Shown one piece after another: positions 1 to 64,000 of a DNA stretch of 64,000 nt (its first letter is position 1; each line of letters begins with the position of its first letter). The notes under the pieces were generated by a model. The model made no database searches and had not been told where the DNA came from. It saw nothing but the letters and a program-made list of their open reading frames with translations. Origin of the DNA: Flavobacterium sp. KACC 22761 (GTDB lineage Bacteria; Bacteroidota; Bacteroidia; Flavobacteriales; Flavobacteriaceae); contig NZ_CP139148.1 of NCBI RefSeq assembly GCF_034058155.1, positions 2,728,001 to 2,792,000 of the forward strand, in the 5' to 3' direction. The position numbers and the translations under genes were made by a program.

Positions 1-1
1 C

Positions 2-1558
2 GGCGAAGGTGCGACTTCTATGTCTTGTACAGGTAAAGGAACAATTTGCAATATGGGAGCTGAAATTGGAGCAACTACTTCAACTTTTGGTTATGATGAC
101 TCTATGAGCCGTTACCTGCGTTCTACAAACAGAGCTGAAGTGGCTGATGCGGCAGACAAAATAGCTTCCTATTTAACAGGTGACCCAGAAGTTTATGCCA
201 ATCCAGAACAATATTTTGATCAAGTTATCGAAATCAATTTATCTACATTAGAACCACATTTAAACGGACCTTTTACACCAGATTTGGCTACTCCAATTTC
301 TAAAATGAAAGAGGAAGCCATCAAAAATAACTGGCCTTTGCAAATTCAGGTTGGTTTGATTGGTTCTTGTACAAACTCTTCTTATGAAGATATTTCACGC
401 GCCGCTTCATTGGCAAGACAAGTTGCAAATAAAAATCTAAAAACGAAATCACAGTTTACCATTACGCCAGGTTCTGAAGTGGTGCGTTCTACCATCGAAA
501 GAGACGGATTTATTGATACGTTCCATAAAATTGGGGCAACAGTTTTTGCAAATGCCTGCGGACCATGTATTGGTATGTGGGATAGAGAAGGAGCAGAAAA
601 AGAAGAAAGAAACACGATTGTGCATTCTTTCAACCGTAACTTCTCAAAACGTGCAGACGGTAATCCAAATACTTTAGCTTTTGTTGGTTCACCAGAATTG
701 GTGACGGCATTGGCAATTGCTGGTGATTTAAGTTTTAATCCATTAACAGATAAGTTGATCAATGAAGAAGGCGAAGAAGTAATGCTTGACGCTCCAACAG
801 GAGACGAGCTTCCTTCTAAAGGTTTCTACGCCGAAGATCCAGGATTCCAAGCTCCTGCTGAAGACGGTTCGGGAGTTACAGTTGTCGTAAATCCTACTTC
901 AGAGCGTTTGCAGTTATTGGCTCCGTTTGACGCTTGGGACGGTAAAAACATCACAGGCGCCAAATTATTGATCAAAGCATTCGGAAAATGTACTACAGAT
1001 CACATTTCTATGGCTGGACCTTGGTTGCGTTTCCGCGGACATTTAGATAATATTTCAAACAACATGCTGATTGGTGCTGTAAATGCATACAACCAAAAAA
1101 CAAATTCGGTTAAAAACCAATTAACAGGCCAGTATGATGCTGTTCCTGCTGTTGCCCGCGCGTACAAAGCCGCTGGAGTTCCGTCTATTGTGGTTGGAGA
1201 TCACAACTATGGTGAAGGTTCTTCTCGTGAGCACGCTGCGATGGAGCCACGTTTCTTGGGAGTTAAAGCTGTTTTGGTAAAATCTTTTGCTCGTATCCAC
1301 GAAACAAACCTTAAAAAACAAGGTCTTTTAGGATTGACTTTTGCAAACGAAGCCGATTATGATAAAATTCAAGAAGATGACACAATCAATTTCTTAGATT
1401 TAACAGAATTCGCGCCAGGAAAACCATTGACACTAGAATTTGTTCACTCAAATGGTACAAAAGATATTATTTTGGCTAACCATACCTACAACGAAGGCCA
1501 AATCGGCTGGTTTGTTGCTGGTTCTGCATTAAACTTAATTGCGGCTGGAAAAGCTTAA
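2..1558 (+). CDS. acn: aconitate hydratase (5'-truncated by window edge)
   Basis: TCA-cycle enzyme that interconverts citrate and isocitrate in the cytoplasm through a [4Fe-4S] cluster. The reading frame is open to the left edge of the window, so only the last 518 or so residues are present; an internal ATG at 20 is not the start. Cluster-ligand cysteines are seen in GSCTNSS and in ANACGPCIG. The C-terminal swivel domain carries [15 protein letters not shown], a substrate-binding segment. The order of motifs and expected total size (about 750 residues) fit the mitochondrial-type aconitase usual in Flavobacteria rather than the longer AcnA/AcnB of Escherichia coli. A strong terminator follows within 25 bases, so it is the last gene of its transcript. 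Identity is very secure; only the subfamily name is less so. Confidence 0.97.
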
Positions 1559-1580
1559 TTTTTAAGATTCAATTATAATA

Positions 1581-1613
1581 AAAATGCTCTGTGAAAACAG
1601 GGCATTTTTTATT
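1581..1613 (+). terminator. intrinsic terminator after aconitase
   Basis: A 12-base stem (AAAATGCTCTGT against ACAGGGCATTTT, one G-T pair) closes a GAAA loop and runs into a T-rich tail. It lies 22 bases after the aconitase stop and just before the end of the convergent Kelch gene, so it may serve both strands. Confidence 0.88.
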
Positions 1614-1634
1614 GTTACTAGAGGAATTAATGAA

Positions 1635-3008
1635 TTATAAATTCACTTTAGTAACTTTTATTGCAGATGATAAAACTTTAATGCGATTTAGTTGTGTTTT
1701 ATCGAATTCTTCAATATCAATGCTATATACATTGTCTGAAGGAAGAGTTGAGAAGTAGTCTTGCGTAGTTCCGCCCAAGATGTATAATTTGTTATTGTAA
1801 TAATGCATACTTGATCCTTTTAGTCGAATGTCAGTAATGTATTGTTTTAATTGTTTTGATTGAATGTCATAAAGATACATTGTATTGTCTTCAAAAAAAT
1901 AAATAATGTTTTCATTAAAAGTTACTGCGGGTCTTTCTAGTGCTGTGAATAATTCTCCTTCAGTATGCCACTCCTCAGTTTTTAAATCAAAAAATTCAAT
2001 TTGAGAGGTGTTTTTGCCATTGCTTCCGCCAATTAAATAAATTTTATCATTTATTAATACACCTGAAGTTTCTTTAGCGACTGGCATGCTTGGAAGTTCA
2101 TACCAATAACCGGAAGTGATGTTATATTGATGTGCTTTGTTTGTAAATGTCTTCTCGTTGTTTGCATCCATTTTTATTGAACCGCCAATTACAATGATGT
2201 TGTCGTTGTAAGTAAATGAAGCAGCATTGGATGCTTGATGTGGATTTGTTTTATCAACTTGAATGTTTTGGTTTTTAATGTCAAATACTTCAATCTCGTT
2301 TTGTAAATATTCAAAAATTCCATTATTGGAGATTCTTTTTCCTCCTAAAACATATATTTTGCCATTGTAATAATTAAGATTGTGAAACGCTCTTTTTTTA
2401 AATTTGAGGTTTGAATCTTCCCAAGAATTGTTTTGTATATCGTAGATCAGTAAATCTTTTTTATAAGAAAACATGTTTGGATTGAAACTAATTTCTCTTA
2501 GATAATCTTGCATTGTAAATTCTGGCCGTTCTTGTCTAACTTTTTCCCATGGATCGGCTTTAATACTTGCATCTCCACCAAGAATATAGATTTTGTTGTT
2601 GTTCAAAATAGATCCAAATGAAGCGATTTTAGTTGGTAAAGGTGCTAGTTTAATAGAATGAAGTTTGGGTTTTAATTTTACATTTCGATTTGAGATTTTT
2701 ACATTTTTTAGATTTTGAATGTCATCTTTAAGTATAATGATGTAATTTAATTTTTTTAGGTCTGCAATAGCAATTTTTGATGTGATATGTCCGATATGAG
2801 ATACTTGAAGGGTGTCATTTTCTTCTATTTTTTGGTTTAATGAAAATTCTCCCTTATCATTGGTAATAGTTCCAATTTTAGCATGCAACACATAGGCATT
2901 GGCATCTTCTATTGGCAAATTTCCGATTTGAGATTTTATAATTCCATTTATTATTTGTGCATTTGAGAAAAATGGAATTATAATAAGTAAAGAGAGTAAT
3001 TTTTTCAC
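1635..3008 (-). CDS. exported Kelch-repeat protein with N-terminal carboxypeptidase-regulatory-like domain
   Basis: A 457-residue exported protein. Residues 1-17 form a signal peptide ending SNA-Q. Residues 18-95 look like the CarboxypepD-reg-like beta-sandwich common in Bacteroidota surface proteins (GTITNDKGEF, then LQVSHIGH). From about residue 125 to the end there are at least five Kelch blades with the typical YILGG, YVLGG, IVIGG and YLIGG strands, predicting a beta-propeller. No catalytic motif is visible, so a binding or surface role is likely but the ligand is unknown. The start is GTG at 3008, chosen because it places the signal peptide at the N-terminus; no ATG lies nearby. The gene is monocistronic and convergent with aconitase. 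Confidence 0.85.
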   Translation of the reverse strand: MKKLLSLLIIIPFFSNAQIINGIIKSQIGNLPIEDANAYVLHAKIGTITNDKGEFSLNQKIEENDTLQVSHIGHITSKIAIADLKKLNYIIILKDDIQNLKNVKISNRNVKLKPKLHSIKLAPLPTKIASFGSILNNNKIYILGGDASIKADPWEKVRQERPEFTMQDYLREISFNPNMFSYKKDLLIYDIQNNSWEDSNLKFKKRAFHNLNYYNGKIYVLGGKRISNNGIFEYLQNEIEVFDIKNQNIQVDKTNPHQASNAASFTYNDNIIVIGGSIKMDANNEKTFTNKAHQYNITSGYWYELPSMPVAKETSGVLINDKIYLIGGSNGKNTSQIEFFDLKTEEWHTEGELFTALERPAVTFNENIIYFFEDNTMYLYDIQSKQLKQYITDIRLKGSSMHYYNNKLYILGGTTQDYFSTLPSDNVYSIDIEEFDKTQLNRIKVLSSAIKVTKVNL

Positions 3009-3239
3009 AAGTTTTTTAAAGTTAAGTTACTATTAAATCTTGAATTTTAAAAATTATGTAAGAAACTGCATTTCAAAAAGTTGGCTCAATATTTATGCCG
3101 AAACTGTTAATCTGGATGAAAATAGTTGTTAAAAAATGTGCTTTTTTTACTTTAAAAAGTTAAATTCGCCTTGCCCCAAACAACAAAACTGTTTTTTTTG
3201 AGTTTTATGAAAATAAAGTTCGAAAGAAGTGGTGATAAA

Positions 3240-4424
3240 ATGATTAGAATGATTAGTAGATTTATAATAGTGCTGTTTTTTTTTAGTGTCAGTGTTTTTT
3301 CTCAGGACAAATACATTAAACATAAAATTTCGAAAGGAGAAAATATTACTGTTATTGCTAAAAAATATGGAGTTAAACCAAAGGATATTGTCGATGCAAA
3401 TCCGAATGCTCCAAAAATTCTGAAACTTAATTCAGTTTTATTAATCCCTAACAATAGCAAGGCAGTCACTCTAAAGCCTGATGAAAATAAAGCTATAGCA
3501 TTAAAATCTTCTGATAAGGCTGAAATTGCAAATTCTGATTCTCACGATGTCCAGCCAAAAGAAACCCTTTGGGGAATTTCGAAAAAATACAACGTTTCGG
3601 TCGATGATTTAAAAAAAGCAAATCCGTCAATTGAAACCGATGGATTAAAAATAGGACAAAAAATCACCATTCCTTCAAATGGAGCAACAATTGCTGAAAA
3701 ACCTGTTGAAGTTCCAGAAAAATCAAATGAGGTTGAGGTTGTTGTTGAGGTTCAGCCAAAAGAAACAAAATATGCAATTGCCAAAAAGTACGGAATTACA
3801 GTTGCAGAGCTTGAAAAACAAAACCCGTTTATAAAAGGGAAATTGCCAGTAGGCTATGTTTTAAAACTAAAAATTCCTAAAGAAAAAGCAGATGCCATTG
3901 TGGCGCTAAATCCGGTTTCGGCACCTGCTGAAATGAAACCGCTCCAGGAAGAAAACATTCAGATTGCCGATAAAACTAGCGTGAAAATGGATTCAACGAT
4001 GGTGCGTGTGAGCAATCATTCTGAATTAATTGATTTACTGATTTTAAATGCAACACAAAATATAGGAACACGTTACCGTTCCGGCGGAACAACAAAAGCC
4101 GGTTTTGATTGTTCTGGTTTAATGTTTTGCACTTTTGGAAACTTCGATATTAAATTGCCAAGAAGCTCAATTGAGCAATCGAGAATTGGTACAAAAGTTG
4201 ACAATGACGAAGCGCAAAAAGGAGATTTGATTTTCTTTAAAACCAACGGACGACGCCATATTAATCACGTAGGTATGGTAGTCGAGGTAAGCGACGGCGA
4301 AATTAAATTTGTGCACTCCTCAACTCACGGCGGTGTAATGATTTCTTCTACAAAAGAGCCGTATTATGAAAGAGCTTTTTCGCAAGTAAATCGCGTTTTG
4401 ATAGAAGAGTCTAAGAAGCTATAA
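3240..4424 (+). CDS. LysM and NlpC/P60 cell-wall endopeptidase
   Basis: Predicted secreted peptidoglycan hydrolase of 394 residues. A hydrophobic signal peptide (FIIVLFFFSVSVFSQ) is followed by three LysM domains at roughly residues 24-72, 101-147 and 165-215, which bind peptidoglycan. A C-terminal NlpC/P60 domain occupies about 270-385. The catalytic cysteine is in FDCSGLMF and the histidine in RRHINHVGMV, with a further histidine in FVHSSTH. The family cleaves peptide cross-bridges between D-Glu and diaminopimelate. I prefer the ATG at 3240 because it directly precedes the signal peptide; ATG 3207 and TTG 3171 are in frame upstream. The 3' end overlaps the convergent response-regulator gene by 14 bases. 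Confidence 0.9.
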   Translation: MIRMISRFIIVLFFFSVSVFSQDKYIKHKISKGENITVIAKKYGVKPKDIVDANPNAPKILKLNSVLLIPNNSKAVTLKPDENKAIALKSSDKAEIANSDSHDVQPKETLWGISKKYNVSVDDLKKANPSIETDGLKIGQKITIPSNGATIAEKPVEVPEKSNEVEVVVEVQPKETKYAIAKKYGITVAELEKQNPFIKGKLPVGYVLKLKIPKEKADAIVALNPVSAPAEMKPLQEENIQIADKTSVKMDSTMVRVSNHSELIDLLILNATQNIGTRYRSGGTTKAGFDCSGLMFCTFGNFDIKLPRSSIEQSRIGTKVDNDEAQKGDLIFFKTNGRRHINHVGMVVEVSDGEIKFVHSSTHGGVMISSTKEPYYERAFSQVNRVLIEESKKL

Positions 4425-4815
4425 TATTGATATAAAAGTCGTCCTTAAATTCGTCGATTGGAAAAGGTTTGCTTAACATTTTGCAGACATATTTATTTCC
4501 AGTTATTTTATCAATTTCGTCTTGGTCCAAGGTAGACGAAAGCACATAAATTAAGGTTTCGATCTTTAATTTCGAATCCAGTTTATCATATTCTTTTAAG
4601 AATTCAAAACCATTCATAAAGGGCATTTGAATGTCAAGAAGAATGATCAAAGGTTTGTCTGCTTCTTTACTATTTGCTAGCCATTGAAGTCCTTCTTGCC
4701 CATTATTGGCAATGTGGATCTTATGTACAGAAAGTACTTTTTTCAGCAATTGTTTCATTACAAGCTGATCAATCAAATTATCTTCGATTAATAAAAATGT
4801 TGGGCTAAATGGCAT
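4411..4815 (-). CDS. single-domain response regulator (CheY-like)
   Basis: A 134-residue stand-alone receiver domain with no output domain. It has the acidic pair in LLIEDN, the phospho-acceptor aspartate in LLDIQMPFMNG, the conserved Ser/Thr region (YVLSST) and the lysine in MLSKPFP. It acts in the cytoplasm, probably passing phosphate on or binding a partner. It is the second gene of a two-gene unit: its start overlaps the end of the histidine kinase gene upstream by 11 bases, so the two are almost certainly co-translated and functional partners. The output of the pathway cannot be read from the sequence. Confidence 0.92.
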   Translation of the reverse strand: MPFSPTFLLIEDNLIDQLVMKQLLKKVLSVHKIHIANNGQEGLQWLANSKEADKPLIILLDIQMPFMNGFEFLKEYDKLDSKLKIETLIYVLSSTLDQDEIDKITGNKYVCKMLSKPFPIDEFKDDFYINIIAS

Positions 4816-6229
4816 AATGATTCGGTATTGTTACTATGAATTTACTTCCAATTGTTGTTTCTGAACATACAGATATGTTTCCTTTTATATTTTCAACAGC
4901 TTCTTTGACAATATAAAGTCCAAGTCCGGAACCTTTGTTTTTGTTGGTTCCAAAATACATTTTAAAAATGTTATCCTTAAATTCTTCTTTGATTCCAATT
5001 CCGTTGTCTGTCACTTCAATTTTATTGTAGCCGTCGGTCAATGAAGTTTTGATAGAAATGAACATTTCTTGTTTGCTGGAGTCGGCATATTTTATCGCAT
5101 TTGAGAGCAAGTTTGATATGATGATTTTCAATCTTAAACTGTCACTGTGAATTTGATCAACCAGTAATTCTTTTGTGAATGTAATTCGGTCTGCATTTTC
5201 AATATGCATCAATTGCAAAATCGCTTCTTCAAATAATTCCTTCAGGCTTACAGGTTCCATGATTACTTGCGCACGCTTGTTTTTTGAGTAATCAATAATG
5301 TCGCTTATAAATTGATCTTGTTTTGCTAAACTTTGCTCCATTAAATTTAAATATTCCTTGATTCGGCTCACATCGTCTTCTAATTGAGTGACTTTTATTA
5401 GGCCTTTTAGAGAAGTGATTGGTGATCTTAAATCATGCGAAGCGCTATAAACAAAACAGTCCAGTTCATGATTTGCCAGTAGTAGATTTTCATTTTTTAC
5501 TTCAATTTCTTTTTTTGATGTCAATAATCGTTTTACCATTATTGAGTAATAAAGGCATATGCTGCATACAATTATTAGAATGAAAACAATATTGGTAATA
5601 ATCAGTAAATCTTTTATTTTTCGAGTTCCGGCTCCAAGAGTATTTGAAAAATTACGTTCATTAATCGTCAATCGATCACTAATAGAGCTGATGCGTTCAA
5701 GGAATTTTCTTTGTTCTTGGACGGTTAATGAATTGTGTTTGATTTTGGCATCGATTTCTGTTCCAATTACAAATAACTCATAGATTAAATTATCCCCCTG
5801 TTCCCATTCATAAATTGCTTTTGCTAAAAAGGGAACTTTTTTAAAATTGACAAATAACCATACAATATCGTCCAAATCATCTCTATGATTTCTTCCCGCT
5901 AAAAAACCTTGTCGCGCAATCAGGTTGTCGCCTGCTTTTAAAAGTGTTTTGCGTGCAATCCCGTCGCCTTGAGGAACACTTAATTCTTCAAGATATAATT
6001 TCCATTGATTTTGGTCTTTTGTATACAGATAAGTTATTAGGTGGCGCGCTGCATCTTTTTGGCCTTTTGAATAATGTGATTCGCCATTTACATAAGCTCT
6101 ATTAGCAGATAGTATTTTGATGGTGAAGAAATTTATACAAATTAATAAGGCACATGTAATGAAAACAATTAACAAAAGAACAAAGACGTTTGGGAAACGT
6201 ATTTTTCTGAGAAGCTGGATCTTTTGCAT
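4805..6229 (-). CDS. membrane sensor histidine kinase
   Basis: A 474-residue sensor kinase. A first membrane helix is at about residues 13-37 and a second at about 208-230, enclosing a largely helical extracytoplasmic sensor region of about 170 residues that resembles CHASE3-type domains. The HisKA box is SASHDLRSPITSLKGL (phospho-histidine near residue 265). The HATPase domain follows with NAIKYA (N box), DNGIGI (G1) and GSGLGLYIV (G2). It should phosphorylate the overlapping downstream receiver protein. A long AT-rich region lies upstream and should hold the promoter. The signal sensed is unknown. Confidence 0.93.
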   Translation of the reverse strand: MQKIQLLRKIRFPNVFVLLLIVFITCALLICINFFTIKILSANRAYVNGESHYSKGQKDAARHLITYLYTKDQNQWKLYLEELSVPQGDGIARKTLLKAGDNLIARQGFLAGRNHRDDLDDIVWLFVNFKKVPFLAKAIYEWEQGDNLIYELFVIGTEIDAKIKHNSLTVQEQRKFLERISSISDRLTINERNFSNTLGAGTRKIKDLLIITNIVFILIIVCSICLYYSIMVKRLLTSKKEIEVKNENLLLANHELDCFVYSASHDLRSPITSLKGLIKVTQLEDDVSRIKEYLNLMEQSLAKQDQFISDIIDYSKNKRAQVIMEPVSLKELFEEAILQLMHIENADRITFTKELLVDQIHSDSLRLKIIISNLLSNAIKYADSSKQEMFISIKTSLTDGYNKIEVTDNGIGIKEEFKDNIFKMYFGTNKNKGSGLGLYIVKEAVENIKGNISVCSETTIGSKFIVTIPNHYAI

Positions 6230-6735
6230 ATTTCTCGTTTTGTAGGTTGGTTGTTTGATTGTGTGGGGCTAATAACTTGTAAAAGATACTTTTTTGGGGC
6301 TCATGAATCTTTTTGGGGCTTACTCATGTTTATAATGTTTTAGGTAAACAAATGTTAATAAAAAAGATGGTATTTTATCACTTTTATCCTTTTAACCAAA
6401 TTTAATAAAAATATATTTCGCTTTGACAAATGTGATTTTATTTTTTCTAAATTTTAAAAATTCACAACTTAATATATTGATTTTTAATGTATTGTGAAAA
6501 TGTTAAAAATGTTTTTTCGGCCTTTTAAACTGTCTTTAAATTTGGTTTTTAGTAATCATTTTAGGAATAATTTATATTTTCGGATGTTATTTTGTTTAAC
6601 TAATTTGATGTTTTAAAATTTAAAATATTAGAAAAATTTGGTTTTGATGTTTTTAGAAGAATAAAAAAAGGGGTTTAATAAAATGTAAGAATTTAATAGT
6701 GCTGTTTTTCAGCGTTTTGAGTTTTTTGATAAAAG
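6230..6735. other. AT-rich intergenic region without a gene
   Basis: About 500 bases of very AT-rich sequence upstream of the histidine kinase. It presumably contains the kinase promoter near its left side. I found no coding frame, RNA gene or strong palindrome in it other than the terminator at its right end. Confidence 0.5.
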
Positions 6736-6766
6736 AAAAAGCTGCAGGTTTTGCCAGCAGCTTTTA
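6736..6766 (-). terminator. intrinsic terminator of the DUF4240 gene
   Basis: A hairpin with stem AAAGCTGC / GCAGCTTT around an 11-base loop. On the minus strand it is followed by a T-rich run. It lies about 60 bases after the stop codon of the gene ending at 6826. Confidence 0.7.
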
Positions 6767-6825
6767 TTTAAAAGTAGAGTTATTTCATTTAATAAAATTT
6801 AGATTTTAATGAAAAAAGAAAAGTA

Positions 6826-7419
6826 TTACGCATATTTAGCAGATAATTTAGGAAACATCCGTTTTAAATCATCATTATCTTCGTTCCACTTATTTCCGGT
6901 TGTAATATGGTTTTCCTGAAAAGGATATGGCATTTTTTGTCCAGTTAGTTCTTCAAAAACTATTCCGGGTAAAAAACCAAAGCCTTCCCAATCGAATTCC
7001 TCAATCAAATTAGTTTCAATTTCTGCAAGTGATTCTGGATCAGTAATTGTTTTGTAATAAAAGTCTTTACCTTGAGCGATTACCCATTCGCGAAAATCAT
7101 TGAAACTATCGTCGCTACAGCCTCCGTGGATGATGTATATAGCGCCCCAGAGTTCCCAGGTATTGGCTTGACCTCTAAAATTTCTAAAACTATTGCCAAA
7201 TAAAATGAGTTCATCTGCAGTTAGTTTTCGGAGCTCATTTGCTAATTCTTCTTGCTGTTCTTCAAAATAACCTCCGGAAATATCTTTAGTTTTTTGAATT
7301 ATTTTCCAAAATAAATCTTCGTCCATCAAATTTTCGGAAGCAGTATAATGTATGTTTTGGTTCGGTTTTGAAATTTGGCCTTTTTCCTTGTTACCAAAAA
7401 TCTTATCAAATAGTCCCAT
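6826..7419 (-). CDS. DUF4240 domain protein
   Basis: A 197-residue soluble protein that matches the DUF4240 family by its opening MDEDLFWKII, the ELWGAIYIIHGGCSDDSF segment and the FREWVIAQG segment. The family has no established function; it is often found with SMI1/KNR4-like or toxin-immunity proteins, but nothing here shows that link. The first 30 residues are a poorly conserved lysine-rich leader (IFGNKEKGQ) without a signal peptide, so it should be cytoplasmic. A small membrane-protein gene lies upstream on the same strand 55 bases away and may be co-transcribed. Confidence 0.8.
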   Translation of the reverse strand: MGLFDKIFGNKEKGQISKPNQNIHYTASENLMDEDLFWKIIQKTKDISGGYFEEQQEELANELRKLTADELILFGNSFRNFRGQANTWELWGAIYIIHGGCSDDSFNDFREWVIAQGKDFYYKTITDPESLAEIETNLIEEFDWEGFGFLPGIVFEELTGQKMPYPFQENHITTGNKWNEDNDDLKRMFPKLSAKYA

Positions 7420-7474
7420 TTGTATTTTGGTATTAATTTTTAAATGTTTTGCTCTTTTGGTGAAATAATCAGTT

Positions 7475-7813
7475 TTAAGAATTTACATTAATCAACCCTC
7501 TGAAAAATTGAATACCACCAAATAGGATTGCGCCCCAAAATATAAATCCAATATTAGCAAACGTCAAAATGGTGCCTCCGCAAAACCATAACGCTCCATA
7601 AACCATATCTTTTCTGGCTCGCTCGTATTTTGCTTCCTGAATTTCTATTTCTAGGTTTTCAACAATCAATGCGGCAACTTCGGCGCTAACTCCTTGTTCT
7701 GCAAGTTTTGCTTTGGTTTCATAAGCTGATTTGTTTTCATTGATGAGCAGATTCGCAGCATAATTGTAATGATGTGTTGATGCATCAAATGGTTCATTTT
7801 GGTTCATTTCCAT
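7475..7813 (-). CDS. small membrane protein of unknown function
   Basis: A 112-residue protein I do not recognise. The first 75 residues are soluble and charged, with a helical segment (KAKLAEQGVSAEVAALIVENLE) resembling a UBA-like or helix-turn-helix fold. Two hydrophobic helices follow at about 71-90 and 92-108 (WFCGGTILTFANIGFIFWGA). It ends near the membrane without a C-terminal domain. An ATG two codons after the first is an equally good start. It lies just upstream of the DUF4240 gene on the same strand and may form an operon with it. Confidence 0.7.
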   Translation of the reverse strand: MEMNQNEPFDASTHHYNYAANLLINENKSAYETKAKLAEQGVSAEVAALIVENLEIEIQEAKYERARKDMVYGALWFCGGTILTFANIGFIFWGAILFGGIQFFRGLINVNS

Positions 7814-7974
7814 GGGTTAGTTTTGGGTTAGTTATGAATAAATAGAAATACTTTCTGTGGCTATCATATTATTTGATATTCTTCTTGTTAGAATCGAGAT
7901 TTTATATACCAAGTCAAATATAAATAGTTGAAAAATTATATGCTTACGGGAAAACGTAAATGGGATTTTTTTTT

Positions 7975-8012
7975 TCAAAAAAAAAGTGGCAAATTTTTAT
8001 TGCCACTTTTAC
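7975..8012 (-). terminator. intrinsic terminator after the lipoprotein gene
   Basis: A perfect stem, AAGTGGCAA against TTGCCACTT with a seven-base loop. On the minus strand it is followed by a long T run (eight or more). It lies 24 bases after the stop of the gene ending at 8036. Confidence 0.88.
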
Positions 8013-8035
8013 AGTAAAGATCATTGTGATCTAAT

Positions 8036-8560
8036 TTATATTTTTATTGTTGATGATCTTTTCAGTTCTAAATTTTCCATATAAGCTTTTAGAGCTTTTC
8101 CAAAATAAGCACTTTCATATCCTGATTTATATTGCTTGTCTGTAAATCTGTCTCTTACATAAAATTGCTTGAACGTTATTATATTGCTTGAGGGCGGTGC
8201 ATGAAATTGAGAGTTGCCTGAATAATACACAGTTCGCGAAGTTCCTTCATCATAATCAAAAACATAACGATAGATGGTTTTGTCTTTATATTTTTCCGAT
8301 TCAATTTTATCATAAGTAATAAATTCATATTTGCCAAGATATCGTTTTGCTGCACTTTTTACATATTTGTCGTAGCTCGAACGTTTTTTGAGAACAATTA
8401 GAAGAACTTGATTGTCAAATTTTCCAAATTCTGGCGGAATAGCATGTTCTTTTTCAGTAAAATGATTTTTCGCATGTCCTTTTGCAATAGCGCCACATGA
8501 ATTTAAAGAGAGTGCAAAAGCAAGCAGAAGAATTAAAATTAAGGATTGGTTTAGTTTCAT
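8036..8560 (-). CDS. putative lipoprotein, unknown function
   Basis: A 174-residue protein with a clear lipoprotein signal: a hydrophobic helix followed by the lipobox SLNSC, so the mature protein starts with Cys22. The remainder is charged and tyrosine-rich with no motif I recognise. A segment around residues 45-110 (LIVLKKRSSYDKYVK, then FDYDEGTS) may form a small alpha/beta domain. Membrane anchoring is supported by sequence; the role is unknown. The gene appears monocistronic with its own terminator. Confidence 0.75.
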   Translation of the reverse strand: MKLNQSLILILLLAFALSLNSCGAIAKGHAKNHFTEKEHAIPPEFGKFDNQVLLIVLKKRSSYDKYVKSAAKRYLGKYEFITYDKIESEKYKDKTIYRYVFDYDEGTSRTVYYSGNSQFHAPPSSNIITFKQFYVRDRFTDKQYKSGYESAYFGKALKAYMENLELKRSSTIKI

Positions 8561-8664
8561 TGAAGTTGGTTTGGTTAAAGTCCTATTAAAGTGGTACGAT
8601 TAAAAAATAAATTTATTGGATTCAGTTATTTTGTCGTAAAACAAGTGAGTAGGTGTTTTTTTTG

Positions 8665-9063
8665 TTAATAAAGCTCATGCCAAAAATGTTTGCAGCCATC
8701 CTTGCATTCTGTGTTTCTTCTTTCGGTATCGGTTACTTTAAAAATCCATAACAAGGCAGTTATTACTTTTTTATTTTCTTCTTCTGGAAGCACTGCTAAT
8801 TTTTGAAATGCAATTTTAGTTGGGAATGTTTTTAAAAGTACTATTGGCGTGTAAGTTGGTTTTAATGGAATGCTTTTTAGCGCCTCTTGATAAGATGGCG
8901 AGTCATAGTTAACCTTGTCCGGAATCGAATTGATGATATAATTATGCAACGTTGTAAAAAGCTCTTTAAAATTATAATCATTTCCTAATAAAAGCTCTAA
9001 GCCAGTATTAAAATCGATATGATCTTGAGCAGTTTTGTTGATTATTTTTTCTATTTTTTTCAA
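8665..9063 (-). CDS. DUF5958-like protein
   Basis: A 132-residue cytoplasmic protein. The ending (DTERRNTECKDGCKHFWHELY) and the central PTYTPIVLLKTFP segment match my recollection of the DUF5958 family; this is from memory and not a search. No ATG is available: the best start is TTG at 9063, since translation from there gives a sensible start (KKIEKIINKTAQD) and the ORF hardly extends further upstream. The cysteine/histidine cluster CKDGCKHFWH near the C-terminus could bind a metal, but this is a guess. Function unknown. Confidence 0.65.
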   Translation of the reverse strand: MKKIEKIINKTAQDHIDFNTGLELLLGNDYNFKELFTTLHNYIINSIPDKVNYDSPSYQEALKSIPLKPTYTPIVLLKTFPTKIAFQKLAVLPEEENKKVITALLWIFKVTDTERRNTECKDGCKHFWHELY

Positions 9064-9215
9064 AATGGTTCGGTTTCTTTTTGGAATAGTATTCCAAAAT
9101 TAAGCAGTCGAACTAATATAAAGTTACGGAAAGACGTAAAGGGAAAAAATTTTATATAATTGAAGTTTTTTGAGAAAGCAAGCTTTCATTTTTAAAGAAT
9201 AACCAGAATTTAGAA

Positions 9216-9251
9216 TTTGAAGATTAAGATTTCAGAAAAAAGTATATCTTT
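9216..9251 (+). promoter_or_regulatory. candidate Bacteroidota-type promoter of the permease gene
   Basis: A TTTG at 9216-9219 is followed after 25 bases by TATCTTT (9245-9251), close to the TTTG / TAnnTTTG promoter pattern. It supports the ATG at 9274 as the true start of the permease rather than the upstream TTG, which falls inside the promoter. Confidence 0.45.
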
Positions 9252-9273
9252 AACCAACCCAAAAACCAAAAAA

Positions 9274-10683
9274 ATGCAAGAAAACGACCAAGAAAATTTT
9301 AAAAGAGAACTCGGATTATTAGACGGAACCATGCTTGTGGTAGGTTCTATGATTGGATCCGGGATATTTATCGTGAGTGCAGATATTGCCAGACAAGTAG
9401 GATCTGCTGGCTGGCTGACACTTATTTGGCTAATTTCAGGATTGATTACCGTTATTGCAGCGGTAAGTTACGGTGAGCTGAGCGCCATGTTTCCAAAAGC
9501 TGGAGGACAATATGTTTACTTAAAAGAAGCTTACAATAAATTGATTGCCTTTTTGTACGGCTGGAGTTTTTTTGCTGTTATTCAAACAGGAACAATTGCC
9601 GCAGTTGGAGTGGCTTTCTCAAAATTTGCGGCTTATCTATACGAACCTTTCAGTGACGAAAATATACTGTATGAATTAGGCTCTTTTAAACTTAATGCAG
9701 CACAATTAGTTTCGATTTTTACAATCGTTGTATTGACTTTTATTAATAGTCGTGGTGTGAAAAACGGAAAAATTTTGCAAACTGTTTTAACTATTATCAA
9801 AATTTTATCTTTGCTTGGGTTGATCGTTTTTGGATTAACGCTTGGCGCAAAAGCTTCGATTTGGGACGCCAACTGGACAGACGGATGGGCAACAAGATCC
9901 TATAATACTGACAGCAGTTCATGGTTTCCAATTAGCGGAACAGCTTTGATAACGGGAATCTCTGCGGCCATGGTTGGTTCATTGTTTTCAAGTGATGCTT
10001 GGAACGGTGTGACTTTTATTGCAGGAGAAATTAAAAATCCAAAACGAAATGTTGGTTTGAGCTTGTTTTTAGGAACTTTCATTGTAACTGTAATTTATGT
10101 TTTGACCAATTTGATGTATTTAGCTGTTGTACCACTTCAAGAAATTGCAACAGCAAAATCAGATCGTGTTGCGGTTGTGGCTTCACAATATATTTTCGGA
10201 GACATTGGAACGCTCATTATTGCGATCATGATTATGATTTCGACTTTTGCTTGCAACAACGGCTTGATTATGGCCGGAGCAAGAGTATATTATACTATGG
10301 CAAACGACGGATTGTTTTTTAAAAAAGCAGCAGTTTTGAACGAATCAAGTGTTCCCGCATGGGCTTTATGGGCGCAATGTATTTGGGCTTCGGCTTTGTG
10401 TTTGACTGGAAAATATGGTGATTTATTAGATTTCGTAATCATCATTGTTTTGATTTTTTACATCTTGACGATTTACGGAATTTTTATTTTAAGAAGAAAA
10501 ATGCCAGATATTGAGAGGCCTTATAAAGCATTTGGTTATCCATTTCTGCCAATGCTTTACATCATCGTTGCAACTGCAATTTGTATTTCATTGTTATTTA
10601 CGAAATTTTCAACTTGTGGCTGGGGCGTATTGATAATGTTGGCAGGAATTCCTGTTTACTATTTGACAAAACCTAAAGAATAG
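9274..10683 (+). CDS. APC-family amino acid permease
   Basis: A 469-residue integral membrane transporter with about twelve hydrophobic helices. It begins with the APC signature GTMLVVGSMIGSGIFIVSADIARQ in helix 1 (the glycine-rich break of the LeuT fold). The motifs GGQYVYLKEAYNKLIAFLYG and the late KMPDIERPYKAFGYPFLP loop point to the amino acid/polyamine/organocation family, LAT-like branch. Substrate cannot be assigned. ATG 9274 is preferred over the in-frame TTG at 9217, which adds a basic non-conserved leader. The gene is monocistronic with a strong terminator. Confidence 0.93.
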   Translation: MQENDQENFKRELGLLDGTMLVVGSMIGSGIFIVSADIARQVGSAGWLTLIWLISGLITVIAAVSYGELSAMFPKAGGQYVYLKEAYNKLIAFLYGWSFFAVIQTGTIAAVGVAFSKFAAYLYEPFSDENILYELGSFKLNAAQLVSIFTIVVLTFINSRGVKNGKILQTVLTIIKILSLLGLIVFGLTLGAKASIWDANWTDGWATRSYNTDSSSWFPISGTALITGISAAMVGSLFSSDAWNGVTFIAGEIKNPKRNVGLSLFLGTFIVTVIYVLTNLMYLAVVPLQEIATAKSDRVAVVASQYIFGDIGTLIIAIMIMISTFACNNGLIMAGARVYYTMANDGLFFKKAAVLNESSVPAWALWAQCIWASALCLTGKYGDLLDFVIIIVLIFYILTIYGIFILRRKMPDIERPYKAFGYPFLPMLYIIVATAICISLLFTKFSTCGWGVLIMLAGIPVYYLTKPKE

Positions 10684-10733
10684 GTTTTTGTTTCAGGTTT
10701 AATGTTCAAGTTTAATACTTTGTCTATAAATTT

Positions 10734-10763
10734 AAAGCGCTTTGTTTACAAAGCGCTTTTTTA
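10734..10763 (+). terminator. intrinsic terminator of the permease gene
   Basis: A perfect 11-bp stem (AAAGCGCTTTG / CAAAGCGCTTT) with a TTTA loop and T tail, 50 bases after the permease stop. Confidence 0.93.
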
Positions 10764-10789
10764 TTGGTCTCAGATTTGGGTTAAAAACC

Positions 10790-11339
10790 CTGCAATTTAT
10801 TGCAGTACTTTAGTAATGCGAAAAAATCTTTATCTTTAATTTATGGCTACAGAATTAAGAAAAGGTTCGCACACAGTAAGCAGATTAACATGTCATGTTG
10901 TTTGGGTTACGAAATATAGGTTTAAGGTTTTGAAAGGTGATATCCAAAAGCGCTGTCGTGAACTTTTGATACAAATATGCGAAGCGGAAGGGATAGAAAT
11001 TTTGAAAGGAGTTGTGAGCGCAGATCACGTTCACATGCATATTGAGTATGCGCCAAAGCAAAATGTAAGTTCAATTTTAAAAAGTTTCAAAGGTCGTACT
11101 TCAAGGAAATTGCAAATGGAGTTTCCAGAACTTCACGCACGTTACTGGGGACAACATTTTTGGGCAAGTGGTTATGGAGTTTGGAGTACAGGAAATATAA
11201 CTGATGAAATGGTAAATGAATATCTGGAGCATAATAGAAGGAAAGATAATGATGATGATTCAAATTTCATTCTTGAATGAAATAGAAAAAGGGACTTTCA
11301 GTCCCTCGTCAAACAAACCTCTGCACTTTTAGTGCAGAG
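10790..11339 (+). mobile_element. IS200/IS605-family element (tnpA only)
   Basis: A compact element made of one HUH/Y1 transposase gene with hairpins at both ends. The left hairpin is CTGCAA-TTTA-TTGCAG at 10790-10805. At the right are an inner hairpin (GGGAC-TTTCA-GTCCC, 11291-11305) and an outer one (CTCTGCACT-TTT-AGTGCAGAG, 11319-11339) that shares its CTGCA stem with the left end. No target duplication is expected, since the family moves as single strands and cuts next to subterminal hairpins. Exact ends and the cleavage tetranucleotide cannot be fixed without an empty site. The right hairpin touches the 3' end of the convergent membrane-protein gene. Confidence 0.8.
10843..11280 (+). CDS. 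tnpA: IS200/IS605-family transposase (Y1 type)
   Basis: A 145-residue HUH-superfamily single-strand transposase. The metal-binding HUH motif is HVHMHIE near residue 67. The catalytic tyrosine is most likely the one in MVNEYLEHNR near residue 129. The CHVVWVTKYR strand and ARYWGQHFWASGYGVWS segment are typical of the family. The frame is intact and of normal length, so the enzyme could be active. There is no TnpB partner. ATG 10843 follows directly on the left-end region. Confidence 0.95.
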   Translation: MATELRKGSHTVSRLTCHVVWVTKYRFKVLKGDIQKRCRELLIQICEAEGIEILKGVVSADHVHMHIEYAPKQNVSSILKSFKGRTSRKLQMEFPELHARYWGQHFWASGYGVWSTGNITDEMVNEYLEHNRRKDNDDDSNFILE

Positions 11340-11343
11340 TGGT

Positions 11344-11748
11344 TTAGTATTCTGATAAATCATTATCGATTCTTTCTGCGGTTGGCCTTAAAAAAATCAG
11401 ATAAATTAAAATCAGTATTCCAAATAATATAAAATCTGGTTTTAAAATTAAGATCAGAAATGCCGCACCTTCAAGAACTGCCCATCGCATGATTGACGCT
11501 GTTTGGTAAATAGGAAATTTTTCTTCGAGTTTTAATTTTGGATTAATTTGCTTCAATTGAGATTTGAATAGAAAAGTACTCAAAACAAATGCGACAACCG
11601 GAATTGCAACATAAATTATCGAAGATGAGTCGATGTTGGGAATACGCAATTTCTCAATCGAAAGGTCGCCTAAAATATAATAAGCCACGATCGTACCTGC
11701 ACAGATACCGAGATGAATAATTTGCAGGGTTTTAATTTTTTCAGACAT
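11344..11748 (-). CDS. small integral membrane protein, unknown function
   Basis: A 134-residue protein with four predicted membrane helices, at about 8-26, 42-62, 85-103 and 104-120. The C-terminus (FLRPTAERIDNDLSEY) is cytoplasmic and acidic. Similar small membrane proteins are common in Flavobacteria, but I cannot assign a named family. The stop codon lies only a few bases from the right-end hairpin of the IS200-type element, which may now act as its terminator. Confidence 0.7.
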   Translation of the reverse strand: MSEKIKTLQIIHLGICAGTIVAYYILGDLSIEKLRIPNIDSSSIIYVAIPVVAFVLSTFLFKSQLKQINPKLKLEEKFPIYQTASIMRWAVLEGAAFLILILKPDFILFGILILIYLIFLRPTAERIDNDLSEY

Positions 11749-11903
11749 GGTTTGGTTAATTAAGGGGTTTGGTATGTATATGCAAGATAAAAATTAATTC
11801 TCTGAAAATTCTTATTTTATGAGTTAAGAATTTGACAAGCTTGGTTTTTTATTGGAAATAAAGGAAAAAAAAGCATGGTAAAAAATGCTGAAAATACGGT
11901 AAT

Positions 11904-11936
11904 AAAAAAAAAGACATTGCAATTAAGCAATGTCTC
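11904..11936 (-). terminator. intrinsic terminator of the DUF1810 gene
   Basis: The stem GACATTGC / GCAATGTC with an AATTAA loop is followed on the minus strand by a run of nine or more T, 26 bases after the stop at 11963. Confidence 0.88.
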
Positions 11937-11962
11937 CTTTGATGCAAATAATCTGGAAAATG

Positions 11963-12424
11963 TTATAAGGCAACAGCTTCAGCAGATGATTTTATTGTTG
12001 AATTAATAATAGACAAAGTAAGCGGGTCAGATTCTCCCGAAAAGAAAGCTTCCAAAATTTCCTGAAATATAGGATTAGTGTTTTCAACTAATGAGAAAAG
12101 CGTCATAGACGAACGCAATTTGCGCGCATCTAAGTCACCAAAAATTCCATCAGCCGATTTCATTTTAAAGCTTAATAAAAGTTCTGAAATTTCGATTAAA
12201 TGTTTTCCAAGAATCGGGTGTTCTAAATAATCTGAAGCTTCTTTCAAATCATTGATGGCATAAAGATTTGCTGTATCACTTTTGCCCAAACCTTTTATTT
12301 GCGGAAAAATAAACCACATCCAGTGTGTTTCTTTTTTCCCTTTGCTGATTTCAGAAAGAGCAGTAAGATATAGTTTGTTTTGCGCATCTAAGAAACGCGA
12401 TAAATCATTGTTAGAATAAGCCAT
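11963..12424 (-). CDS. DUF1810 family protein
   Basis: A 153-residue soluble protein of the DUF1810 family. It shows the family features DLSRFLDAQNKLYLTALSEI, the KKETHWMWFIFPQIKGLG block, and HPILGKHLIEISELLL. The family's structure is helical and calpastatin-like in some annotations; no activity is established. ATG 12424 is chosen, giving MAYSNNDLSRFL; a TTG ten codons upstream is less likely. It is monocistronic with its own terminator. Confidence 0.85.
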   Translation of the reverse strand: MAYSNNDLSRFLDAQNKLYLTALSEISKGKKETHWMWFIFPQIKGLGKSDTANLYAINDLKEASDYLEHPILGKHLIEISELLLSFKMKSADGIFGDLDARKLRSSMTLFSLVENTNPIFQEILEAFFSGESDPLTLSIINSTIKSSAEAVAL

Positions 12425-12585
12425 TATGGTATTGTATTTTGAAAAAGGTTGCAAAAATAGTAAAAAAGAAAGGGTTAGCCTAATAAAAGGTTCATACAGT
12501 GCATGTTTTAACTTTTTAAAGAAGGAATATCTTACGCGGTTTTAAATAAAAAATGATTCTTTTTAAGAGTTCAATGTTATAAAAA

Positions 12586-13212
12586 TCAAAGATTTCGATT
12601 GGTTCTCCTAAAGGTAAGATTGATCCTTGGCAAAACGTCGCGAGCCGTTTTTGGAACATGATGTTGCCAAAAACTATTCGTCGTTCCAGCCATCAATAAA
12701 AAGGAGCCATGATGCAGCGGAATCTCAACTTGACCAATGTCTTTCCTGAATTTATGTCGGAGTTTAAACATTCTAGTTTCGCCAAAAGTAACTGAAGCGA
12801 TAATTGGATCTTTGCCAGAATTGTCTTCACGATCGCTATGCCAGCCAACGCCATCTTTTCCGTTTCGGTATAAATTTAGTAGAAGACTGTTAAAGTCAAG
12901 CTGGGTTTCTTTTTCAACTCGGCTTCTTATTTTTAATAATTCATACGTCCAGTCAGGTCCGTTTGGATCAGCTCCTGCATTATCTTTGTCTTCATACCAC
13001 GCAATCATTCTAGGAACAGTATAAGTTTTGTCATAAATTTCCATTTCATATTCTCTCCATTTGGTTTTACGAAGTATTCTTTCATAAAAAGAATCTGATT
13101 CCTCTTTGCTGAAGAAATTTTCAATCAGAATAAGTTCGCAATCCGGAAGATCAAATATTTTTTTACCTCCGTGTCCAGTGGTGAATAACTCGGTGTCGCT
13201 AAATAGTGTCAT
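12586..13212 (-). CDS. alkB: AlkB-family 2-oxoglutarate/Fe(II) dioxygenase
   Basis: A 208-residue DNA/RNA repair dioxygenase that oxidatively removes alkyl groups from bases. The iron ligands are the HSD in GWHSDREDN and a histidine in the WQHHVPKT region. The 2-oxoglutarate-binding arginine motif is RINLTFRRT at the C-terminus. The length and the NLYRNGKDGVGWHSDRED segment fit the ALKBH2/3-like class found in many bacteria. Its stop-to-start distance from the upstream exonuclease gene is 30 bases on the same strand, so the two are probably co-transcribed as part of a DNA-damage cluster. Substrate preference (DNA or RNA) is not determined. Confidence 0.92.
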   Translation of the reverse strand: MTLFSDTELFTTGHGGKKIFDLPDCELILIENFFSKEESDSFYERILRKTKWREYEMEIYDKTYTVPRMIAWYEDKDNAGADPNGPDWTYELLKIRSRVEKETQLDFNSLLLNLYRNGKDGVGWHSDREDNSGKDPIIASVTFGETRMFKLRHKFRKDIGQVEIPLHHGSFLLMAGTTNSFWQHHVPKTARDVLPRINLTFRRTNRNL

Positions 13213-13242
13213 AATTTTTTTTACAGCTCTATTTTGTTCGGT

Positions 13243-14631
13243 TTAAGAAACGTTGCTCAGAAATTGTTTGTTGAAGAATACTTTGCTTGGATGTTTTTCT
13301 GCGAAAGCAAAAATCAACTGTTCAATATATTGGTTGCTTTTATAAGGCGTTACATAACTTTTGACATCTTCTGGATCGTGAATCGAAACATCTCTAGGAA
13401 TGTATCCCATTCCGTAAAAATGGCCGTTTTCTATCCAGATACAGCTGCGTTCCTCTTTGGATCTTCCTTTGTCTATAATGGCAAAAGTGGGCCTGTTGTT
13501 TATGAAAAAATCTATAGCATTGTCAACTTGTTCGTTGTGAAGCAGAATATCAGGGAGACTTTTTATATCATTATTTTGCGGAAGCTCTGCTTCTTCAGGT
13601 CTCGAATATTTGCAGAATCTTTGATCAATTTCAAATTGTTCAGCCAAGCTTCTCAGTAAATTTATAGCGTTATACAAACTATTAAATTCATGAATGCAAG
13701 TTTGAAATTTGCTTAGTTTTCCAACAGCTAAATATTTATATCCGTTTCTTGCCTCATATTGATAAATACCGAATCTTGTTTCAAAACGTTTTAATGCTCT
13801 ATTGTAGGCTGGCCAAAGCTGTTTTATTTCGGTACATTCTAATAAAAGCGCCATTAATTCGGTGGCACAGACTTCAAAAGAAATACCGTGAATGTCTCTC
13901 AGAAAATGCTGTCTTTGAGGATTGATATTGTTGCCACTAAAGTGTGATGCCACACGTTTTTTTACATTTATGGCTTTACCTACATAAATCACTTTTCTGG
14001 CCTGATTATAAAAATAATAGACACCTGGTTTTTCAGGTAAATTATTGAAGTCATCTGGTGGAAGATTAGGAGGAAGACGTTGATCTTGTGCTGTTTTTTT
14101 GATCATTTTTTCAATTTCTCCTTCACTGTCCCATTCCATTAAAAGTGAAAATAATACAGCGGTTGCATCTGCATCTCCGCCGGCGCGGTGTCGGTTTTCT
14201 AAATTGATATTTAAAGAATTGCAAAGATTTCCTAAACTATAAGAACCCAATCCCGGCTTGATTTTTCTGGCTGCACGAACAGTACAAAGTTTTTTTGCCG
14301 ACCATTTAAAACCAGCTTGTTCCAATTGATGATGAACAAATGAATAATCGAAGTTGACATTATGAGCAACGAAAATACGATCTGTAAGCATTTCGAGAAC
14401 CTTCTCTGAAATGTCATCAAAAATTGGCGCATTGGCGACCATTTCGTTATTAATACCTGTTAATCCAAAAATAGAAGGAGGAATGTCCTGCTCAGGATTT
14501 ACAAGAGTTTCATAACGATCCAGCACATTTTTGCCATCATGAAGAATGATCGCAATTTCTGTAATGCGGCTGCCACTGGCATTTCCGCCTGTGGTTTCAA
14601 TATCGACTATAGCATATTCCGTATTTTTCAT
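13243..14631 (-). CDS. DnaQ-like 3'-5' exonuclease fused to GIY-YIG nuclease domain
   Basis: A 462-residue two-domain nuclease. The N-terminal DEDDh exonuclease (about 1-175) has Exo I YAIVDIETTGG, Exo II HNVNFDYSF and Exo III HRAGGDADAT. After a linker, a GIY-YIG domain runs from about 200 to 285, with GVYYFYNQARKVIYVGKA and the KKRVASHF arginine. The C-terminal 170 residues are unassigned. This layout resembles the proofreading-exonuclease/UvrC-like (Cho) fusions annotated as DNA polymerase III epsilon-like proteins. Its location between alkB and a dnaE/dinB pair supports a repair role: trimming or incising damaged DNA. Confidence 0.9.
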   Translation of the reverse strand: MKNTEYAIVDIETTGGNASGSRITEIAIILHDGKNVLDRYETLVNPEQDIPPSIFGLTGINNEMVANAPIFDDISEKVLEMLTDRIFVAHNVNFDYSFVHHQLEQAGFKWSAKKLCTVRAARKIKPGLGSYSLGNLCNSLNINLENRHRAGGDADATAVLFSLLMEWDSEGEIEKMIKKTAQDQRLPPNLPPDDFNNLPEKPGVYYFYNQARKVIYVGKAINVKKRVASHFSGNNINPQRQHFLRDIHGISFEVCATELMALLLECTEIKQLWPAYNRALKRFETRFGIYQYEARNGYKYLAVGKLSKFQTCIHEFNSLYNAINLLRSLAEQFEIDQRFCKYSRPEEAELPQNNDIKSLPDILLHNEQVDNAIDFFINNRPTFAIIDKGRSKEERSCIWIENGHFYGMGYIPRDVSIHDPEDVKSYVTPYKSNQYIEQLIFAFAEKHPSKVFFNKQFLSNVS

Positions 14632-14807
14632 CTTTATATAACGTAAGTTGTTCTTTAGTTATTTAATTTTTTAACACTTAGTGTGCACTATATTTTTTAA
14701 TCTCGCAAAGACGCAAAAGCGCTAAGTTTTTTTCTTTTTTAAGTCTTTGTAAATAAAACTTTGCGACTTTGCGACTTTGCGAGCAATTTTTCGGCGTTTA
14801 GTAAAAA
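14632..14807. repeat. palindromic intergenic repeat (GCAAAGACGC type)
   Basis: Between the exonuclease and dnaE genes a left arm (TCTCGCAAAGACGCAAAAGC) is mirrored by a right arm rich in TTTGCGACTTTGCGAG. Similar sequence recurs at 23.1-23.2 kb and 36.06 kb, marking it as a dispersed repeat family of this genome. Confidence 0.65.
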
Positions 14808-17800
14808 TTAAAACTTCATTCGATGTCTGGGCAGATTAATTTCATTTCCTGATGGATAAGGTTTTCGATGTGTAAGGCTTATATCTTCTTTAATTTGGTT
14901 TTGTGTTCTGTATTGATCTTTAGCATCCATATAACGCGGATCTGGAATAAAAGGCATTTTCGCCATTTTGGTTATTGTTATGGTAGGAAAATGGTAATCG
15001 ACTTCTACAGTTCCTAACAATAAATAACAGCCTCCGCCCTGAAAAGGATGTTTTTCTAAACTATCCGGAAAGTGTGCCGTATCAAAATAAGTGCCTTCAT
15101 GATCAATCCAGGTTCCGAAGTACATCGTTCCTTTTTTTGTCGGAACGTGTTTTCTAGAAATCAAATACGCCAGCATTCTCACTTGTTTTTTATGATACTG
15201 AACCAAATCTTTCGCCATTACATCTCCGCGATGTTTGGTTTGTAAAAGATCAAAAACAGTACAGGAAACAGGGAAACTCAAAAGCTCAATTTCGTCAAAA
15301 GCATCTTCAAAAACAGAACGCTCCAATGTTGGAAGCTTGTATTCTTTAACCGGTTCCTGCAGTAATTTTAAATCTCTGTTTTCAGGCTTAAAATTATTCA
15401 ACAACAAACTGGCAGTTACCAAAAGTTGATTTTTGGTTTTTCCTGTAAAACGAAAAGCATCAATAAAAATCAGAGTTTTAACGCCTTCGATTCCAATTGG
15501 AATTCGGTTGATAAAATCTTCTAGAGAATTAAAATCGCCTTTTTTGTTTCGGTCTTCTTCAATCAAATGAGCAATTTTAGATTCCAGACTTTGAATGTGC
15601 ATAAAGCCAAGGTAAATATCAGTACCATACAAAGTCGTCTGATATTCGCTTTTATTCACACACGGATTATGAATCGTTCCGCCAGACATTCTGGCTTCGT
15701 GTACATAAACTTCGGTTCTGTAAAACCCACCCTGATTATTGATTACCGCCGTCATAAATTCAACAGGATAATTAACTTTGAGGTACAAACTCTGGTAACT
15801 CTCAACGGCATATGAAGCCGAATGCGCTTTGCAGAAAGAATAGCCTGCAAACGATTCAATCTGGCGATAAATTTCCTGGCTCAACTGTAACGGATGCCCT
15901 TTTTGAGCACAGCTCGCAAAGAAATTATCTTTTACTTTTTGCAACGCTTCCAAAGATCTTCCTTTGCCAGACATGGCACGACGCAGAATATCTCCGTCTG
16001 GTGCAGGAAGTCCACCGTAATGCTGGGCAATTTTAATTACATCTTCCTGATAGACCATAATGCCGTAAGTTTCGCCAAGATGTTCTCTGAAAACTTCATG
16101 AAAATATTCAAACTGAGTTGGATTGTTATGACGGAAAATATACTCTTTCATCATTCCCGATTGTGCAACGCCGGGACGAATAATAGACGACGCGGCGACA
16201 AGAATTTTATAATTATCACAATTTAAACGGCGCAGTAAACCACGCATAGCAGGACTTTCGATATAAAAACAGCCAATTGTATGTCCTTTTGCTAAATAAG
16301 AATTGCAAACGGCTTCATCTTTAGATAATGAAGTATCGCGAATGTCTACTTTTATTCCTCGATTTTTGGCAATAAGTTTTACGCTGTCATCAATATGTCC
16401 GATACCGCGCTGACTCAGAATATCAAATTTGTCAAAACCAATTTCTTCTGCAATGTGCATGTCAAAAAGCACGATCGGAAAACCTTTTGGAGGCATTTCC
16501 AGAGGCGTGTAATTGGTAATGGGTTCTTCAGAAATCAGAATTCCACAGGCATGCATGCTTCGTTGGTTCGGATATTTTTCAAGCAACATTCCGTATTGCT
16601 GAACCATTTTTACAATTTTATTGGTTTCATGCAAAGCCATCGGATTTTTAGCCAGCATATCCAATTCCTCTTTTGGAAGTCCGAAAACTTTTCCAACTTC
16701 TCTAAAAATTGAACGGTATTTAAACTCGACATTCGTACCACAGAAAGCAACGTGATCTCTGCCATATTTTTTGAAGATATATTCCAGAATTGTATTGCGT
16801 TCCTGCCAGCTCCAATCGATATCAAAATCGGGTGGAGTTTTACGATTAAGATTTAGAAAACGTTCAAAATACAAATCCAGTTCAATAGGGCAGATATCGG
16901 TAATTCCGAGACAATAGGCAATGATACTGTTGGCACCGCTTCCGCGACCAATGTGCATAAAACCTTGGCTATTGCTATATTGAATAATATCCCAAGTAAT
17001 TAAAAAATAACCGCTGAATTCCAATTCGTCGATTACTTTTAATTCTTTTTCTACACGGGCTTTTGCTTCTAGATTGTCGTTTCCGTATCGTTTTGCGAAT
17101 CCTTCCCAAGCTAATTCTGTCAGTTTTTCTAAATCTTTTTGACGGTTTTCAGTATAGAACTTTTTATTTCTTTTAACCGAAAAATCATATTGAAAATTGC
17201 ACTCGTCACTGATACGTTGTGTATTTGAAATGATTTCAGGATATTTTTCATAAAAAGGCAAAAGTGATGCTTCAGATTTCATCACATCAGAAACTTTGCA
17301 GTAATCAGCTTCTGTAAGTTTTGATAAAATAATATTGGTATCAATAGCCCTAAGCACTTTATGCAGATTGTATTCTTTTTTGCTTCTAAAAGTTACAGGC
17401 TGTAAAATCACCATTTTGGAGATTTTATTTTTATGTTTTGAAGTTAAAAGACTCGAAACTTCTTCAGGACGAACTCCGATAAATTCATTATCAAAAAGTG
17501 TTTCTGGAGCATTTTCTAAAGTATAAATCACAAAAACCGATTCGAATTTTGGAGCACGCAAAGGCAAAGTTTCTCCACTGAAATTATGATCAGTTAAAAA
17601 AACATTCATTTCTGCTAAACCTTCAGCATTTTGCGCTAAACCAATATATCGGAATTCATGATGGCATCGAAATTCCATTCCAACCAAAGGTTTGATTTCT
17701 TTTTCCTGACAGGCTTTTATAAAATCGTAAATTCCAGTAACCGTATTTATATCTGTCAATGCCATTGCTTTTATATCATGCAAAACGGCTTCGGCAATCA

Positions 17801-17861
17801 AATCCTTAAGCGGAATTGTGCCGTAACGTAATGAATGATAAGAATGGCAATTAAGGTACAT
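14808..17861 (-). CDS. DnaE-type DNA polymerase III alpha subunit, mutasome-like (DnaE2/ImuC-like)
   Basis: A 1017-residue C-family DNA polymerase. The N-terminal PHP domain starts with CHSYHSLRYGTIPL. The polymerase core has GRGSGANSIIAYCLGI and the catalytic aspartates in PPDFDIDWSW, where the usual third position F is W. HhH and OB-fold regions follow. It is shorter than replicative DnaE (about 1160 or more) and ends in a basic LPRHRMKF tail comparable in place to the short tail of ImuC/DnaE2. It starts within TAATG, overlapping the stop of the dinB-like gene by one base, so it is translationally coupled to it. This arrangement is the classical error-prone translesion cassette, not the replicative polymerase. 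Confidence 0.88.
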   Translation of the reverse strand: MYLNCHSYHSLRYGTIPLKDLIAEAVLHDIKAMALTDINTVTGIYDFIKACQEKEIKPLVGMEFRCHHEFRYIGLAQNAEGLAEMNVFLTDHNFSGETLPLRAPKFESVFVIYTLENAPETLFDNEFIGVRPEEVSSLLTSKHKNKISKMVILQPVTFRSKKEYNLHKVLRAIDTNIILSKLTEADYCKVSDVMKSEASLLPFYEKYPEIISNTQRISDECNFQYDFSVKRNKKFYTENRQKDLEKLTELAWEGFAKRYGNDNLEAKARVEKELKVIDELEFSGYFLITWDIIQYSNSQGFMHIGRGSGANSIIAYCLGITDICPIELDLYFERFLNLNRKTPPDFDIDWSWQERNTILEYIFKKYGRDHVAFCGTNVEFKYRSIFREVGKVFGLPKEELDMLAKNPMALHETNKIVKMVQQYGMLLEKYPNQRSMHACGILISEEPITNYTPLEMPPKGFPIVLFDMHIAEEIGFDKFDILSQRGIGHIDDSVKLIAKNRGIKVDIRDTSLSKDEAVCNSYLAKGHTIGCFYIESPAMRGLLRRLNCDNYKILVAASSIIRPGVAQSGMMKEYIFRHNNPTQFEYFHEVFREHLGETYGIMVYQEDVIKIAQHYGGLPAPDGDILRRAMSGKGRSLEALQKVKDNFFASCAQKGHPLQLSQEIYRQIESFAGYSFCKAHSASYAVESYQSLYLKVNYPVEFMTAVINNQGGFYRTEVYVHEARMSGGTIHNPCVNKSEYQTTLYGTDIYLGFMHIQSLESKIAHLIEEDRNKKGDFNSLEDFINRIPIGIEGVKTLIFIDAFRFTGKTKNQLLVTASLLLNNFKPENRDLKLLQEPVKEYKLPTLERSVFEDAFDEIELLSFPVSCTVFDLLQTKHRGDVMAKDLVQYHKKQVRMLAYLISRKHVPTKKGTMYFGTWIDHEGTYFDTAHFPDSLEKHPFQGGGCYLLLGTVEVDYHFPTITITKMAKMPFIPDPRYMDAKDQYRTQNQIKEDISLTHRKPYPSGNEINLPRHRMKF

Positions 17862-19042
17862 TATTTCTTGCGTTTTAAAATTTCGTCTTTCGTATTCGGT
17901 TTAAAATGAGCTCCGGCACAACGCATTACAGCATCAAAACCGTAACGGCTTTTCATTTTATCCATCGCTTCATAAAGCGAGAGCATTTCCTGAGTATCTT
18001 CAAAAAGATCAATTTGATAGGTTCCGCGCACCAATCCGCTAAAGCGAACGCCAATCAAACGCAGGCGCATACGACGCTGATAGACTTTCTCAAAAAGTTC
18101 TATTACATTTTTAGTTAAAATATGATCGGCAGATGTATAAGCCACTCGGCATTGTTTGGTTTCGGTATCAAAATTGGCATAACGTATTTTGACGGTAACA
18201 GTCGAAGTCAACCATTGTTCCGCACGAAGCTGAAAAGCCAGTTTTTCGACCATTCCTAATAATATTCGTCTCAATTTAGCAAGATCAATCGTGTCCTGAG
18301 AAAAAGTAGTTTCGGTCGAAATTGATTTTCTTTCTGTATAAGGTTCAACAGGCGTATGGTCGATTCCGTGCGCTTTTTTCCAAAGTTCGAGACCATTTTT
18401 ACCAATCATTTGCTGTAAAACCTCAGCAGGCATTTCGGCTAAAGTCTGAATTTTACGAACACCAATTCTAGACAAAAGCTGAAAAGTCACAGCACCAACC
18501 ATCGGGATTTTCTGAATCGAAAGCGGATTTAAAAAGTCTTGTACTTCTTGTTCTGGAATTTGAAGATTTCCGACAGGTTTACCTTCGCCAGTTGCAATTT
18601 TTGAAACGGTTTTGTTTATGGATAATGAAAAACTAATTGGCAATCCGGTTTCTTTGATGACTTTTTGAGCCAGTTCATTGGTCCATTTATAACTGCCATG
18701 AAATTTATCCATTCCGGTAATGTCCATATAAAACTCATCGATACTCGCTTTTTCTAAAACAGGCGCTTTTTCCTGAAGAATTTCGGTAACATCATGAGAG
18801 AGTTGTGAATACAATTCCATGTCGCCTTTCATCACTTTTGCGTCTGGACAAAGTTTCAATGCCATACGAATTGGCATAGCAGAACGAACTCCATATTTAC
18901 GGGCTTCATACGAACAAGATGCCACAACACCGCGGTCTCCGCCACCTATAATAAGCGGAATTCCGTTAAGTTCTGAGTTAGTGCGTCTTTCGCAGGATAC
19001 AAAAAAGGTATCCAAATCCATATGTACAATTGCCCGTGCCAT
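17861..19042 (-). CDS. dinB: Y-family DNA polymerase (DinB/ImuB-like)
   Basis: A 393-residue translesion polymerase. Catalytic residues are visible: MDLDTFF (first Asp), then KASIDEFYMDITG (Asp-Glu pair). SYEARKYGVRSAMP is the typical finger motif. The little-finger domain covers about 240-350 and the tail is basic and short. Since the catalytic acids are intact it should be an active polymerase like Pol IV, unlike classical ImuB, which lacks them. ATG 19042 (MARAIVHMDLD) is the obvious start. It is the first gene of the operon with dnaE, exonuclease and alkB downstream, and is divergent from the S24 repressor gene, which probably controls it. Confidence 0.93.
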   Translation of the reverse strand: MARAIVHMDLDTFFVSCERRTNSELNGIPLIIGGGDRGVVASCSYEARKYGVRSAMPIRMALKLCPDAKVMKGDMELYSQLSHDVTEILQEKAPVLEKASIDEFYMDITGMDKFHGSYKWTNELAQKVIKETGLPISFSLSINKTVSKIATGEGKPVGNLQIPEQEVQDFLNPLSIQKIPMVGAVTFQLLSRIGVRKIQTLAEMPAEVLQQMIGKNGLELWKKAHGIDHTPVEPYTERKSISTETTFSQDTIDLAKLRRILLGMVEKLAFQLRAEQWLTSTVTVKIRYANFDTETKQCRVAYTSADHILTKNVIELFEKVYQRRMRLRLIGVRFSGLVRGTYQIDLFEDTQEMLSLYEAMDKMKSRYGFDAVMRCAGAHFKPNTKDEILKRKK

Positions 19043-19061
19043 TTTCTTTTTTGTTTTTGTA

Positions 19062-19113
19062 TGGAACAAAATTAGCACAGGTAATAACAATTTTTTGTAT
19101 ATTTGCTGTTCCA
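19062..19113. promoter_or_regulatory. candidate divergent promoters with two-armed S24 operator
   Basis: A TGGAACA (19062-19068) and its mirror TGTTCCA (19107-19113) flank the 90-base gap between the divergent dinB and repressor genes. Each arm abuts a consensus -7 element: TATATTTG at 19098-19105 on the plus strand and TAATTTTG (19067-19074 read on the minus strand). Such placement would let one repressor shut both promoters. The operator function is inferred from symmetry only. Confidence 0.5.
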
Positions 19114-19131
19114 AATTATAACAAATTAATT

Positions 19132-19905
19132 ATGTCCTTATTTTCAGACAACATCAGAGCATTAAGGGTTAAGCATAAAATATCGCAGGAGAAATTAGCT
19201 GAAAACCTTAGCATTACCAGAGGTAGATACGTGAAATACGAAGATGGAACTTCGGAAGCACCGTATGACATTTTAAAGAAAATTGCGTTATATTTTCATA
19301 TGAGTATCGACTTGATATTATCTGTCGATATACGTAAAATTGATGTGCAAAATTTGATAAAACTGGAAGGCAACCGACTTATTTTGCCGATTCAAGTGGA
19401 TAGTTTTGGAGAAAATTTTATTGAAATTGTATCTCAAAAAGCAAAAGCAGGTTATTTAAACGGATATGCTGATCCAGAATATATTGAAAGTTTACAGCAG
19501 ATTACGCTTCCGTTTTTAGGTCCTGGAAAACACCGCGGATTTCCTGTTGAAGGCGATTCAATGCCTCCACACGAAGATGGTTCTATTATTATTGGCCGTT
19601 ATGTGGAAAAGCTGGGAGAGGTAATGGATGGCAAAACCTATATTCTGATTACCAAAAGCGAAGGAATGGTTTACAAACGTCTCAATAAAAACAAAAAGAA
19701 TGCTTTGGTTTTAGAATCGGATAATAGTTTTTATCCGAATTATGAAGTGAAAGCTTCTGATATTTTAGAGATTTGGGAATACGAATGCAACATTGGCCGT
19801 TCAGATAAAAAACAAGAAACTACAGAAACCGGAGCAATGAAAGATTTGCTTTTAGAATTGAAAAGAGAAGTTCGAGAAATTAAGAATAATACTTCGAATA
19901 CGTAG
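19132..19905 (+). CDS. XRE-type HTH repressor with S24 (LexA-like) peptidase domain
   Basis: A 257-residue SOS-type repressor. An N-terminal XRE helix-turn-helix (LRVKHKISQEKLAENLSITRG) covers about 5-60. The S24 peptidase fold at about 120-225 has the catalytic serine in PVEGDSMPPHEDGS and the lysine in VYKRL. A candidate autocleavage bond is Ala-Gly in KAKAGYLNG. DNA damage would trigger self-cleavage and release of the dinB-dnaE operon, as for LexA or phage repressors; this is inferred from the family and the divergent placement. ATG 19132 is chosen because it begins the HTH domain (MSLFSDNIRALRV). Confidence 0.92.
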   Translation: MSLFSDNIRALRVKHKISQEKLAENLSITRGRYVKYEDGTSEAPYDILKKIALYFHMSIDLILSVDIRKIDVQNLIKLEGNRLILPIQVDSFGENFIEIVSQKAKAGYLNGYADPEYIESLQQITLPFLGPGKHRGFPVEGDSMPPHEDGSIIIGRYVEKLGEVMDGKTYILITKSEGMVYKRLNKNKKNALVLESDNSFYPNYEVKASDILEIWEYECNIGRSDKKQETTETGAMKDLLLELKREVREIKNNTSNT

Positions 19906-19948
19906 TTTATAGCCACAGATTTCACAGATTAAAAGGATTATTTTTTTT

Positions 19949-20024
19949 TTTGCCACGAATTACACAAATTTCCATTAATTATATTTAATAAAAATTCGTG
20001 AAAATTTGTGTAATTCGTGGCAAA
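19949..20024. repeat. palindromic intergenic repeat (GCCACGAATT type)
   Basis: A perfect 23-base inverted repeat, starting TTTGCCACGAATTACACA, with arms 19949-19971 and 20002-20024. It is nested between CCACAGATTTCACAGATT (left) and CTTAGCGCCTTCGTGGC (right) segments. The same nest appears at 24.4-24.65 kb, so this is a dispersed family. Confidence 0.75.
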
Positions 20025-20121
20025 CAAACTATACAAAGTAGTAAAAAAACCTTTTAATCTTAGCTATCGGGAGTGGCTTTTAAAATAAACTTTGTGTCTT
20101 AGCGCCTTCGTGGCAAAAAAA

Positions 20122-20883
20122 CTAAAAAACTTTCGCAAATCCCAAACCATATTGCTGTCCGTTATAAAAAGGCATTATCATAGAAGTTGATTTGTTTTCA
20201 GAATCTGACTTAAATAATTTTTTTGTAATATACGGATTAATCCAATACGCAATTTTGGTACTCAAAATCCCAATTCCCGCTCCCGCAGCAACATCTGTCA
20301 GCCAATGACGATTATTGTAAATTCGGAATAATCCCGTTCCTGTTGCGACGGCGTAACCTGCAATTCCGTACCAAATCGATTTGTCTTTATATTCTTGATA
20401 TAAAAATTCGGCACCCATAAATGCCGTTGCTGTATGGCCAGAAGGGAAGGAGTTATTCGAACTTCCGTCAGGTCTTTCTTCATGGACGATTGATTTTAAA
20501 CTCAAAACGGTTGTTGCCATAATAGCATATGAAGTCACCAATATGACCGAACGATCGCGTATATTGTTTTTCCCTTTTACGCCAAAGGCATTCAAAGCGT
20601 AAACAGAAGCAGCTGGCGCATATTGCGAGAAATCATCAATGGTAATTTTTTCATCAATATCTTCAGTAACTTCACTTTGAATCTGATGATTAAAATTTAA
20701 GAGTTGGTCATTTCCAATTCCAATAACGCCATAGCCTATTAATACACTCGGAATAATTAATTGCTTGTAATTGAATTTTAAATGATTGGAAGTGGTATCA
20801 ATTTTTGTGATCGAATCATTTTGCTGTGCATTCGCAGAAAATAATCCAAATAGAAATACCAGGGAAATGGCTTTGTAAAACAT
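20122..20883 (-). CDS. PAP2-family (phosphatidic acid phosphatase type 2) protein
   Basis: A 253-residue exported or membrane-bound phosphatase. A signal peptide (FLFGLFSANAQQ) is followed by the PAP2 domain with its three motifs: KSIVHEERPDGS (motif 1), SFPSGHTATAF (motif 2) and YNNRHWLTDVAAGAGIG (motif 3, catalytic His). The family hydrolyses lipid phosphates such as undecaprenyl pyrophosphate, phosphatidic acid or lipid A phosphates. The target here is unknown. It stands alone between repeat-rich gaps. Confidence 0.93.
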   Translation of the reverse strand: MFYKAISLVFLFGLFSANAQQNDSITKIDTTSNHLKFNYKQLIIPSVLIGYGVIGIGNDQLLNFNHQIQSEVTEDIDEKITIDDFSQYAPAASVYALNAFGVKGKNNIRDRSVILVTSYAIMATTVLSLKSIVHEERPDGSSNNSFPSGHTATAFMGAEFLYQEYKDKSIWYGIAGYAVATGTGLFRIYNNRHWLTDVAAGAGIGILSTKIAYWINPYITKKLFKSDSENKSTSMIMPFYNGQQYGLGFAKVF

Positions 20884-20990
20884 CTTTCGTTGTCGTTATA
20901 TTTTGCAATATTAACGAAGGTTTTCGCCAACTATTTTTCTCTTAATTGAACCTTAAGTGAATATTAATTTGTTGGTTTTAAATGAGGTAG

Positions 20991-21299
20991 TTGAATTAAG
21001 ATTAGCTAAATTATTATAGATAAAACAGAATATATTGTGTAATCCCTACGGGATAAATATATGTGTGCAGAAATTTTTCTACCAATATATAATCTCTACG
21101 AGATACTCCTTTAGGAGTTAAATATTGGTAGAAAAAAAGTATAAATTACAAGAAAGTCCGTAGGGACAATTCATATTGTAGGGCTGGATTTCAATCCAGT
21201 TTAATAATATGATATAGCCTATAATTGTTTTGCATTGCGGAATTTCTGTGTCAACCGGATTGAAATCCGGCCCTACAATATGGATCGAGCCTTTGGCTC
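20991..21299. repeat. composite palindromic intergenic repeats
   Basis: Two nested palindromes. The first pairs segments around 21040-21170, such as TTCTACCAATAT with ATATTGGTAGAA. The second pairs ATTGTAGGGCTGGATTTCAA at 21176 with the mirror TTGAAATCCGGCCCTACAAT near 21262. There is no coding frame. The structure resembles non-autonomous or REP-like elements. Confidence 0.6.
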
Positions 21300-21303
21300 T
21301 TTT

Positions 21304-23034
21304 TTACACTTTCAGTGAAAACCAAAACGTACTTCCCAATCCCAAATTACTCTCAACACCAACGCTTCCGTTTTGAGCTTCAATAAATTCTTTACTAATA
21401 GCTAATCCCAATCCCGTTCCAGATTTCTGACTTCCCGGAACTTGAAAATATTTATCAAAAACTCGGTCTTTATATCGTGTGTCAATTCCTTTTCCCGTGT
21501 CGATAACCTGAAATACAATTTGATTTATTTCTTTTTTAAGTTTGATATGAATGGTACTTTTTTCAGATGAATATCTTATCGCATTCGACAAATAATTAAT
21601 CAAAACCCAGCCTGTTTTTTCGCTGTCAGCTTTTACTTCGGTCAGGTTTTCATCGGCATCAACAATTAACTGAATTTGTTTCTGATCGGCTTGAACTTTT
21701 ACCGCTTCAACAGCATAATTTACAATTTGATGCGGATTGCTTTTTTCGATATTCAGTTGAATGTTTCCGGTTTCCAATTGCGATAAATTGAGTAATTCGC
21801 CTGTAATTTTCAGTAGTCGCTGACTGTCCTCTTTTATACTTTCAACCAATTGTTTTTGGTCTTCATTCATATCGCCTGTTTTTTCGTTTTCAAGCAATTT
21901 CAGACTTAATTTTATCGAGGCAATTGGTGTTTTTAATTCGTGTGAAACGGTTGCAATAAAATTGGTTTTAGCAAAATCCAATTCTTTAAAAAGTGTAATA
22001 TTTCGCAGAATAATAACATCGCCAATATTGATTTCTTTTTCTTCGCCAGTCGGAATTATAGTAATATTCAGAATCTCTTTTTCGAAATAACTTTCTTTTC
22101 CGTGAGCGAAGATTTTAAGCGGTTGTTTTTTAGGAATATCTGAATCTTCTTTTAAAATCAAAGAACGAATCAAATCATTTGACAGAGCCAGTTTTGAAGC
22201 CGATTTCCCAATAAGATCCTCTAATTTTAGACCAATAATTTTAAGCGCTTCATCATTGGCAAACAAAACAATTCCTTCATGATCCAAACCAATAATAGGA
22301 TCATTCATATTATTGATAAGCGTTTCGAGGCGTTTCTTTTCAAAAAAGAGTTTGTATAAATTACTGTCATTATATTCCTGAAGTTTCTGCGCCATTGTAT
22401 TGAACGATTTAGCGAGATCTCCAAATTCGCTGTGACTCGTAAAATGAACTCTTTCAGAATAATTTTTATTGGCAATTTCCTTAATACTCAACGTTAATTC
22501 TTTTATAGGATTCGCAATATTATTTGGCAGATTGACTAATAGATTAAAAGCAATCAAAAAGCATAAAGTTCCCACAATGGCAATCCATAAATTGGCAGTT
22601 TCTGCGGTATGTTGAGCAATATCGCTTTTTTGTTTTATAGCATTCATATTGAGCTTCATGATCTCAAAAATATCCTGCCTGATTTGTGTTTTTAAAGATT
22701 CATCAGAATTGTTTTTTTCTAAAAGAGAAAAGTTTTTTTTCAGGTTGTCAGTTCCTTTTTTCTCCCCAACTTCAGTAACATTTTGTGTCTGTTTCTGAAG
22801 ATTGTCTTTGAAAATAACAATTGCGTGATTTTTATCTGCGGTGATTTCATCTAATGCCAAAAGCATATTTCTAGAATACTCTAAAGTATTATAATTGGCT
22901 TTTAAAATATTTTCGGTGTCTTTTTTTATTGAAAAAATATAAAAGGCACTTACCAATGTGAGTATTATTATTAGTAAAAATAATAATCCAACACCCAGAT
23001 TCAATTTGGTTTTAATTCTCATTTTATAAAACAT
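21304..23034 (-). CDS. membrane sensor histidine kinase (HAMP-PAS), kdp-linked
   Basis: A 576-residue kinase. Membrane helices lie at about 12-33 and 150-171, enclosing a short four-helix-type sensor region. A HAMP domain (NPIKELTLSIKEIANKNYSE), a PAS domain (NNMNDPIIGLDHEGIVLFAN), HisKA (VSHELKTPIASIKL) and HATPase (NYLSNAIRYS, DTGKGI, GTGLGLAIS) follow. It is the last gene of the kdp cluster, downstream of a short KdpD that lacks its own kinase core, so it may supply the missing kinase activity. The likely partner is the NtrC-type regulator encoded at the other end of the cluster. That partnership is inferred from location only. Confidence 0.9.
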   Translation of the reverse strand: MFYKMRIKTKLNLGVGLLFLLIIILTLVSAFYIFSIKKDTENILKANYNTLEYSRNMLLALDEITADKNHAIVIFKDNLQKQTQNVTEVGEKKGTDNLKKNFSLLEKNNSDESLKTQIRQDIFEIMKLNMNAIKQKSDIAQHTAETANLWIAIVGTLCFLIAFNLLVNLPNNIANPIKELTLSIKEIANKNYSERVHFTSHSEFGDLAKSFNTMAQKLQEYNDSNLYKLFFEKKRLETLINNMNDPIIGLDHEGIVLFANDEALKIIGLKLEDLIGKSASKLALSNDLIRSLILKEDSDIPKKQPLKIFAHGKESYFEKEILNITIIPTGEEKEINIGDVIILRNITLFKELDFAKTNFIATVSHELKTPIASIKLSLKLLENEKTGDMNEDQKQLVESIKEDSQRLLKITGELLNLSQLETGNIQLNIEKSNPHQIVNYAVEAVKVQADQKQIQLIVDADENLTEVKADSEKTGWVLINYLSNAIRYSSEKSTIHIKLKKEINQIVFQVIDTGKGIDTRYKDRVFDKYFQVPGSQKSGTGLGLAISKEFIEAQNGSVGVESNLGLGSTFWFSLKV

Positions 23035-23046
23035 TTAGTTTTTTTT

Positions 23047-23268
23047 GAACCATATAAGTGATATAAGAAAATATTAGAGTTCTTTTATTTAACCGCAAAG
23101 AGCGCTAAGGTTTCGCAAAGCACACAAAGATTATATTTAAAATACTTTGCGCCCTTGCGTCTTTGCGAGTAAAAAACTCTAGCGAACTTTGCGTAAAACT
23201 TTGCGCTCTTTGCGGTTAAATTTCAACATCTCTAATTAAATGAACTTATATAACTTATATGGTTTAAA
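23047..23268. repeat. large nested palindrome between two kdp genes
   Basis: The outer arms are AACCATATAAGTGATATAAG and its near-exact mirror at 23248-23268. The inner arms are AACCGCAAAGAGCGCTAAG and CTTTGCGCTCTTTGCGGTT. The element fills the whole gap between the short kdpD and the kinase gene. Related GCAAAG-type repeats occur at 14.7 and 36.06 kb. Confidence 0.7.
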
Positions 23269-23275
23269 ATTTTTT

Positions 23276-24397
23276 TCACGACAATATCACAAGATCAACA
23301 TTTGACAAAGACAATTTGTTCAGCAAACGCTTGAAAATTGTTGTAGACAAAATTACTTTAAACAAATTGAAATGCGGTTTCCCGATGCATACCGTTGTAA
23401 TTTGTTTTTCTTCTACCGTTTTCAAAATAGCATCTGTAATATTTGAGTTTTCTAGTTTAATAACTTCCGCGCCCAATTGCACTGCGAGTTTAAAGTTATT
23501 AATTAAATGTCTTTGTTTGTCAAGTGCAATTCTCGTACTGCTTTCTTTTGGCGTTTCGACATACAAAACATACCAGGATCCATTGTAATAACTGGCTAAT
23601 CGTGCTGCTTTTCTAATTATAATTTTGGCTGTTTTTTCATTACTGCTAATGCAGGCCAACAATTTTTCGTGCCGTAAAGCATGCAAATTCGGGACTTCAC
23701 TTTCTACTTTTCGAACGACTTGACTTGCGACTTCTTTCAAAGCCAATTCACGCAATTGCAGAATTTGTTCCGATTTAAAAAAGTTCGCTAAAGCCGTCGG
23801 AATTTTATCCGGCGTATAAATTTTTCCTTCTTTCAAACGATCAATCAAATCTTCTGAAGTCAAATCGATATTTACAACTTCATCCGCCAGACGCAAAACA
23901 TTATCGGGAATTCGTTCCTGAACATCAATATTTGTAATTCGTTTTACATCTTCATTTAAACTCTCAATATGCTGAATATTAACGGCCGAAATGACATTAA
24001 TTCCTGCATCCAAAATCTCCAGAACATCCTGCCAGCGTTTTTCGTTTTTGCTTCCTTCAACATTGGTATGTGCCAATTCATCAACAATAACGACTTCTGG
24101 TCTAAGGTTAATAATGGCTTGCACATCGAGTTCTTCAAGTTGTTTTCCCTTATAAAAAATTGTTCGCCTCGGAATAATCGGCAAACCGGCCAAAAGTTCA
24201 TGCGTTTCCTTCCGCATATGCGTTTCGATGTAGCCAATTTTTACATCGATTCCGTTTTTCAATAACGAATGCGCTTCCTGAAGCATACGAAAAGTCTTGC
24301 CCACACCGGCGCTCATCCCAATGTAGATTTTAAATTTTCCTTTCCTAGATTTCTGAATCAAATCCAGAAAATGCTGTGCGTTGTTTTCGTTTTCCAT
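23276..24397 (-). CDS. kdpD: short KdpD-like sensor protein (KdpD N-terminal and USP domains only)
   Basis: A 373-residue protein covering only the cytoplasmic input half of KdpD. It has the Walker-A-like IYIGMSAGVGKTFRML, the VDELAHTN motif and the NIQHIESLND-like block (NIQHIESLNED), followed by a universal-stress-protein domain from about 240 on. The four membrane helices, GAF and kinase core of the 894-residue E. coli KdpD are absent. The family senses K+ limitation and c-di-AMP or ATP status. ATG 24397 is preferred over an upstream in-frame TTG. The gene follows the porin and precedes a full histidine kinase gene on the same strand. Confidence 0.9.
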   Translation of the reverse strand: MENENNAQHFLDLIQKSRKGKFKIYIGMSAGVGKTFRMLQEAHSLLKNGIDVKIGYIETHMRKETHELLAGLPIIPRRTIFYKGKQLEELDVQAIINLRPEVVIVDELAHTNVEGSKNEKRWQDVLEILDAGINVISAVNIQHIESLNEDVKRITNIDVQERIPDNVLRLADEVVNIDLTSEDLIDRLKEGKIYTPDKIPTALANFFKSEQILQLRELALKEVASQVVRKVESEVPNLHALRHEKLLACISSNEKTAKIIIRKAARLASYYNGSWYVLYVETPKESSTRIALDKQRHLINNFKLAVQLGAEVIKLENSNITDAILKTVEEKQITTVCIGKPHFNLFKVILSTTIFKRLLNKLSLSNVDLVILS

Positions 24398-24404
24398 GTT
24401 TTTT

Positions 24405-24645
24405 TGTTTTGCCACGAAGGCGCTAAGGCGCAACGGTTTATTTTAAAAGCCACTCCCAATAGTTATCGGGATTCACAGATTAAAGTGATTTTTTTTTAGC
24501 CACGAATTACACGAATTGCACAAATTTTTATTTTAAAAATGGGATAACGTTAAAGTAATTAATTCGTGAAAATTTATGCAATTCGTGGCAAATGACTCAA
24601 CACAAAGAATCCCTTTAATCTGTGGAATCTGTGGCAAAAAATATT
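24405..24645. repeat. nested palindromic repeat, second copy of the GCCACGAATT family
   Basis: From outside in: GCCACGAAGGCGCTAAGG, CAGATTAAAGTGATT / CCCTTTAATCTGTGG, and TAGCCACGAATTACACGAA with its mirror TTATGCAATTCGTGGC. The order matches that at 19.9-20.1 kb, showing a repeated composite element. Confidence 0.65.
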
Positions 24646-24647
24646 TT

Positions 24648-25727
24648 CTAGAAACTAATCGCCAGCGAAGTTGTTACAAACGTATTCGTATCCGTTGGAA
24701 GATTATCTTTATTTGTAAAAATTTCATCCTTGCTTGACAGATTTCTTGCTTCAATTCTAAACATAACATTATCAGTAACTAAGTAATCAAAGTTAGCTGA
24801 AAATCCGTAAGTTTTAAATCCGTTTGGAGATTCTGTTGCGATGATTACGCCTTTTTCGTCGCTGTAATATTCTCCACGTGCTGCCAACTGAATTTTATCA
24901 GTCGGTTTGTATTGTAGAATCAAAACAGGAGAGAACCAAACGTCATATTTTTCGCTTCCTTTAGCCGATTGCTGAGAACCAATATCAAATCCAGTTGTCA
25001 GATTCACTTTTTCAGCTACTTTAAATTGTCCGTAAAAGTTATTGAAATAACGCCATTTTTTATCAATATCCGGCTGTTCGTTTCCAACATAAGTGCTCCA
25101 GTTCAAAGTCACATTATCCGATGGCTTAAAAGTAACCTGCGTTCCAAAAGCAGGAGTCTGATTGCCTTCTACTTTTTCAATTCTTTGCCAACCGTTTAAA
25201 TACATTCCGGCCAAATACCATTCTCCAGATTCTGAAGTATAACCAATTTTAACTCCCGTTTCATAATAAGGAGAATTCTCAGCCAGAATACTTCTCGTTA
25301 AAGTCTGACAATCTTTTCCAATTGCACTTTCAAAACCAATATGCGAAGGCATAATTCCCGCATCAATCCATAAATTATGGTTTTTAGAAATTTTAACGCC
25401 AACATTTGCTTCATAAACATTTTGCAATAAACCCTGTTCAGCCGACATATTATACTGCGGATAAGTTCCAGCCATCAAGGCAAAATTTCCACGGACATTT
25501 TCTGTCGAATAATTCACTTTTGCCATTCCCAAATTCAGGTTGACTTCATTGCTTTTATTATAACTGTAAAAAAAGTTTGGCCGAGTATGATTTTCAGGTT
25601 TCCCGAAATCATAACTGTAATAAACGTCTACATATCCCGAAAACGTAAACGGACTTTTAGATGCTGACTGTGCGTGTAAATTGCTAAAACCAAAAGCGAT
25701 TAAAGCAGTAAGTATTATTTTTTTCAT
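24648..25727 (-). CDS. outer-membrane beta-barrel porin (BBP2-like) in the kdp operon
   Basis: A 359-residue outer-membrane protein. A signal peptide ends at LHAQ. Alternating strands such as FTFSGYVDVYYSYDFG and ARGEYYSDEKGV, and the C-terminal NTFVTTSLAISF with terminal phenylalanine, fit a barrel of the BBP2/OmpL-like porin family. The typical outer-face motif GIMPSHIGFESAIGKDC is present. Its position between kdpC and kdpD suggests it admits K+ or a co-regulated ion through the outer membrane, which is an inference. Adjacent porins are common in Bacteroidota kdp clusters. Confidence 0.85.
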   Translation of the reverse strand: MKKIILTALIAFGFSNLHAQSASKSPFTFSGYVDVYYSYDFGKPENHTRPNFFYSYNKSNEVNLNLGMAKVNYSTENVRGNFALMAGTYPQYNMSAEQGLLQNVYEANVGVKISKNHNLWIDAGIMPSHIGFESAIGKDCQTLTRSILAENSPYYETGVKIGYTSESGEWYLAGMYLNGWQRIEKVEGNQTPAFGTQVTFKPSDNVTLNWSTYVGNEQPDIDKKWRYFNNFYGQFKVAEKVNLTTGFDIGSQQSAKGSEKYDVWFSPVLILQYKPTDKIQLAARGEYYSDEKGVIIATESPNGFKTYGFSANFDYLVTDNVMFRIEARNLSSKDEIFTNKDNLPTDTNTFVTTSLAISF

Positions 25728-25761
25728 TTTGCGGTATTCAATTATTTATTTAGTAGATTTT

Positions 25762-25847
25762 TTAGGAGCTAATCCCGCTATCCGTTTCAATCTTTTGTGC
25801 CGAACCCCGGCACAAAAGGATTTCCACTACTATCGGGGCTAGGGCAT
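25762..25847. repeat. 86-base dispersed repeat, copy 1
   Basis: It opens with AGGAGCTAATCCCGCTATCC, contains the hairpin CTTTTGTGCCG / CGGCACAAAAG and closes with TATCGGGGCTAGGGCAT. A copy with few differences lies at 35918-36003. Confidence 0.8.
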
Positions 25848-25958
25848 TTGGGGTAAAAAGGCGTTTTGTATTATAATAGGTTTTATATCCTAACAGGTTT
25901 CTAAAACCTATTAGGTATTATTTTAAGTTTAGTTTTTTCGATTCCAATTTGCGTTCTG

Positions 25959-26063
25959 TTTGTCATTTCGGCGTAAGGAGAAATCTTCGCAAGTAGCTCC
26001 GCAAAGGATATCAATCTGTGTCGATTTGGCAATGAGGATTTCTCCTTACGTCGAAATGACAAA
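25959..26063. repeat. MITE-like inverted-repeat element
   Basis: 27-base terminal inverted repeats with one mismatch (TTTGTCATTTCGGCGTAAGG at the left, 25959-25985; mirror at 26037-26063) enclose about 50 bases with no coding frame. A second small palindrome, GCAAGGTTTTGAAAACCTTG, follows at 26109-26128. Confidence 0.75.
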
Positions 26064-26180
26064 TTATACGTGTTGCTTCATGATAATAGTTGACACAGAT
26101 TCATACCTGCAAGGTTTTGAAAACCTTGTAGGAGAAAAACTTAGAATCTCAGTATCTTAGAATCTTAGCATCTTAAAGCT

Positions 26181-26732
26181 TTAGCGAAGCTGATCAAGCG
26201 CCACATTCAATTCCAAAACATTAACCGTCTCAGGCCCAACAATGGCAGTATTAATTTTAGATTCTACCAAAACTTTTACTTTAGCCTCATCCAGTTTTCT
26301 TTCTTTAGCAATTCTTTTAACCTGAATCAAAGCGCCTTGGGGAGAAATATTCGGATCTAGACCACTTCCGGAAGCCGTAACCATATCAGCTGGAATATCA
26401 GATTTTTTCAAATAAGGATGAACCAATAAAAGTGTATCAATTCTTTTTTGAACCAAAGCCAAATATTCGGCATTGCTTGGACCTTTGTTACTTCCAGCAC
26501 TTCCTGCAGCATTGTAATCTACAGCCGAAGGTCTTCCCCAGAAATAATTTGATTTATCAAACTTTTGTCCGATTTTTTGATAACCAATTACTTTTCCGTT
26601 AATCGAAATAGTTTCTCCTTTTCCTTGATTGGGAGCAATTTGTGCGATTCCGTAAATCGCAAGAGGATAAATAATTGCAAATAGAATTAATGTAACCGCA
26701 GTAAGTTTTAGTATAGAAAATAGATTTTTCAT
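26181..26732 (-). CDS. kdpC: potassium-transporting ATPase subunit C
   Basis: A 183-residue KdpC, the single-helix subunit that stabilises the KdpFABC complex in the inner membrane. The N-terminal membrane helix is at about 8-30. Family blocks are SNYFWGRPSAVDYNAAGSAGS, SGSGLDPNISPQGA and VNVLELNVALDQL. The size fits the family (about 190). It lies downstream of kdpB after a 160-base repeat-filled gap and upstream of the porin gene. Confidence 0.97.
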   Translation of the reverse strand: MKNLFSILKLTAVTLILFAIIYPLAIYGIAQIAPNQGKGETISINGKVIGYQKIGQKFDKSNYFWGRPSAVDYNAAGSAGSNKGPSNAEYLALVQKRIDTLLLVHPYLKKSDIPADMVTASGSGLDPNISPQGALIQVKRIAKERKLDEAKVKVLVESKINTAIVGPETVNVLELNVALDQLR

Positions 26733-26744
26733 TTTGTTTGAGAT

Positions 26745-26893
26745 TCTAAGGGACTAAGTTGCTAAGGTTCTAAGATTTCTTCTCAGAACTTAGCAATTCA
26801 GAACCGATGTTTTTTATTGAGTTTTGATAGATTCTAGTTTTTACGATTCTAAGAGAAAACCTTAGTTCCTTAGAATCTTAGCACCTCAGAACC
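26745..26893. repeat. palindromic repeat between kdpC and kdpB
   Basis: A left arm, AGATTCTAAGGGACTAAG, is mirrored by CTTAGTTCCTTAGAATCTTA near 26860. Further CTAAG/CTTAG motifs lie inside. It fills the intergenic gap. Confidence 0.65.
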
Positions 26894-28951
26894 TTACATA
26901 AAAAGTGCAACAATCACGTCAATCAGTTTGATTCCAATAAAAGGAACAATTAATCCGCCAAGGCCATAAATCAAAAGATTTCGTTTTAAAATAGCACTCG
27001 CACCAATCGGACGATATTCAACACCTTTCAGCGCAAGCGGAATCAAGATCGGAATGATAATCGCATTGAAAATTACCGCCGATAAAATGGCACTTTCAGG
27101 ACTATGCAGATGCATAATATTCAAACCTTGAAGCGCTGGAATTGCAGTAATAAACAACGCAGGAACAATCGCAAAATATTTCGCAACGTCATTAGCGATT
27201 GAGAACGTAGTCAAAGTTCCTCGAGTCATTAAAAGCTGTTTTCCAATTTCGACAATTTCGATTAATTTCGTTGGATCATTGTCAAGATCGACCATGTTTC
27301 CGGCTTCTTTTGCCGCTTGAGTTCCGCTGTTCATGGCAACTCCAACATTCGCTTGCGCAAGGGCAGGAGCATCGTTTGTTCCGTCACCCATCATGGCAAC
27401 CAAGCGTCCTTCAGCTTGCTCTTTTCGGATATAGTTCATTTTATCTTCAGGTTTAGCTTCAGCGATAAAATCATCTACACCAGCTTTCTCAGCAATAAAC
27501 TTAGCTGTCAGAGGATTATCTCCTGTAACCATAACTGTTTTGATTCCCATTCGGCGTAAGCGTTCGAAACGTTCTTTCATTCCGGTTTTAATGATATCTT
27601 GTAATTCGATTACACCTTGAATTTCGTTGTTTTTAATAACTACTAAAGGCGTTCCTCCGTTAGACGAAATAGAAATTACTTGCTGTGCTGTATCTTCAGG
27701 GAAAACATTTCCTGCTTGTAAAGCAATTTTTTTTGCTGCATCTTGTGCACCTTTTCTAATATTGGTTCCATCTTTTAATACTACTCCCGAAGTTCTGGTT
27801 TCGGCAGTAAACTTGATAGTGTGCGCGATGTCAGAAGTAGTTTGTAAAAAGCTGGCTTTCGCTTCACTTTTCACATCAATCATTTCACTTAACTCGAGAA
27901 TACTTTTCCCTTCCGGAGTATCATCTGCAAGCGAACTCAAAACAGCCGATTTAACGAAATCATCAAAAGAGATTCCTTTTGTCGGATAAAAATTCGTTGC
28001 TTTTCTGTTTCCAATTGTGATTGTTCCGGTTTTATCCAAAAGCAAGACATCAATATCTCCGGCAGTTTCAACGGCTTTACCAGATTTTGTAATTACGTTG
28101 GCACGTAAAGCTCTGTCCATTCCCGCAATACCAATAGCAGAAAGTAAACCTCCAATTGTAGTTGGAATTAAACAAACGAATAGCGCAATAAAAGCAGCGA
28201 TTGTAATAGGAGCGTTGGCATAATCGGCAAACGGTTTTAAGGTAACGCAGACAATTACGAAGATTAAGGTAAAAGCTGCTAACAAAATGGTCAAAGCAAT
28301 TTCGTTTGGTGTTTTCTGACGGCTTGCACCTTCAACCAAAGCAATCATTTTATCTAAAAAGCTTTCGCCAGGCTCAGAAGTTACTTTTACTTTAATTTTA
28401 TCAGAGAGCACTTTTGTTCCTCCTGTAACCGAAGATTTATCACCGCCGGCTTCGCGAATTACTGGAGCACTTTCTCCGGTAATGGCACTTTCGTCGATTG
28501 TGGCCAACCCTTCGATAATTTCTCCATCGGCAGCAATTAAATCCCCCGCTTCACAAATGAAAATATCGTCTTTTTTTAATGTTGAAGAACTTACATTTTT
28601 TATTTCTCCATTTGGCAGAATTTGTCTTGCAGGAGTTTCTTCACGGGTTTTTCTTAAACTGTCGGCTTGTGCTTTTCCTCGAGCTTCGGCAATCGCTTCA
28701 GCGAAATTGGCAAACAAAAGCGTTGCAAATAAAATTAGGAAAACAATCAAATTATAGATAAAACTTCCCTGATCGTTTGCGCCCATTAATATTGAAATGC
28801 AGACCGCAAACATAATCGCAGTTCCGATTTCTACGGTAAACATTACCGGATTTTTAACCATCATTTTCGGATTCAGCTTCACAAAAGACTGCGCGAATGC
28901 TTCCTTTACTTGTTTACTTTCAAACAATGATGTGGATTTATTAGTTGTCAT
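26894..28951 (-). CDS. kdpB: potassium-transporting P-type ATPase subunit B
   Basis: A 685-residue catalytic subunit of the KdpFABC high-affinity K+ pump. The phosphorylation motif [11 protein letters not shown] sits near residue 305. TGES (ITGESAPV) marks the actuator domain. [10 protein letters not shown] and [12 protein letters not shown] mark the P-domain. Several membrane helices are present, including the C-terminal [17 protein letters not shown] pair. The length equals that of E. coli KdpB. ATG 28951 (MTTNKST) is chosen; an upstream extension to 29047 runs into repeat sequence. Confidence 0.98.
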
Positions 28952-28977
28952 TTTTTTGTTGTTTAATTGGGCTGAGT

Positions 28978-29127
28978 AGTTTTTAAACACATAGAAACAT
29001 AGATTTTTACTTTGAGGAAAAGGCGTTTCACTTGCATTAATACACATAGCTATGTGTTAGAAACTAGTTTCTTTTAATTCATCTTTTTCAGATGAAGAAA
29101 AAATCTATGTTTCTATGTGTTTAAAAT
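28978..29127. repeat. palindromic repeat between kdpB and kdpA
   Basis: The arms TTAAACACATAGAAACATAG and CTATGTTTCTATGTGTTTAA are near-perfect mirrors. The centre holds a shorter ACACATAGCTATGTGT palindrome. It fills almost the entire kdpB-kdpA gap. Confidence 0.75.
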
Positions 29128-29152
29128 ATTTTCAGCATTGAAAAATGAGTTA

Positions 29153-30874
29153 TTATTTTAAAGTAAAGAATTCTGCCAATGGACCAAGAGCTAATGCAGG
29201 AAAGAACGATAAAGCAGCAATAATGGCAATCACAGCAAAAATCATTATTCCAAAAATGGAAGTATCGGTTTTTAAAGTTCCTGCACTTTCAGGAATGTAT
29301 TTTTTACCTGCCAATAAACCAGCAATAGCTAACGGACCAATAATTGGAATAAAACGGCTTAGAAGTAATACAATTCCTGTAGTGATATTCCAAAACGGAT
29401 TATTATCTCCCAAACCTTCAAAACCAGAACCGTTGTTAGCAGCGCTCGAAGTATATTCGTATAACATTTCAGAAAATCCGTGGTTGCCAGGATTGTTTAA
29501 CCAGCCTGTTGCGTTTCCGCTGAACCAATAACCCATTGCGGTATCATGTGCAGCAAAATAAGAAGCCAAAGCTGTTCCTGCTAAAATCAATAAAGGATGA
29601 AGAATGGCAATAAAGGCAGCAATTTTAACTTCCCGAGCTTCGATTTTCTTTCCTAGAAATTCAGGAGTTCGGCCAACCATTAAACCAGAAATAAATACAG
29701 CCAGAATAATAAAGATGTAAAAGTTGAGGTAACCTACACCGCATCCGCCATAAAAAGCATTGACCATCATGGCTAATAATTGCATAGCTCCAGAAACTGG
29801 CATTGAACTATCGTGCATGCTATTTACAGATCCTGTAGAAATTACAGTTGTAGCAATGCTCCAAAATCCTGAAATAGCTGGACCAAAACGAACTTCTTTT
29901 CCTTCCATTGCTCCAGTTGTCTGTGCAATTCCCATTTTTGCAATAGCAGGATTTCCGTTGATTTCGCTCGAGATTGTCGGAATTACAAGAAGTAAAAATC
30001 CAACGGTCATAACACCAAAAATGATGTAAGCAAACTTTCGTTTATTTAGGAAAAATCCAAGTGCAAAAATCATTGCAAACGGAACAATCATTTGTGCCCA
30101 AAGTTCTACGGCATTAGTAAAATAAGTTGGGTTTTCTAATGGGTGAGCGGAGTTGGCTCCGAAGAATCCACCACCGTTTGTACCAATATGTTTAATAGCA
30201 ATAAAAGCTGCGGCTGGTCCGCGTGATACTTCAACGTGATCGCCTTGTAAAGTTGTAATGGAATCTTTTCCTTCAAAAGTCATTGGAGTGCCGCTGAAAA
30301 CCAAAACAATAGCGACAATTGCTGAAAGCGGTAATAAAATACGAGTACAGCTTTTTACAAAATAATTATAGAAATTTCCTAGCTTATCTGTAGTTCTTTC
30401 TTTCATTGCAGTGAAAACCATTGCAGCAGCAGCGATTCCGACACCAGCAGAAACGAATTGTAGAAACATTAAAACTAGCTGTGATAAGTAAGAAACACCA
30501 CTTTCGCCTGAATAATGTTGCAAATCACAATTGACTAAAAATGAAATGGCAGTATTAAATGCCAAATCAGGTGTCATTGACGGATTGTTATCTGGGTTTA
30601 AAGGCAAAGAACCCTGAAAAAGCAAGACAAAAAAGCAAAGAAAAAACCAAACCATATTGATGCTCAAAAGTGCTTTTAAGTGCTGTTTCCAGTTCATTTC
30701 TTCGGCTGGATTAATGCCGCTGAGTTTAAAAATAAATTTTTCAAGCGGATTGAAAATCGGGTCAAGTAGGGTTTTATTTCCCGTAAAAACTTTAGCAATA
30801 TATTTCCCTAACGGAATGGCTAAAATAATAGTGAGGATAAAAATACCAATGACGCCTAATAATTCTGTGTTCAT
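29153..30874 (-). CDS. kdpA: potassium-transporting ATPase subunit A
   Basis: A 573-residue membrane subunit that forms the K+ channel of KdpFABC. It resembles a fourfold-repeated KcsA-like pore. Selectivity-filter-type segments are seen in SFLVNCDLQHYSGE, KHIGTNGGGFFGANSAHP and SAANNGSGFEGLGDN. About ten membrane helices are present. The length is slightly above E. coli KdpA (557). It is preceded at 107 bases by kdpF on the same strand. Confidence 0.98.
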   Translation of the reverse strand: MNTELLGVIGIFILTIILAIPLGKYIAKVFTGNKTLLDPIFNPLEKFIFKLSGINPAEEMNWKQHLKALLSINMVWFFLCFFVLLFQGSLPLNPDNNPSMTPDLAFNTAISFLVNCDLQHYSGESGVSYLSQLVLMFLQFVSAGVGIAAAAMVFTAMKERTTDKLGNFYNYFVKSCTRILLPLSAIVAIVLVFSGTPMTFEGKDSITTLQGDHVEVSRGPAAAFIAIKHIGTNGGGFFGANSAHPLENPTYFTNAVELWAQMIVPFAMIFALGFFLNKRKFAYIIFGVMTVGFLLLVIPTISSEINGNPAIAKMGIAQTTGAMEGKEVRFGPAISGFWSIATTVISTGSVNSMHDSSMPVSGAMQLLAMMVNAFYGGCGVGYLNFYIFIILAVFISGLMVGRTPEFLGKKIEAREVKIAAFIAILHPLLILAGTALASYFAAHDTAMGYWFSGNATGWLNNPGNHGFSEMLYEYTSSAANNGSGFEGLGDNNPFWNITTGIVLLLSRFIPIIGPLAIAGLLAGKKYIPESAGTLKTDTSIFGIMIFAVIAIIAALSFFPALALGPLAEFFTLK

Positions 30875-30980
30875 AATTTTTATATTTTTTTAGTGAAAGT
30901 GAGAGGTGATTTGTAAAATGAGTTGATGAATAAAATTTGTGTTTACATTTCACTTAATGCATTTTCACTTTTTACATGAT

Positions 30981-31058
30981 TTAAAATTTCTCGGGTTTGA
31001 TTAAAACATAAATCAAATACACGAAAACGGCGATTGAAACAATAAATAGTGCAGTCAT
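30981..31058 (-). CDS. kdpF: potassium-transporting ATPase subunit F (micro-protein)
   Basis: A 25-residue protein that is almost entirely one membrane helix, reading MTALFIVSIAVFVYLIYVLI followed by KPEKF. The length, helix and the Lys-Pro-Glu near the C-terminus fit KdpF, the tiny lipid-like stabilising subunit of the KdpFABC complex. It lies directly upstream of kdpA in the correct order. The start ATG is 3 bases after the stop of another micro-ORF, so the two are probably translationally coupled. It is short enough to be missed by automatic gene calling. Confidence 0.9.
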   Translation of the reverse strand: MTALFIVSIAVFVYLIYVLIKPEKF

Positions 31059-31061
31059 GAT

Positions 31062-31145
31062 TTAGATTTTTTCAAAGAATTCAACGGAGAGAAAACAAAT
31101 GGCAAACAACACAACGGCTAATCCGAGTAAAAGAAAGGTGATCAT
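31062..31145 (-). CDS. second kdp-linked membrane micro-protein
   Basis: A 27-residue ORF from ATG 31145. It encodes one membrane helix (MITFLLLGLAVVLFAICFLS) and a short acidic/basic tail, VEFFEKI. Its stop lies three bases before the kdpF start. It is not KdpF itself but has the same format: a single helix with a charged C-terminus. It may be an additional small subunit or regulator of the K+ pump. The coding assignment rests on position, start codon and the hydrophobic composition. No family is known to me. Confidence 0.6.
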   Translation of the reverse strand: MITFLLLGLAVVLFAICFLSVEFFEKI

Positions 31146-31222
31146 AATATTATTTTAGATTTAAGATTGTAGGCTTTAGATTTTTTCGATTAAACAATTA
31201 AACAGTGAACCGATTAAACTTT

Positions 31223-31504
31223 TTATACTCCCGAAGCATTAACCTGTTTGATATATTCTGCTTTAAGCGTCTGTGGAAAAAGATGTGAAATATTGCAGTG
31301 GCGCATTTCCATAAAAGATGAAACCGAAAAAACGTACACGTTAGAAATAGCATTTTTAGTTTCGATGCTTCCAGTAATAAATAACCGTTCAGCAAGGGCT
31401 AAGCATTTTTTAGCACGAACGATATTTCCAGAAATAATAGATTTTTTGGTTATCTCAGCAAACCGTTCGGCTTGTTTGTAGATTGAGGTTACTTGATTTT
31501 TCAT
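31223..31504 (-). CDS. conserved hypothetical protein at the head of the kdp operon
   Basis: A 93-residue soluble, mostly helical protein. Features are RAKKCLALAERLFITGSIETKNAI and SVSSFMEMRHCNI. I recall similar short proteins upstream of kdp genes in other Bacteroidota, but I have no reliable family name. It has no membrane helix or signal peptide. It is the first gene of the kdp transcription unit and could be a cytoplasmic regulator or chaperone of the pump. Function unknown. Confidence 0.75.
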   Translation of the reverse strand: MKNQVTSIYKQAERFAEITKKSIISGNIVRAKKCLALAERLFITGSIETKNAISNVYVFSVSSFMEMRHCNISHLFPQTLKAEYIKQVNASGV

Positions 31505-31621
31505 TTGGTATGAATTTTTAATGTTCTTCCTCTTTATGCCAAAAGATGTTCCGAAAAAGTCAAGTTGAGTTTAAAGTGTTGTAAATAAAAGGAATGTAGT
31601 TTTGTGCCAAAAAATAGGCAT

Positions 31622-31651
31622 AAAAAAAGCCTATCATTTTGATAAGCTTTT
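31622..31651 (-). terminator. intrinsic terminator after the NtrC-type regulator
   Basis: The stem AAAGC(C)TATC / GATA(A)GCTTT is followed on the minus strand by TTTTTTTA. It separates the regulator gene (upstream, ending 31927) from the kdp operon promoter region. Confidence 0.7.
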
Positions 31652-31675
31652 CTCGTTTTGATATGTTATTATCAA

Positions 31676-31838
31676 GCTCCGGAGGAGCGAAATGTTTATA
31701 GAAAATAAATAATTGTCACGGTTATTAGAGCCCCAGCGGGGTGAAATATTTTTGAATTGTGTCGATATCGCTCCGCTGGAGCTTTTGATCAATGTGATTA
31801 AATTATTCTATAAATATTTCGCTCCTCCGAAGCTTTAA
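31676..31838. repeat. palindromic intergenic repeat (CTCCGGAGGAGCG type)
   Basis: A left part, AGCTCCGGAGGAGCGAAAT, and its mirror ATTTCGCTCCTCCGAAGCTT (31817-31836) bracket an inner pair, AGCCCCAGCGGGGTGAAAT and CGATATCGCTCCGCTGGAGC. No coding frame is visible. It lies between the regulator gene and its terminator. Confidence 0.65.
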
Positions 31839-31926
31839 AATTGGATTTGAAATTTGCCATTGTCATTGATATTTGGACCCGAGCGATAGCGAACAGGCGA
31901 AGCAATTTTAAAAATTGGAATTTATT

Positions 31927-33270
31927 CTATTGAATCCCATATTCTTCAATTTTTCTATACAAAGTTGCAATTCCAATTTCCAATAATCTCGCGGTTTCAG
32001 CCTTATTTCCTTTCGTATAATTTAAAACCTTTTGAATATGGAGTTTCTCAACACTTTGCATGGAGAAAGCTGACAGAGGTTTTGAATTATTTTCAGCTTG
32101 ATGTTGCATTTCATAAGGAAGAACATCTGAAGTCAAAATATCTCCATTGCTCAAAATAACCGATCTTTCGATGACATTTTTAAGCTCGCGGATATTTCCT
32201 GGCCAAGAATAGTTTTCCAATTTTTGTAAAAAGTCATCAGCAATCCGTAAAGCTTTTTTATTTGTTTTTTCAGAAAACTGCGTCACGTAATAATTAGCCA
32301 AAAGCGGAATATCTTTAATTCTTTCTCGCAAAGAAGGCAATTTAATTTCGAAAATATTCAAACGGAAATACAAATCAGAACGGAAACGATGTTCATCACT
32401 TTCTGTTTTTAAATCACGATTTGTAGCAGCAATTAATCTGAAATTTGATTTTTTTGGAGTCGTGTCTCCAACGGGAATATATTCGGAAGTTTCTAAAACA
32501 CGCAATAATTTCGCCTGAAGATCAATTGGCATTTCACCAATTTCATCCAGAAACAAAGTTCCGCCATTTGCTTCTTCAATAAAACCTTTTTTATCTTTTA
32601 CAGCTCCTGTAAATGCGCCTTGTTTATGACCGAAAAGTTCGCTTTCTAAAATTTCTTTTGTGAAAGTACTGCAGTTCAGCGCCACAAAAGATTTTCCTGC
32701 ACGATTGCTGTTTTCATGAATCGCCTGCGCAAAAACTTCTTTTCCGGTTCCGGTTTCTCCCATAAGTAAAACAGTCGAATCGGTTTTTGCTACTTTTTGT
32801 GCCAAATCAATAACTTGTTCGATTCCTTTTGATTTTCCAATTATGGTATTGAAAGAATATTTATCATTGATTCGTTTTTCAAGTTGTTGGACTTTTTTCT
32901 GCAATTGCACTTTTTCGACAGCTTTATAAAGAAGCGGAATAATTTTATCGTTATCGTCGCCTTTTACAATATAATCGAAAGCGCCGTTTTTCATGGCCTG
33001 AACGCCATCGGGAATATTTCCGAAAGCCGTCAGCAGAATTACTTCTGTTAGAGGAAAACTGTTTTTTATGTTTTGAAGAAAATCAACGCCATTTCCGTCT
33101 GGTAATTTTACATCGCACAAAACGACATCAATTTCGGTTTGTTCCAATTTCTTAAAACCAGATTTTAAATCTTTGGCTTCAAAAACTTCAAATCCTTCTG
33201 ATTTTATAATTCGCGCTAACAGACTTCTTAGTTTTTCTTCGTCGTCTATAATTAAAATTTTGTGTGTCAT
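31927..33270 (-). CDS. sigma-54-dependent response regulator (NtrC type), kdp-linked
   Basis: A 447-residue regulator. The receiver domain (about 1-120) has LIIDDEEKLRS and the phospho-acceptor in DVVLCDVKLPDGNG. The AAA+ domain (about 140-375) has Walker A GETGTGKEVF, the sigma-54 contact loop GAFTGA, and Walker B GGTLFLDEIGE. A Fis-type helix-turn-helix ends the protein (KAETARLLEIGIATLYRKIEE). It should activate sigma-54 promoters when phosphorylated. Lying just upstream of the kdp genes on the same strand, it probably replaces the OmpR-type KdpE found in Proteobacteria, with the kinase at 21304-23034 as its partner. Confidence 0.93.
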   Translation of the reverse strand: MTHKILIIDDEEKLRSLLARIIKSEGFEVFEAKDLKSGFKKLEQTEIDVVLCDVKLPDGNGVDFLQNIKNSFPLTEVILLTAFGNIPDGVQAMKNGAFDYIVKGDDNDKIIPLLYKAVEKVQLQKKVQQLEKRINDKYSFNTIIGKSKGIEQVIDLAQKVAKTDSTVLLMGETGTGKEVFAQAIHENSNRAGKSFVALNCSTFTKEILESELFGHKQGAFTGAVKDKKGFIEEANGGTLFLDEIGEMPIDLQAKLLRVLETSEYIPVGDTTPKKSNFRLIAATNRDLKTESDEHRFRSDLYFRLNIFEIKLPSLRERIKDIPLLANYYVTQFSEKTNKKALRIADDFLQKLENYSWPGNIRELKNVIERSVILSNGDILTSDVLPYEMQHQAENNSKPLSAFSMQSVEKLHIQKVLNYTKGNKAETARLLEIGIATLYRKIEEYGIQ

Positions 33271-33437
33271 TTTGCAGATAAGCTAAAACCGAATTGGTAT
33301 TTTGATGTACAAATTTAGGTCTAAAATTAGTTCTCTTTTTTGATTCAGAACAAATTATTTTTAAAGACAGAATCAGTTTTAAAATATTTTTTCAAAAAGA
33401 AATGTACTTTTAGATCGCAAAAGAACCACTAAAATTT

Positions 33438-34646
33438 ATGTCAAAACAAATCTTCCTTATAATAGCTTGCGTAATCTTCGGAAGCTTTACTAGTTTTTCA
33501 AACGGAATTATTCTAAAAGATTCTTCAAAACCGAAAACTATTTCATTCAAAATAAAATTAAAATCGGCAGATAAAATCAAAGTTGCTGTTTCTCCTTTAA
33601 AATACAATAAACATTTAGCGTATAGTTTTACGTTTGATGATGGTTACAGATCGGCCTATTTAACCGCTTTTCCATTATTGAATGGAGGAAAAATCAGTAA
33701 TTCATCAATAAACGAATGGAAAATCGATCAAGGTGGAGACGGAACAATTTCAGAAGGGCTTTTTTATTCAGACGGAATGGGAAATAAAATTCCGTTTAAA
33801 TTGGCATTAGCGATAAATGGAGGTTCAATTCGTGATTTGCCAGAAAATCGCGGACATCTTTCGTGGAAAGAAGTAAAAGAAATGTACAATGCTGGTTGGG
33901 ATATTTTGAATCATGGATTTCATCACGCTACCAAACATGGAACAAACTACAAAACAGAAGTAACCGAAAATACTACTTCGATTAAACAAAATCTAGATTT
34001 CAATATGTCTCATTTTGTGGTTCCTGGTGGAGAAGGTGATGAAAAGTATTATTTGGAATATGAAAAAGAGGCACTTAATAACGGACATTTTTCGGTGGCG
34101 TCTTATTATGGTGTTGGACCGGTTTTTAAAGTAGATTCAAAAGTAGATTTAGATAAAATGATTTCTGCCCGAACTTTTGTGCAGAGTTCAAAAGACACAA
34201 CAAGTTTTAAAACGATGGATAAATATTTAAAAACGATAGATTCTATTGTAAAACAGAAAGATCCAGTTTGGTTTAACGAATTCACGCACGGAACTGGAAA
34301 TACAAATTTGTGGAATCTAAGTATGCGTTTTCCTGAATTCAAATATTATATGACTACGCTTGCCAATAAATACGGTTTAAAAGGGAACGACTCAATCTGG
34401 ATGGCGCCGTGGCAGGAGGTTTACGAATACATTTGGTTAAGAGACCGAATAAAAGTCGATTTCCAGCAGAAAAATAAGGAAGTAACCGTAACAATTCAGC
34501 TTCCAGAAATTCCAGAAAATTTTAGAAATCGTGATATTTCATTAAATGTAGAAACGTCATCAAAATTTGAAATCGAATCGAATAAAGATTTGAAAATAAA
34601 AGATGACGGAAAAACAACGCACAAACAGATTTTAATACAATTGTAG
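33438..34646 (+). CDS. polysaccharide deacetylase-family protein (NodB homology)
   Basis: A 402-residue exported protein. A signal peptide (LIIACVIFGSFTSFSNG) precedes a NodB-fold domain. The metal/catalytic motif 1 is SFTFDDGYRSAY and motif 2 is the HGFHHAT pair (H-x3-H). The C-terminal 70 residues (IQLPEIPENFRNRDISLN) look like a beta-sandwich. The family removes N- or O-acetyl groups from peptidoglycan, chitin or other glycans. The substrate is not predictable. It diverges from the response regulator gene with a 168-base gap. Confidence 0.85.
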   Translation: MSKQIFLIIACVIFGSFTSFSNGIILKDSSKPKTISFKIKLKSADKIKVAVSPLKYNKHLAYSFTFDDGYRSAYLTAFPLLNGGKISNSSINEWKIDQGGDGTISEGLFYSDGMGNKIPFKLALAINGGSIRDLPENRGHLSWKEVKEMYNAGWDILNHGFHHATKHGTNYKTEVTENTTSIKQNLDFNMSHFVVPGGEGDEKYYLEYEKEALNNGHFSVASYYGVGPVFKVDSKVDLDKMISARTFVQSSKDTTSFKTMDKYLKTIDSIVKQKDPVWFNEFTHGTGNTNLWNLSMRFPEFKYYMTTLANKYGLKGNDSIWMAPWQEVYEYIWLRDRIKVDFQQKNKEVTVTIQLPEIPENFRNRDISLNVETSSKFEIESNKDLKIKDDGKTTHKQILIQL

Positions 34647-34719
34647 AGGTAATATTTGTAACTACAAATATTATAATTCTATTAACATTAGAAAGGAAAA
34701 GGCATTCGCATAAATGACT

Positions 34720-34727
34720 TAATTTTG
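34720..34727 (+). promoter_or_regulatory. candidate -7 element of the luciferase-like gene
   Basis: A perfect TAATTTTG (TAnnTTTG) lies 20 bases upstream of the ATG at 34747. No convincing TTG at the usual distance is seen upstream, so the assignment is tentative. Confidence 0.4.
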
Positions 34728-34746
34728 CATTTTAGCCTTAATTTAT

Positions 34747-35763
34747 ATGAAAAAACCAATTTCAGTCTCAATATTAGAGCTTGCAATTATCACTCAAGAT
34801 AGCAACGCAACCGAAACATTTCAAAAAACAAAAGACATTGCGCAATTAGCCGATAAACTCGGATACAAGAGAATCTGGTTGGCAGAACACCATAATATGG
34901 CGCATGTTGCAAGTACTGCAACTGTAGTTTTAATTGGTTATGTTGCAAGTCAAACCGAAAATATCCGAGTAGGTTCTGGCGGAATTATGCTTCCAAATCA
35001 TTCTCCTTTAGTAGTAGCAGAACAATTCGGAACTTTAGAAACGCTTTACCCAAACCGAATCGATTTAGGTTTAGGAAGAGCTCCAGGAACTGATCAGCCA
35101 ACTGCCGAAGCGATTCGAAAAGACTTTTTTGAACAAGCACAGCGATTTCCACAAAACGTAACTAAACTTCAAGAATATTTTTCAACCGAAAATGCAACAG
35201 GAAAAGTCCGTGCATTTCCAGCCGAAGGCCTAAACGTCCCAATTTGGATTTTAGGATCAAGCATGGAAAGCGCAGCTTTGGCGGCGGCTTACGGATTGCC
35301 TTATGCCTTCGCTGGACATTTTGCACCAAAACTGATGATTCAGGCATTTGAATTCTATCGCGAAAATTTTCAACCTTCAGAATATTTGAATGAACCAAAA
35401 ACAATGGCTTGTGTCAATATAATCGCAGCAAACACAAATGAAGAAGCTGAATTATTATCGACAAGTTTGTATCAAATGTTTTTAAACCTGATTAGAAATG
35501 ATCGTAAAGGTTTGCAACCACCTGTTTCTTCATTAGATGATATTATGAATGAAGCGGAACGTTATCATGTCAATCAAATGACTGCTGGAACCTTCACAGG
35601 AAATAAAGAACAATTAGTAACTGACTTGAAAAAGTTTGTCAATTACGCCCAAATAAATGAGCTTATGGTTACGAGTCCAATATTTGATCATCAAGCAAAG
35701 TTAAAAAGTATTGAAATTACTAAAGAAGTAATAGATACGATCAACGAAAGTATACATATATAA
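34747..35763 (+). CDS. LLM-class flavin-dependent oxidoreductase (luciferase-like)
   Basis: A 338-residue TIM-barrel monooxygenase of the bacterial luciferase-like family. Family landmarks are RIWLAEHHNMAHVASTATVVLIG, RVGSGGIMLPNHSPLVVAEQFG and RIDLGLGRAPGTDQPT. These place it in the group 1 LLM class that binds FMN or F420; FMN is more likely in this phylum. The C-terminal region (GTFTGNKEQLVTDLKKF) is normal. The physiological substrate is unknown. A terminator follows within 35 bases. Confidence 0.93.
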   Translation: MKKPISVSILELAIITQDSNATETFQKTKDIAQLADKLGYKRIWLAEHHNMAHVASTATVVLIGYVASQTENIRVGSGGIMLPNHSPLVVAEQFGTLETLYPNRIDLGLGRAPGTDQPTAEAIRKDFFEQAQRFPQNVTKLQEYFSTENATGKVRAFPAEGLNVPIWILGSSMESAALAAAYGLPYAFAGHFAPKLMIQAFEFYRENFQPSEYLNEPKTMACVNIIAANTNEEAELLSTSLYQMFLNLIRNDRKGLQPPVSSLDDIMNEAERYHVNQMTAGTFTGNKEQLVTDLKKFVNYAQINELMVTSPIFDHQAKLKSIEITKEVIDTINESIHI

Positions 35764-35796
35764 GTATACATATATAATAGTAGATCTCACACACGC

Positions 35797-35839
35797 AACC
35801 CGCCAGTTTCCCAAAAGCTGTCGGGTTTGTTTTTTTTTA
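35797..35839 (+). terminator. intrinsic terminator after the LLM oxidoreductase
   Basis: The stem AACCCG(C)CAG / CTG(T)CGGGTT with an 11-base loop is followed by a long T run. Confidence 0.85.
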
Positions 35840-35917
35840 TACATATAATATAGATGAGCAAGATTTTGTCCTGCTGAGCGGGGTAGAAGTCTTTTTTTAG
35901 TTTTAGAATCTGTTTTA

Positions 35918-36003
35918 TTAGGAGCTGATCCCGCTATCCGCTGCAATCTTTTGTGCCGAACCCCGGCACAAAAGGATTTTTGCTTCTATCGGGGCTAGGG
36001 CAT
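35918..36003. repeat. 86-base dispersed repeat, copy 2
   Basis: It matches 25762-25847 throughout, with the same CTTTTGTGCCG / CGGCACAAAAG hairpin and the CTATCGGGGCTAGGGCAT end. Differences are scattered single bases. Confidence 0.8.
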
Positions 36004-36267
36004 CCGTTTTCAGGAGAAGATTTCCGAAGCAGAAGACATTTTCAGAAGAAAAAAAGAAAAAACTCAGCGCCTTTGCGCCTTTTCGAGATTAAAAAAGGCA
36101 GAAAACAAGGCTTTGCGGCTTGGCGCCTTCGCGGCAGAACAGCGCAAAGAACAGCCAAACGAGGAAAAACCCCACAATTGCTGAAAAAACTTCGGAATGT
36201 AAAGAATCCGTTATCAGCGAGTTATGAAATAAATGAAAAAAAGAATTAAAAAAGATTTGAAAAAGCC

Positions 36268-36297
36268 TTGCATAACTGGAAAAAGGTGCTACTTTTG
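36268..36297 (+). promoter_or_regulatory. rRNA operon promoter P1
   Basis: TTG at 36268-36270, a 19-base spacer and TACTTTTG at 36290-36297, followed directly by CACCCGC. It matches the Bacteroidota TTG / TAnnTTTG promoter exactly. It lies about 420 bases before the 16S start. Confidence 0.85.
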
Positions 36298-36388
36298 CAC
36301 CCGCAACAGCGAAAACGTTCACAGAAATACTGGCAGGCAATACGGATCAAGCGGGAAGATATTCTCGAAAAAAAAGTTCAAAAAAAGC

Positions 36389-36419
36389 TTGCAGGTTTTG
36401 AAAAAGCGTTCTACATTTG
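36389..36419 (+). promoter_or_regulatory. rRNA operon promoter P2
   Basis: TTG at 36389-36391, a 20-base spacer and TACATTTG at 36412-36419, followed by CACCCCGC. It is spaced 122 bases from P1. Confidence 0.85.
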
Positions 36420-36515
36420 CACCCCGCAAAACACGGAAAGTTCATTGAGGTATTGGAAGGAAAACGAGAAGGGATGAGGCGAAAAAAAAAGCTTCAAAGA
36501 TTTTTCAAGTTTTTC

Positions 36516-36546
36516 TTGCGAGAAACAAAAAGAAGTTTTAGTTTTG
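36516..36546 (+). promoter_or_regulatory. rRNA operon promoter P3
   Basis: TTG at 36516-36518, a 20-base spacer and TAGTTTTG at 36539-36546, followed by CACCCGC. It is spaced 127 bases from P2 and about 170 bases before the 16S start. Confidence 0.85.
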
Positions 36547-36714
36547 CACCCGCTTTGAGAAACAAGCGCAAAGACAAAAAAAGACACGTTCGTAGACATA
36601 TTGAATTGACAGCCGTTCCGATGCAAATCGGAACAAAAAAAAGAATAAGAGTAATGGAATCGAGAGATTCGAAAAGAACCGACTGGAATTCATCGAATGA
36701 TAATATTAAAATAT

Positions 36715-38228
<1,514 letters not shown>

Positions 38229-38357
38229 CTAGAGCCTCGATTGTTTGCCGCAAGGCACGGCGAGGAAACAAGATGGATATCCTGAAGGTCTTGGGCCTCG
38301 GAATTCGATTACTCTTGCTGTCGATTTAAAAAATGATAAACAATTAAGAAAAAACAG

Positions 38358-38431
38358 AGTCTCGTAGCTCAGCTGGTTAGAGTACTACACTGATAATGTA
38401 GGGGTCGGCAGTTCGAGTCTGCCCGGGACTA
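38358..38431 (+). tRNA. ileT: tRNA-Ile (GAT)
   Basis: A 74-base cloverleaf in the 16S-23S spacer. The acceptor pairs AGTCTCG / CGGGACT, anticodon GAT is at 38392-38394 and the T-arm is GGCAG / CTGCC. The 3' CCA is not encoded. Confidence 0.96.
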
Positions 38432-38520
38432 CTATTTTGACTTGAGAAAAAGGAAATTCTAGGGTTGAGTTCTTATGAATGATTATTCATAATTCATAAT
38501 TCACAATTCATAATTAGATT

Positions 38521-38594
38521 GGGGGATTAGCTCAGCTGGCTAGAGCGCCTGCCTTGCACGCAGGAGGTCAACGGTTCGACTCCGTTATTCTCCA
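38521..38594 (+). tRNA. alaT: tRNA-Ala (TGC)
   Basis: A 74-base cloverleaf with acceptor GGGGGAT / ATTCTCC (two wobble pairs) and anticodon TGC at 38545-38547 in the stem CCTGC / GCAGG. The CCA end is not encoded. It is the second spacer tRNA of the rRNA operon. Confidence 0.96.
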
Positions 38595-38783
38595 CAAAAA
38601 AGTACAAAGGTGATAGTACAGGGTATCAAGACGGTAGTCTTGATGCTTCATGCAAAAATCTTGATACTTATTAAAGTTCATTGACATATTGAGATAAGAA
38701 AATACAAGAAAGTAGAAAGCGTTTTCTGCAGTTTTGCTGCAGGAGACAAAAAAAACGGTCATAATAGATATTATGATTGGTAC

Positions 38784-41664
<2,881 letters not shown>

Positions 41665-41670
41665 ACACTT

Positions 41671-41696
41671 TTCCCGATCCGCCCAGGCGGATCGGG
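41671..41696 (+). other. stem-loop in the 23S-5S spacer
   Basis: A perfect 12-bp palindrome, TCCCGATCCGCC / GGCGGATCGGGA, with a two-base centre and no T tail. It is probably an RNA processing signal or a repeat insertion rather than a terminator, because the 5S gene lies downstream. Confidence 0.5.
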
Positions 41697-41844
41697 AGGA
41701 AACTTTCTATAACAGAGCTTGTCTGTTTCTTTATCTCAGTATGTTAAAATATTTGCCCGTCGCGGGCAGTGAATAGTAAAGAGCAAGTAGTGATTAGCTT
41801 AAAAACTAATTACTAATCGCTAAGGACTAGTCACTAAAAACCTT

Positions 41845-41953
41845 AAGGTGGTTATTGCGGCGGGGCTCACCTCTTCCCATCCCGAACAGAGAAGTTAAGC
41901 CCGCCTGCGCAGATGGTACTGCATCATTGTGGGAGAGTATGTCGTCGCCTTTC
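41845..41953 (+). rRNA. rrf: 5S ribosomal RNA
   Basis: About 109 bases. It includes the conserved CCCATCCCGAACAGAGAAGTTAAG block (from 41877) and helix I formed by the GGTGGTTA and GTCGTCGCC ends. Exact ends are approximate. Confidence 0.93.
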
Positions 41954-41960
41954 TTTTGAG

Positions 41961-41995
41961 AATCCTTCCCGATTTGTCGGGAAGGATTTTTTGTT
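41961..41995 (+). terminator. rRNA operon terminator
   Basis: A perfect 12-bp stem, AATCCTTCCCGA / TCGGGAAGGATT, with a TTTG loop and T tail, right after 5S. Confidence 0.95.
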
Positions 41996-42024
41996 TTTAG
42001 CCAGTTTTTGAAAACCTAAACGCT

Positions 42025-42039
42025 GGTTCTGTTGCATCT
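42025..42039. mobile_element. possible IS6-family end remnant
   Basis: GGTTCTGTTGCATCT matches 14 of 15 bases of the left end of the IS6-type element at 46351 (GGTTCTGTCGCATCT). No transposase lies beside it. A solitary IS end here would mark the other boundary of the 42-47 kb segment. Chance similarity cannot be excluded. Confidence 0.35.
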
Positions 42040-42124
42040 CATCGTCTGAAATCGTTGGTCATTTTCTGGATTTAAGCGCTTTTTGGTTCTTCTGAAAACC
42101 GGAATCCTCTTGTTTGTCTCAAAA

Positions 42125-42221
42125 CGCGTTAGGGATCGAAGCGGCATCCTTTTGTTTTTTTCTTCAAAAAACAAAAGATACAGCGAATCCCGAAGCTTCG
42201 GGACGGCCCGGAGGGAAACGC
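42125..42221. repeat. palindromic intergenic repeat (CTTTTGT / ACAAAAG type)
   Basis: The element contains a central hairpin, CTTTTGTTTTTTTC / GAAAAAACAAAAG-like, an inner CCCGAAGCTTCGGG palindrome, and complementary ends GCGTTAGGGATCG / CGGAGGGAAACGC. It resembles in layout the 86-base repeat at 25.8 and 35.9 kb. Confidence 0.55.
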
Positions 42222-42244
42222 TATGATACTTGTTCTTTAGATGA

Positions 42245-43264
42245 TTAGATTTTTTTCAAATCTACATTATGAATAAATTCAATAACGCCATTCATATAGA
42301 CTTGTTGATCATCCCACATTGCAAGATGGCTTCCATTTGGACAGTACAAATAATGTCCATTTTTTACTAATTTACTCTGTTCTTCCATTGCTTTTGGATC
42401 CATTGTGTCATATTTAGCGCCAATCATGAGGGTTGGAATTTCTATTTCGTGCAAACGATTTTTAACATCCCATTTTGCTAATCGACCGCTTATTCCAAAT
42501 TCACTCGGACCTTGCATAATAGTGTAAATTTCATTATTTATGTGTTTTCCGGATCTGTTTAAGCCGTCAGGCCATTCTTTTAATCGACATAAATGCTCGT
42601 GGTAGAAATTTGGAATTAAAAGTTCCATATATCTCGGATTACTGAAATCTTTTTTAGCTTCTAATGCACGTATTTCGGCTAATATTTCGGGTTTCATTTG
42701 CTTCGCTAAAACCTCTTCAGCATATTTTTTGTATTCTGGGGCGCTGGCAACCATATTTGAAACTAATAAAGCTTTCATATTTTTTTGATATTTTAAAGCA
42801 TATTCTGTTGCGAGAATTCCACCCCATGAATTGCCTAAAATATAAAAATTGCTATTGTCTGCGCCAATTGCTTTTCTAACTTGTTCAACTTCTTCAACAA
42901 ATCGTTCGGTAGTCCATAAACTGCTATCTTTTGGTTGGTCGCTATAATATGAACCAAGTTGATCATATTCGTAAAACTCAAATCCTTCGCGTTGAAAAAA
43001 AGTTTCAAAGCATTCCATATACTCGTGGGTCATTGCTGGACCTCCGTGTAATAAAAGTATTTTAATTTTTGGATTGTTTCCAAAACGCTTTGTCCAGACT
43101 TTGAACTCTCCAACTGGTGTTTTTATCGGAATCATTTTTACTCCTGCACTTTCTATTACGTTGTTTTTTTCGTAGGTAAAATAATTTTTTAAACTTGAAG
43201 ATTGATCTTCTTTTTTACATGAAAAAGCCAGAATTATAACCGTAAGAAGTAGAATATAACGCAT
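42245..43264 (-). CDS. lipoprotein alpha/beta-hydrolase, proline iminopeptidase-like
   Basis: A 339-residue hydrolase of the S33 (proline iminopeptidase) family. The lipobox IILAFSC places it on a membrane. The oxyanion region LLLHGGPAMTHEY and the DQLGSYYSD motif (DQRG in the canonical family) are present. The nucleophile serine is in LGNSWGG, the acid in AKYDTMDP and the histidine in NGSHLAMWDD. It cleaves N-terminal proline or other residues from peptides, or acts as a peptide/ester hydrolase; substrate is unproven. It is separated from the rRNA operon by a repeat and oriented against it. Confidence 0.87.
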   Translation of the reverse strand: MRYILLLTVIILAFSCKKEDQSSSLKNYFTYEKNNVIESAGVKMIPIKTPVGEFKVWTKRFGNNPKIKILLLHGGPAMTHEYMECFETFFQREGFEFYEYDQLGSYYSDQPKDSSLWTTERFVEEVEQVRKAIGADNSNFYILGNSWGGILATEYALKYQKNMKALLVSNMVASAPEYKKYAEEVLAKQMKPEILAEIRALEAKKDFSNPRYMELLIPNFYHEHLCRLKEWPDGLNRSGKHINNEIYTIMQGPSEFGISGRLAKWDVKNRLHEIEIPTLMIGAKYDTMDPKAMEEQSKLVKNGHYLYCPNGSHLAMWDDQQVYMNGVIEFIHNVDLKKI

Positions 43265-43474
43265 GTTTTTAAGTTTTAAAGTTATTTTTTCAAAATTTAC
43301 TTTAACTAAATTACGAATTAAAAGTTTGTCTTTTAAAATTTGTTGATAATGTTTGTTTTGTTTTAAATTATTGATTTTTAATTGTTTATTGTATTTAGTT
43401 TTAAATGGAATAATTTAGGAGTAAAATTATTTTTTGAAATTTTAAAAGCAATATTTTATTCGATTTTGAATAAC

Positions 43475-43482
43475 TATCTTTG
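43475..43482 (+). promoter_or_regulatory. candidate -7 element of the methyltransferase gene
   Basis: TATCTTTG fits TAnnTTTG, 53 bases upstream of the ATG at 43536. No good TTG is seen at standard spacing. Confidence 0.4.
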
Positions 43483-43535
43483 TAAAAACGACGAAATGCA
43501 ATTAAAGTCGCATAGTATAATTAGTGATATATAAA

Positions 43536-44498
43536 ATGAGCAATAAATTTACTGTTGGAAGTCTATATGCCGGTATTGGAGGAATTTGTTTAGGATTTAA
43601 AAAATCTGGTTTTGATTTGCTTTGGGCAAATGAATATGATAAAAATGCCTGCATTACGTATAAGGAAAACTTTAAACATAATTTAATTGAAGGTGATGTA
43701 TTGCAATTAGATGTTGACGGAATTCCAAAAATTGATGTACTTACAGCAGGTTTTCCATGTCAGCCATTTTCTGTAGCTGGTTATAGAAAAGGCTTTGACG
43801 ACAATAGAGGAAATCATTTTTTTAGGATATTGGATTTTGTTGATACTATGAGACCAAAAGTGGTTTTTTTGGAAAACGTAAAAAATCTAGTAACACATGA
43901 TCATGGAAATACTATGAAAGTGATCGAAAAATCGTTGCGTGACAGAAATTATTCTTTTCAATCTAAAGTTTTGAATACTAAAGATTACGGCAATATTCCG
44001 CATAATAGAGAACGTATTTTTATAGTTGCTTTTGATAAAACGGTAATTAAAAATCCAGAGGAAGTTTTTGAGTTTCCAAAAGAAGATAAATTGACAAAAA
44101 CGATCAAAGACGTTATTATAAATGAAAAAGTCGAAGATGAATTTTATTATAATGAAGACCGTTATATGTATAAAATGCTTCAAGAGGAAATGACGTCGGA
44201 TAAAACTGTTTATCAATTCAGAAGGCAATATGTAAGAGAAAATAAATCGAATGTTTGTCCGACATTGACTGCAAATATGGGAACAGGAGGGCACAATGTG
44301 CCTTTAATAAAAACCGATTTTGGATTTAGAAAATTGACTCCAAGAGAATGTTTAAGATTCCAAGGTTTTCCGGATGGGTTCAAAATTCCCAAGATAGCTA
44401 ATTCTCATTTATACAAACAAGCAGGGAATTCTGTTAGTGTGCCTGTTATTGAAGCTGTTTCAAAAAATATAATGAAGGTTTTAAAGTCTGCTAAATAG
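43536..44498 (+). CDS. DNA (cytosine-5-)-methyltransferase
   Basis: A 320-residue m5C methyltransferase of a restriction-modification system. The conserved motifs appear in order: SLYAGIGGICLGF (motif I, SAM binding), AGFPCQPFSVAG (motif IV, catalytic Cys), FLENVKN (motif VI), RERIFIVAF (motif VIII), and KQAGNSVSVPV (motif X). Between VIII and IX is a target-recognition region of about 90 residues. ATG 43536 is preferred over a GTG four codons upstream. The recognition sequence cannot be read by eye. It is convergent with two nuclease-like genes that end 14 bases beyond its stop. Confidence 0.95.
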   Translation: MSNKFTVGSLYAGIGGICLGFKKSGFDLLWANEYDKNACITYKENFKHNLIEGDVLQLDVDGIPKIDVLTAGFPCQPFSVAGYRKGFDDNRGNHFFRILDFVDTMRPKVVFLENVKNLVTHDHGNTMKVIEKSLRDRNYSFQSKVLNTKDYGNIPHNRERIFIVAFDKTVIKNPEEVFEFPKEDKLTKTIKDVIINEKVEDEFYYNEDRYMYKMLQEEMTSDKTVYQFRRQYVRENKSNVCPTLTANMGTGGHNVPLIKTDFGFRKLTPRECLRFQGFPDGFKIPKIANSHLYKQAGNSVSVPVIEAVSKNIMKVLKSAK

Positions 44499-44511
44499 CT
44501 TTATTTTAGGT

Positions 44512-45273
44512 CTAGAGTTTTTGGAGTATTGTGATGAGTTCTTCAATATTATTCATATTGCCACACTGAATGTAATAATTTTCGGCATCCATTTTTGTGT
44601 ATTGGTTTAAAAAAGAATTTTGAGGCAATATATTTTTATTACTAATAGCCGTTTTTAAATCTTCGTTATTGCAATGTCCTGCAATGTCATATGTCCAGAG
44701 TGATGCGAAAATAAGTTCTTCAATTGCGTTTTTTGAAATCTCGTTAGTGTACATTAAATTTTTGGAGCGAAATATTTTTTTGATATCGGGATTGATGCGG
44801 ACTAGAACAAAATAGTCGTATCTATTTGTTGATCCATTAATAAGATTCGGAATATATTTTCCATCTGTAGTCCAATCTTTTGTTTCAAGAAGCAAGAGAT
44901 TGGATTGTGATGCGGCCGATTTTATATTGATTTTTTTGTTTTTAATTTCTAAATCAGAATCGTCCCAAATTCCTTCGCTATAAATTCCGAAATCGGGTTC
45001 GTTACATTCGATAGAATTTGCTTGAAAATGATTATAAAGTACTACTTCGGCTAATTTTCCTTGAAAAGTATTGCAGAATTTTTCGCCATTTTTTCGGCTG
45101 TATTGACCTCCGGTTCTCGTTGATCTGTGATGACCTTTTCCAAAACACATTGAATAGGCAAAATTTAAGACTTTTTCGATATCAGTTTTGTTTATTGCAA
45201 TGCCATTAAATCGTTTTGGATTGTTTACAAAATAATAATCACCTTCTGGTTTCTTTTCATAGGTCAATTTCAT
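44512..45273 (-). CDS. putative restriction endonuclease subunit (PD-(D/E)XK-like)
   Basis: A 253-residue protein I do not recognise by family. Residues 85-125 read as a PD-(D/E)XK-like core: FQGKLAEVVLYNHF (helix with Glu), then EPDFGIY, DDSDLEI and KINIKSAAS. The canonical (D/E)XK position would be Asn-Ile-Lys, a degenerate form. The setting, convergent with a C5-methyltransferase and translationally coupled to another nuclease-like gene (ATGA overlap of four bases), argues for a restriction endonuclease. It has no membrane or signal segments. Confidence 0.65.
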   Translation of the reverse strand: MKLTYEKKPEGDYYFVNNPKRFNGIAINKTDIEKVLNFAYSMCFGKGHHRSTRTGGQYSRKNGEKFCNTFQGKLAEVVLYNHFQANSIECNEPDFGIYSEGIWDDSDLEIKNKKINIKSAASQSNLLLLETKDWTTDGKYIPNLINGSTNRYDYFVLVRINPDIKKIFRSKNLMYTNEISKNAIEELIFASLWTYDIAGHCNNEDLKTAISNKNILPQNSFLNQYTKMDAENYYIQCGNMNNIEELITILQKL

Positions 45274-46184
45274 ATTTTTTTCGATTCTGCAACTTCAGCA
45301 ATTATACTCCAATTTTCCTTATATTGTTTTAGGCTGTTTAAATTAATGCTTGTAATCTGGCTTTCATCTAGATGGTCGACATAACTCATTGGTATTAAAT
45401 AACAAATTCCTACCTCTTTATCGACAGCAATATAAATATCGCAATCTGCGGAAGTGATTCTTTTTCCTTTATTTGTAATGTGAGTGTGATCAATGCCCTG
45501 CCCGCCACGATCCCGATCTTTAAAACTTATAGCATTACTACTGGAAACGCCTTTGATTTGAAGACGCAAAAGAACATTGTTGAAATCGACTACAGCGTCG
45601 TATCTGCTCGAACGGACGTCAACATTTGAACAATTGTATCCTGCTAAAATAGCTCGTGCCAAAAATAAGAACTGCGCGCTATCTCCTGCATTTGCAGTCA
45701 TTACACCAGTGTTTATGTTTAAAAGATTTGTTGGAAATCCATTAGAAAAAATAAAATCGTATTGCTTTTCCAGTATTTTTTTGATTGAAGTTTTTACGTA
45801 TCCAAAATGGTATTGATTTGCAACACTTTTTTGAATAAAATCAAGTGAGTTATTTATAAAATCGTCTTTGTTTATTTCGGTAATTACTTTCTTTTGTAAA
45901 ACATCATCATAAAAAGATTGCAGATCTGATTTTGCTATTAAATACTGATTAGCAATTTCGACTATTTTGGTTTTGACAAAATTCTTTTCAGCAAATTCTT
46001 TAATAAGTTGATTATTAAAGTTATTATCGTTTAATCTTGTAATGAAATATCCTTTTAAGAATGTTTTTAAGTTGGTTATTGAGCCAAATAATGCAATGCC
46101 ATTTTTAGTCAGGCTAAGATTAAAATTGGCTTCATTTATTGCTTTTATGTTTGTTTCGATAAATTCTATCTGCTGTTCTATCAT
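45270..46184 (-). CDS. putative PD-(D/E)XK nuclease, restriction subunit
   Basis: A 304-residue protein. The first 140 residues are helical with no family I recognise. From about residue 185 the sequence SSRYDAVVDFNNVLLRLQIKG matches the PD-(D/E)XK pattern with Gln-Ile-Lys at the last position, as seen in intron-associated and archaeal nucleases (PDDEXK_5-like). It is followed by TSADCDIYIAVDKEVGICYLIPM, a typical substrate-binding strand pair. It is the first gene of the pair on this strand and overlaps the next by four bases. Most likely a DNA nuclease of the restriction system. Confidence 0.65.
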   Translation of the reverse strand: MIEQQIEFIETNIKAINEANFNLSLTKNGIALFGSITNLKTFLKGYFITRLNDNNFNNQLIKEFAEKNFVKTKIVEIANQYLIAKSDLQSFYDDVLQKKVITEINKDDFINNSLDFIQKSVANQYHFGYVKTSIKKILEKQYDFIFSNGFPTNLLNINTGVMTANAGDSAQFLFLARAILAGYNCSNVDVRSSRYDAVVDFNNVLLRLQIKGVSSSNAISFKDRDRGGQGIDHTHITNKGKRITSADCDIYIAVDKEVGICYLIPMSYVDHLDESQITSINLNSLKQYKENWSIIAEVAESKKI

Positions 46185-46350
46185 TGATTAAGTTTAAGCA
46201 ATTAATTTCAATCTTGTTTTTCAAGTTAAAAACCAAGATAAAAAAACGTTTCAATTTACTTATAAAAAATGAAACGTGAATTGGAAGGACTAATTATTTG
46301 AATAGATGCAGATTTTATAATAAAAATAAATTTTTCAAGCATCTATATTG

Positions 46351-47132
46351 GGTTCTGTCGCATCTAAAGCTAAGTTTTATCTTTGCCTTTTTAAATTCTT
46401 AAACTCTTAAACTCATGAATACTAAAGGTCATTGCTATCCGAAGTCTATTATACTGCAGGCAGTATATTTTAAGCTTAGGTTTACATTAAGCTATCGGGA
46501 TGTTGAAGAGATCATGAAAATGCGAGGAGTTTCTGTTGATCATGCTACTATTCAGCGCTGGGTTTATAAGTTTACACCTTTGCTTGAGTCAGAGATGAAG
46601 AAGAGAAAAGTCAGAGTAGGGGCGAGTTGGAGATTGGATGAAACCTATATCAAAGTAAAAGGTATTTGGTGTTATTTATATCAAGCGGTAGATAAATTAG
46701 GCAATACAGTAGACTTTCTTTTGACCAGAAAAAGACAGAGAATGGGTGCTCAGTCATTTCTAATTAAAGCAATTAGTAATAACTACAAGCCAAGAGTAAT
46801 AAATATTGATAAAAGTGGATCTAATACTGCCGCTATCAAAGTCTATAACAAGCGTTCATTCTCAAAGGTTAAAATTCGGCAGTGTAAATATCTCAACAAT
46901 ATTGTAGAACAGGACCATCGATTTATAAAATGGAGGATACAAAATGGGTTAGGCTTTAAAAGCTTTGAATCGGCAAGACGAACATTGAGCGGAATTGAAG
47001 TTGTGCATATGCTGAGAAAGAATCAGATGATTGGACATGGTACAACTATGTTTAAATCATTCTGTAAATTGGCGGGCTAACTTTTAAATTACTTCAATTC
47101 TTATATTTGATTCTGGCATATGCGACAGAACC
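46351..47132 (+). mobile_element. IS6-family insertion sequence
   Basis: A 782-base element. Terminal inverted repeats are GGTTCTGTCGCAT at the left (46351) and its mirror ATGCGACAGAACC at the right (ending 47132). It holds one intact transposase gene. The 8-base flanks differ (CTATATTG left, GCCACGAA right), so there is no target-site duplication. That suggests the element arrived by replicative or recombinational events, or that an adjacent deletion occurred, both known for IS6 elements. Confidence 0.88.
46415..47080 (+). CDS. IS6-family transposase
   Basis: A 221-residue DDE transposase. An N-terminal helix-turn-helix (LSYRDVEEIMKMRGVSVDHATIQRW) is followed by the catalytic residues: Asp in WRLDETYIKVKG, Asp in INIDKSGSN, and Glu in NIVEQDHRFIKWR. 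The size and spacing fit the IS6 group. It is intact and probably active. Confidence 0.96.
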   Translation: MNTKGHCYPKSIILQAVYFKLRFTLSYRDVEEIMKMRGVSVDHATIQRWVYKFTPLLESEMKKRKVRVGASWRLDETYIKVKGIWCYLYQAVDKLGNTVDFLLTRKRQRMGAQSFLIKAISNNYKPRVINIDKSGSNTAAIKVYNKRSFSKVKIRQCKYLNNIVEQDHRFIKWRIQNGLGFKSFESARRTLSGIEVVHMLRKNQMIGHGTTMFKSFCKLAG

Positions 47133-47182
47133 GCCACGAATGCGCCACGAAGATTTTGTCTGTTTTTGAAAATATTGAAAAG
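47133..47182. repeat. direct repeat A next to tRNA-Ser
   Basis: Fifty bases starting GCCACGAATGCGCCACGAAG, matching 41 of 50 positions of 47588-47637. Each copy itself contains two GCCACGAA units 11 bases apart. It may be an attachment-arm or integration scar. Confidence 0.55.
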
Positions 47183-47189
47183 CGGTATA

Positions 47190-47228
47190 AAAGAAGAAAC
47201 CCTGCAAATCGTTTGATTTGCAGGGTTT
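47190..47228 (-). terminator. intrinsic terminator of tRNA-Ser
   Basis: A perfect 14-bp stem, AAACCCTGCAAATC / GATTTGCAGGGTTT, with a four-base loop and T-rich tail on the minus strand, 57 bases after the tRNA 3' end. Confidence 0.88.
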
Positions 47229-47284
47229 TCCGTGAATTTTGGCCTTTTTTGTAAACTTTGAAAAGTCTCTTTTTAAGCTCTCAG

Positions 47285-47369
47285 CGGAGGAAGAGGGATT
47301 CGAACCCCCGGACCTGTTACAGTCAACAGTTTTCAAGACTGCCGCATTCGACCGCTCTGCCATTCCTCC
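47285..47369 (-). tRNA. serT: tRNA-Ser (TGA)
   Basis: An 85-base class II tRNA with a long variable arm. The acceptor pairs GGAGGAA / TTCCTCC, the anticodon loop CTTGAAA gives anticodon TGA, and the T-loop region is GGTTCGAATCC. CCA is not encoded. It has its own terminator. Confidence 0.96.
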
Positions 47370-47470
47370 AGTATGTTGCAATCATTTGCTGATTGCGAGT
47401 GCAAATATAAGATGCTTTTTCGGTTCTCAAAACTTTTTTGCAACTATTTGCAAAGAAAATTATATGTTAT

Positions 47471-47504
47471 AAAAAAAGAAACCCTCAACAAAGTTAAGGG
47501 TTTC
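47471..47504 (-). terminator. terminator-like hairpin of the tRNA-Ser remnant
   Basis: The stem GAAACCCT / AGGGTTTC with an inner AAC / GTT pair is followed on the minus strand by TTTTTTT. It is placed relative to the tRNA 3' fragment just as the true terminator is relative to tRNA-Ser. Confidence 0.7.
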
Positions 47505-47509
47505 AAGTT

Positions 47510-47533
47510 CAGCGGAGAAAGAGGGATTCGAAC
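47510..47533 (-). pseudogene. tRNA-Ser 3'-end fragment (possible att scar)
   Basis: 24 bases identical except for one position to 47282-47305, covering the acceptor 3' strand up to the T-loop of tRNA-Ser. The rest of the tRNA is absent. The break at the T-loop is where integrative elements commonly recombine. It could equally be a decayed second tRNA gene. Confidence 0.7.
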
Positions 47534-48213
47534 AAAACCGTCACATCCCGCTTTTATACTGCATTTCTAATATTTTCTTGTTATTTTGCCACGAATCTGC
47601 CACGAACTTTTTGTCCATTTTTTTATATATTGAAAAGTTCCGGAGCAGATTATCCGTTTAAATAATGTCGTAATTCTTGTTAATTCGATATCAAAAATAC
47701 GTTTTTTGTCGCAAGGGCAAAAAAAAAATGAAACCTTCTGAGTGATTTATTTGATAAGTGGTTGATGGATAATTACTATTGATTTTTGTTACAAAAATGT
47801 ATCCCCCTCATCGAAAAATAAGTGGTTATCTTAAATTTTCTTCTAATGAGACTTTTTAAGGACGACTGCTTCATCAGTTTTAGATGCAAAAATCAGCAAC
47901 CTAGTTTTTATAGTGTTTAACAGATGTCGAGGTACAAGTATTAATCTGAACAAAATAAAACAAAATAACGGCAAACAAACCTTTTTAAATCTTCTATTGA
48001 ATAAGCTAAATTTGGTCAATTTGTAGGACGATATTTTTAAGAACACATTGACCCAGAGGCGGAAGCAAAGTTATCCTTGTTTAAACGTTTTTTAAGTTTA
48101 ACTATATGATATTTCGTATCTTAAAATGTTAAATTTTTAATTTTGTTTAACCTTTTTTGATTTTAGTTAAACAAAATTTATTAACTTAGTGTTACAAATC
48201 AAAAAAAAGACTT
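47534..48213. other. non-coding gap between tRNA-Ser remnant and fasciclin gene
   Basis: About 680 AT-rich bases. It includes direct repeat B (47588-47637), which mirrors repeat A beside the IS6 element. A 67-codon minus-strand frame at 47843-48046 has no recognisable similarity and is not called. The promoter of the fasciclin gene presumably lies in the last 100 bases. Confidence 0.5.
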
Positions 48214-49191
48214 ATGAAAACTATCAAAATTAAATTAATGGCTTTTTTAGCCCTAATTGTTTTAGCAAGTACTTCATGTAGTAATGATGATGATAATTCA
48301 TCTCAGCAGCCTCAGACTATAGTATCTATTGCTAAAACAAATTCGAATCTCAGTTCTTTGGTTGCCGCTTTAGATAAAGCAGGCCTTACAGCAACATTGA
48401 ACTCTTCCGGTTCTTATACCGTTTTTGCACCAACTAATGCTGCATTCACTGCCTTTTTATCAGCCAAAGGCTATGCTAATCTTGATGCAGTTCCAGTGGC
48501 AGCATTAAAAGAAATATTACTCAATCATGTTTTAAGCACGAAAGTTAAATCATCCGAAATTGCAACAGGCTATGTCAAAACATTAGCAAAAGGTAGCGCC
48601 TCATCTTCCAATACGATTAGCATGTATCTTGAAAAAGGTAGTAGTGTTGATATAAACGGCGGTAAAAATAATGGTGGAGCAACGGTAGCAACAGCAGATA
48701 TTGAAGCTTCAAATGGAGTTATTCATATCGTTGATGGTGTCATAGGACTTCCGACAATTGTAAATCATGCAATTGCCAATAAGAATTTTACAACATTAGT
48801 AGCGGCTTTGACTTACAATTCTGCATCAGGTTTTGCTGGAACATTATCAGGAACAACCAATTCTCCTTTTACAGTTTTTGCTCCTACCAATGCTGCTTTT
48901 GCTGCCTTTCTGACAGAAACTGGATTTTCCGGACTTGCTGCAATCCCAGCCAATGTTCTTGAAACTACGCTGAAGTATCATGTAGTTGTTGGAGCAAATG
49001 TACAATCATCCGCTTTAACAAATGGCCAGGTGGTGAGTACGTTTGCAGGACAAAATTTTACAGTAGGCTTAACCGGTGGTCCAAAAATTACAGATGCCAG
49101 TGGAAGAGTGAGTAGTATTATAGCAACGGATGTACAATGTTCCAATGGAATAATTCATGTAATTGATAAAGTATTGTTGCCAAAATTTTAA
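48214..49191 (+). CDS. lipoprotein with two fasciclin (FAS1) domains
   Basis: A 325-residue surface lipoprotein. The lipobox LASTSC gives a mature N-terminal cysteine followed by an Asp/Asn-rich linker (SNDDDNSS). Two FAS1 domains follow at about 38-185 and 188-325. Each has the H1 motif (YTVFAPTNAAFTAF; FTVFAPTNAAFAAF) and the H2 motif (NGVIHIVDGVI; NGIIHVIDKVL). FAS1 proteins mediate adhesion or matrix contact. An SDDD-like acidic stretch after the lipid cysteine resembles the surface-export signal of Bacteroidota lipoproteins. Monocistronic with a strong terminator. Confidence 0.94.
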   Translation: MKTIKIKLMAFLALIVLASTSCSNDDDNSSQQPQTIVSIAKTNSNLSSLVAALDKAGLTATLNSSGSYTVFAPTNAAFTAFLSAKGYANLDAVPVAALKEILLNHVLSTKVKSSEIATGYVKTLAKGSASSSNTISMYLEKGSSVDINGGKNNGGATVATADIEASNGVIHIVDGVIGLPTIVNHAIANKNFTTLVAALTYNSASGFAGTLSGTTNSPFTVFAPTNAAFAAFLTETGFSGLAAIPANVLETTLKYHVVVGANVQSSALTNGQVVSTFAGQNFTVGLTGGPKITDASGRVSSIIATDVQCSNGIIHVIDKVLLPKF

Positions 49192-49248
49192 ATGTATAAA
49201 TAATGCTTTCACTGAAATATAGGTTCGTTCCTTAAGTTTTAGAAATTT

Positions 49249-49284
49249 AAAAGCGATTAAAAAATATTTTTAATCGCTTTTTTA
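49249..49284 (+). terminator. intrinsic terminator after the fasciclin gene
   Basis: A 14-bp stem, AAAGCGATTAAAAA / TTTTTAATCGCTTT, with a T tail, 58 bases after the stop codon. Confidence 0.88.
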
Positions 49285-49440
49285 GACTTCATTATTTCCA
49301 GCGCAAAACCTAAATTGTGTGGTTTGTTATTGCACATTGATATTTTATTGCTATAAATCAGATTGTTTTTAAACCAACAGAATTTCTTGAGCGAACTTAA
49401 AATACAATCTATTATGAGTTTAATTTTTAGATGGAAAATT

Positions 49441-50124
49441 ATGGAAAAGATATTAGTAATTGGAGGCAGCAAAGGAATTGGAAGCGCTATAGTTGAGCAA
49501 CAAATACAAAATAAGACAGTTTACAACATCAGCAGGAGCGTTCCTGAAATTTCGCACCCAAATTTGATTCATTATAGTGCCGATGTATTAATGGATACTC
49601 TTCCCGAAATAGAAAGCATTGATTCTCTAATTTATTGTCCTGGCTCTATAAATCTGAAACCTATTTTGAGTTTGAGTATTGATGATTTTAGACATGATTT
49701 TGAAATCAATGTTATTGGCGCTGTAAAAGCTATACAGCAGTATCTGCCGGCTTTAAAAAAAGGTAAAAATCCGTCCATTGTTCTTTTTAGTACAGTTGCA
49801 GTAAAACTAGGAATGCCTTTTCACTCCAGTATTGCGACTGCAAAAGGCGGAGTAGAAGGCCTTGTTAAATCGTTAGGAGCAGAACTGGCACCTACAATCC
49901 GAATTAATGCCATTGCACCAACGATTACCGAAACGTCATTATCAGCGTCAATATTAAGAAATGATCGCATGAAAGAAAATATGATGGAACGTCATCCGCT
50001 CAAAAATTACCTAAAACCTCAGGAAGTGGCACAAATGGCAGATTATCTGATATCTAAAGCAGCAGGATCAATTTCTGGCCAGATTTTTCAAATGGATTAT
50101 GGTTTGGTCAGTTTTAAAATATAA
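49441..50124 (+). CDS. SDR-family protein with altered catalytic tyrosine
   Basis: A 227-residue short-chain dehydrogenase/reductase-like protein. The nucleotide-binding loop is VIGGSKGIGSAI. NNAG is replaced by YCPGS. The catalytic region is FSTVAVKLGMPFHSSIATAKGG; the Lys of YxxxK is present, but the position four residues before it is Ile, so the usual Tyr is missing. NAIAPTITET and the C-terminal GQIFQMDYG are normal. Either a divergent catalytic mechanism or a non-catalytic role is likely. ATG 49441 is chosen because it precedes the Rossmann motif. Its stop lies 11 bases before the next gene. Confidence 0.88.
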   Translation: MEKILVIGGSKGIGSAIVEQQIQNKTVYNISRSVPEISHPNLIHYSADVLMDTLPEIESIDSLIYCPGSINLKPILSLSIDDFRHDFEINVIGAVKAIQQYLPALKKGKNPSIVLFSTVAVKLGMPFHSSIATAKGGVEGLVKSLGAELAPTIRINAIAPTITETSLSASILRNDRMKENMMERHPLKNYLKPQEVAQMADYLISKAAGSISGQIFQMDYGLVSFKI

Positions 50125-50135
50125 ACTACAAAAGC

Positions 50136-51551
50136 ATGAAAATTTTATTAACTGGCACAACAGGATATATTGGCAAAAGGCTATTGCCTTTACTGCTTGA
50201 TCAGGGACATGAAGTAATCTGCTGTGTGCGGGATAAGAACAGATTTTATTATCCTGAGAAAGCTTCTCCAAATATTCAGCTTATTGAAGTTGACTTTCTA
50301 AACAAGGAGAGTGTTGAGAATATTCCTAATGATATAGATGCAGCTTATTATCTTATTCATTCGATGTCTGCTGCTGATAACTATGATGAACTGGAAAGAA
50401 TTTCGGCAAATAATTTCAAAGAAAAAATAAACAAGACAAACGCTCGGCAAGTTATTTATTTAAGCGGAATAGTCAATGACAAATCATTATCCAAACATTT
50501 ATCCTCGAGAAAGGCAGTAGAGGAAATTTTAAAAAGCGCAAAAACACCGACCACCACGTTCAGAGCTGGAATTATTGTAGGTTCCGGCAGTGCCTCATTT
50601 GAAATTATACGGGATTTGGTTCATAAACTACCAGTAATGATTACACCAAAATGGCTCAATACCAAATGCCAGCCCATTGCGATTAGCGATGTTTTAGATT
50701 TTTTGATAAAAGCATTGTTAAATACTAAAACCTATAACCAGAGTTTTGATATTGGCGGTCCTGATATTCTGACCTACAAGGAAATGTTACTTCAATTTGC
50801 CGAGGAAAAAAAACTCAAAAGATATATTTATACACTTCCGGTAATGACACCAAAATTATCATCGTATTGGCTCTATTTTATTACTTCTACGTCTTTCAAA
50901 CTGGCTTCGGCATTAGTAAGCAGCATGAAAGTGGAAGTCGTTTGCAACGACAATAGGATTAATGAATTATTGAATGTAAAACCGATTAGCTACAAACAGG
51001 CTTTGCAAAAGGCGCTTGTGAAGATTGATGAAGATTCAGTAGCTTCGAGCTGGAAAGATTCACAAATCAGCGGACAGTTTAAAGGAAGTGTGTCCTACTA
51101 TCTCAAAGTTCCTAAAAAGGACTGTTTTATTGACAGAAGAAAAAGAAAAATTATAAACAGGGATACAACTATTGCCAAAATTTGGTCTATAGGTGGAGAA
51201 ACTGGCTGGTATTATGCAGACTGGTTATGGAGTCTGCGGGGTTTTATAGATAAGATTTTCGGAGGTGTGGGCGTCAGACGTGGAAGAACCAACAAACATG
51301 AGATTCATTCAGGAGATGCACTAGATTTTTGGCGTGTGGTTTACGCCGATAAAGAACAAGGAAAATTAATTCTCTATGCCGAGATGAAACTTCCAGGCGA
51401 AGCTTGGCTGGAGTTTAAAATTTTTAATAATACATTATATCAGGCAGCAACCTTTAGGCCAAAGGGAATATTGGGAAAATTATACTGGTATTCTGTTCTG
51501 CCTTTTCATGGATTTATTTTTAATGGTATGATCAATAAATTAATAGATTGA
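50136..51551 (+). CDS. NAD(P)-binding epimerase-like protein with C-terminal DUF2867
   Basis: A 471-residue two-domain protein. Residues 1-290 form an NmrA/extended-SDR-like Rossmann domain (LLTGTTGYIGKRLLPLLL; YYLIHSMSAADNYDELE). The C-terminal 160 residues match DUF2867, with IWSIGGETGWYYADWLW and DALDFWRVVYAD. Proteins with this fusion are widespread but their substrate is unknown; an oxidoreductase or sugar/lipid-modifying role is plausible. It is probably co-transcribed with the preceding SDR gene. Confidence 0.9.
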   Translation: MKILLTGTTGYIGKRLLPLLLDQGHEVICCVRDKNRFYYPEKASPNIQLIEVDFLNKESVENIPNDIDAAYYLIHSMSAADNYDELERISANNFKEKINKTNARQVIYLSGIVNDKSLSKHLSSRKAVEEILKSAKTPTTTFRAGIIVGSGSASFEIIRDLVHKLPVMITPKWLNTKCQPIAISDVLDFLIKALLNTKTYNQSFDIGGPDILTYKEMLLQFAEEKKLKRYIYTLPVMTPKLSSYWLYFITSTSFKLASALVSSMKVEVVCNDNRINELLNVKPISYKQALQKALVKIDEDSVASSWKDSQISGQFKGSVSYYLKVPKKDCFIDRRKRKIINRDTTIAKIWSIGGETGWYYADWLWSLRGFIDKIFGGVGVRRGRTNKHEIHSGDALDFWRVVYADKEQGKLILYAEMKLPGEAWLEFKIFNNTLYQAATFRPKGILGKLYWYSVLPFHGFIFNGMINKLID

Positions 51552-51729
51552 TTTTCGGAAAACTTTGTTTTTTTTGAATAGATGTTTTTAAATACGCAAT
51601 AAAATTTTGGTTTAGATGAATTATATTTAACTAAAAAGAATAATTAATGAATTAAATATAATGAAATCATAAGTTTTATTTTGTTGAATCATTTTTTTTT
51701 ATAATTTTGATAAAATAAAAGTTATTATT

Positions 51730-51810
51730 TTGATTTCTAGGAAAATAGATAGAATTCTAAAAACTAAATCTCTTACTTTAAGAGGACTTCAACCTATTTT
51801 TAATTGTTGA
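51730..51810 (+). CDS. leader micro-peptide A1
   Basis: A 26-codon frame ending KTKSLTLRGLQPIFNC then TGA. It starts at TTG 51730. Codons 11-26 encode exactly the same 16 residues as A2 (54285-54365), with six base differences, all synonymous. There is no ATG; the TTG sits in a TATTTTGATT context shared with A2, which also resembles a -7 element, so the true start is uncertain. No signal peptide is visible. It lies in the long leader of the secreted cyanophycinase gene and is followed four bases on by a hairpin. I know of no described family. Confidence 0.7.
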   Translation: MISRKIDRILKTKSLTLRGLQPIFNC

Positions 51811-51814
51811 AGAA

Positions 51815-51880
51815 AAATGGTATGAAACTTTGCCTTCTTCATAAAGTTTCTCATTTACCATTTAGTTGTTTTATTTTAAT
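51815..51880 (+). promoter_or_regulatory. terminator-like attenuator hairpin after peptide A1
   Basis: Stem GAAACTTT / AAAGTTTC with an outer AAATGGTA / TACCATTT, an asymmetric internal loop and a T-rich tail (TTGTTTTATTTTAATTTT). It separates micro-peptide A1 from B1. The position directly after a short ORF fits transcription attenuation. Confidence 0.55.
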
Positions 51881-51899
51881 TTTCTTAATCACAAAAAAA

Positions 51900-51983
51900 A
51901 TGAACTATTCTAATTTAGCATTCGTTTGTATTGATTGCAAATCGCTTTATTTAAAAGGTTTGCAACCAATATTCAATTGTTGA
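51900..51983 (+). CDS. leader micro-peptide B1
   Basis: A 27-codon ORF from ATG 51900, in the A-rich start context typical of the phylum (ACAAAAAAAATG). It ends IDCKSLYLKGLQPIFNC then TGA. From codon 11 to the stop it encodes the same 17 residues as B2 (54450-54533), with three differences, all synonymous, and a different stop codon. It shares the GLQPIFNC ending with A1 and A2. It lies 231 bases before the secreted cyanophycinase gene. Confidence 0.8.
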   Translation: MNYSNLAFVCIDCKSLYLKGLQPIFNC

Positions 51984-52214
51984 AAATAACTTTCTTCATA
52001 GTTTACAGCTTTCAGTATTTAATTCTTACTTAAAATTATACTGTAAGGCAATATTCCAATTATTAAATTTTAAAAGATTGAAATATAATTTTCAATAGTA
52101 TTTAAAATTGCGTAATCGGTATTGTAATTTCTTTAAAGTATTTTACAGTAGTATGATTTGCAATTTTAGGGCTATTGTTAGTTTTTAAATTTAACAATAA
52201 ACAAAAAACATACT

Positions 52215-53996
52215 ATGAAAAATATTTACCACATCAATATAAAACATTTGAATATTTTATTATTTCTATTAGCAGTAAATTTTACATATTCACAAACTTA
52301 CACAAACTGGATAACCGGCAGTGCTTCAGATGTCAACACCACAACCACTGGCGGTACATGTTTGATGGGAGGTGGCACAGACAATGACGATGCCATAAAA
52401 TGGATGATTCAAAAATCAGGCGGTGGCGATTTTGTTGTCATTAGATCTGCTGGCACAGGAGCTTACAATGATTACATCTATGGATTGGGAACAGTAAACT
52501 CTGTAGAAACCATCCTAATAGATACCAGAGCAAAGGCAAGTATTGCAGAAATTGCCACAAAAATTAGAAATGCCGAAGCTTTATTTATTGCAGGCGGAGA
52601 TCAGGCGACTTATGTTTCCTATTGGAAAGATACTCCGGTAGAAGATGCCATAAATTATCTTATCAATACAAAGAAAGTACCTGTTGGAGGAACCAGCGCC
52701 GGATGCGCCATTCAAGGGAAATACTATTATAGTGCCGCAAATGCAAGTGTTACCTCAGCGCAAGCTTTGGCTAATCCGTATAATTCAGATATGACGATCG
52801 GAGCAAATGATTTTTTAAACAACCCGATATTGGCTAACGTAATTACAGATACACATTATAATAATCCTGATCGTAGAGGAAGACAAACTGCTTTTATCGC
52901 CAGAATGTGGAAGGATTTAGGAGCGGGATTGAATGCTAAAGGAATCGGCGTTTATGAAAAAACGGCAGTTTGTATTGATGAAAATGGTATTGCTAAGGTT
53001 TTTGCTCCTGCGACAGCAAACTATGCTTATTTTTATCAGTTTGATACAACTTCGTTGCCAGAAACTGTAACTTCAGGCTCTGCTTTGACTTGGAACAATA
53101 ACGGAAAGGGAGTAAAAATCATCAAAATTGAAGGAGATACTACAGGCTCTACTACGCTCAATTTAAACGATTGGACGACAGTTTCAGGATCTAAAGCAAG
53201 TTATGGCGTCATTAAAGTAGTTAATGGAACTTTGACAGAAACACTTGGAACGTCAGGTGGCGGAGGTGGTACGGTGACTTATTGTTCTTCTGCAGGCAGT
53301 GATGCTAGCAGGGAATGGATTAAAAAAGTGGCAATTGGCAGTATCAGTAATTTAAGCAATTCAAATGGAGGTTATGCTGATTTTTCTTCGCAAGTAACGA
53401 CCATTTCTAAGGGCACGGCAACAACTTTGACATTAACGCCTGGATTTAGTGCAACTAGAAAATTATATTGGAAAGTATTTATAGATTTCAATAATAACGG
53501 AGTTTTCAGTGATTCAGGAGAAGAAGTGTATTCTGTTTTCAGCAGTGCAACTTTGACGCCTCAAATTACTATACCAACATCGGCAGTTAATGGAAACATA
53601 CGAATGCGAATCATAGTAAGCTATAATTCTATTACATCTTCTTGTGGTACTTATACTTATGGAGAAACAGAGGATTATACATTAAATGTTTCTGGCGGAA
53701 CTGCAAAATTTAAAGAAAGTAAAAACATAGAAGTGACTAATACTGAAGTAGTAGTTTACCCAAACCCGACGGTAGATATCCTTAAAATTGATTTTGGATT
53801 GGCAGAAAAAGAAAACATCCAAATTTCTATTTATGATCTGAATGCTTCACTTTTAAAAACAATATATGCAAAGAGAGAATTGGGTCAAAATAGTATAGAT
53901 GTGAATGTTTCAGATCTGAAAGCGGGTCAATATCTACTTTCTATCAAAAGAGGCGACGAAATCGTAAAACGTTCTAAATTTATAATCTCAAAATAA
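52215..53996 (+). CDS. secreted cyanophycinase (peptidase S51) with GEVED and type IX sorting domains
   Basis: A 593-residue protein secreted through the type IX system. It begins with a signal peptide ending TYSQ. The S51 cyanophycinase domain (about 30-340) has AGGDQATYVSYW, the nucleophile serine in VGGTSAGCAI and the DTHYNNPDRRGRQ motif. A GEVED-type beta domain (about 355-500; GETEDYTLNV) and a C-terminal Por-type sorting domain (YPNPTVDILKI to KFIISK) follow. S51 cyanophycinases cut the beta-Asp-Arg backbone of cyanophycin into dipeptides. Secretion makes sense for an extracellular polymer. Its 660-base leader holds two micro-peptide ORFs. Confidence 0.93.
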   Translation: MKNIYHINIKHLNILLFLLAVNFTYSQTYTNWITGSASDVNTTTTGGTCLMGGGTDNDDAIKWMIQKSGGGDFVVIRSAGTGAYNDYIYGLGTVNSVETILIDTRAKASIAEIATKIRNAEALFIAGGDQATYVSYWKDTPVEDAINYLINTKKVPVGGTSAGCAIQGKYYYSAANASVTSAQALANPYNSDMTIGANDFLNNPILANVITDTHYNNPDRRGRQTAFIARMWKDLGAGLNAKGIGVYEKTAVCIDENGIAKVFAPATANYAYFYQFDTTSLPETVTSGSALTWNNNGKGVKIIKIEGDTTGSTTLNLNDWTTVSGSKASYGVIKVVNGTLTETLGTSGGGGGTVTYCSSAGSDASREWIKKVAIGSISNLSNSNGGYADFSSQVTTISKGTATTLTLTPGFSATRKLYWKVFIDFNNNGVFSDSGEEVYSVFSSATLTPQITIPTSAVNGNIRMRIIVSYNSITSSCGTYTYGETEDYTLNVSGGTAKFKESKNIEVTNTEVVVYPNPTVDILKIDFGLAEKENIQISIYDLNASLLKTIYAKRELGQNSIDVNVSDLKAGQYLLSIKRGDEIVKRSKFIISK

Positions 53997-54284
53997 TTTT
54001 TTGTTTTAAGTATTTTCCAAATAATGGAGATCAATCTATTTTGCAATTTTTATTTGTAGTAGAGATACATATTTTAATATTAGGAAGCTATTGTCCAAAT
54101 GACTTGGCTTCCTAATATTGAATATTTGCAAATTGTATTTGTTTTATTTGGTATAAATCTTAAAATTATAAAGAAAAATCAGCTTAAAAACTAAAAACAT
54201 AAATAAAGTTTAATAAAAAGTCTGGTTTTTATTTTTTACTTCGATTTTTTTTCTATTTTTAACATCAAATAAAATCACTCTATT

Positions 54285-54365
54285 TTGATTGCAGGAAAAG
54301 CAAATACAATCACAAAAACAAAATCTCTTACCTTAAGAGGTCTTCAGCCAATCTTTAATTGTTGA
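54285..54365 (+). CDS. leader micro-peptide A2
   Basis: A 26-codon frame from TTG 54285 (same TATTTTGATT context as A1) ending KTKSLTLRGLQPIFNC then TGA. The first ten codons have diverged from A1, but the last sixteen are identical in amino acids with only synonymous changes. It is followed by a hairpin and by B2, and it lies in the leader of the susC gene. The start codon is uncertain, since the TTG overlaps a promoter-like motif. Confidence 0.7.
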   Translation: MIAGKANTITKTKSLTLRGLQPIFNC

Positions 54366-54373
54366 AGAAAATT

Positions 54374-54430
54374 TGATATTTAAACACCGCTCTTGAGTGT
54401 GCCATATCATTATTGTATTTTTTTTATTTT
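54374..54430 (+). promoter_or_regulatory. terminator-like attenuator hairpin after peptide A2
   Basis: Stem TGATAT / ATATCA with an inner ACAC / GTGT and a nine-base loop, followed by a T-rich tract (ATTTTTTTTATTTT). It occupies the same place after A2 as the hairpin after A1, although the sequence differs. Confidence 0.55.
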
Positions 54431-54449
54431 CTCAACCAAACCAAACCAA

Positions 54450-54533
54450 ATGAATTTTACCAATTTATTAAACCGTTATATTGATTGCAAATCACTTTAT
54501 CTAAAAGGTCTGCAACCAATATTCAATTGTTAA
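54450..54533 (+). CDS. leader micro-peptide B2
   Basis: A 27-codon ORF from ATG 54450, preceded by CCAAACCAAACCAA. It ends IDCKSLYLKGLQPIFNC then TAA. Its N-terminus MNFTNL resembles that of B1 (MNYSNL). The two have identical lengths, and codons 11 to the end differ only by synonymous changes. It lies 106 bases before susC. Confidence 0.8.
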   Translation: MNFTNLLNRYIDCKSLYLKGLQPIFNC

Positions 54534-54639
54534 AAAGTTTCCCTTCTCAGTTTACAGATTTTTATGCCCAAAACTCTTCATTTTCATGAATCGTTAAGGC
54601 ATTTCTATTGTCAATTTTATTAAATTTTAAACTAAGAAA

Positions 54640-57639
54640 ATGAAACTAAACAAAAAACTAAAACTAATTATTGTGCTGTTGTCATGCATTTCAACATACG
54701 CACAAAAAACTATAAAAGGGATTGTTACAGACAAGCAATCCAATATACCAATGGTAGGCGTCAATGTTATTGTTCCTAATTCAAAAGTGAGCACAGTTAC
54801 TGACTTTGACGGAAAATTTCAGCTTCAGATACCTGAAAACAGCACTTCGATTGAACTTTCTTATATAGGATATCAAACCCAAAAAATAACTCTGGATGGG
54901 AAATCCAATTACACTATTTATATGACATCAGGCCAAGGCCAAAGTCTCGATGAAGTAGTGATTATTGGTTACGGAACGCAATCTAAAAAAGATGTAAGTT
55001 CCAGTATTCAATCCATAAAAACTAAAGATCTGCCTCAGGGAACCTCTTCAAGTTTTGAAAACAGTCTTCAGGGACAAACTCCTGGGGTGAATATAAGTTC
55101 ATCATCTGCCACGCCGGGTAGCGCTGTTAGTGTTAATATTCGTGGGGTTTCATCTATTTCAGCAAGTAGCCAGCCTTTGTATATTATAGACGGAATTCCG
55201 GTAGTATCTAGAAATAATTCAGCATTGAATTCGAATATACAACCTGTAAATCCATTGGCAGATTTGAGTCCAAATGATATCGACTCTTTTACGATTTTAA
55301 AGGATGCCGCGGCAGCCGCAATATATGGATCAAGAGGTGCAAATGGAGTAATCTTAATTACTACAAAAAGAGGGAAAAGTGGAAAAAGTACTGTAGATGT
55401 CAATTACTACACCTCTTTTGCTCAAATTTCGAATTATCCAAAAATGGTAGACAGCGATAAGTTTAAAAGCTTTTTTAATACCGCTGCTGAATTTGATGGA
55501 CTTGGTTCAGATTATTTTGATTGGATCGATACTTCAAAAGGAATTAATACCAATATTTACGACGAAATCTTCAGAGTTGGCGTAACACAAAATTTGGATC
55601 TTAGTGTTAAGGGCGGAAGCGAAAAAACAAGTTATTATTTAAGCGGAAATTATTATAATCAAGAAGGAATCCAAATCGGACAAGGCTTCAAGAGATTAAG
55701 CGCTCGTATGAATCTGGATCATAATATTAATGAAAAATTCAAAATAGGAAATACCTTTTTTATAACTCGAAGCAATCACCAGCGAACAATTGGAGAAAAT
55801 GATGAATATGGAGTTGTGATCAATGCTCAGGGCTGGGATCCTACTGAACCCATTTACGATGCTAATGGAAAATATACAAATCCGTTTAAGTACAATACTT
55901 GGTGGCCGCTTGAAAATCCTGTTCAAATTGCCAACGAATATAAAAACACCTCTCAATCGACACGTTTACAAGGTTCAGCGTATGTGGAATGGAAAATTAT
56001 TCCAGATTTGAAATTTAAGTCTGCCTTTTCGTTAGAGTATTCCAACTTGGTTGAGGATTCTTATGTTCCATCGGGCACAAATAAATCTAAAACAGGCGAG
56101 GGGATTTATGCAACTTATGAAGAAACCAACTGGCTCGTTGAAAATACGTTGAACTACACTAAACTCTTTGGCGAAAAACATAATTTCGGGGCCATTTTAG
56201 GTTGGACGATTCAAGAAAATGAAACTCGTTTCTCAGATCAGTCAGGTGTTGGATATGCTACCAACACAACCTCTAGTATTTCGGCAGCAAGTACTATTAT
56301 TGCTAGTACTTCAGGCAGAAATCAATACGGTTTGCAATCCTTTTTTGGAAGAGCAAATTATGTTTACGATGACAAATATATAGCATCATTTACATTGAGA
56401 GCTGATGGTTCGTCTCGTTTTGGAGAGAACAATCAATACGGTTATTTTCCTTCAGGATCAGTGGCTTGGAGAATCAATAAAGAGAAATTCTTTAAAATTG
56501 AAACCATTTCTGATCTTAAAGTAAGAGCTAGTTATGGACTTACAGGAAATCAAGAAATTGGTTCAAACTGGAGAGGAACTTATACTTTGAATGCTAATTA
56601 TAATGGAGTTCCAGGAATAGCACCAAATCGATTAGAGAATCCTGACTTGGGCTGGGAAAAAACAAAACAATTAGACATAGGTTTAGATTTAGGATTGTTT
56701 AAAAACCGAATCAATTTGACAGCTGATTATTTCAACAAACAAACCGATGATCTTTTATTGCAGGCAAAAGTTTCAGGACTTACAGGTTTTAACTCCGTTT
56801 ATCAAAATGTTGGCGCTATAGAAAACAAAGGATTCGAATTTGGAATTAATGCAGCTGTTTTTGACGGAAATTTTAAATGGAATACAGGAGTAAATTTAAC
56901 GTTGCTTGATAATAAGATTAAAAAATTAATCAATGATGGAGAAGAAGTAGGAAGAAATCATATTCTTAAAGAAGGAGAAGAGGTAAGTACTTTGTATTTA
57001 ATTAAATTTTTGGGTGTAGATCCGCAAACTGGAGATGCAAAATTTGATGACGTAAATAAGGATGGAATTATTGATTTCTCTGACAGACAGATTGTTGGTG
57101 GTGCATTGCCAACTTATTTTGGAGGATGGAGCAACAATTTCACATACAAAGGATTTACTTTAACAGCAAACTTCGTATTCTCTGGAGGAAACAAAATATT
57201 CAATCAAAGCCGACATGTTTATGATAACTACGGTTACACAAAAAGCGGTATTCCATATTCTAACATAAGTGAAAGAGTATATGATAATTATTGGAGAACG
57301 CCAGGGCAAATTACTGATGTGCCAAGACCTTCTACTAAAGATGGGCAAATGCAGCGTTTCAGCACGCAGTTTTTGGAAGATGGTGATTACATAAGATTGA
57401 AAACGTTAAGTCTTGCTTACAAACTGCCTTCAAATGTGATTCATAAAATTGGTTTGAATAGTCTTTCTCTTTATATACAAGCCCAAAATTTATTTACTAT
57501 AACAGATTATTTAGGTTTCGATCCTGAGGTTTCGACGAATACTTCAAGCCAAGAAGATTTGAATATTCTGCAAGGGGAAGATTTTGGAACATTAGGCCAG
57601 GCGCGCACCATTACATTAGGATTAAGTACAACATTTTAA
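54640..57639 (+). CDS. susC: SusC/RagA-family TonB-dependent transporter
   Basis: A 999-residue outer-membrane importer. A signal peptide ends at CISTYAQ. A carboxypeptidase-regulatory-like domain (GIVTDKQSNIPMVGVNVIV) follows, then the TonB box/plug (DEVVIIGYGTQSKKDVSSS, then QPLYIIDGIPV) and a 22-strand barrel ending in LGLSTTF. It forms a bucket-lid complex with the SusD encoded 11 bases downstream. The genomic setting predicts that the cargo is cyanophycin-derived peptides, beta-Asp-Arg; SusC proteins also import peptides, not only glycans. The long 5' leader contains two micro-peptide ORFs. Confidence 0.96.
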   Translation: MKLNKKLKLIIVLLSCISTYAQKTIKGIVTDKQSNIPMVGVNVIVPNSKVSTVTDFDGKFQLQIPENSTSIELSYIGYQTQKITLDGKSNYTIYMTSGQGQSLDEVVIIGYGTQSKKDVSSSIQSIKTKDLPQGTSSSFENSLQGQTPGVNISSSSATPGSAVSVNIRGVSSISASSQPLYIIDGIPVVSRNNSALNSNIQPVNPLADLSPNDIDSFTILKDAAAAAIYGSRGANGVILITTKRGKSGKSTVDVNYYTSFAQISNYPKMVDSDKFKSFFNTAAEFDGLGSDYFDWIDTSKGINTNIYDEIFRVGVTQNLDLSVKGGSEKTSYYLSGNYYNQEGIQIGQGFKRLSARMNLDHNINEKFKIGNTFFITRSNHQRTIGENDEYGVVINAQGWDPTEPIYDANGKYTNPFKYNTWWPLENPVQIANEYKNTSQSTRLQGSAYVEWKIIPDLKFKSAFSLEYSNLVEDSYVPSGTNKSKTGEGIYATYEETNWLVENTLNYTKLFGEKHNFGAILGWTIQENETRFSDQSGVGYATNTTSSISAASTIIASTSGRNQYGLQSFFGRANYVYDDKYIASFTLRADGSSRFGENNQYGYFPSGSVAWRINKEKFFKIETISDLKVRASYGLTGNQEIGSNWRGTYTLNANYNGVPGIAPNRLENPDLGWEKTKQLDIGLDLGLFKNRINLTADYFNKQTDDLLLQAKVSGLTGFNSVYQNVGAIENKGFEFGINAAVFDGNFKWNTGVNLTLLDNKIKKLINDGEEVGRNHILKEGEEVSTLYLIKFLGVDPQTGDAKFDDVNKDGIIDFSDRQIVGGALPTYFGGWSNNFTYKGFTLTANFVFSGGNKIFNQSRHVYDNYGYTKSGIPYSNISERVYDNYWRTPGQITDVPRPSTKDGQMQRFSTQFLEDGDYIRLKTLSLAYKLPSNVIHKIGLNSLSLYIQAQNLFTITDYLGFDPEVSTNTSSQEDLNILQGEDFGTLGQARTITLGLSTTF

Positions 57640-57650
57640 AAATTGAAATC

Positions 57651-59000
57651 ATGAAAAATCAAAAGATATATATATTCTTGTCTATGTTGCTTGCCTTTAC
57701 AGTTTTAGGATGTGACGATGTATTGGACACTAAATTGGATGATGAAATTCCGGCGGCAACTGCCATAACGGATAATATTTCATTAAAGGCGGCCGCAGTT
57801 GGACTATATGATGTGATGCAAAGCGGTACTTACTATGGAGGCGAATTCATATTAGCTCAGGAATTAACAAGCGGTAATGCTGATGCTACCGGTTTTCAGG
57901 AACGTTTCAGGCAGTTAGACAATGCTATTGTTCCGCCATCAAATGCTTATATTCAAAGCAATTGGGTTAATGCTTACTCACTTGTGAATGCCAGTAATTT
58001 GATTTTGCTTAAAATGGAAGAACTTCAGCTAAAAGATGATAATTCTAAAGGAACCGCACTTTTTTGCAGAGCATTAGGGCATTTTGATGCTTTGCGCCAA
58101 TTTGGACAATTTACAGATCAAAATTCAAAATACGGTATTCCAATTTCAACTAAATATTTGGATGCAAAATCGGCGCTTGAAGTATCAAGATCAACTGTTG
58201 CTCAATCCTATCAGCAGATTATATCCGATTTAAAAGATGCCATAGCAATCTTAAAATATGACAGTGCTAGATTTTTTATTACAAAAGCAGCTGCCGAAGC
58301 CTTGCTTGCAAGAGTTTATTTGTATCAAGGCGATTATGACAACGCTATATTGTATGCCAGTAAAGTAATCAGCAATACAGCTTATAAATTAAATGCAAAA
58401 TACAATGATATTTATGATGTTGAAGGTTCGGCCGAAGCTGTATTTGAATTGCAGTTTTTAGGAATTGACGGCAATAGTTTGACTGAATATTTATCAGTTT
58501 CACCTCCTGAGGTTTCGGCCAACTACACTAATTTTTTCAAAGCCATGGATGCTGACAACGATCCTAGAAGCTATAAATATTATGATTCAGGAAAGCAAGT
58601 TTATTGCGATAAGTACGGAACCCGTGACAGCGAAATAGAGGGAAATGCGATTATCATCAAGCTTTCAGAGGTCTATCTGATTCGTGCAGAGGCGTTGGCA
58701 AAAAAGAATCCGCAAAATTTAAGTTTGGCTTTGGCCGATTTAAACGTGGTGCGTCAAAGAGCCTTGCCTACAAAACCTTACACTTTGGCGTCTGTTCCAA
58801 ATCTAGATGCTTTTGTTAGCATTTTGATTGAGGAAAATAAAAGGGAATTAGGTTTTGAAGGGCATCAGTGGTTTACTTTAGTGAGATTAGGCAAAGCAAC
58901 CTCAATTTTAAATATTCCTGCTTTCAGGACAACTTATCCTATTCCGCAAAATGAAATTACTATTGCACGTGGAAAATTAGAACAAAATCCAGGATATTAA
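57651..59000 (+). CDS. susD: SusD/RagB-family surface lipoprotein
   Basis: A 449-residue surface-exposed substrate-binding lipoprotein. The lipobox TVLGC is followed by DDVLDTKLDDE, an acidic stretch typical of surface lipoproteins. TPR-like helices (FCRALGHFDALRQFGQF; EALLARVYLYQGDYDNAILYA) and the C-terminal SusD motif (RELGFEGHQWFTLVRLG) follow. It caps the SusC barrel. Start and stop spacing show co-translation with susC. Ligand is inferred from neighbours to be Asp/Arg peptides. Confidence 0.95.
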   Translation: MKNQKIYIFLSMLLAFTVLGCDDVLDTKLDDEIPAATAITDNISLKAAAVGLYDVMQSGTYYGGEFILAQELTSGNADATGFQERFRQLDNAIVPPSNAYIQSNWVNAYSLVNASNLILLKMEELQLKDDNSKGTALFCRALGHFDALRQFGQFTDQNSKYGIPISTKYLDAKSALEVSRSTVAQSYQQIISDLKDAIAILKYDSARFFITKAAAEALLARVYLYQGDYDNAILYASKVISNTAYKLNAKYNDIYDVEGSAEAVFELQFLGIDGNSLTEYLSVSPPEVSANYTNFFKAMDADNDPRSYKYYDSGKQVYCDKYGTRDSEIEGNAIIIKLSEVYLIRAEALAKKNPQNLSLALADLNVVRQRALPTKPYTLASVPNLDAFVSILIEENKRELGFEGHQWFTLVRLGKATSILNIPAFRTTYPIPQNEITIARGKLEQNPGY

Positions 59001-59100
59001 AAATCCCCATAAGAAGCTGCTAATGCGGAATTCATCAATAAAAAAATGTATTTCGTTTAGCAGCCTTCTTTAAAAATCAAAAAAAAAAAGAAAAAAAGAA

Positions 59101-60051
59101 ATGACAAATAAAACGCCATTTGCACTTTGTATACATGGAGGTGCGGGTGTAATAACTCCCGAAAATCTATCAGAAGCCGATAAAAAATTAATAAAAGATG
59201 ATTTGATTCTTGCCCTAAATGCCGGAGAAGAAATTTTAGCACAAGGCGGAAATGCCATTGATGCCGTTGCAGCTGCAGTAGTAGCTTTGGAGAACAGCAT
59301 TCATTTTAATGCAGGAAAAGGAGCAGTTTATTCCCGAGAAGGCAAACATTTGCTCGAAGCCTCAATAATGGATGGCGCTACTTTAGAGGCAGGAGCAGTT
59401 GCAAATAGCATGAAAATCAAAAACCCTGTTTTATTTGCCAAAAGTTTATTAGAAAATAAAGATATCATCATGATATCTGGTGAAGCGGCCGATAATTTGG
59501 CAGAGCAAACTAATCATGAATTAGTTGAAAACGATTACTTTGATACCAATTTTAGAAAAGAACAATTTTTGGAAGCCAAAAAAGTTTCTGAAACAGCAAC
59601 TTTTCTTGACCACACCAATTTGAAGATGGGGACTGTTGGCGCTGTAGCTATTGACAGAACTGGAAATATAGCGGCGGCAACTTCAACTGGAGGAATGACC
59701 AATAAATTGGATGGGCGTATTGGTGACTCTGCCATTATTGGAGCTGGGACTTATGCCAATAATAAGACTTGCGGTGTATCCTGTACAGGTGTTGGAGAAT
59801 ATTTTATCAGGGCTACCGTTGCTTCAATGGTATCGAATTTAATGGAATTTGGAAACATGTCCCTAGTTCAAGCAACCGAAATAACGATCAAAGGCCATTT
59901 GACAAAATTAGGCGGGGAAGGAGGGCTTATAGCAATTGATAAGGATGGAAATATTAATTTTTCCTATAATTCCCAAGGAATGTACCGCGGTTTTGTAAAT
60001 GAAAAAAAGAAAGAGAAAAAGATATTTATCTGGGATGATGAAGAGCTATAA
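59101..60051 (+). CDS. iaaA: isoaspartyl peptidase / plant-type L-asparaginase
   Basis: A 316-residue Ntn-hydrolase of the T2 family (EcAIII-like). It cleaves itself to expose the nucleophilic threonine in the GTVGAVAID segment, near residue 180. The N-terminal FALCIHGGAGVIT, the GGNAIDAVAAAVVALE helix and the GMTNKLDGRIGDSAIIGAGTYAN block are diagnostic. No signal peptide is present, so it is cytoplasmic. The family hydrolyses beta-aspartyl dipeptides; with cyanophycinase products this would yield Asp and Arg. It lies between SusD and the YfcC transporter. Confidence 0.95.
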   Translation: MTNKTPFALCIHGGAGVITPENLSEADKKLIKDDLILALNAGEEILAQGGNAIDAVAAAVVALENSIHFNAGKGAVYSREGKHLLEASIMDGATLEAGAVANSMKIKNPVLFAKSLLENKDIIMISGEAADNLAEQTNHELVENDYFDTNFRKEQFLEAKKVSETATFLDHTNLKMGTVGAVAIDRTGNIAAATSTGGMTNKLDGRIGDSAIIGAGTYANNKTCGVSCTGVGEYFIRATVASMVSNLMEFGNMSLVQATEITIKGHLTKLGGEGGLIAIDKDGNINFSYNSQGMYRGFVNEKKKEKKIFIWDDEEL

Positions 60052-60110
60052 TCAGGCACTTCTAACGTAAATTGCGACTCCCAGTGAAGAAAAATTTAAA
60101 TGCATAAAAA

Positions 60111-61499
60111 ATGAAATTAATCCAAAAATTCCCGGACACAATCACTATTATTTTAGTGATTACAATTCTTTTTATTGGTTTAACTTGGGTAATTCCTGCT
60201 GGAGAGTTTGACAGGTCTGTAGTAAACAATACAGAGAAGATCATAGCAGGTTCCTACAAGCACGTAGAAGCGGCTCCACAAGGAATTAAAGCTTTTTTAG
60301 AAGCTCCGATAAAAGGTTTTATTTCGGCATCACAAATTATTGCTTTTGTGTTTTTGGTTGGAGGTGCTTTTTCGATTATCAATTTGACTGGCGCTATAAA
60401 TGCTGGACTTTTTAATGTGATTGAGTTTAGCCAAAAGAAGCCAAAACATAAAATATTCATTGTTCCTTTTCTGATTATTCTATTCTCTTTTGCCGGAGCT
60501 ACTTTTGGAATGAGCGAGGAGATTTTAATCTTTATTTTGATTACTGTCCCAATGGCAAAAGCAATGGGTTATGATGCCATTGTTGGTGCCGCTATTCCAA
60601 TTGTTGGTACAGGTGTAGGTTTTGGAGGAGCTTTCAGCAACCCGTTTACCATTGGTATTGCGCAAGGCATTGCCCAAATCCCAATTTTTAGCGGCATGGA
60701 ATATAGGATTTTTGTCTGGTTTGTTTTGACAACATGTGCTTGTGCTGTAATTACACATTATGCCATAAAAATTGAAAAAAATCCTCAGAAGAGTTTGTTG
60801 TTTGGTATTGCTGATGAAAAAGAGAAAAGCAGTGTTGAAGCATCAGATTTTAAATTGGACGGAAGAAGGAAGATAATTTTGTACGCCCTTTTTGCTTCAA
60901 TCCTTATATTGATTTATGGAGTAAGCAATTATGATTGGTACATAAACGAAATTTCGGCTCTATTTTTGGCTTTAGCCATTTTTGTTTCTATTATTTATAG
61001 AATGTCGATGTCAAAAGCCATCGATGCTTTTGTGTTGGGAGCCAAAGATATGATGACTGCAGCCTTGGTGATTGGTCTGGCCAAAGGACTTTTGATTATT
61101 GCGCAGGAAGGCAGAATTATTGACACAATACTGAATTCCATTGTTGCCATAACACAAAATACGCCGACGGCTGTTTCTGCTGAATGCATCTTTTTTTTCC
61201 AATCCTTTTTAAACTTTTTTATTCCTTCAGGATCAGGCCAAGCTTCTTTAACAATGCCCATAATTATCCCAATTTGTGATGCGTCAGAAATAAGCAGACA
61301 AATGGCAGTACTTACTTTTCAGTTGGGCGATGGTTTTACAAATCTGATAATTCCGACAAGTGGCGTTACAATGGGAGCGCTTTCTTTGGCTAAAATTCCG
61401 TACAGCAAATGGTTTAAATGGATGTTGCCTAGAATGTTGGTATTTTTAATAGCATCAATGCTTTTGATTCTTCCTCCGTTGTATTTGTTTAATTGGTAA
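60111..61499 (+). CDS. YfcC-family inner-membrane transporter
   Basis: A 462-residue integral membrane protein with about eleven helices. Sequences such as VIPAGEFDR, FGMSEEILIFILITVPMAKAMGYD and FIPSGSGQASLTMPIIIPI are typical of the YfcC/DcuC-like group, which includes putative C4-dicarboxylate and basic amino-acid carriers. The setting suggests transport of arginine, ornithine, aspartate or beta-Asp-Arg across the inner membrane; direction is unknown. It is 60 bases after the isoaspartyl peptidase and 12 bases before the second cyanophycinase. Confidence 0.9.
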   Translation: MKLIQKFPDTITIILVITILFIGLTWVIPAGEFDRSVVNNTEKIIAGSYKHVEAAPQGIKAFLEAPIKGFISASQIIAFVFLVGGAFSIINLTGAINAGLFNVIEFSQKKPKHKIFIVPFLIILFSFAGATFGMSEEILIFILITVPMAKAMGYDAIVGAAIPIVGTGVGFGGAFSNPFTIGIAQGIAQIPIFSGMEYRIFVWFVLTTCACAVITHYAIKIEKNPQKSLLFGIADEKEKSSVEASDFKLDGRRKIILYALFASILILIYGVSNYDWYINEISALFLALAIFVSIIYRMSMSKAIDAFVLGAKDMMTAALVIGLAKGLLIIAQEGRIIDTILNSIVAITQNTPTAVSAECIFFFQSFLNFFIPSGSGQASLTMPIIIPICDASEISRQMAVLTFQLGDGFTNLIIPTSGVTMGALSLAKIPYSKWFKWMLPRMLVFLIASMLLILPPLYLFNW

Positions 61500-61510
61500 A
61501 TCGGACAAAA

Positions 61511-62563
61511 ATGAAAACGCTAACAATAAGTTTTTTGTTGATTTTAAGCGCTTGTTCTTCTGAAAACAAACCAGAAAATCCAGTTCCGCAAACGCCGGAA
61601 GTCAAAAATTACCAATCTTATTTTACAGGAAACAAAGTTGATAAAACCACGACTCCCCAAGGCGGAATTTGCTTGATGGGTGGAGCGACCGAAAATGATG
61701 AGGCAATGAAATGGTTTTTGCAAAGAGCGGATGGAGGAGATGTTTTGGTATTAAGAACTTCGGGTTCTGATGGATATAATTCTTATTTATATACTTCTCT
61801 TGGTGTTACGGTTAATTCTGTTGAAACGATTGTTTTTAAAAATGCCAAAGCAAATTCTGATAAGTATATATTGGATAAAATAAATAATGCGGAAGCGATT
61901 TGGTTTGCCGGTGGCGATCAATGGGAATATATTTCTTATTGGAGAAACAGTCCGATTTCTGAAGCAATTAATAAAGCTATCACTAAGAGAAAGGTGGTTG
62001 TAGGAGGAACCAGCGCTGGTATGGCTATTCAGGGCGGTTTTTATTTTTCGGCTCAAAATGGCACTGTAACTTCTCAAGAAGCCTTAATGAATCCGTTTGA
62101 CACTAAAATAACAGTATCAAATGATTCCTTTTTAGATAATGCAATCCTAAAAGATGTAATAACCGATACGCATTATGACAATCCCAATAGAAAAGGAAGG
62201 CATGTGACTTTTTTAGCCCGAATTGTAAATGATTATAAAGTGCAGGCAAAAGGAATTGCTTGCGAGGAATATACTGCTGTATGCATAGACGAAAAAGGAA
62301 TCGCAAGAGTTTTTGGCAATTACCCTTCAAAAGATGATGTGGCCTACTTTATAGCGCCAAATGCCGAAATTCCAGACAACAAACCAGAAACCTGCAAACT
62401 AAATACTCTATTAGAGTGGAATCGAAATGGAGCCGCTCTGACTGTTTATGAAGTCAAAGGGACCAGTACAGGAGCCAATACATTTGATTTAAATAATTGG
62501 AAGGATGGAAAAGGAGGTACATGGAAAAAATGGTTTGTAGAAAGTGGTAAACTGAAAGAATAA
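61511..62563 (+). CDS. lipoprotein cyanophycinase (peptidase S51)
   Basis: A 350-residue second cyanophycinase, with lipobox ILSACSS instead of a type IX sorting domain. The catalytic core matches the first: FAGGDQWEYISYW, VVGGTSAGMAIQGG with the nucleophile serine, and DTHYDNPNRKGRH. It therefore cuts the same polymer or its fragments but stays anchored, probably in the outer membrane or periplasm. It lacks the GEVED domain. ATG 61511 is chosen over an in-frame TTG at 61493 that overlaps the transporter end, because it begins the signal peptide. Confidence 0.93.
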   Translation: MKTLTISFLLILSACSSENKPENPVPQTPEVKNYQSYFTGNKVDKTTTPQGGICLMGGATENDEAMKWFLQRADGGDVLVLRTSGSDGYNSYLYTSLGVTVNSVETIVFKNAKANSDKYILDKINNAEAIWFAGGDQWEYISYWRNSPISEAINKAITKRKVVVGGTSAGMAIQGGFYFSAQNGTVTSQEALMNPFDTKITVSNDSFLDNAILKDVITDTHYDNPNRKGRHVTFLARIVNDYKVQAKGIACEEYTAVCIDEKGIARVFGNYPSKDDVAYFIAPNAEIPDNKPETCKLNTLLEWNRNGAALTVYEVKGTSTGANTFDLNNWKDGKGGTWKKWFVESGKLKE

Positions 62564-62603
62564 GAAGTGGTTTGTTTTGGATAAAACATAAAAAAAATTA
62601 AAG

Positions 62604-63554
62604 ATGAACTATTTTTATCTTCAAAAATATGATAAATTCATATTGAAATTAAACGTAAAAAACGAATCCTCAAGACTCCGGGCTGTAATTTTGGGATCAG
62701 CCGTTCATAATGGGCCAACTCCAACTTTAGAGGAAGCTTATGACCCTAAGTCATTGGAACACATCAAAGCAGGAACATACCCGATAGAAAAAGACATGAT
62801 TTCTGAGATGAAAGCTTTTAATGATGTTTTTAGAAAATATGATGTAAAAGTATATCGCCCAGAAAGGATTGAGAACTATAATCAGATTTTTGCCAGAGAT
62901 ATCGGCTTCGTAATTGATGATGTGTTTGTGAAATCGAATATACTGCCTGACCGTGAACGCGAATTAGATGCAATTCAGTATATCATCGATCAAATTGATC
63001 CGCAAAAAGTTGTTCGTCCGCCAGAAGAAGTCCACATTGAAGGGGGCGATGTTATGCTTTGGAACGACCATATTTTTATTGGAACTTACAAAGGAAGCGA
63101 TTATAAAGATTACATCACAGCCAGAACCAATATGCAGGGTGTCAATTTCATAAAAGAGCTGTTCCCAAATAAAATTGTGAAAGAATTTGACCTTGTCAAA
63201 TCAAAGCTAGAAGCCAGAGACAATGCTTTGCATTTGGATTGCTGTTTTCAGCCAGTTGGAGAAAATAAAGGGATCATTTATAAAAGAGGTTTCCGTGAAG
63301 AAGCTGATTATTTGTATTTGGTTAATCTTTTCGGAAAAGAAAACTTGTTTCATATCGAAAGAGAAGAAATGTATCATATGTTTTCGAACGTGTTTTCGAT
63401 TGATAAAAATGTTGTGGTTTCAGAGAAAAACTTCACTCGATTGAATAACTGGCTTCGTGAAAATGGCTTTATAGTTGAAGAGATTCCGTATGCCGAAATT
63501 GCAAAACAAGAAGGGTTATTAAGATGTTCAACTCTTCCGTTAATAAGAGATTAA
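62604..63554 (+). CDS. arginine deiminase-family (amidinotransferase superfamily) enzyme
   Basis: A 316-residue guanidino-modifying enzyme. Motifs are IFARDIGFVIDD (FARD, guanidinium-binding acid), HIEGGDVMLW, HLDCCFQPV (catalytic His region) and GLLRCSTLPLIRD (nucleophilic Cys near the C-terminus). Members are arginine deiminases, dimethylarginine hydrolases and amidinotransferases. After cyanophycin breakdown, arginine is the expected substrate, giving citrulline and ammonia. Cytoplasmic: no signal peptide. It lies 41 bases after the cyanophycinase. Confidence 0.9.
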   Translation: MNYFYLQKYDKFILKLNVKNESSRLRAVILGSAVHNGPTPTLEEAYDPKSLEHIKAGTYPIEKDMISEMKAFNDVFRKYDVKVYRPERIENYNQIFARDIGFVIDDVFVKSNILPDRERELDAIQYIIDQIDPQKVVRPPEEVHIEGGDVMLWNDHIFIGTYKGSDYKDYITARTNMQGVNFIKELFPNKIVKEFDLVKSKLEARDNALHLDCCFQPVGENKGIIYKRGFREEADYLYLVNLFGKENLFHIEREEMYHMFSNVFSIDKNVVVSEKNFTRLNNWLRENGFIVEEIPYAEIAKQEGLLRCSTLPLIRD

Positions 63555-63561
63555 GAATAAT

Positions 63562-63616
63562 TTCAAGTTTCAGGTTTCACGTTCTGTAAAAACTTGAAAC
63601 TTGAAACCTGAAACAT
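63562..63616. repeat. short palindromic repeat between arginine-degradation genes
   Basis: A left arm, TTTCAAGTTTCAGGTTTCA, is mirrored by TTGAAACTTGAAACCTGAAA. It fills the gap between the deiminase gene and the following amidinotransferase-like gene and resembles the dispersed palindromes seen elsewhere. Confidence 0.65.
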
Positions 63617-63633
63617 CACAAAAAAAACAAAAA

Positions 63634-64000
63634 ATGAAACAGACAACAAACTCAATACTGATGATTCGTCCTGTTGCATTCAGAATGAATGAACAGACTG
63701 CAGTAAACAATTATTACCAGAAAGTATTAGACGGGTTATTGCCAAGTACCGTAAATGCAAAAGCACAAGAGGAATTTGATGCCTTTGTAGAAAAATTAAG
63801 ATCAGTAGGAGTTGATGTTACAGTTATCGAAGACAGTGTAGAAACCGACACTCCAGACAGCATTTTTCCCAACAACTGGGTTTCATTCCATGAAAATGGC
63901 GATGTAGTGCTGTATCCAATGTTTGCAGAAAACCGTCGTTTGGAACGTCGTGATGATATTTTGGATATTTTGGAAGAAAAAGGCTTTGGGATTTCTAACA
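63634..64000 (+). CDS. ctlX: CtlX-like citrulline hydrolase (3'-truncated by window edge)
   Basis: The first 122 codons of an amidinotransferase-superfamily protein; the frame is open to the window end. It begins ILMIRPVAFRMNEQTAVNNYY, with later PNNWVSFHENGDVVLYPM, a pattern I associate with the CtlX (citrulline utilisation hydrolase) group. CtlX converts citrulline to ornithine, CO2 and ammonia. It completes a two-step arginine route with the preceding enzyme. The catalytic Cys lies beyond the window and cannot be checked. Confidence 0.8.
   Translation, partial: MKQTTNSILMIRPVAFRMNEQTAVNNYYQKVLDGLLPSTVNAKAQEEFDAFVEKLRSVGVDVTVIEDSVETDTPDSIFPNNWVSFHENGDVVLYPMFAENRRLERRDDILDILEEKGFGISN

Follow-up and report, generated by a model that had tools for sequence, protein, structure and literature searches.

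The leader regions of two genes in a 64,000-nucleotide window of the Flavobacterium sp. KACC 22761 genome (contig NZ_CP139148.1), one encoding a secreted cyanophycinase-like protein and the other a SusC-type transporter, each contain two micro-ORFs ending in nearly the same residues, which raises the question of what such repeated short peptides do ahead of these genes. The answer favored here, with moderate confidence and from comparison of sequences, is that the micro-ORFs form two tandem pairs of leader genes belonging to a single family whose peptide sequence is conserved, and that they act as ribosome-arrest leaders inducing predicted cyanophycin-scavenging genes in response to a breakdown product. 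All four lie on the forward strand. Leader peptides A1 (51730..51810) and A2 (54285..54365) each comprise 26 aa, with a TTG start, the C-terminal end KSLTLRGLQPIFNC and a TGA stop; leader peptides B1 (51900..51983) and B2 (54450..54533) each comprise 27 aa, with an ATG start and the C-terminal end CKSLYLKGLQPIFNC, and stop at TGA and TAA, respectively. Re-reading recovered the four frames as the earlier note had described them, as well as its differences within pairs: six bases between A1 and A2 over codons 11-26 (6/6 synonymous) and three between B1 and B2 over codons 11-27 (3/3 synonymous), besides the change of stop. A six-frame regular-expression search found only these four matches to the leader pattern in the window, and the whole 5.04 Mb genome likewise holds only four matches with up to two mismatches to GLQPIFNC-stop, reversed-pattern controls giving 0. 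Three of the leader peptides were scanned against Pfam and NCBIfam with 0 matches, and B1, the one compared with solved protein chains, resembled none.

The family extends well beyond this genome. A stop-free version of the pattern, scanned in 84,980 genomes, matched 57 times in 26 genomes, all of them Bacteroidota, and in 57/57 matches the stop follows at the same position, one residue further (54 C-stop, 3 N-stop). Since chance alone would yield 0.05-1.2 matches across the collection, according to GC content, the leaders occur far beyond chance. Among the species that carry them are F. defluvii and F. anhuiense. In Flavobacteriaceae the tandem order of A then B is kept in all genera found except Robertkochia. 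Other pattern searches were noisier; once the frames had been read, their matches were judged to be chance in 9/13 genomes and in 3/6. Among 299 Flavobacterium genomes, the leader is present in all 10 that carry the SusD orthologue of the cluster and in none of the 289 without it. Of 18 Flavobacterium genomes with matches, eight had one-mismatch matches that are read as chance: seven overlap other ORFs, and the eighth lies between two genes and lacks the core.

The homologue alignment gives the consensus [CT]-K-[SP]-L-[TSY]-L-[RKQ]-G-L-Q-P-I-F-[ND]-C-stop. Across 64 unique leader sequences, L-10, L-7, Q-6, P-5, F-3 and the stop are invariant, K-14 is present in 63 and C-1 in 60, position -9 may be R, K, Q, L or M, and the stop codon is TGA in 32, TAA in 18 and TAG in 14. 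The 14-codon core has a pN/pS of 0.13 in A leaders and 0.12 in B leaders, while the N-terminal parts drift (0.91 and 0.55). For the pooled core the ratio is 0.15 in frame versus 0.40-2.4 in the five other frames, in each of which 38 to 56 of the 61 sequences contain stops, and the variable columns fall at codon positions 3, 1 and 2 in 14, 10 and 5 of 14 cases. These values bear out the earlier reading of the micro-ORFs as translated peptides that appear to be under purifying selection: near the proposed arrest point the amino acid sequence is conserved and the codons are free. The refuting condition set in the earlier note, non-synonymous or frameshift differences in leaders of relatives, was checked: the core is kept, without exchanges at L-10, L-7, Q-6, P-5 or F-3 and with exchanges at some other positions, and one copy is disrupted. 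A short CARC...GYTR complement is also present within the core. A hairpin between these elements was rejected as a requirement, as CAA occurs with TGC in 3 and CAG with TGT in 21 of the 61 sequences.

The start of A, which the earlier note had left uncertain, can now be placed. The codon exactly 26 before the stop is TTG (25) or GTG (2, in two lineages) in 27/28 unique A leaders, which supports TTG 51730 as the start of A1; the lone exception, the third locus of F. circumlabens, has CTG at -26 and TTG at -24. The alternative that A starts at codon 9, reading ATT/ATC (ATG in F. taihuense), and that the TTG belongs to a -7 box was rejected because TTG and GTG interchange, the position at -26 is fixed in 27/28 and a promoter box lies further upstream. 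B leaders start with ATG at codon -27 in 26/29 cases and at -30 in the other three. The sigma-A -7 consensus is TAnnTTTG (PMC9723704). The predicted box of this type for the cyanophycinase unit is TAATTTTG (51702..51709, forward strand); that of the susC unit, TATTTTTA (54254..54261, forward strand), is -7-like, its last base departing from the consensus. A box of the form TA[CT]TTTT[AG] or TAATTTTG lies 22-35 nt upstream of the A start in 26/30 A leaders, by a pattern picked after the sequences had been seen and against a background of 190/6022 AT-rich windows with such a box. The predicted promoter would thus make A the first ORF of the transcript.

The genes behind the leaders, all on the forward strand, have predicted roles in the uptake and breakdown of cyanophycin, a storage polymer of cyanobacteria. 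The secreted cyanophycinase-like protein (52215..53996) combines peptidase S51, GEVED and T9SS sorting domains (Pfam PF03575, PF20009 and PF18962), its match to TIGR02069 being below the model cut-off. It is followed by a SusC/RagA TonB-dependent transporter (54640..57639; TIGR04056, E 8e-276), a SusD-like lipoprotein (57651..59000; PF14322, PF07980), a beta-aspartyl peptidase or plant-type asparaginase of the IaaA-like kind (59101..60051; PF01112, E 8e-95; NF007589 below cut-off), a YfcC/DcuC-type carrier with predicted basic amino acid transport (60111..61499; PF03606, E 2e-103; NF008611 below cut-off), a second S51 cyanophycinase-like protein (61511..62563; PF03575), predicted by eye to be a lipoprotein, and an arginine deiminase-like protein (62604..63554; PF02274, E 9e-13).

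Elsewhere, a predicted cyanophycin-scavenging gene adjoins the leader in 32/32 tabulated stretches (30 distinct loci), be it an S51 cyanophycinase, a beta-aspartyl peptidase, SusC/SusD or a YfcC-type carrier, whichever comes first, and 29/32 contain an S51 or beta-aspartyl peptidase gene. Left out of this tabulation are L028, L035, L038, L039 and L049, at contig or stretch ends, and stretches superseded by longer ones; among the 32, two are partial repeats (L051 of L078 and L032 of L072), while L030 is a duplicate of L021 and L024 is the relic locus described below, shown in L070. In a Cytophagales MAG, leaders precede S51, beta-aspartyl peptidase and second S51 genes, and elsewhere the leader precedes a SusC only 24-36% identical, which suggests that the leader follows function and not one gene. 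The link to locus function that the earlier note had offered is thereby firmer, with leaders tracking cyanophycin clusters both in the tabulated stretches and among Flavobacterium genomes. Two loci depart from this picture. In Flavobacterium sp. Root935 the downstream operon is lost and leader B is disrupted, the sole disrupted copy found; the locus is a natural control, in which leader B decayed where the operon was lost. Leader A survives there despite the loss, which counts against the arrest model. In Flavobacterium sp. A45 (L028), at a contig end, the next feature ~140 nt after a cyanophycinase-type pair is a susC-type A and no gene intervenes, and this speaks against a simple leader-then-gene rule.

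How the peptides might act can be considered from the RNA around them, the spacers being read on the forward strand like the leaders. Spacer A1-B1 (51811..51899) contains an imperfect hairpin, AAATGGTATGAAACTTTG...AAAGTTTCTCATTTACCATTT, and then a T-rich tract; its fold has a z of -0.96, equalled by 37/200 shuffles, and its homologues average -0.89 (n=9) without consensus support from alifold. Spacer A2-B2 (54366..54449) likewise has a T-rich tract after a hairpin (TGATAT...ACAC/GTGT...ATATCA), with a z of -1.11 (26/200 shuffles fold as well), a homologue mean of -1.88 (n=13) and a weak alifold value of -0.77. In the 231-nt spacer between B1 and the cyanophycinase gene (51984..52214), homologues average -1.79 over the first 120 nt (n=8). 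Spacer B2-susC (54534..54639) contains an inner hairpin, ATGCC (54564-54568)/GGCAT (54598-54602), and a stop-proximal arm (~54544-54561) whose predicted partner, ~54622-54636, lies immediately upstream of the susC start, a contact scoring 19.98 versus 3.57 in shuffles. The alifold values of these two B-to-gene spacers, -3.33 and -6.99, were each reached by 1/100 shuffles, the column shuffle being a crude control. Folded singly, five stretches of the window were each equalled by 26 to 50 of 200 shuffles. More broadly, A-to-B spacers have no or very weak alifold consensus, yet as groups they fold better than shuffles on average, and stop-proximal/start-region contact occurs in 2/30 of them. For B-to-gene spacers under 160 nt, such pairing exceeds shuffles in 12/26 cases (p<=0.1) and does not in 14/26 (the F. 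taihuense group, ES-bin-45, G071, G256, Galbibacter, Tamlana, Robertkochia, Cytophagales and Persicobacter); over all 26 cases the gene start region is paired at 0.53 versus 0.51 in shuffles. Post-stop C-over-G skew, taken as a test of Rho entry, is weak and control-dependent, with p values under two controls of 0.08 and 0.96 for A and of 0.0005 and 0.049 for B.

Under the arrest reading, a ribosome carrying the nascent chain ...LQPIF[ND]C would be held at the stop codon on meeting a ligand, for which arginine, ornithine or beta-Asp-Arg are candidates, and would keep the post-stop RNA from folding or being bound. Arrest after A would let the transcript continue; arrest after B may, in some lineages, free the susC start region from its predicted stop-proximal pairing in an erm-like manner. 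Arginine and ornithine, raised in the earlier note, stand as candidates only.

The explanation that best survives beside arrest, though improbable, is that the leaders work independently of any ligand, by a constant slowing or release that sets a basal level or by termination-reinitiation coupling A, B and the gene. The tandem A-B-gene order with its similar spacing suits coupling, as do a B start region that is more open than in shuffles (0.39 vs 0.50) and the ~98-110 nt that separate susC from the B stop at most Flavobacteriaceae loci. However, coupling alone explains neither amino acid conservation with free synonymous change nor the link to a single pathway.

Codon-supply attenuation, in which a ribosome slowing at codons for a scarce amino acid selects between terminator and antiterminator folds, is less probable still. 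It would account for short ORFs that stand ahead of amino-acid-related genes and are followed by predicted hairpins, and one study reports clues to leader-peptide attenuation before amino acid biosynthesis operons in F. psychrophilum (PMC9723704). Yet the core profile of the 64 unique sequences has no run of codons for Arg, Asp or any other single amino acid, which makes it likely that the peptide itself is read and not the codon supply. In addition, position -9 is variable, the residues that never vary are L, L, Q, P and F, and a catabolic operon would be expected to respond to the presence of substrate and not to a lack of amino acids. A simple scan of 51500-54800, a weak test, gave 0 terminator-like sites versus 1.2 expected in shuffles.

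A small secreted or regulatory peptide that acts away from the ribosome and sits in leaders through co-induction would also account for peptide-type conservation, but this is quite unlikely, as a single cluster can carry copies ahead of several of its genes (L073 and the two pairs of the window), which favors action in cis, and the N-terminal parts drift. Least credible is a conserved RNA or DNA motif, such as a riboswitch or operator, open in one frame by accident: spacer groups do fold better than shuffles and the core does hold the CARC...GYTR complement, but constraint is confined to one frame, the others are interrupted by stops, the Gln and Cys codons need not match, and Rfam gave 0 matches at E<=1 across 51400-54800. 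To the earlier dismissal of an RNA motif one point is to be added, as the post-stop spacers also contain weak structure that is in part lineage-specific.

The arrest proposal can be set beside known systems. The SpeFL leader is tied to arginine and ornithine metabolism through speF, and its core sequence differs from that of the leaders described here. TnaC and SpeFL are precedents for arrest at termination, and the C-terminal part of SpeFL, a gamma-proteobacterial ornithine sensor, is its effector (PMC8429421). Unlike SpeFL, the present leaders have no conserved N-terminal sensor, as their N-terminal pN/pS values indicate, and use UGA, UAA and UAG. Like TnaC of the E. coli tna operon, they are short, precede a catabolic operon and have conserved C-terminal residues with a Pro near the C terminus, and the arrest proposed here, like that described for TnaC (PMC8429421), would occur with a stop codon in the A site. 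They differ in ending in Cys or Asn and not in Pro, in standing two in series and in preceding outer-membrane uptake genes in Bacteroidota; no sequence relation is claimed. ErmBL and ErmBL2 likewise place two leader peptides ahead of one gene, under translational attenuation (PMC8274638), and the predicted stop-proximal/start-region pairing of some lineages adds to the likeness. Unlike that antibiotic-induced pair with its internal stall site, the leaders here have the stop codon as the fixed point and catabolic genes downstream.

SusC/SusD uptake clusters in Bacteroidota are controlled by FecR/ECF sigma systems together with STN-SusC, a form of protein signaling across the envelope that, unlike the present system, involves no leader peptide. 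A leaderless cyanophycin-type cluster (G157) carries FecR and STN-SusC. It is suggested, tentatively, that two serial nascent-peptide gates per transcript, working at any of three stop codons, may sense beta-Asp-Arg or arginine, as a piece released from the storage biopolymer cyanophycin, and take the place of the sigma/anti-sigma control that is usual for SusC/SusD uptake, making up an undescribed class of arrest sensor in Bacteroidota. To our knowledge, natural arrest peptides that respond to small metabolites are few. In searches of open-licence literature, no such peptide came up for Bacteroidota SusC/SusD systems or cyanophycin genes, nor any description of leader-peptide control of cyanophycin operons. 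The family offers a defined core of 15 residues in 61 unique natural variants, an inbuilt duplicate and a short list of candidate ligands, which makes the arrest idea testable in a cell-free assay. Moreover, as the leader marks cyanophycin-scavenging clusters, in Flavobacterium in 10/10 genomes with the SusD orthologue and in 0/289 without it, it aids the search for bacteria with a predicted ability to exploit the nitrogen stores of cyanobacteria.

Two leaders, each composed of a 26-codon micro-ORF (A) and a 27-codon micro-ORF (B), are present in the window, as the earlier note had described, with A1 (51730-51810) and B1 (51900-51983) located ahead of the secreted S51 (cyanophycinase-like) gene and A2 (54285-54365) and B2 (54450-54533) ahead of susC, all on the forward strand. 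Their positions are confirmed on the window sequence, and a recount of the base differences within pair A and within pair B agrees exactly with the numbers first reported. The genome of Flavobacterium sp. KACC 22761 contains no fifth copy matching GLQPIFNC-stop with up to two mismatches.

Homologs were sought in 84,980 species genomes with the back-translated pattern L-x-L-x-G-L-Q-P-I-F-[ND], which demands neither Cys nor a stop. The search returned 57 matches in 31 stretches of 26 genomes, all from Bacteroidota, whereas 0.05-1.2 are expected by chance depending on GC content. These genomes belong to Flavobacterium (14), Christiangramia (2), Cytophagales MAGs (3), a Saprospiraceae MAG (1), and one each of Robertkochia, Aquimarina, Galbibacter, Tamlana, Salinimicrobium, and Persicobacter. 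All 57 matches continue with one more residue, Cys in 54 and Asn in three, and then a stop. A looser reading of the loci already found adds copies in which G is exchanged for N, R for L or M, and I for V. True copies occur in four of the 299 genomes of the family sample, that of KACC 22761 among them, and in three of the 395 genomes of the class sample, one of which (G587) belongs to another family and carries KPAHLIGLQPIFDC and KPVALRNLQPIFDC. No copies beyond those at known loci were found in 20 genomes searched whole, and six further genomes yielded a single new copy, in a Saprospiraceae MAG, upstream of SusC, SusD, and beta-aspartyl peptidase genes. The leader family is likely wider than the loci recorded, because the large collection was scanned once, without a looser pattern.

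Across 64 unique sequences, L-10, L-7, Q-6, P-5, F-3, and the stop are invariant, K-14 is present in 63, and C-1 in 60 (positions counted back from the stop), the regular expression behind this profile having already demanded L, Q or K, P, I or V, F, N or D, and a stop. The stop codon itself varies (TGA 32, TAA 18, TAG 14). The ORFs had been interpreted as translated peptides under purifying selection, and this is borne out by pN/pS in the core, the last 14 codons, of 0.13 for A and 0.12 for B versus 0.91 and 0.55 in the N-terminal parts, values that are pairwise averages ignoring relatedness and that derive from loci found through the peptide pattern, with a bias toward conservation of the pattern's own letters. 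In a frame control on 61 unique cores, the ratio is 0.15 in frame with zero internal stops; the five other frames give 0.89, 2.36, 0.65, 0.40, and 2.23, and each is interrupted by stop codons in between 38 and 56 of the 61 sequences. The comparison within the window, in which the cores of A1 and A2, and likewise of B1 and B2, encode identical peptides and differ solely by synonymous base changes, is free of the pattern-search bias.

The start codon of A, left uncertain in the earlier note, is supported as TTG or GTG: 27 of 28 unique A leaders carry TTG (25) or GTG (2) at a distance of 26 codons from the stop. Only the third locus of F. circumlabens departs from this, with CTG at codon 26 and TTG at codon 24 before the stop. 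B starts with ATG, located 27 codons before the stop in 26 of 29 leaders and 30 codons in the other three. A TA[CT]TTTT[AG] or TAATTTTG box, a pattern picked after the sequences had been viewed, lies 22-35 nt upstream of A in 26/30 leaders versus 190/6022 AT-rich background windows, and from this position the transcript is predicted to begin with A as its first ORF. The box takes its full form, TAnnTTTG, at -27 or -28 in the six leaders of cyanophycinase type from the main Flavobacterium clade; this form is the sigma-A consensus (PMC9723704). At 52108-52214 in the window, within the spacer between B and the cyanophycinase gene, and in the homologous spacers, a conserved stretch ending ACAATAAACAAAAAACATACTATG precedes the gene and may contain a second promoter or start-region signal.

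Linkage was assessed by tblastn of the window proteins against 32 leader stretches, equal to 30 distinct loci (L051 overlaps L078, and L032 overlaps L072), with five short stretches at the ends of contigs or stretches (L028, L035, L038, L039, L049) excluded. The tabulation of downstream genes proposed in the earlier note places a gene of the predicted cyanophycin-scavenging cluster next to the leader in every one of the 32 stretches. An S51 or beta-aspartyl peptidase gene is present in 29, and the remaining three end inside or directly past susC. The gene downstream of the leader can be S51, susC, or, in Robertkochia (L021), that of beta-aspartyl peptidase, and in two stretches (L023 and L066) a different ORF with a secreted-like beginning comes first. 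Cytophagales UBA9432 (L073) has four leaders within 6.3 kb: three precede an S51 gene, a beta-aspartyl peptidase gene, and another S51-like gene, respectively, and the fourth follows the last of these genes. This fourth leader sits near the end of the contig, which does not reach the gene served by it. The SusC of the Cytophagales, Persicobacter, Saprospiraceae, and G587 loci shares only 24-36% identity with its window counterpart, so the leader accompanies the pathway rather than any single gene. Among 299 Flavobacterium genomes, with up to five first-look candidates scored per genome, the cluster SusD (E<=1e-60) occurs in 10, and leaders occur in those same 10. Cys-ending leaders are thus found in 10/10 genomes with SusD versus 0/289 without (hypergeometric 7e-19, relatedness ignored). 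Eight other Flavobacterium genomes have a single one-mismatch match each, seven overlapping other ORFs and one intergenic, with the core absent in all.

Several loci serve as natural controls. In Root935, a third, paralogous locus (L070, 2536-3530) has lost everything from leader B to a downstream NADP-oxidoreductase-like gene (PF03807), and F. circumlabens (L072) shows the intact order of the operon followed by a similar gene. Leader B of Root935 has a lost start, a premature stop, and changes at conserved residues, and leader A retains an open frame with one core exchange; the locus is a relic of a second cyanophycin operon. A cyanophycin-type SusC/SusD cluster in another sampled genome (G157, L109) has no leader by the family-sample pattern or a looser reading, and this single leaderless cluster encodes a FecR anti-sigma factor together with an STN-bearing SusC. 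These two components are the usual control of SusC/SusD systems. Leader and sigma/anti-sigma control may be alternatives, on this one case. At a contig end in Flavobacterium sp. A45 (L028), a leader pair of the cyanophycinase type runs straight on to the susC-type leader A with no intervening gene, possibly through gene loss or an assembly fault.

Other features of the KACC 22761 genome were also observed. A further S51-like gene at 5.01 Mb (L110) is separate from the SusC/SusD cluster and has no leader; it adjoins a gene resembling penicillin acylase by eye. A few kb upstream of the leaders, the window contains an IS240-type transposase gene (46415-47080, PF13610), adjoined by a minus-strand tRNA-Ser (TGA; 47284-47369), which makes the region a possible integration site. 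Near the transposase lie a C5 cytosine methylase gene (43524-44498, PF00145) and two reverse-strand ORFs, one of which was searched and has no Pfam match; the three possibly form a restriction system.

The RNA between the ORFs folds better than dinucleotide shuffles in the A-to-B spacer groups (mean z -1.88, -0.89, -1.27) and the B-to-gene spacer groups (-1.72, -1.79, -2.66), and five window stretches taken singly are unremarkable (z -0.67 to -1.11). The consensus fold is matched by 1/100 column shuffles in the Flavobacterium B-to-susC spacer, where one stem pair is seen as GC, AT, and GT, and likewise by 1/100 in the B-to-cyanophycinase spacer; in the same comparison it is absent or almost so in the other groups. 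A pairing test covered B-to-gene spacers under 160 nt, and so not the long ones before the cyanophycinase gene, the window's own included. In 12 of the 26 cases, the 32 nt that begin at the stop show more pairing to the start region of the gene than 90% or more of 40 shuffles do. These 12 represent four lineages (the main Flavobacterium clade, Aquimarina, Christiangramia, and Salinimicrobium). Such pairing is absent in the other 14, and A-to-B spacers show contact in 2/30. Start-region pairing over all 26 cases is 0.53 versus 0.51 in shuffles, with no clear excess. A 15-nt mask mimicking a ribosome at the stop lowers predicted start-region pairing, for example from 0.73 to 0.40 in Salinimicrobium and from 0.63 to 0.33 in Christiangramia lutea. 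These predictions would support an erm-like step in some lineages, and no general rule.

In the open-licence literature searched, LQPIFN, LQPIFD, and GLQPIF do not occur, and among the papers listed there on leader peptides in combination with Bacteroidota, SusC, or cyanophycin, no description of the leader family was seen. In these leaders, neither the stop nor the residues nearest the peptidyl transferase center change, codon choice is free, the N-terminal half acts as a spacer whose length hardly varies, and the genes served make up one predicted catabolic pathway. This combination is the hallmark of regulatory nascent peptides, TnaC and SpeFL among them; there, the completed peptide prevents release at the stop codon once a metabolite is bound (PMC8429421). 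Since TGA, TAA, and TAG are all used, no single release factor seems required. The cluster would release beta-Asp-Arg, then Asp and Arg, in line with cyanophycin degradation as outlined in PMC10206079. The window cluster additionally carries an arginine deiminase-like gene; given this gene and the predicted pathway products, beta-Asp-Arg, arginine, and ornithine would be the first candidate ligands.
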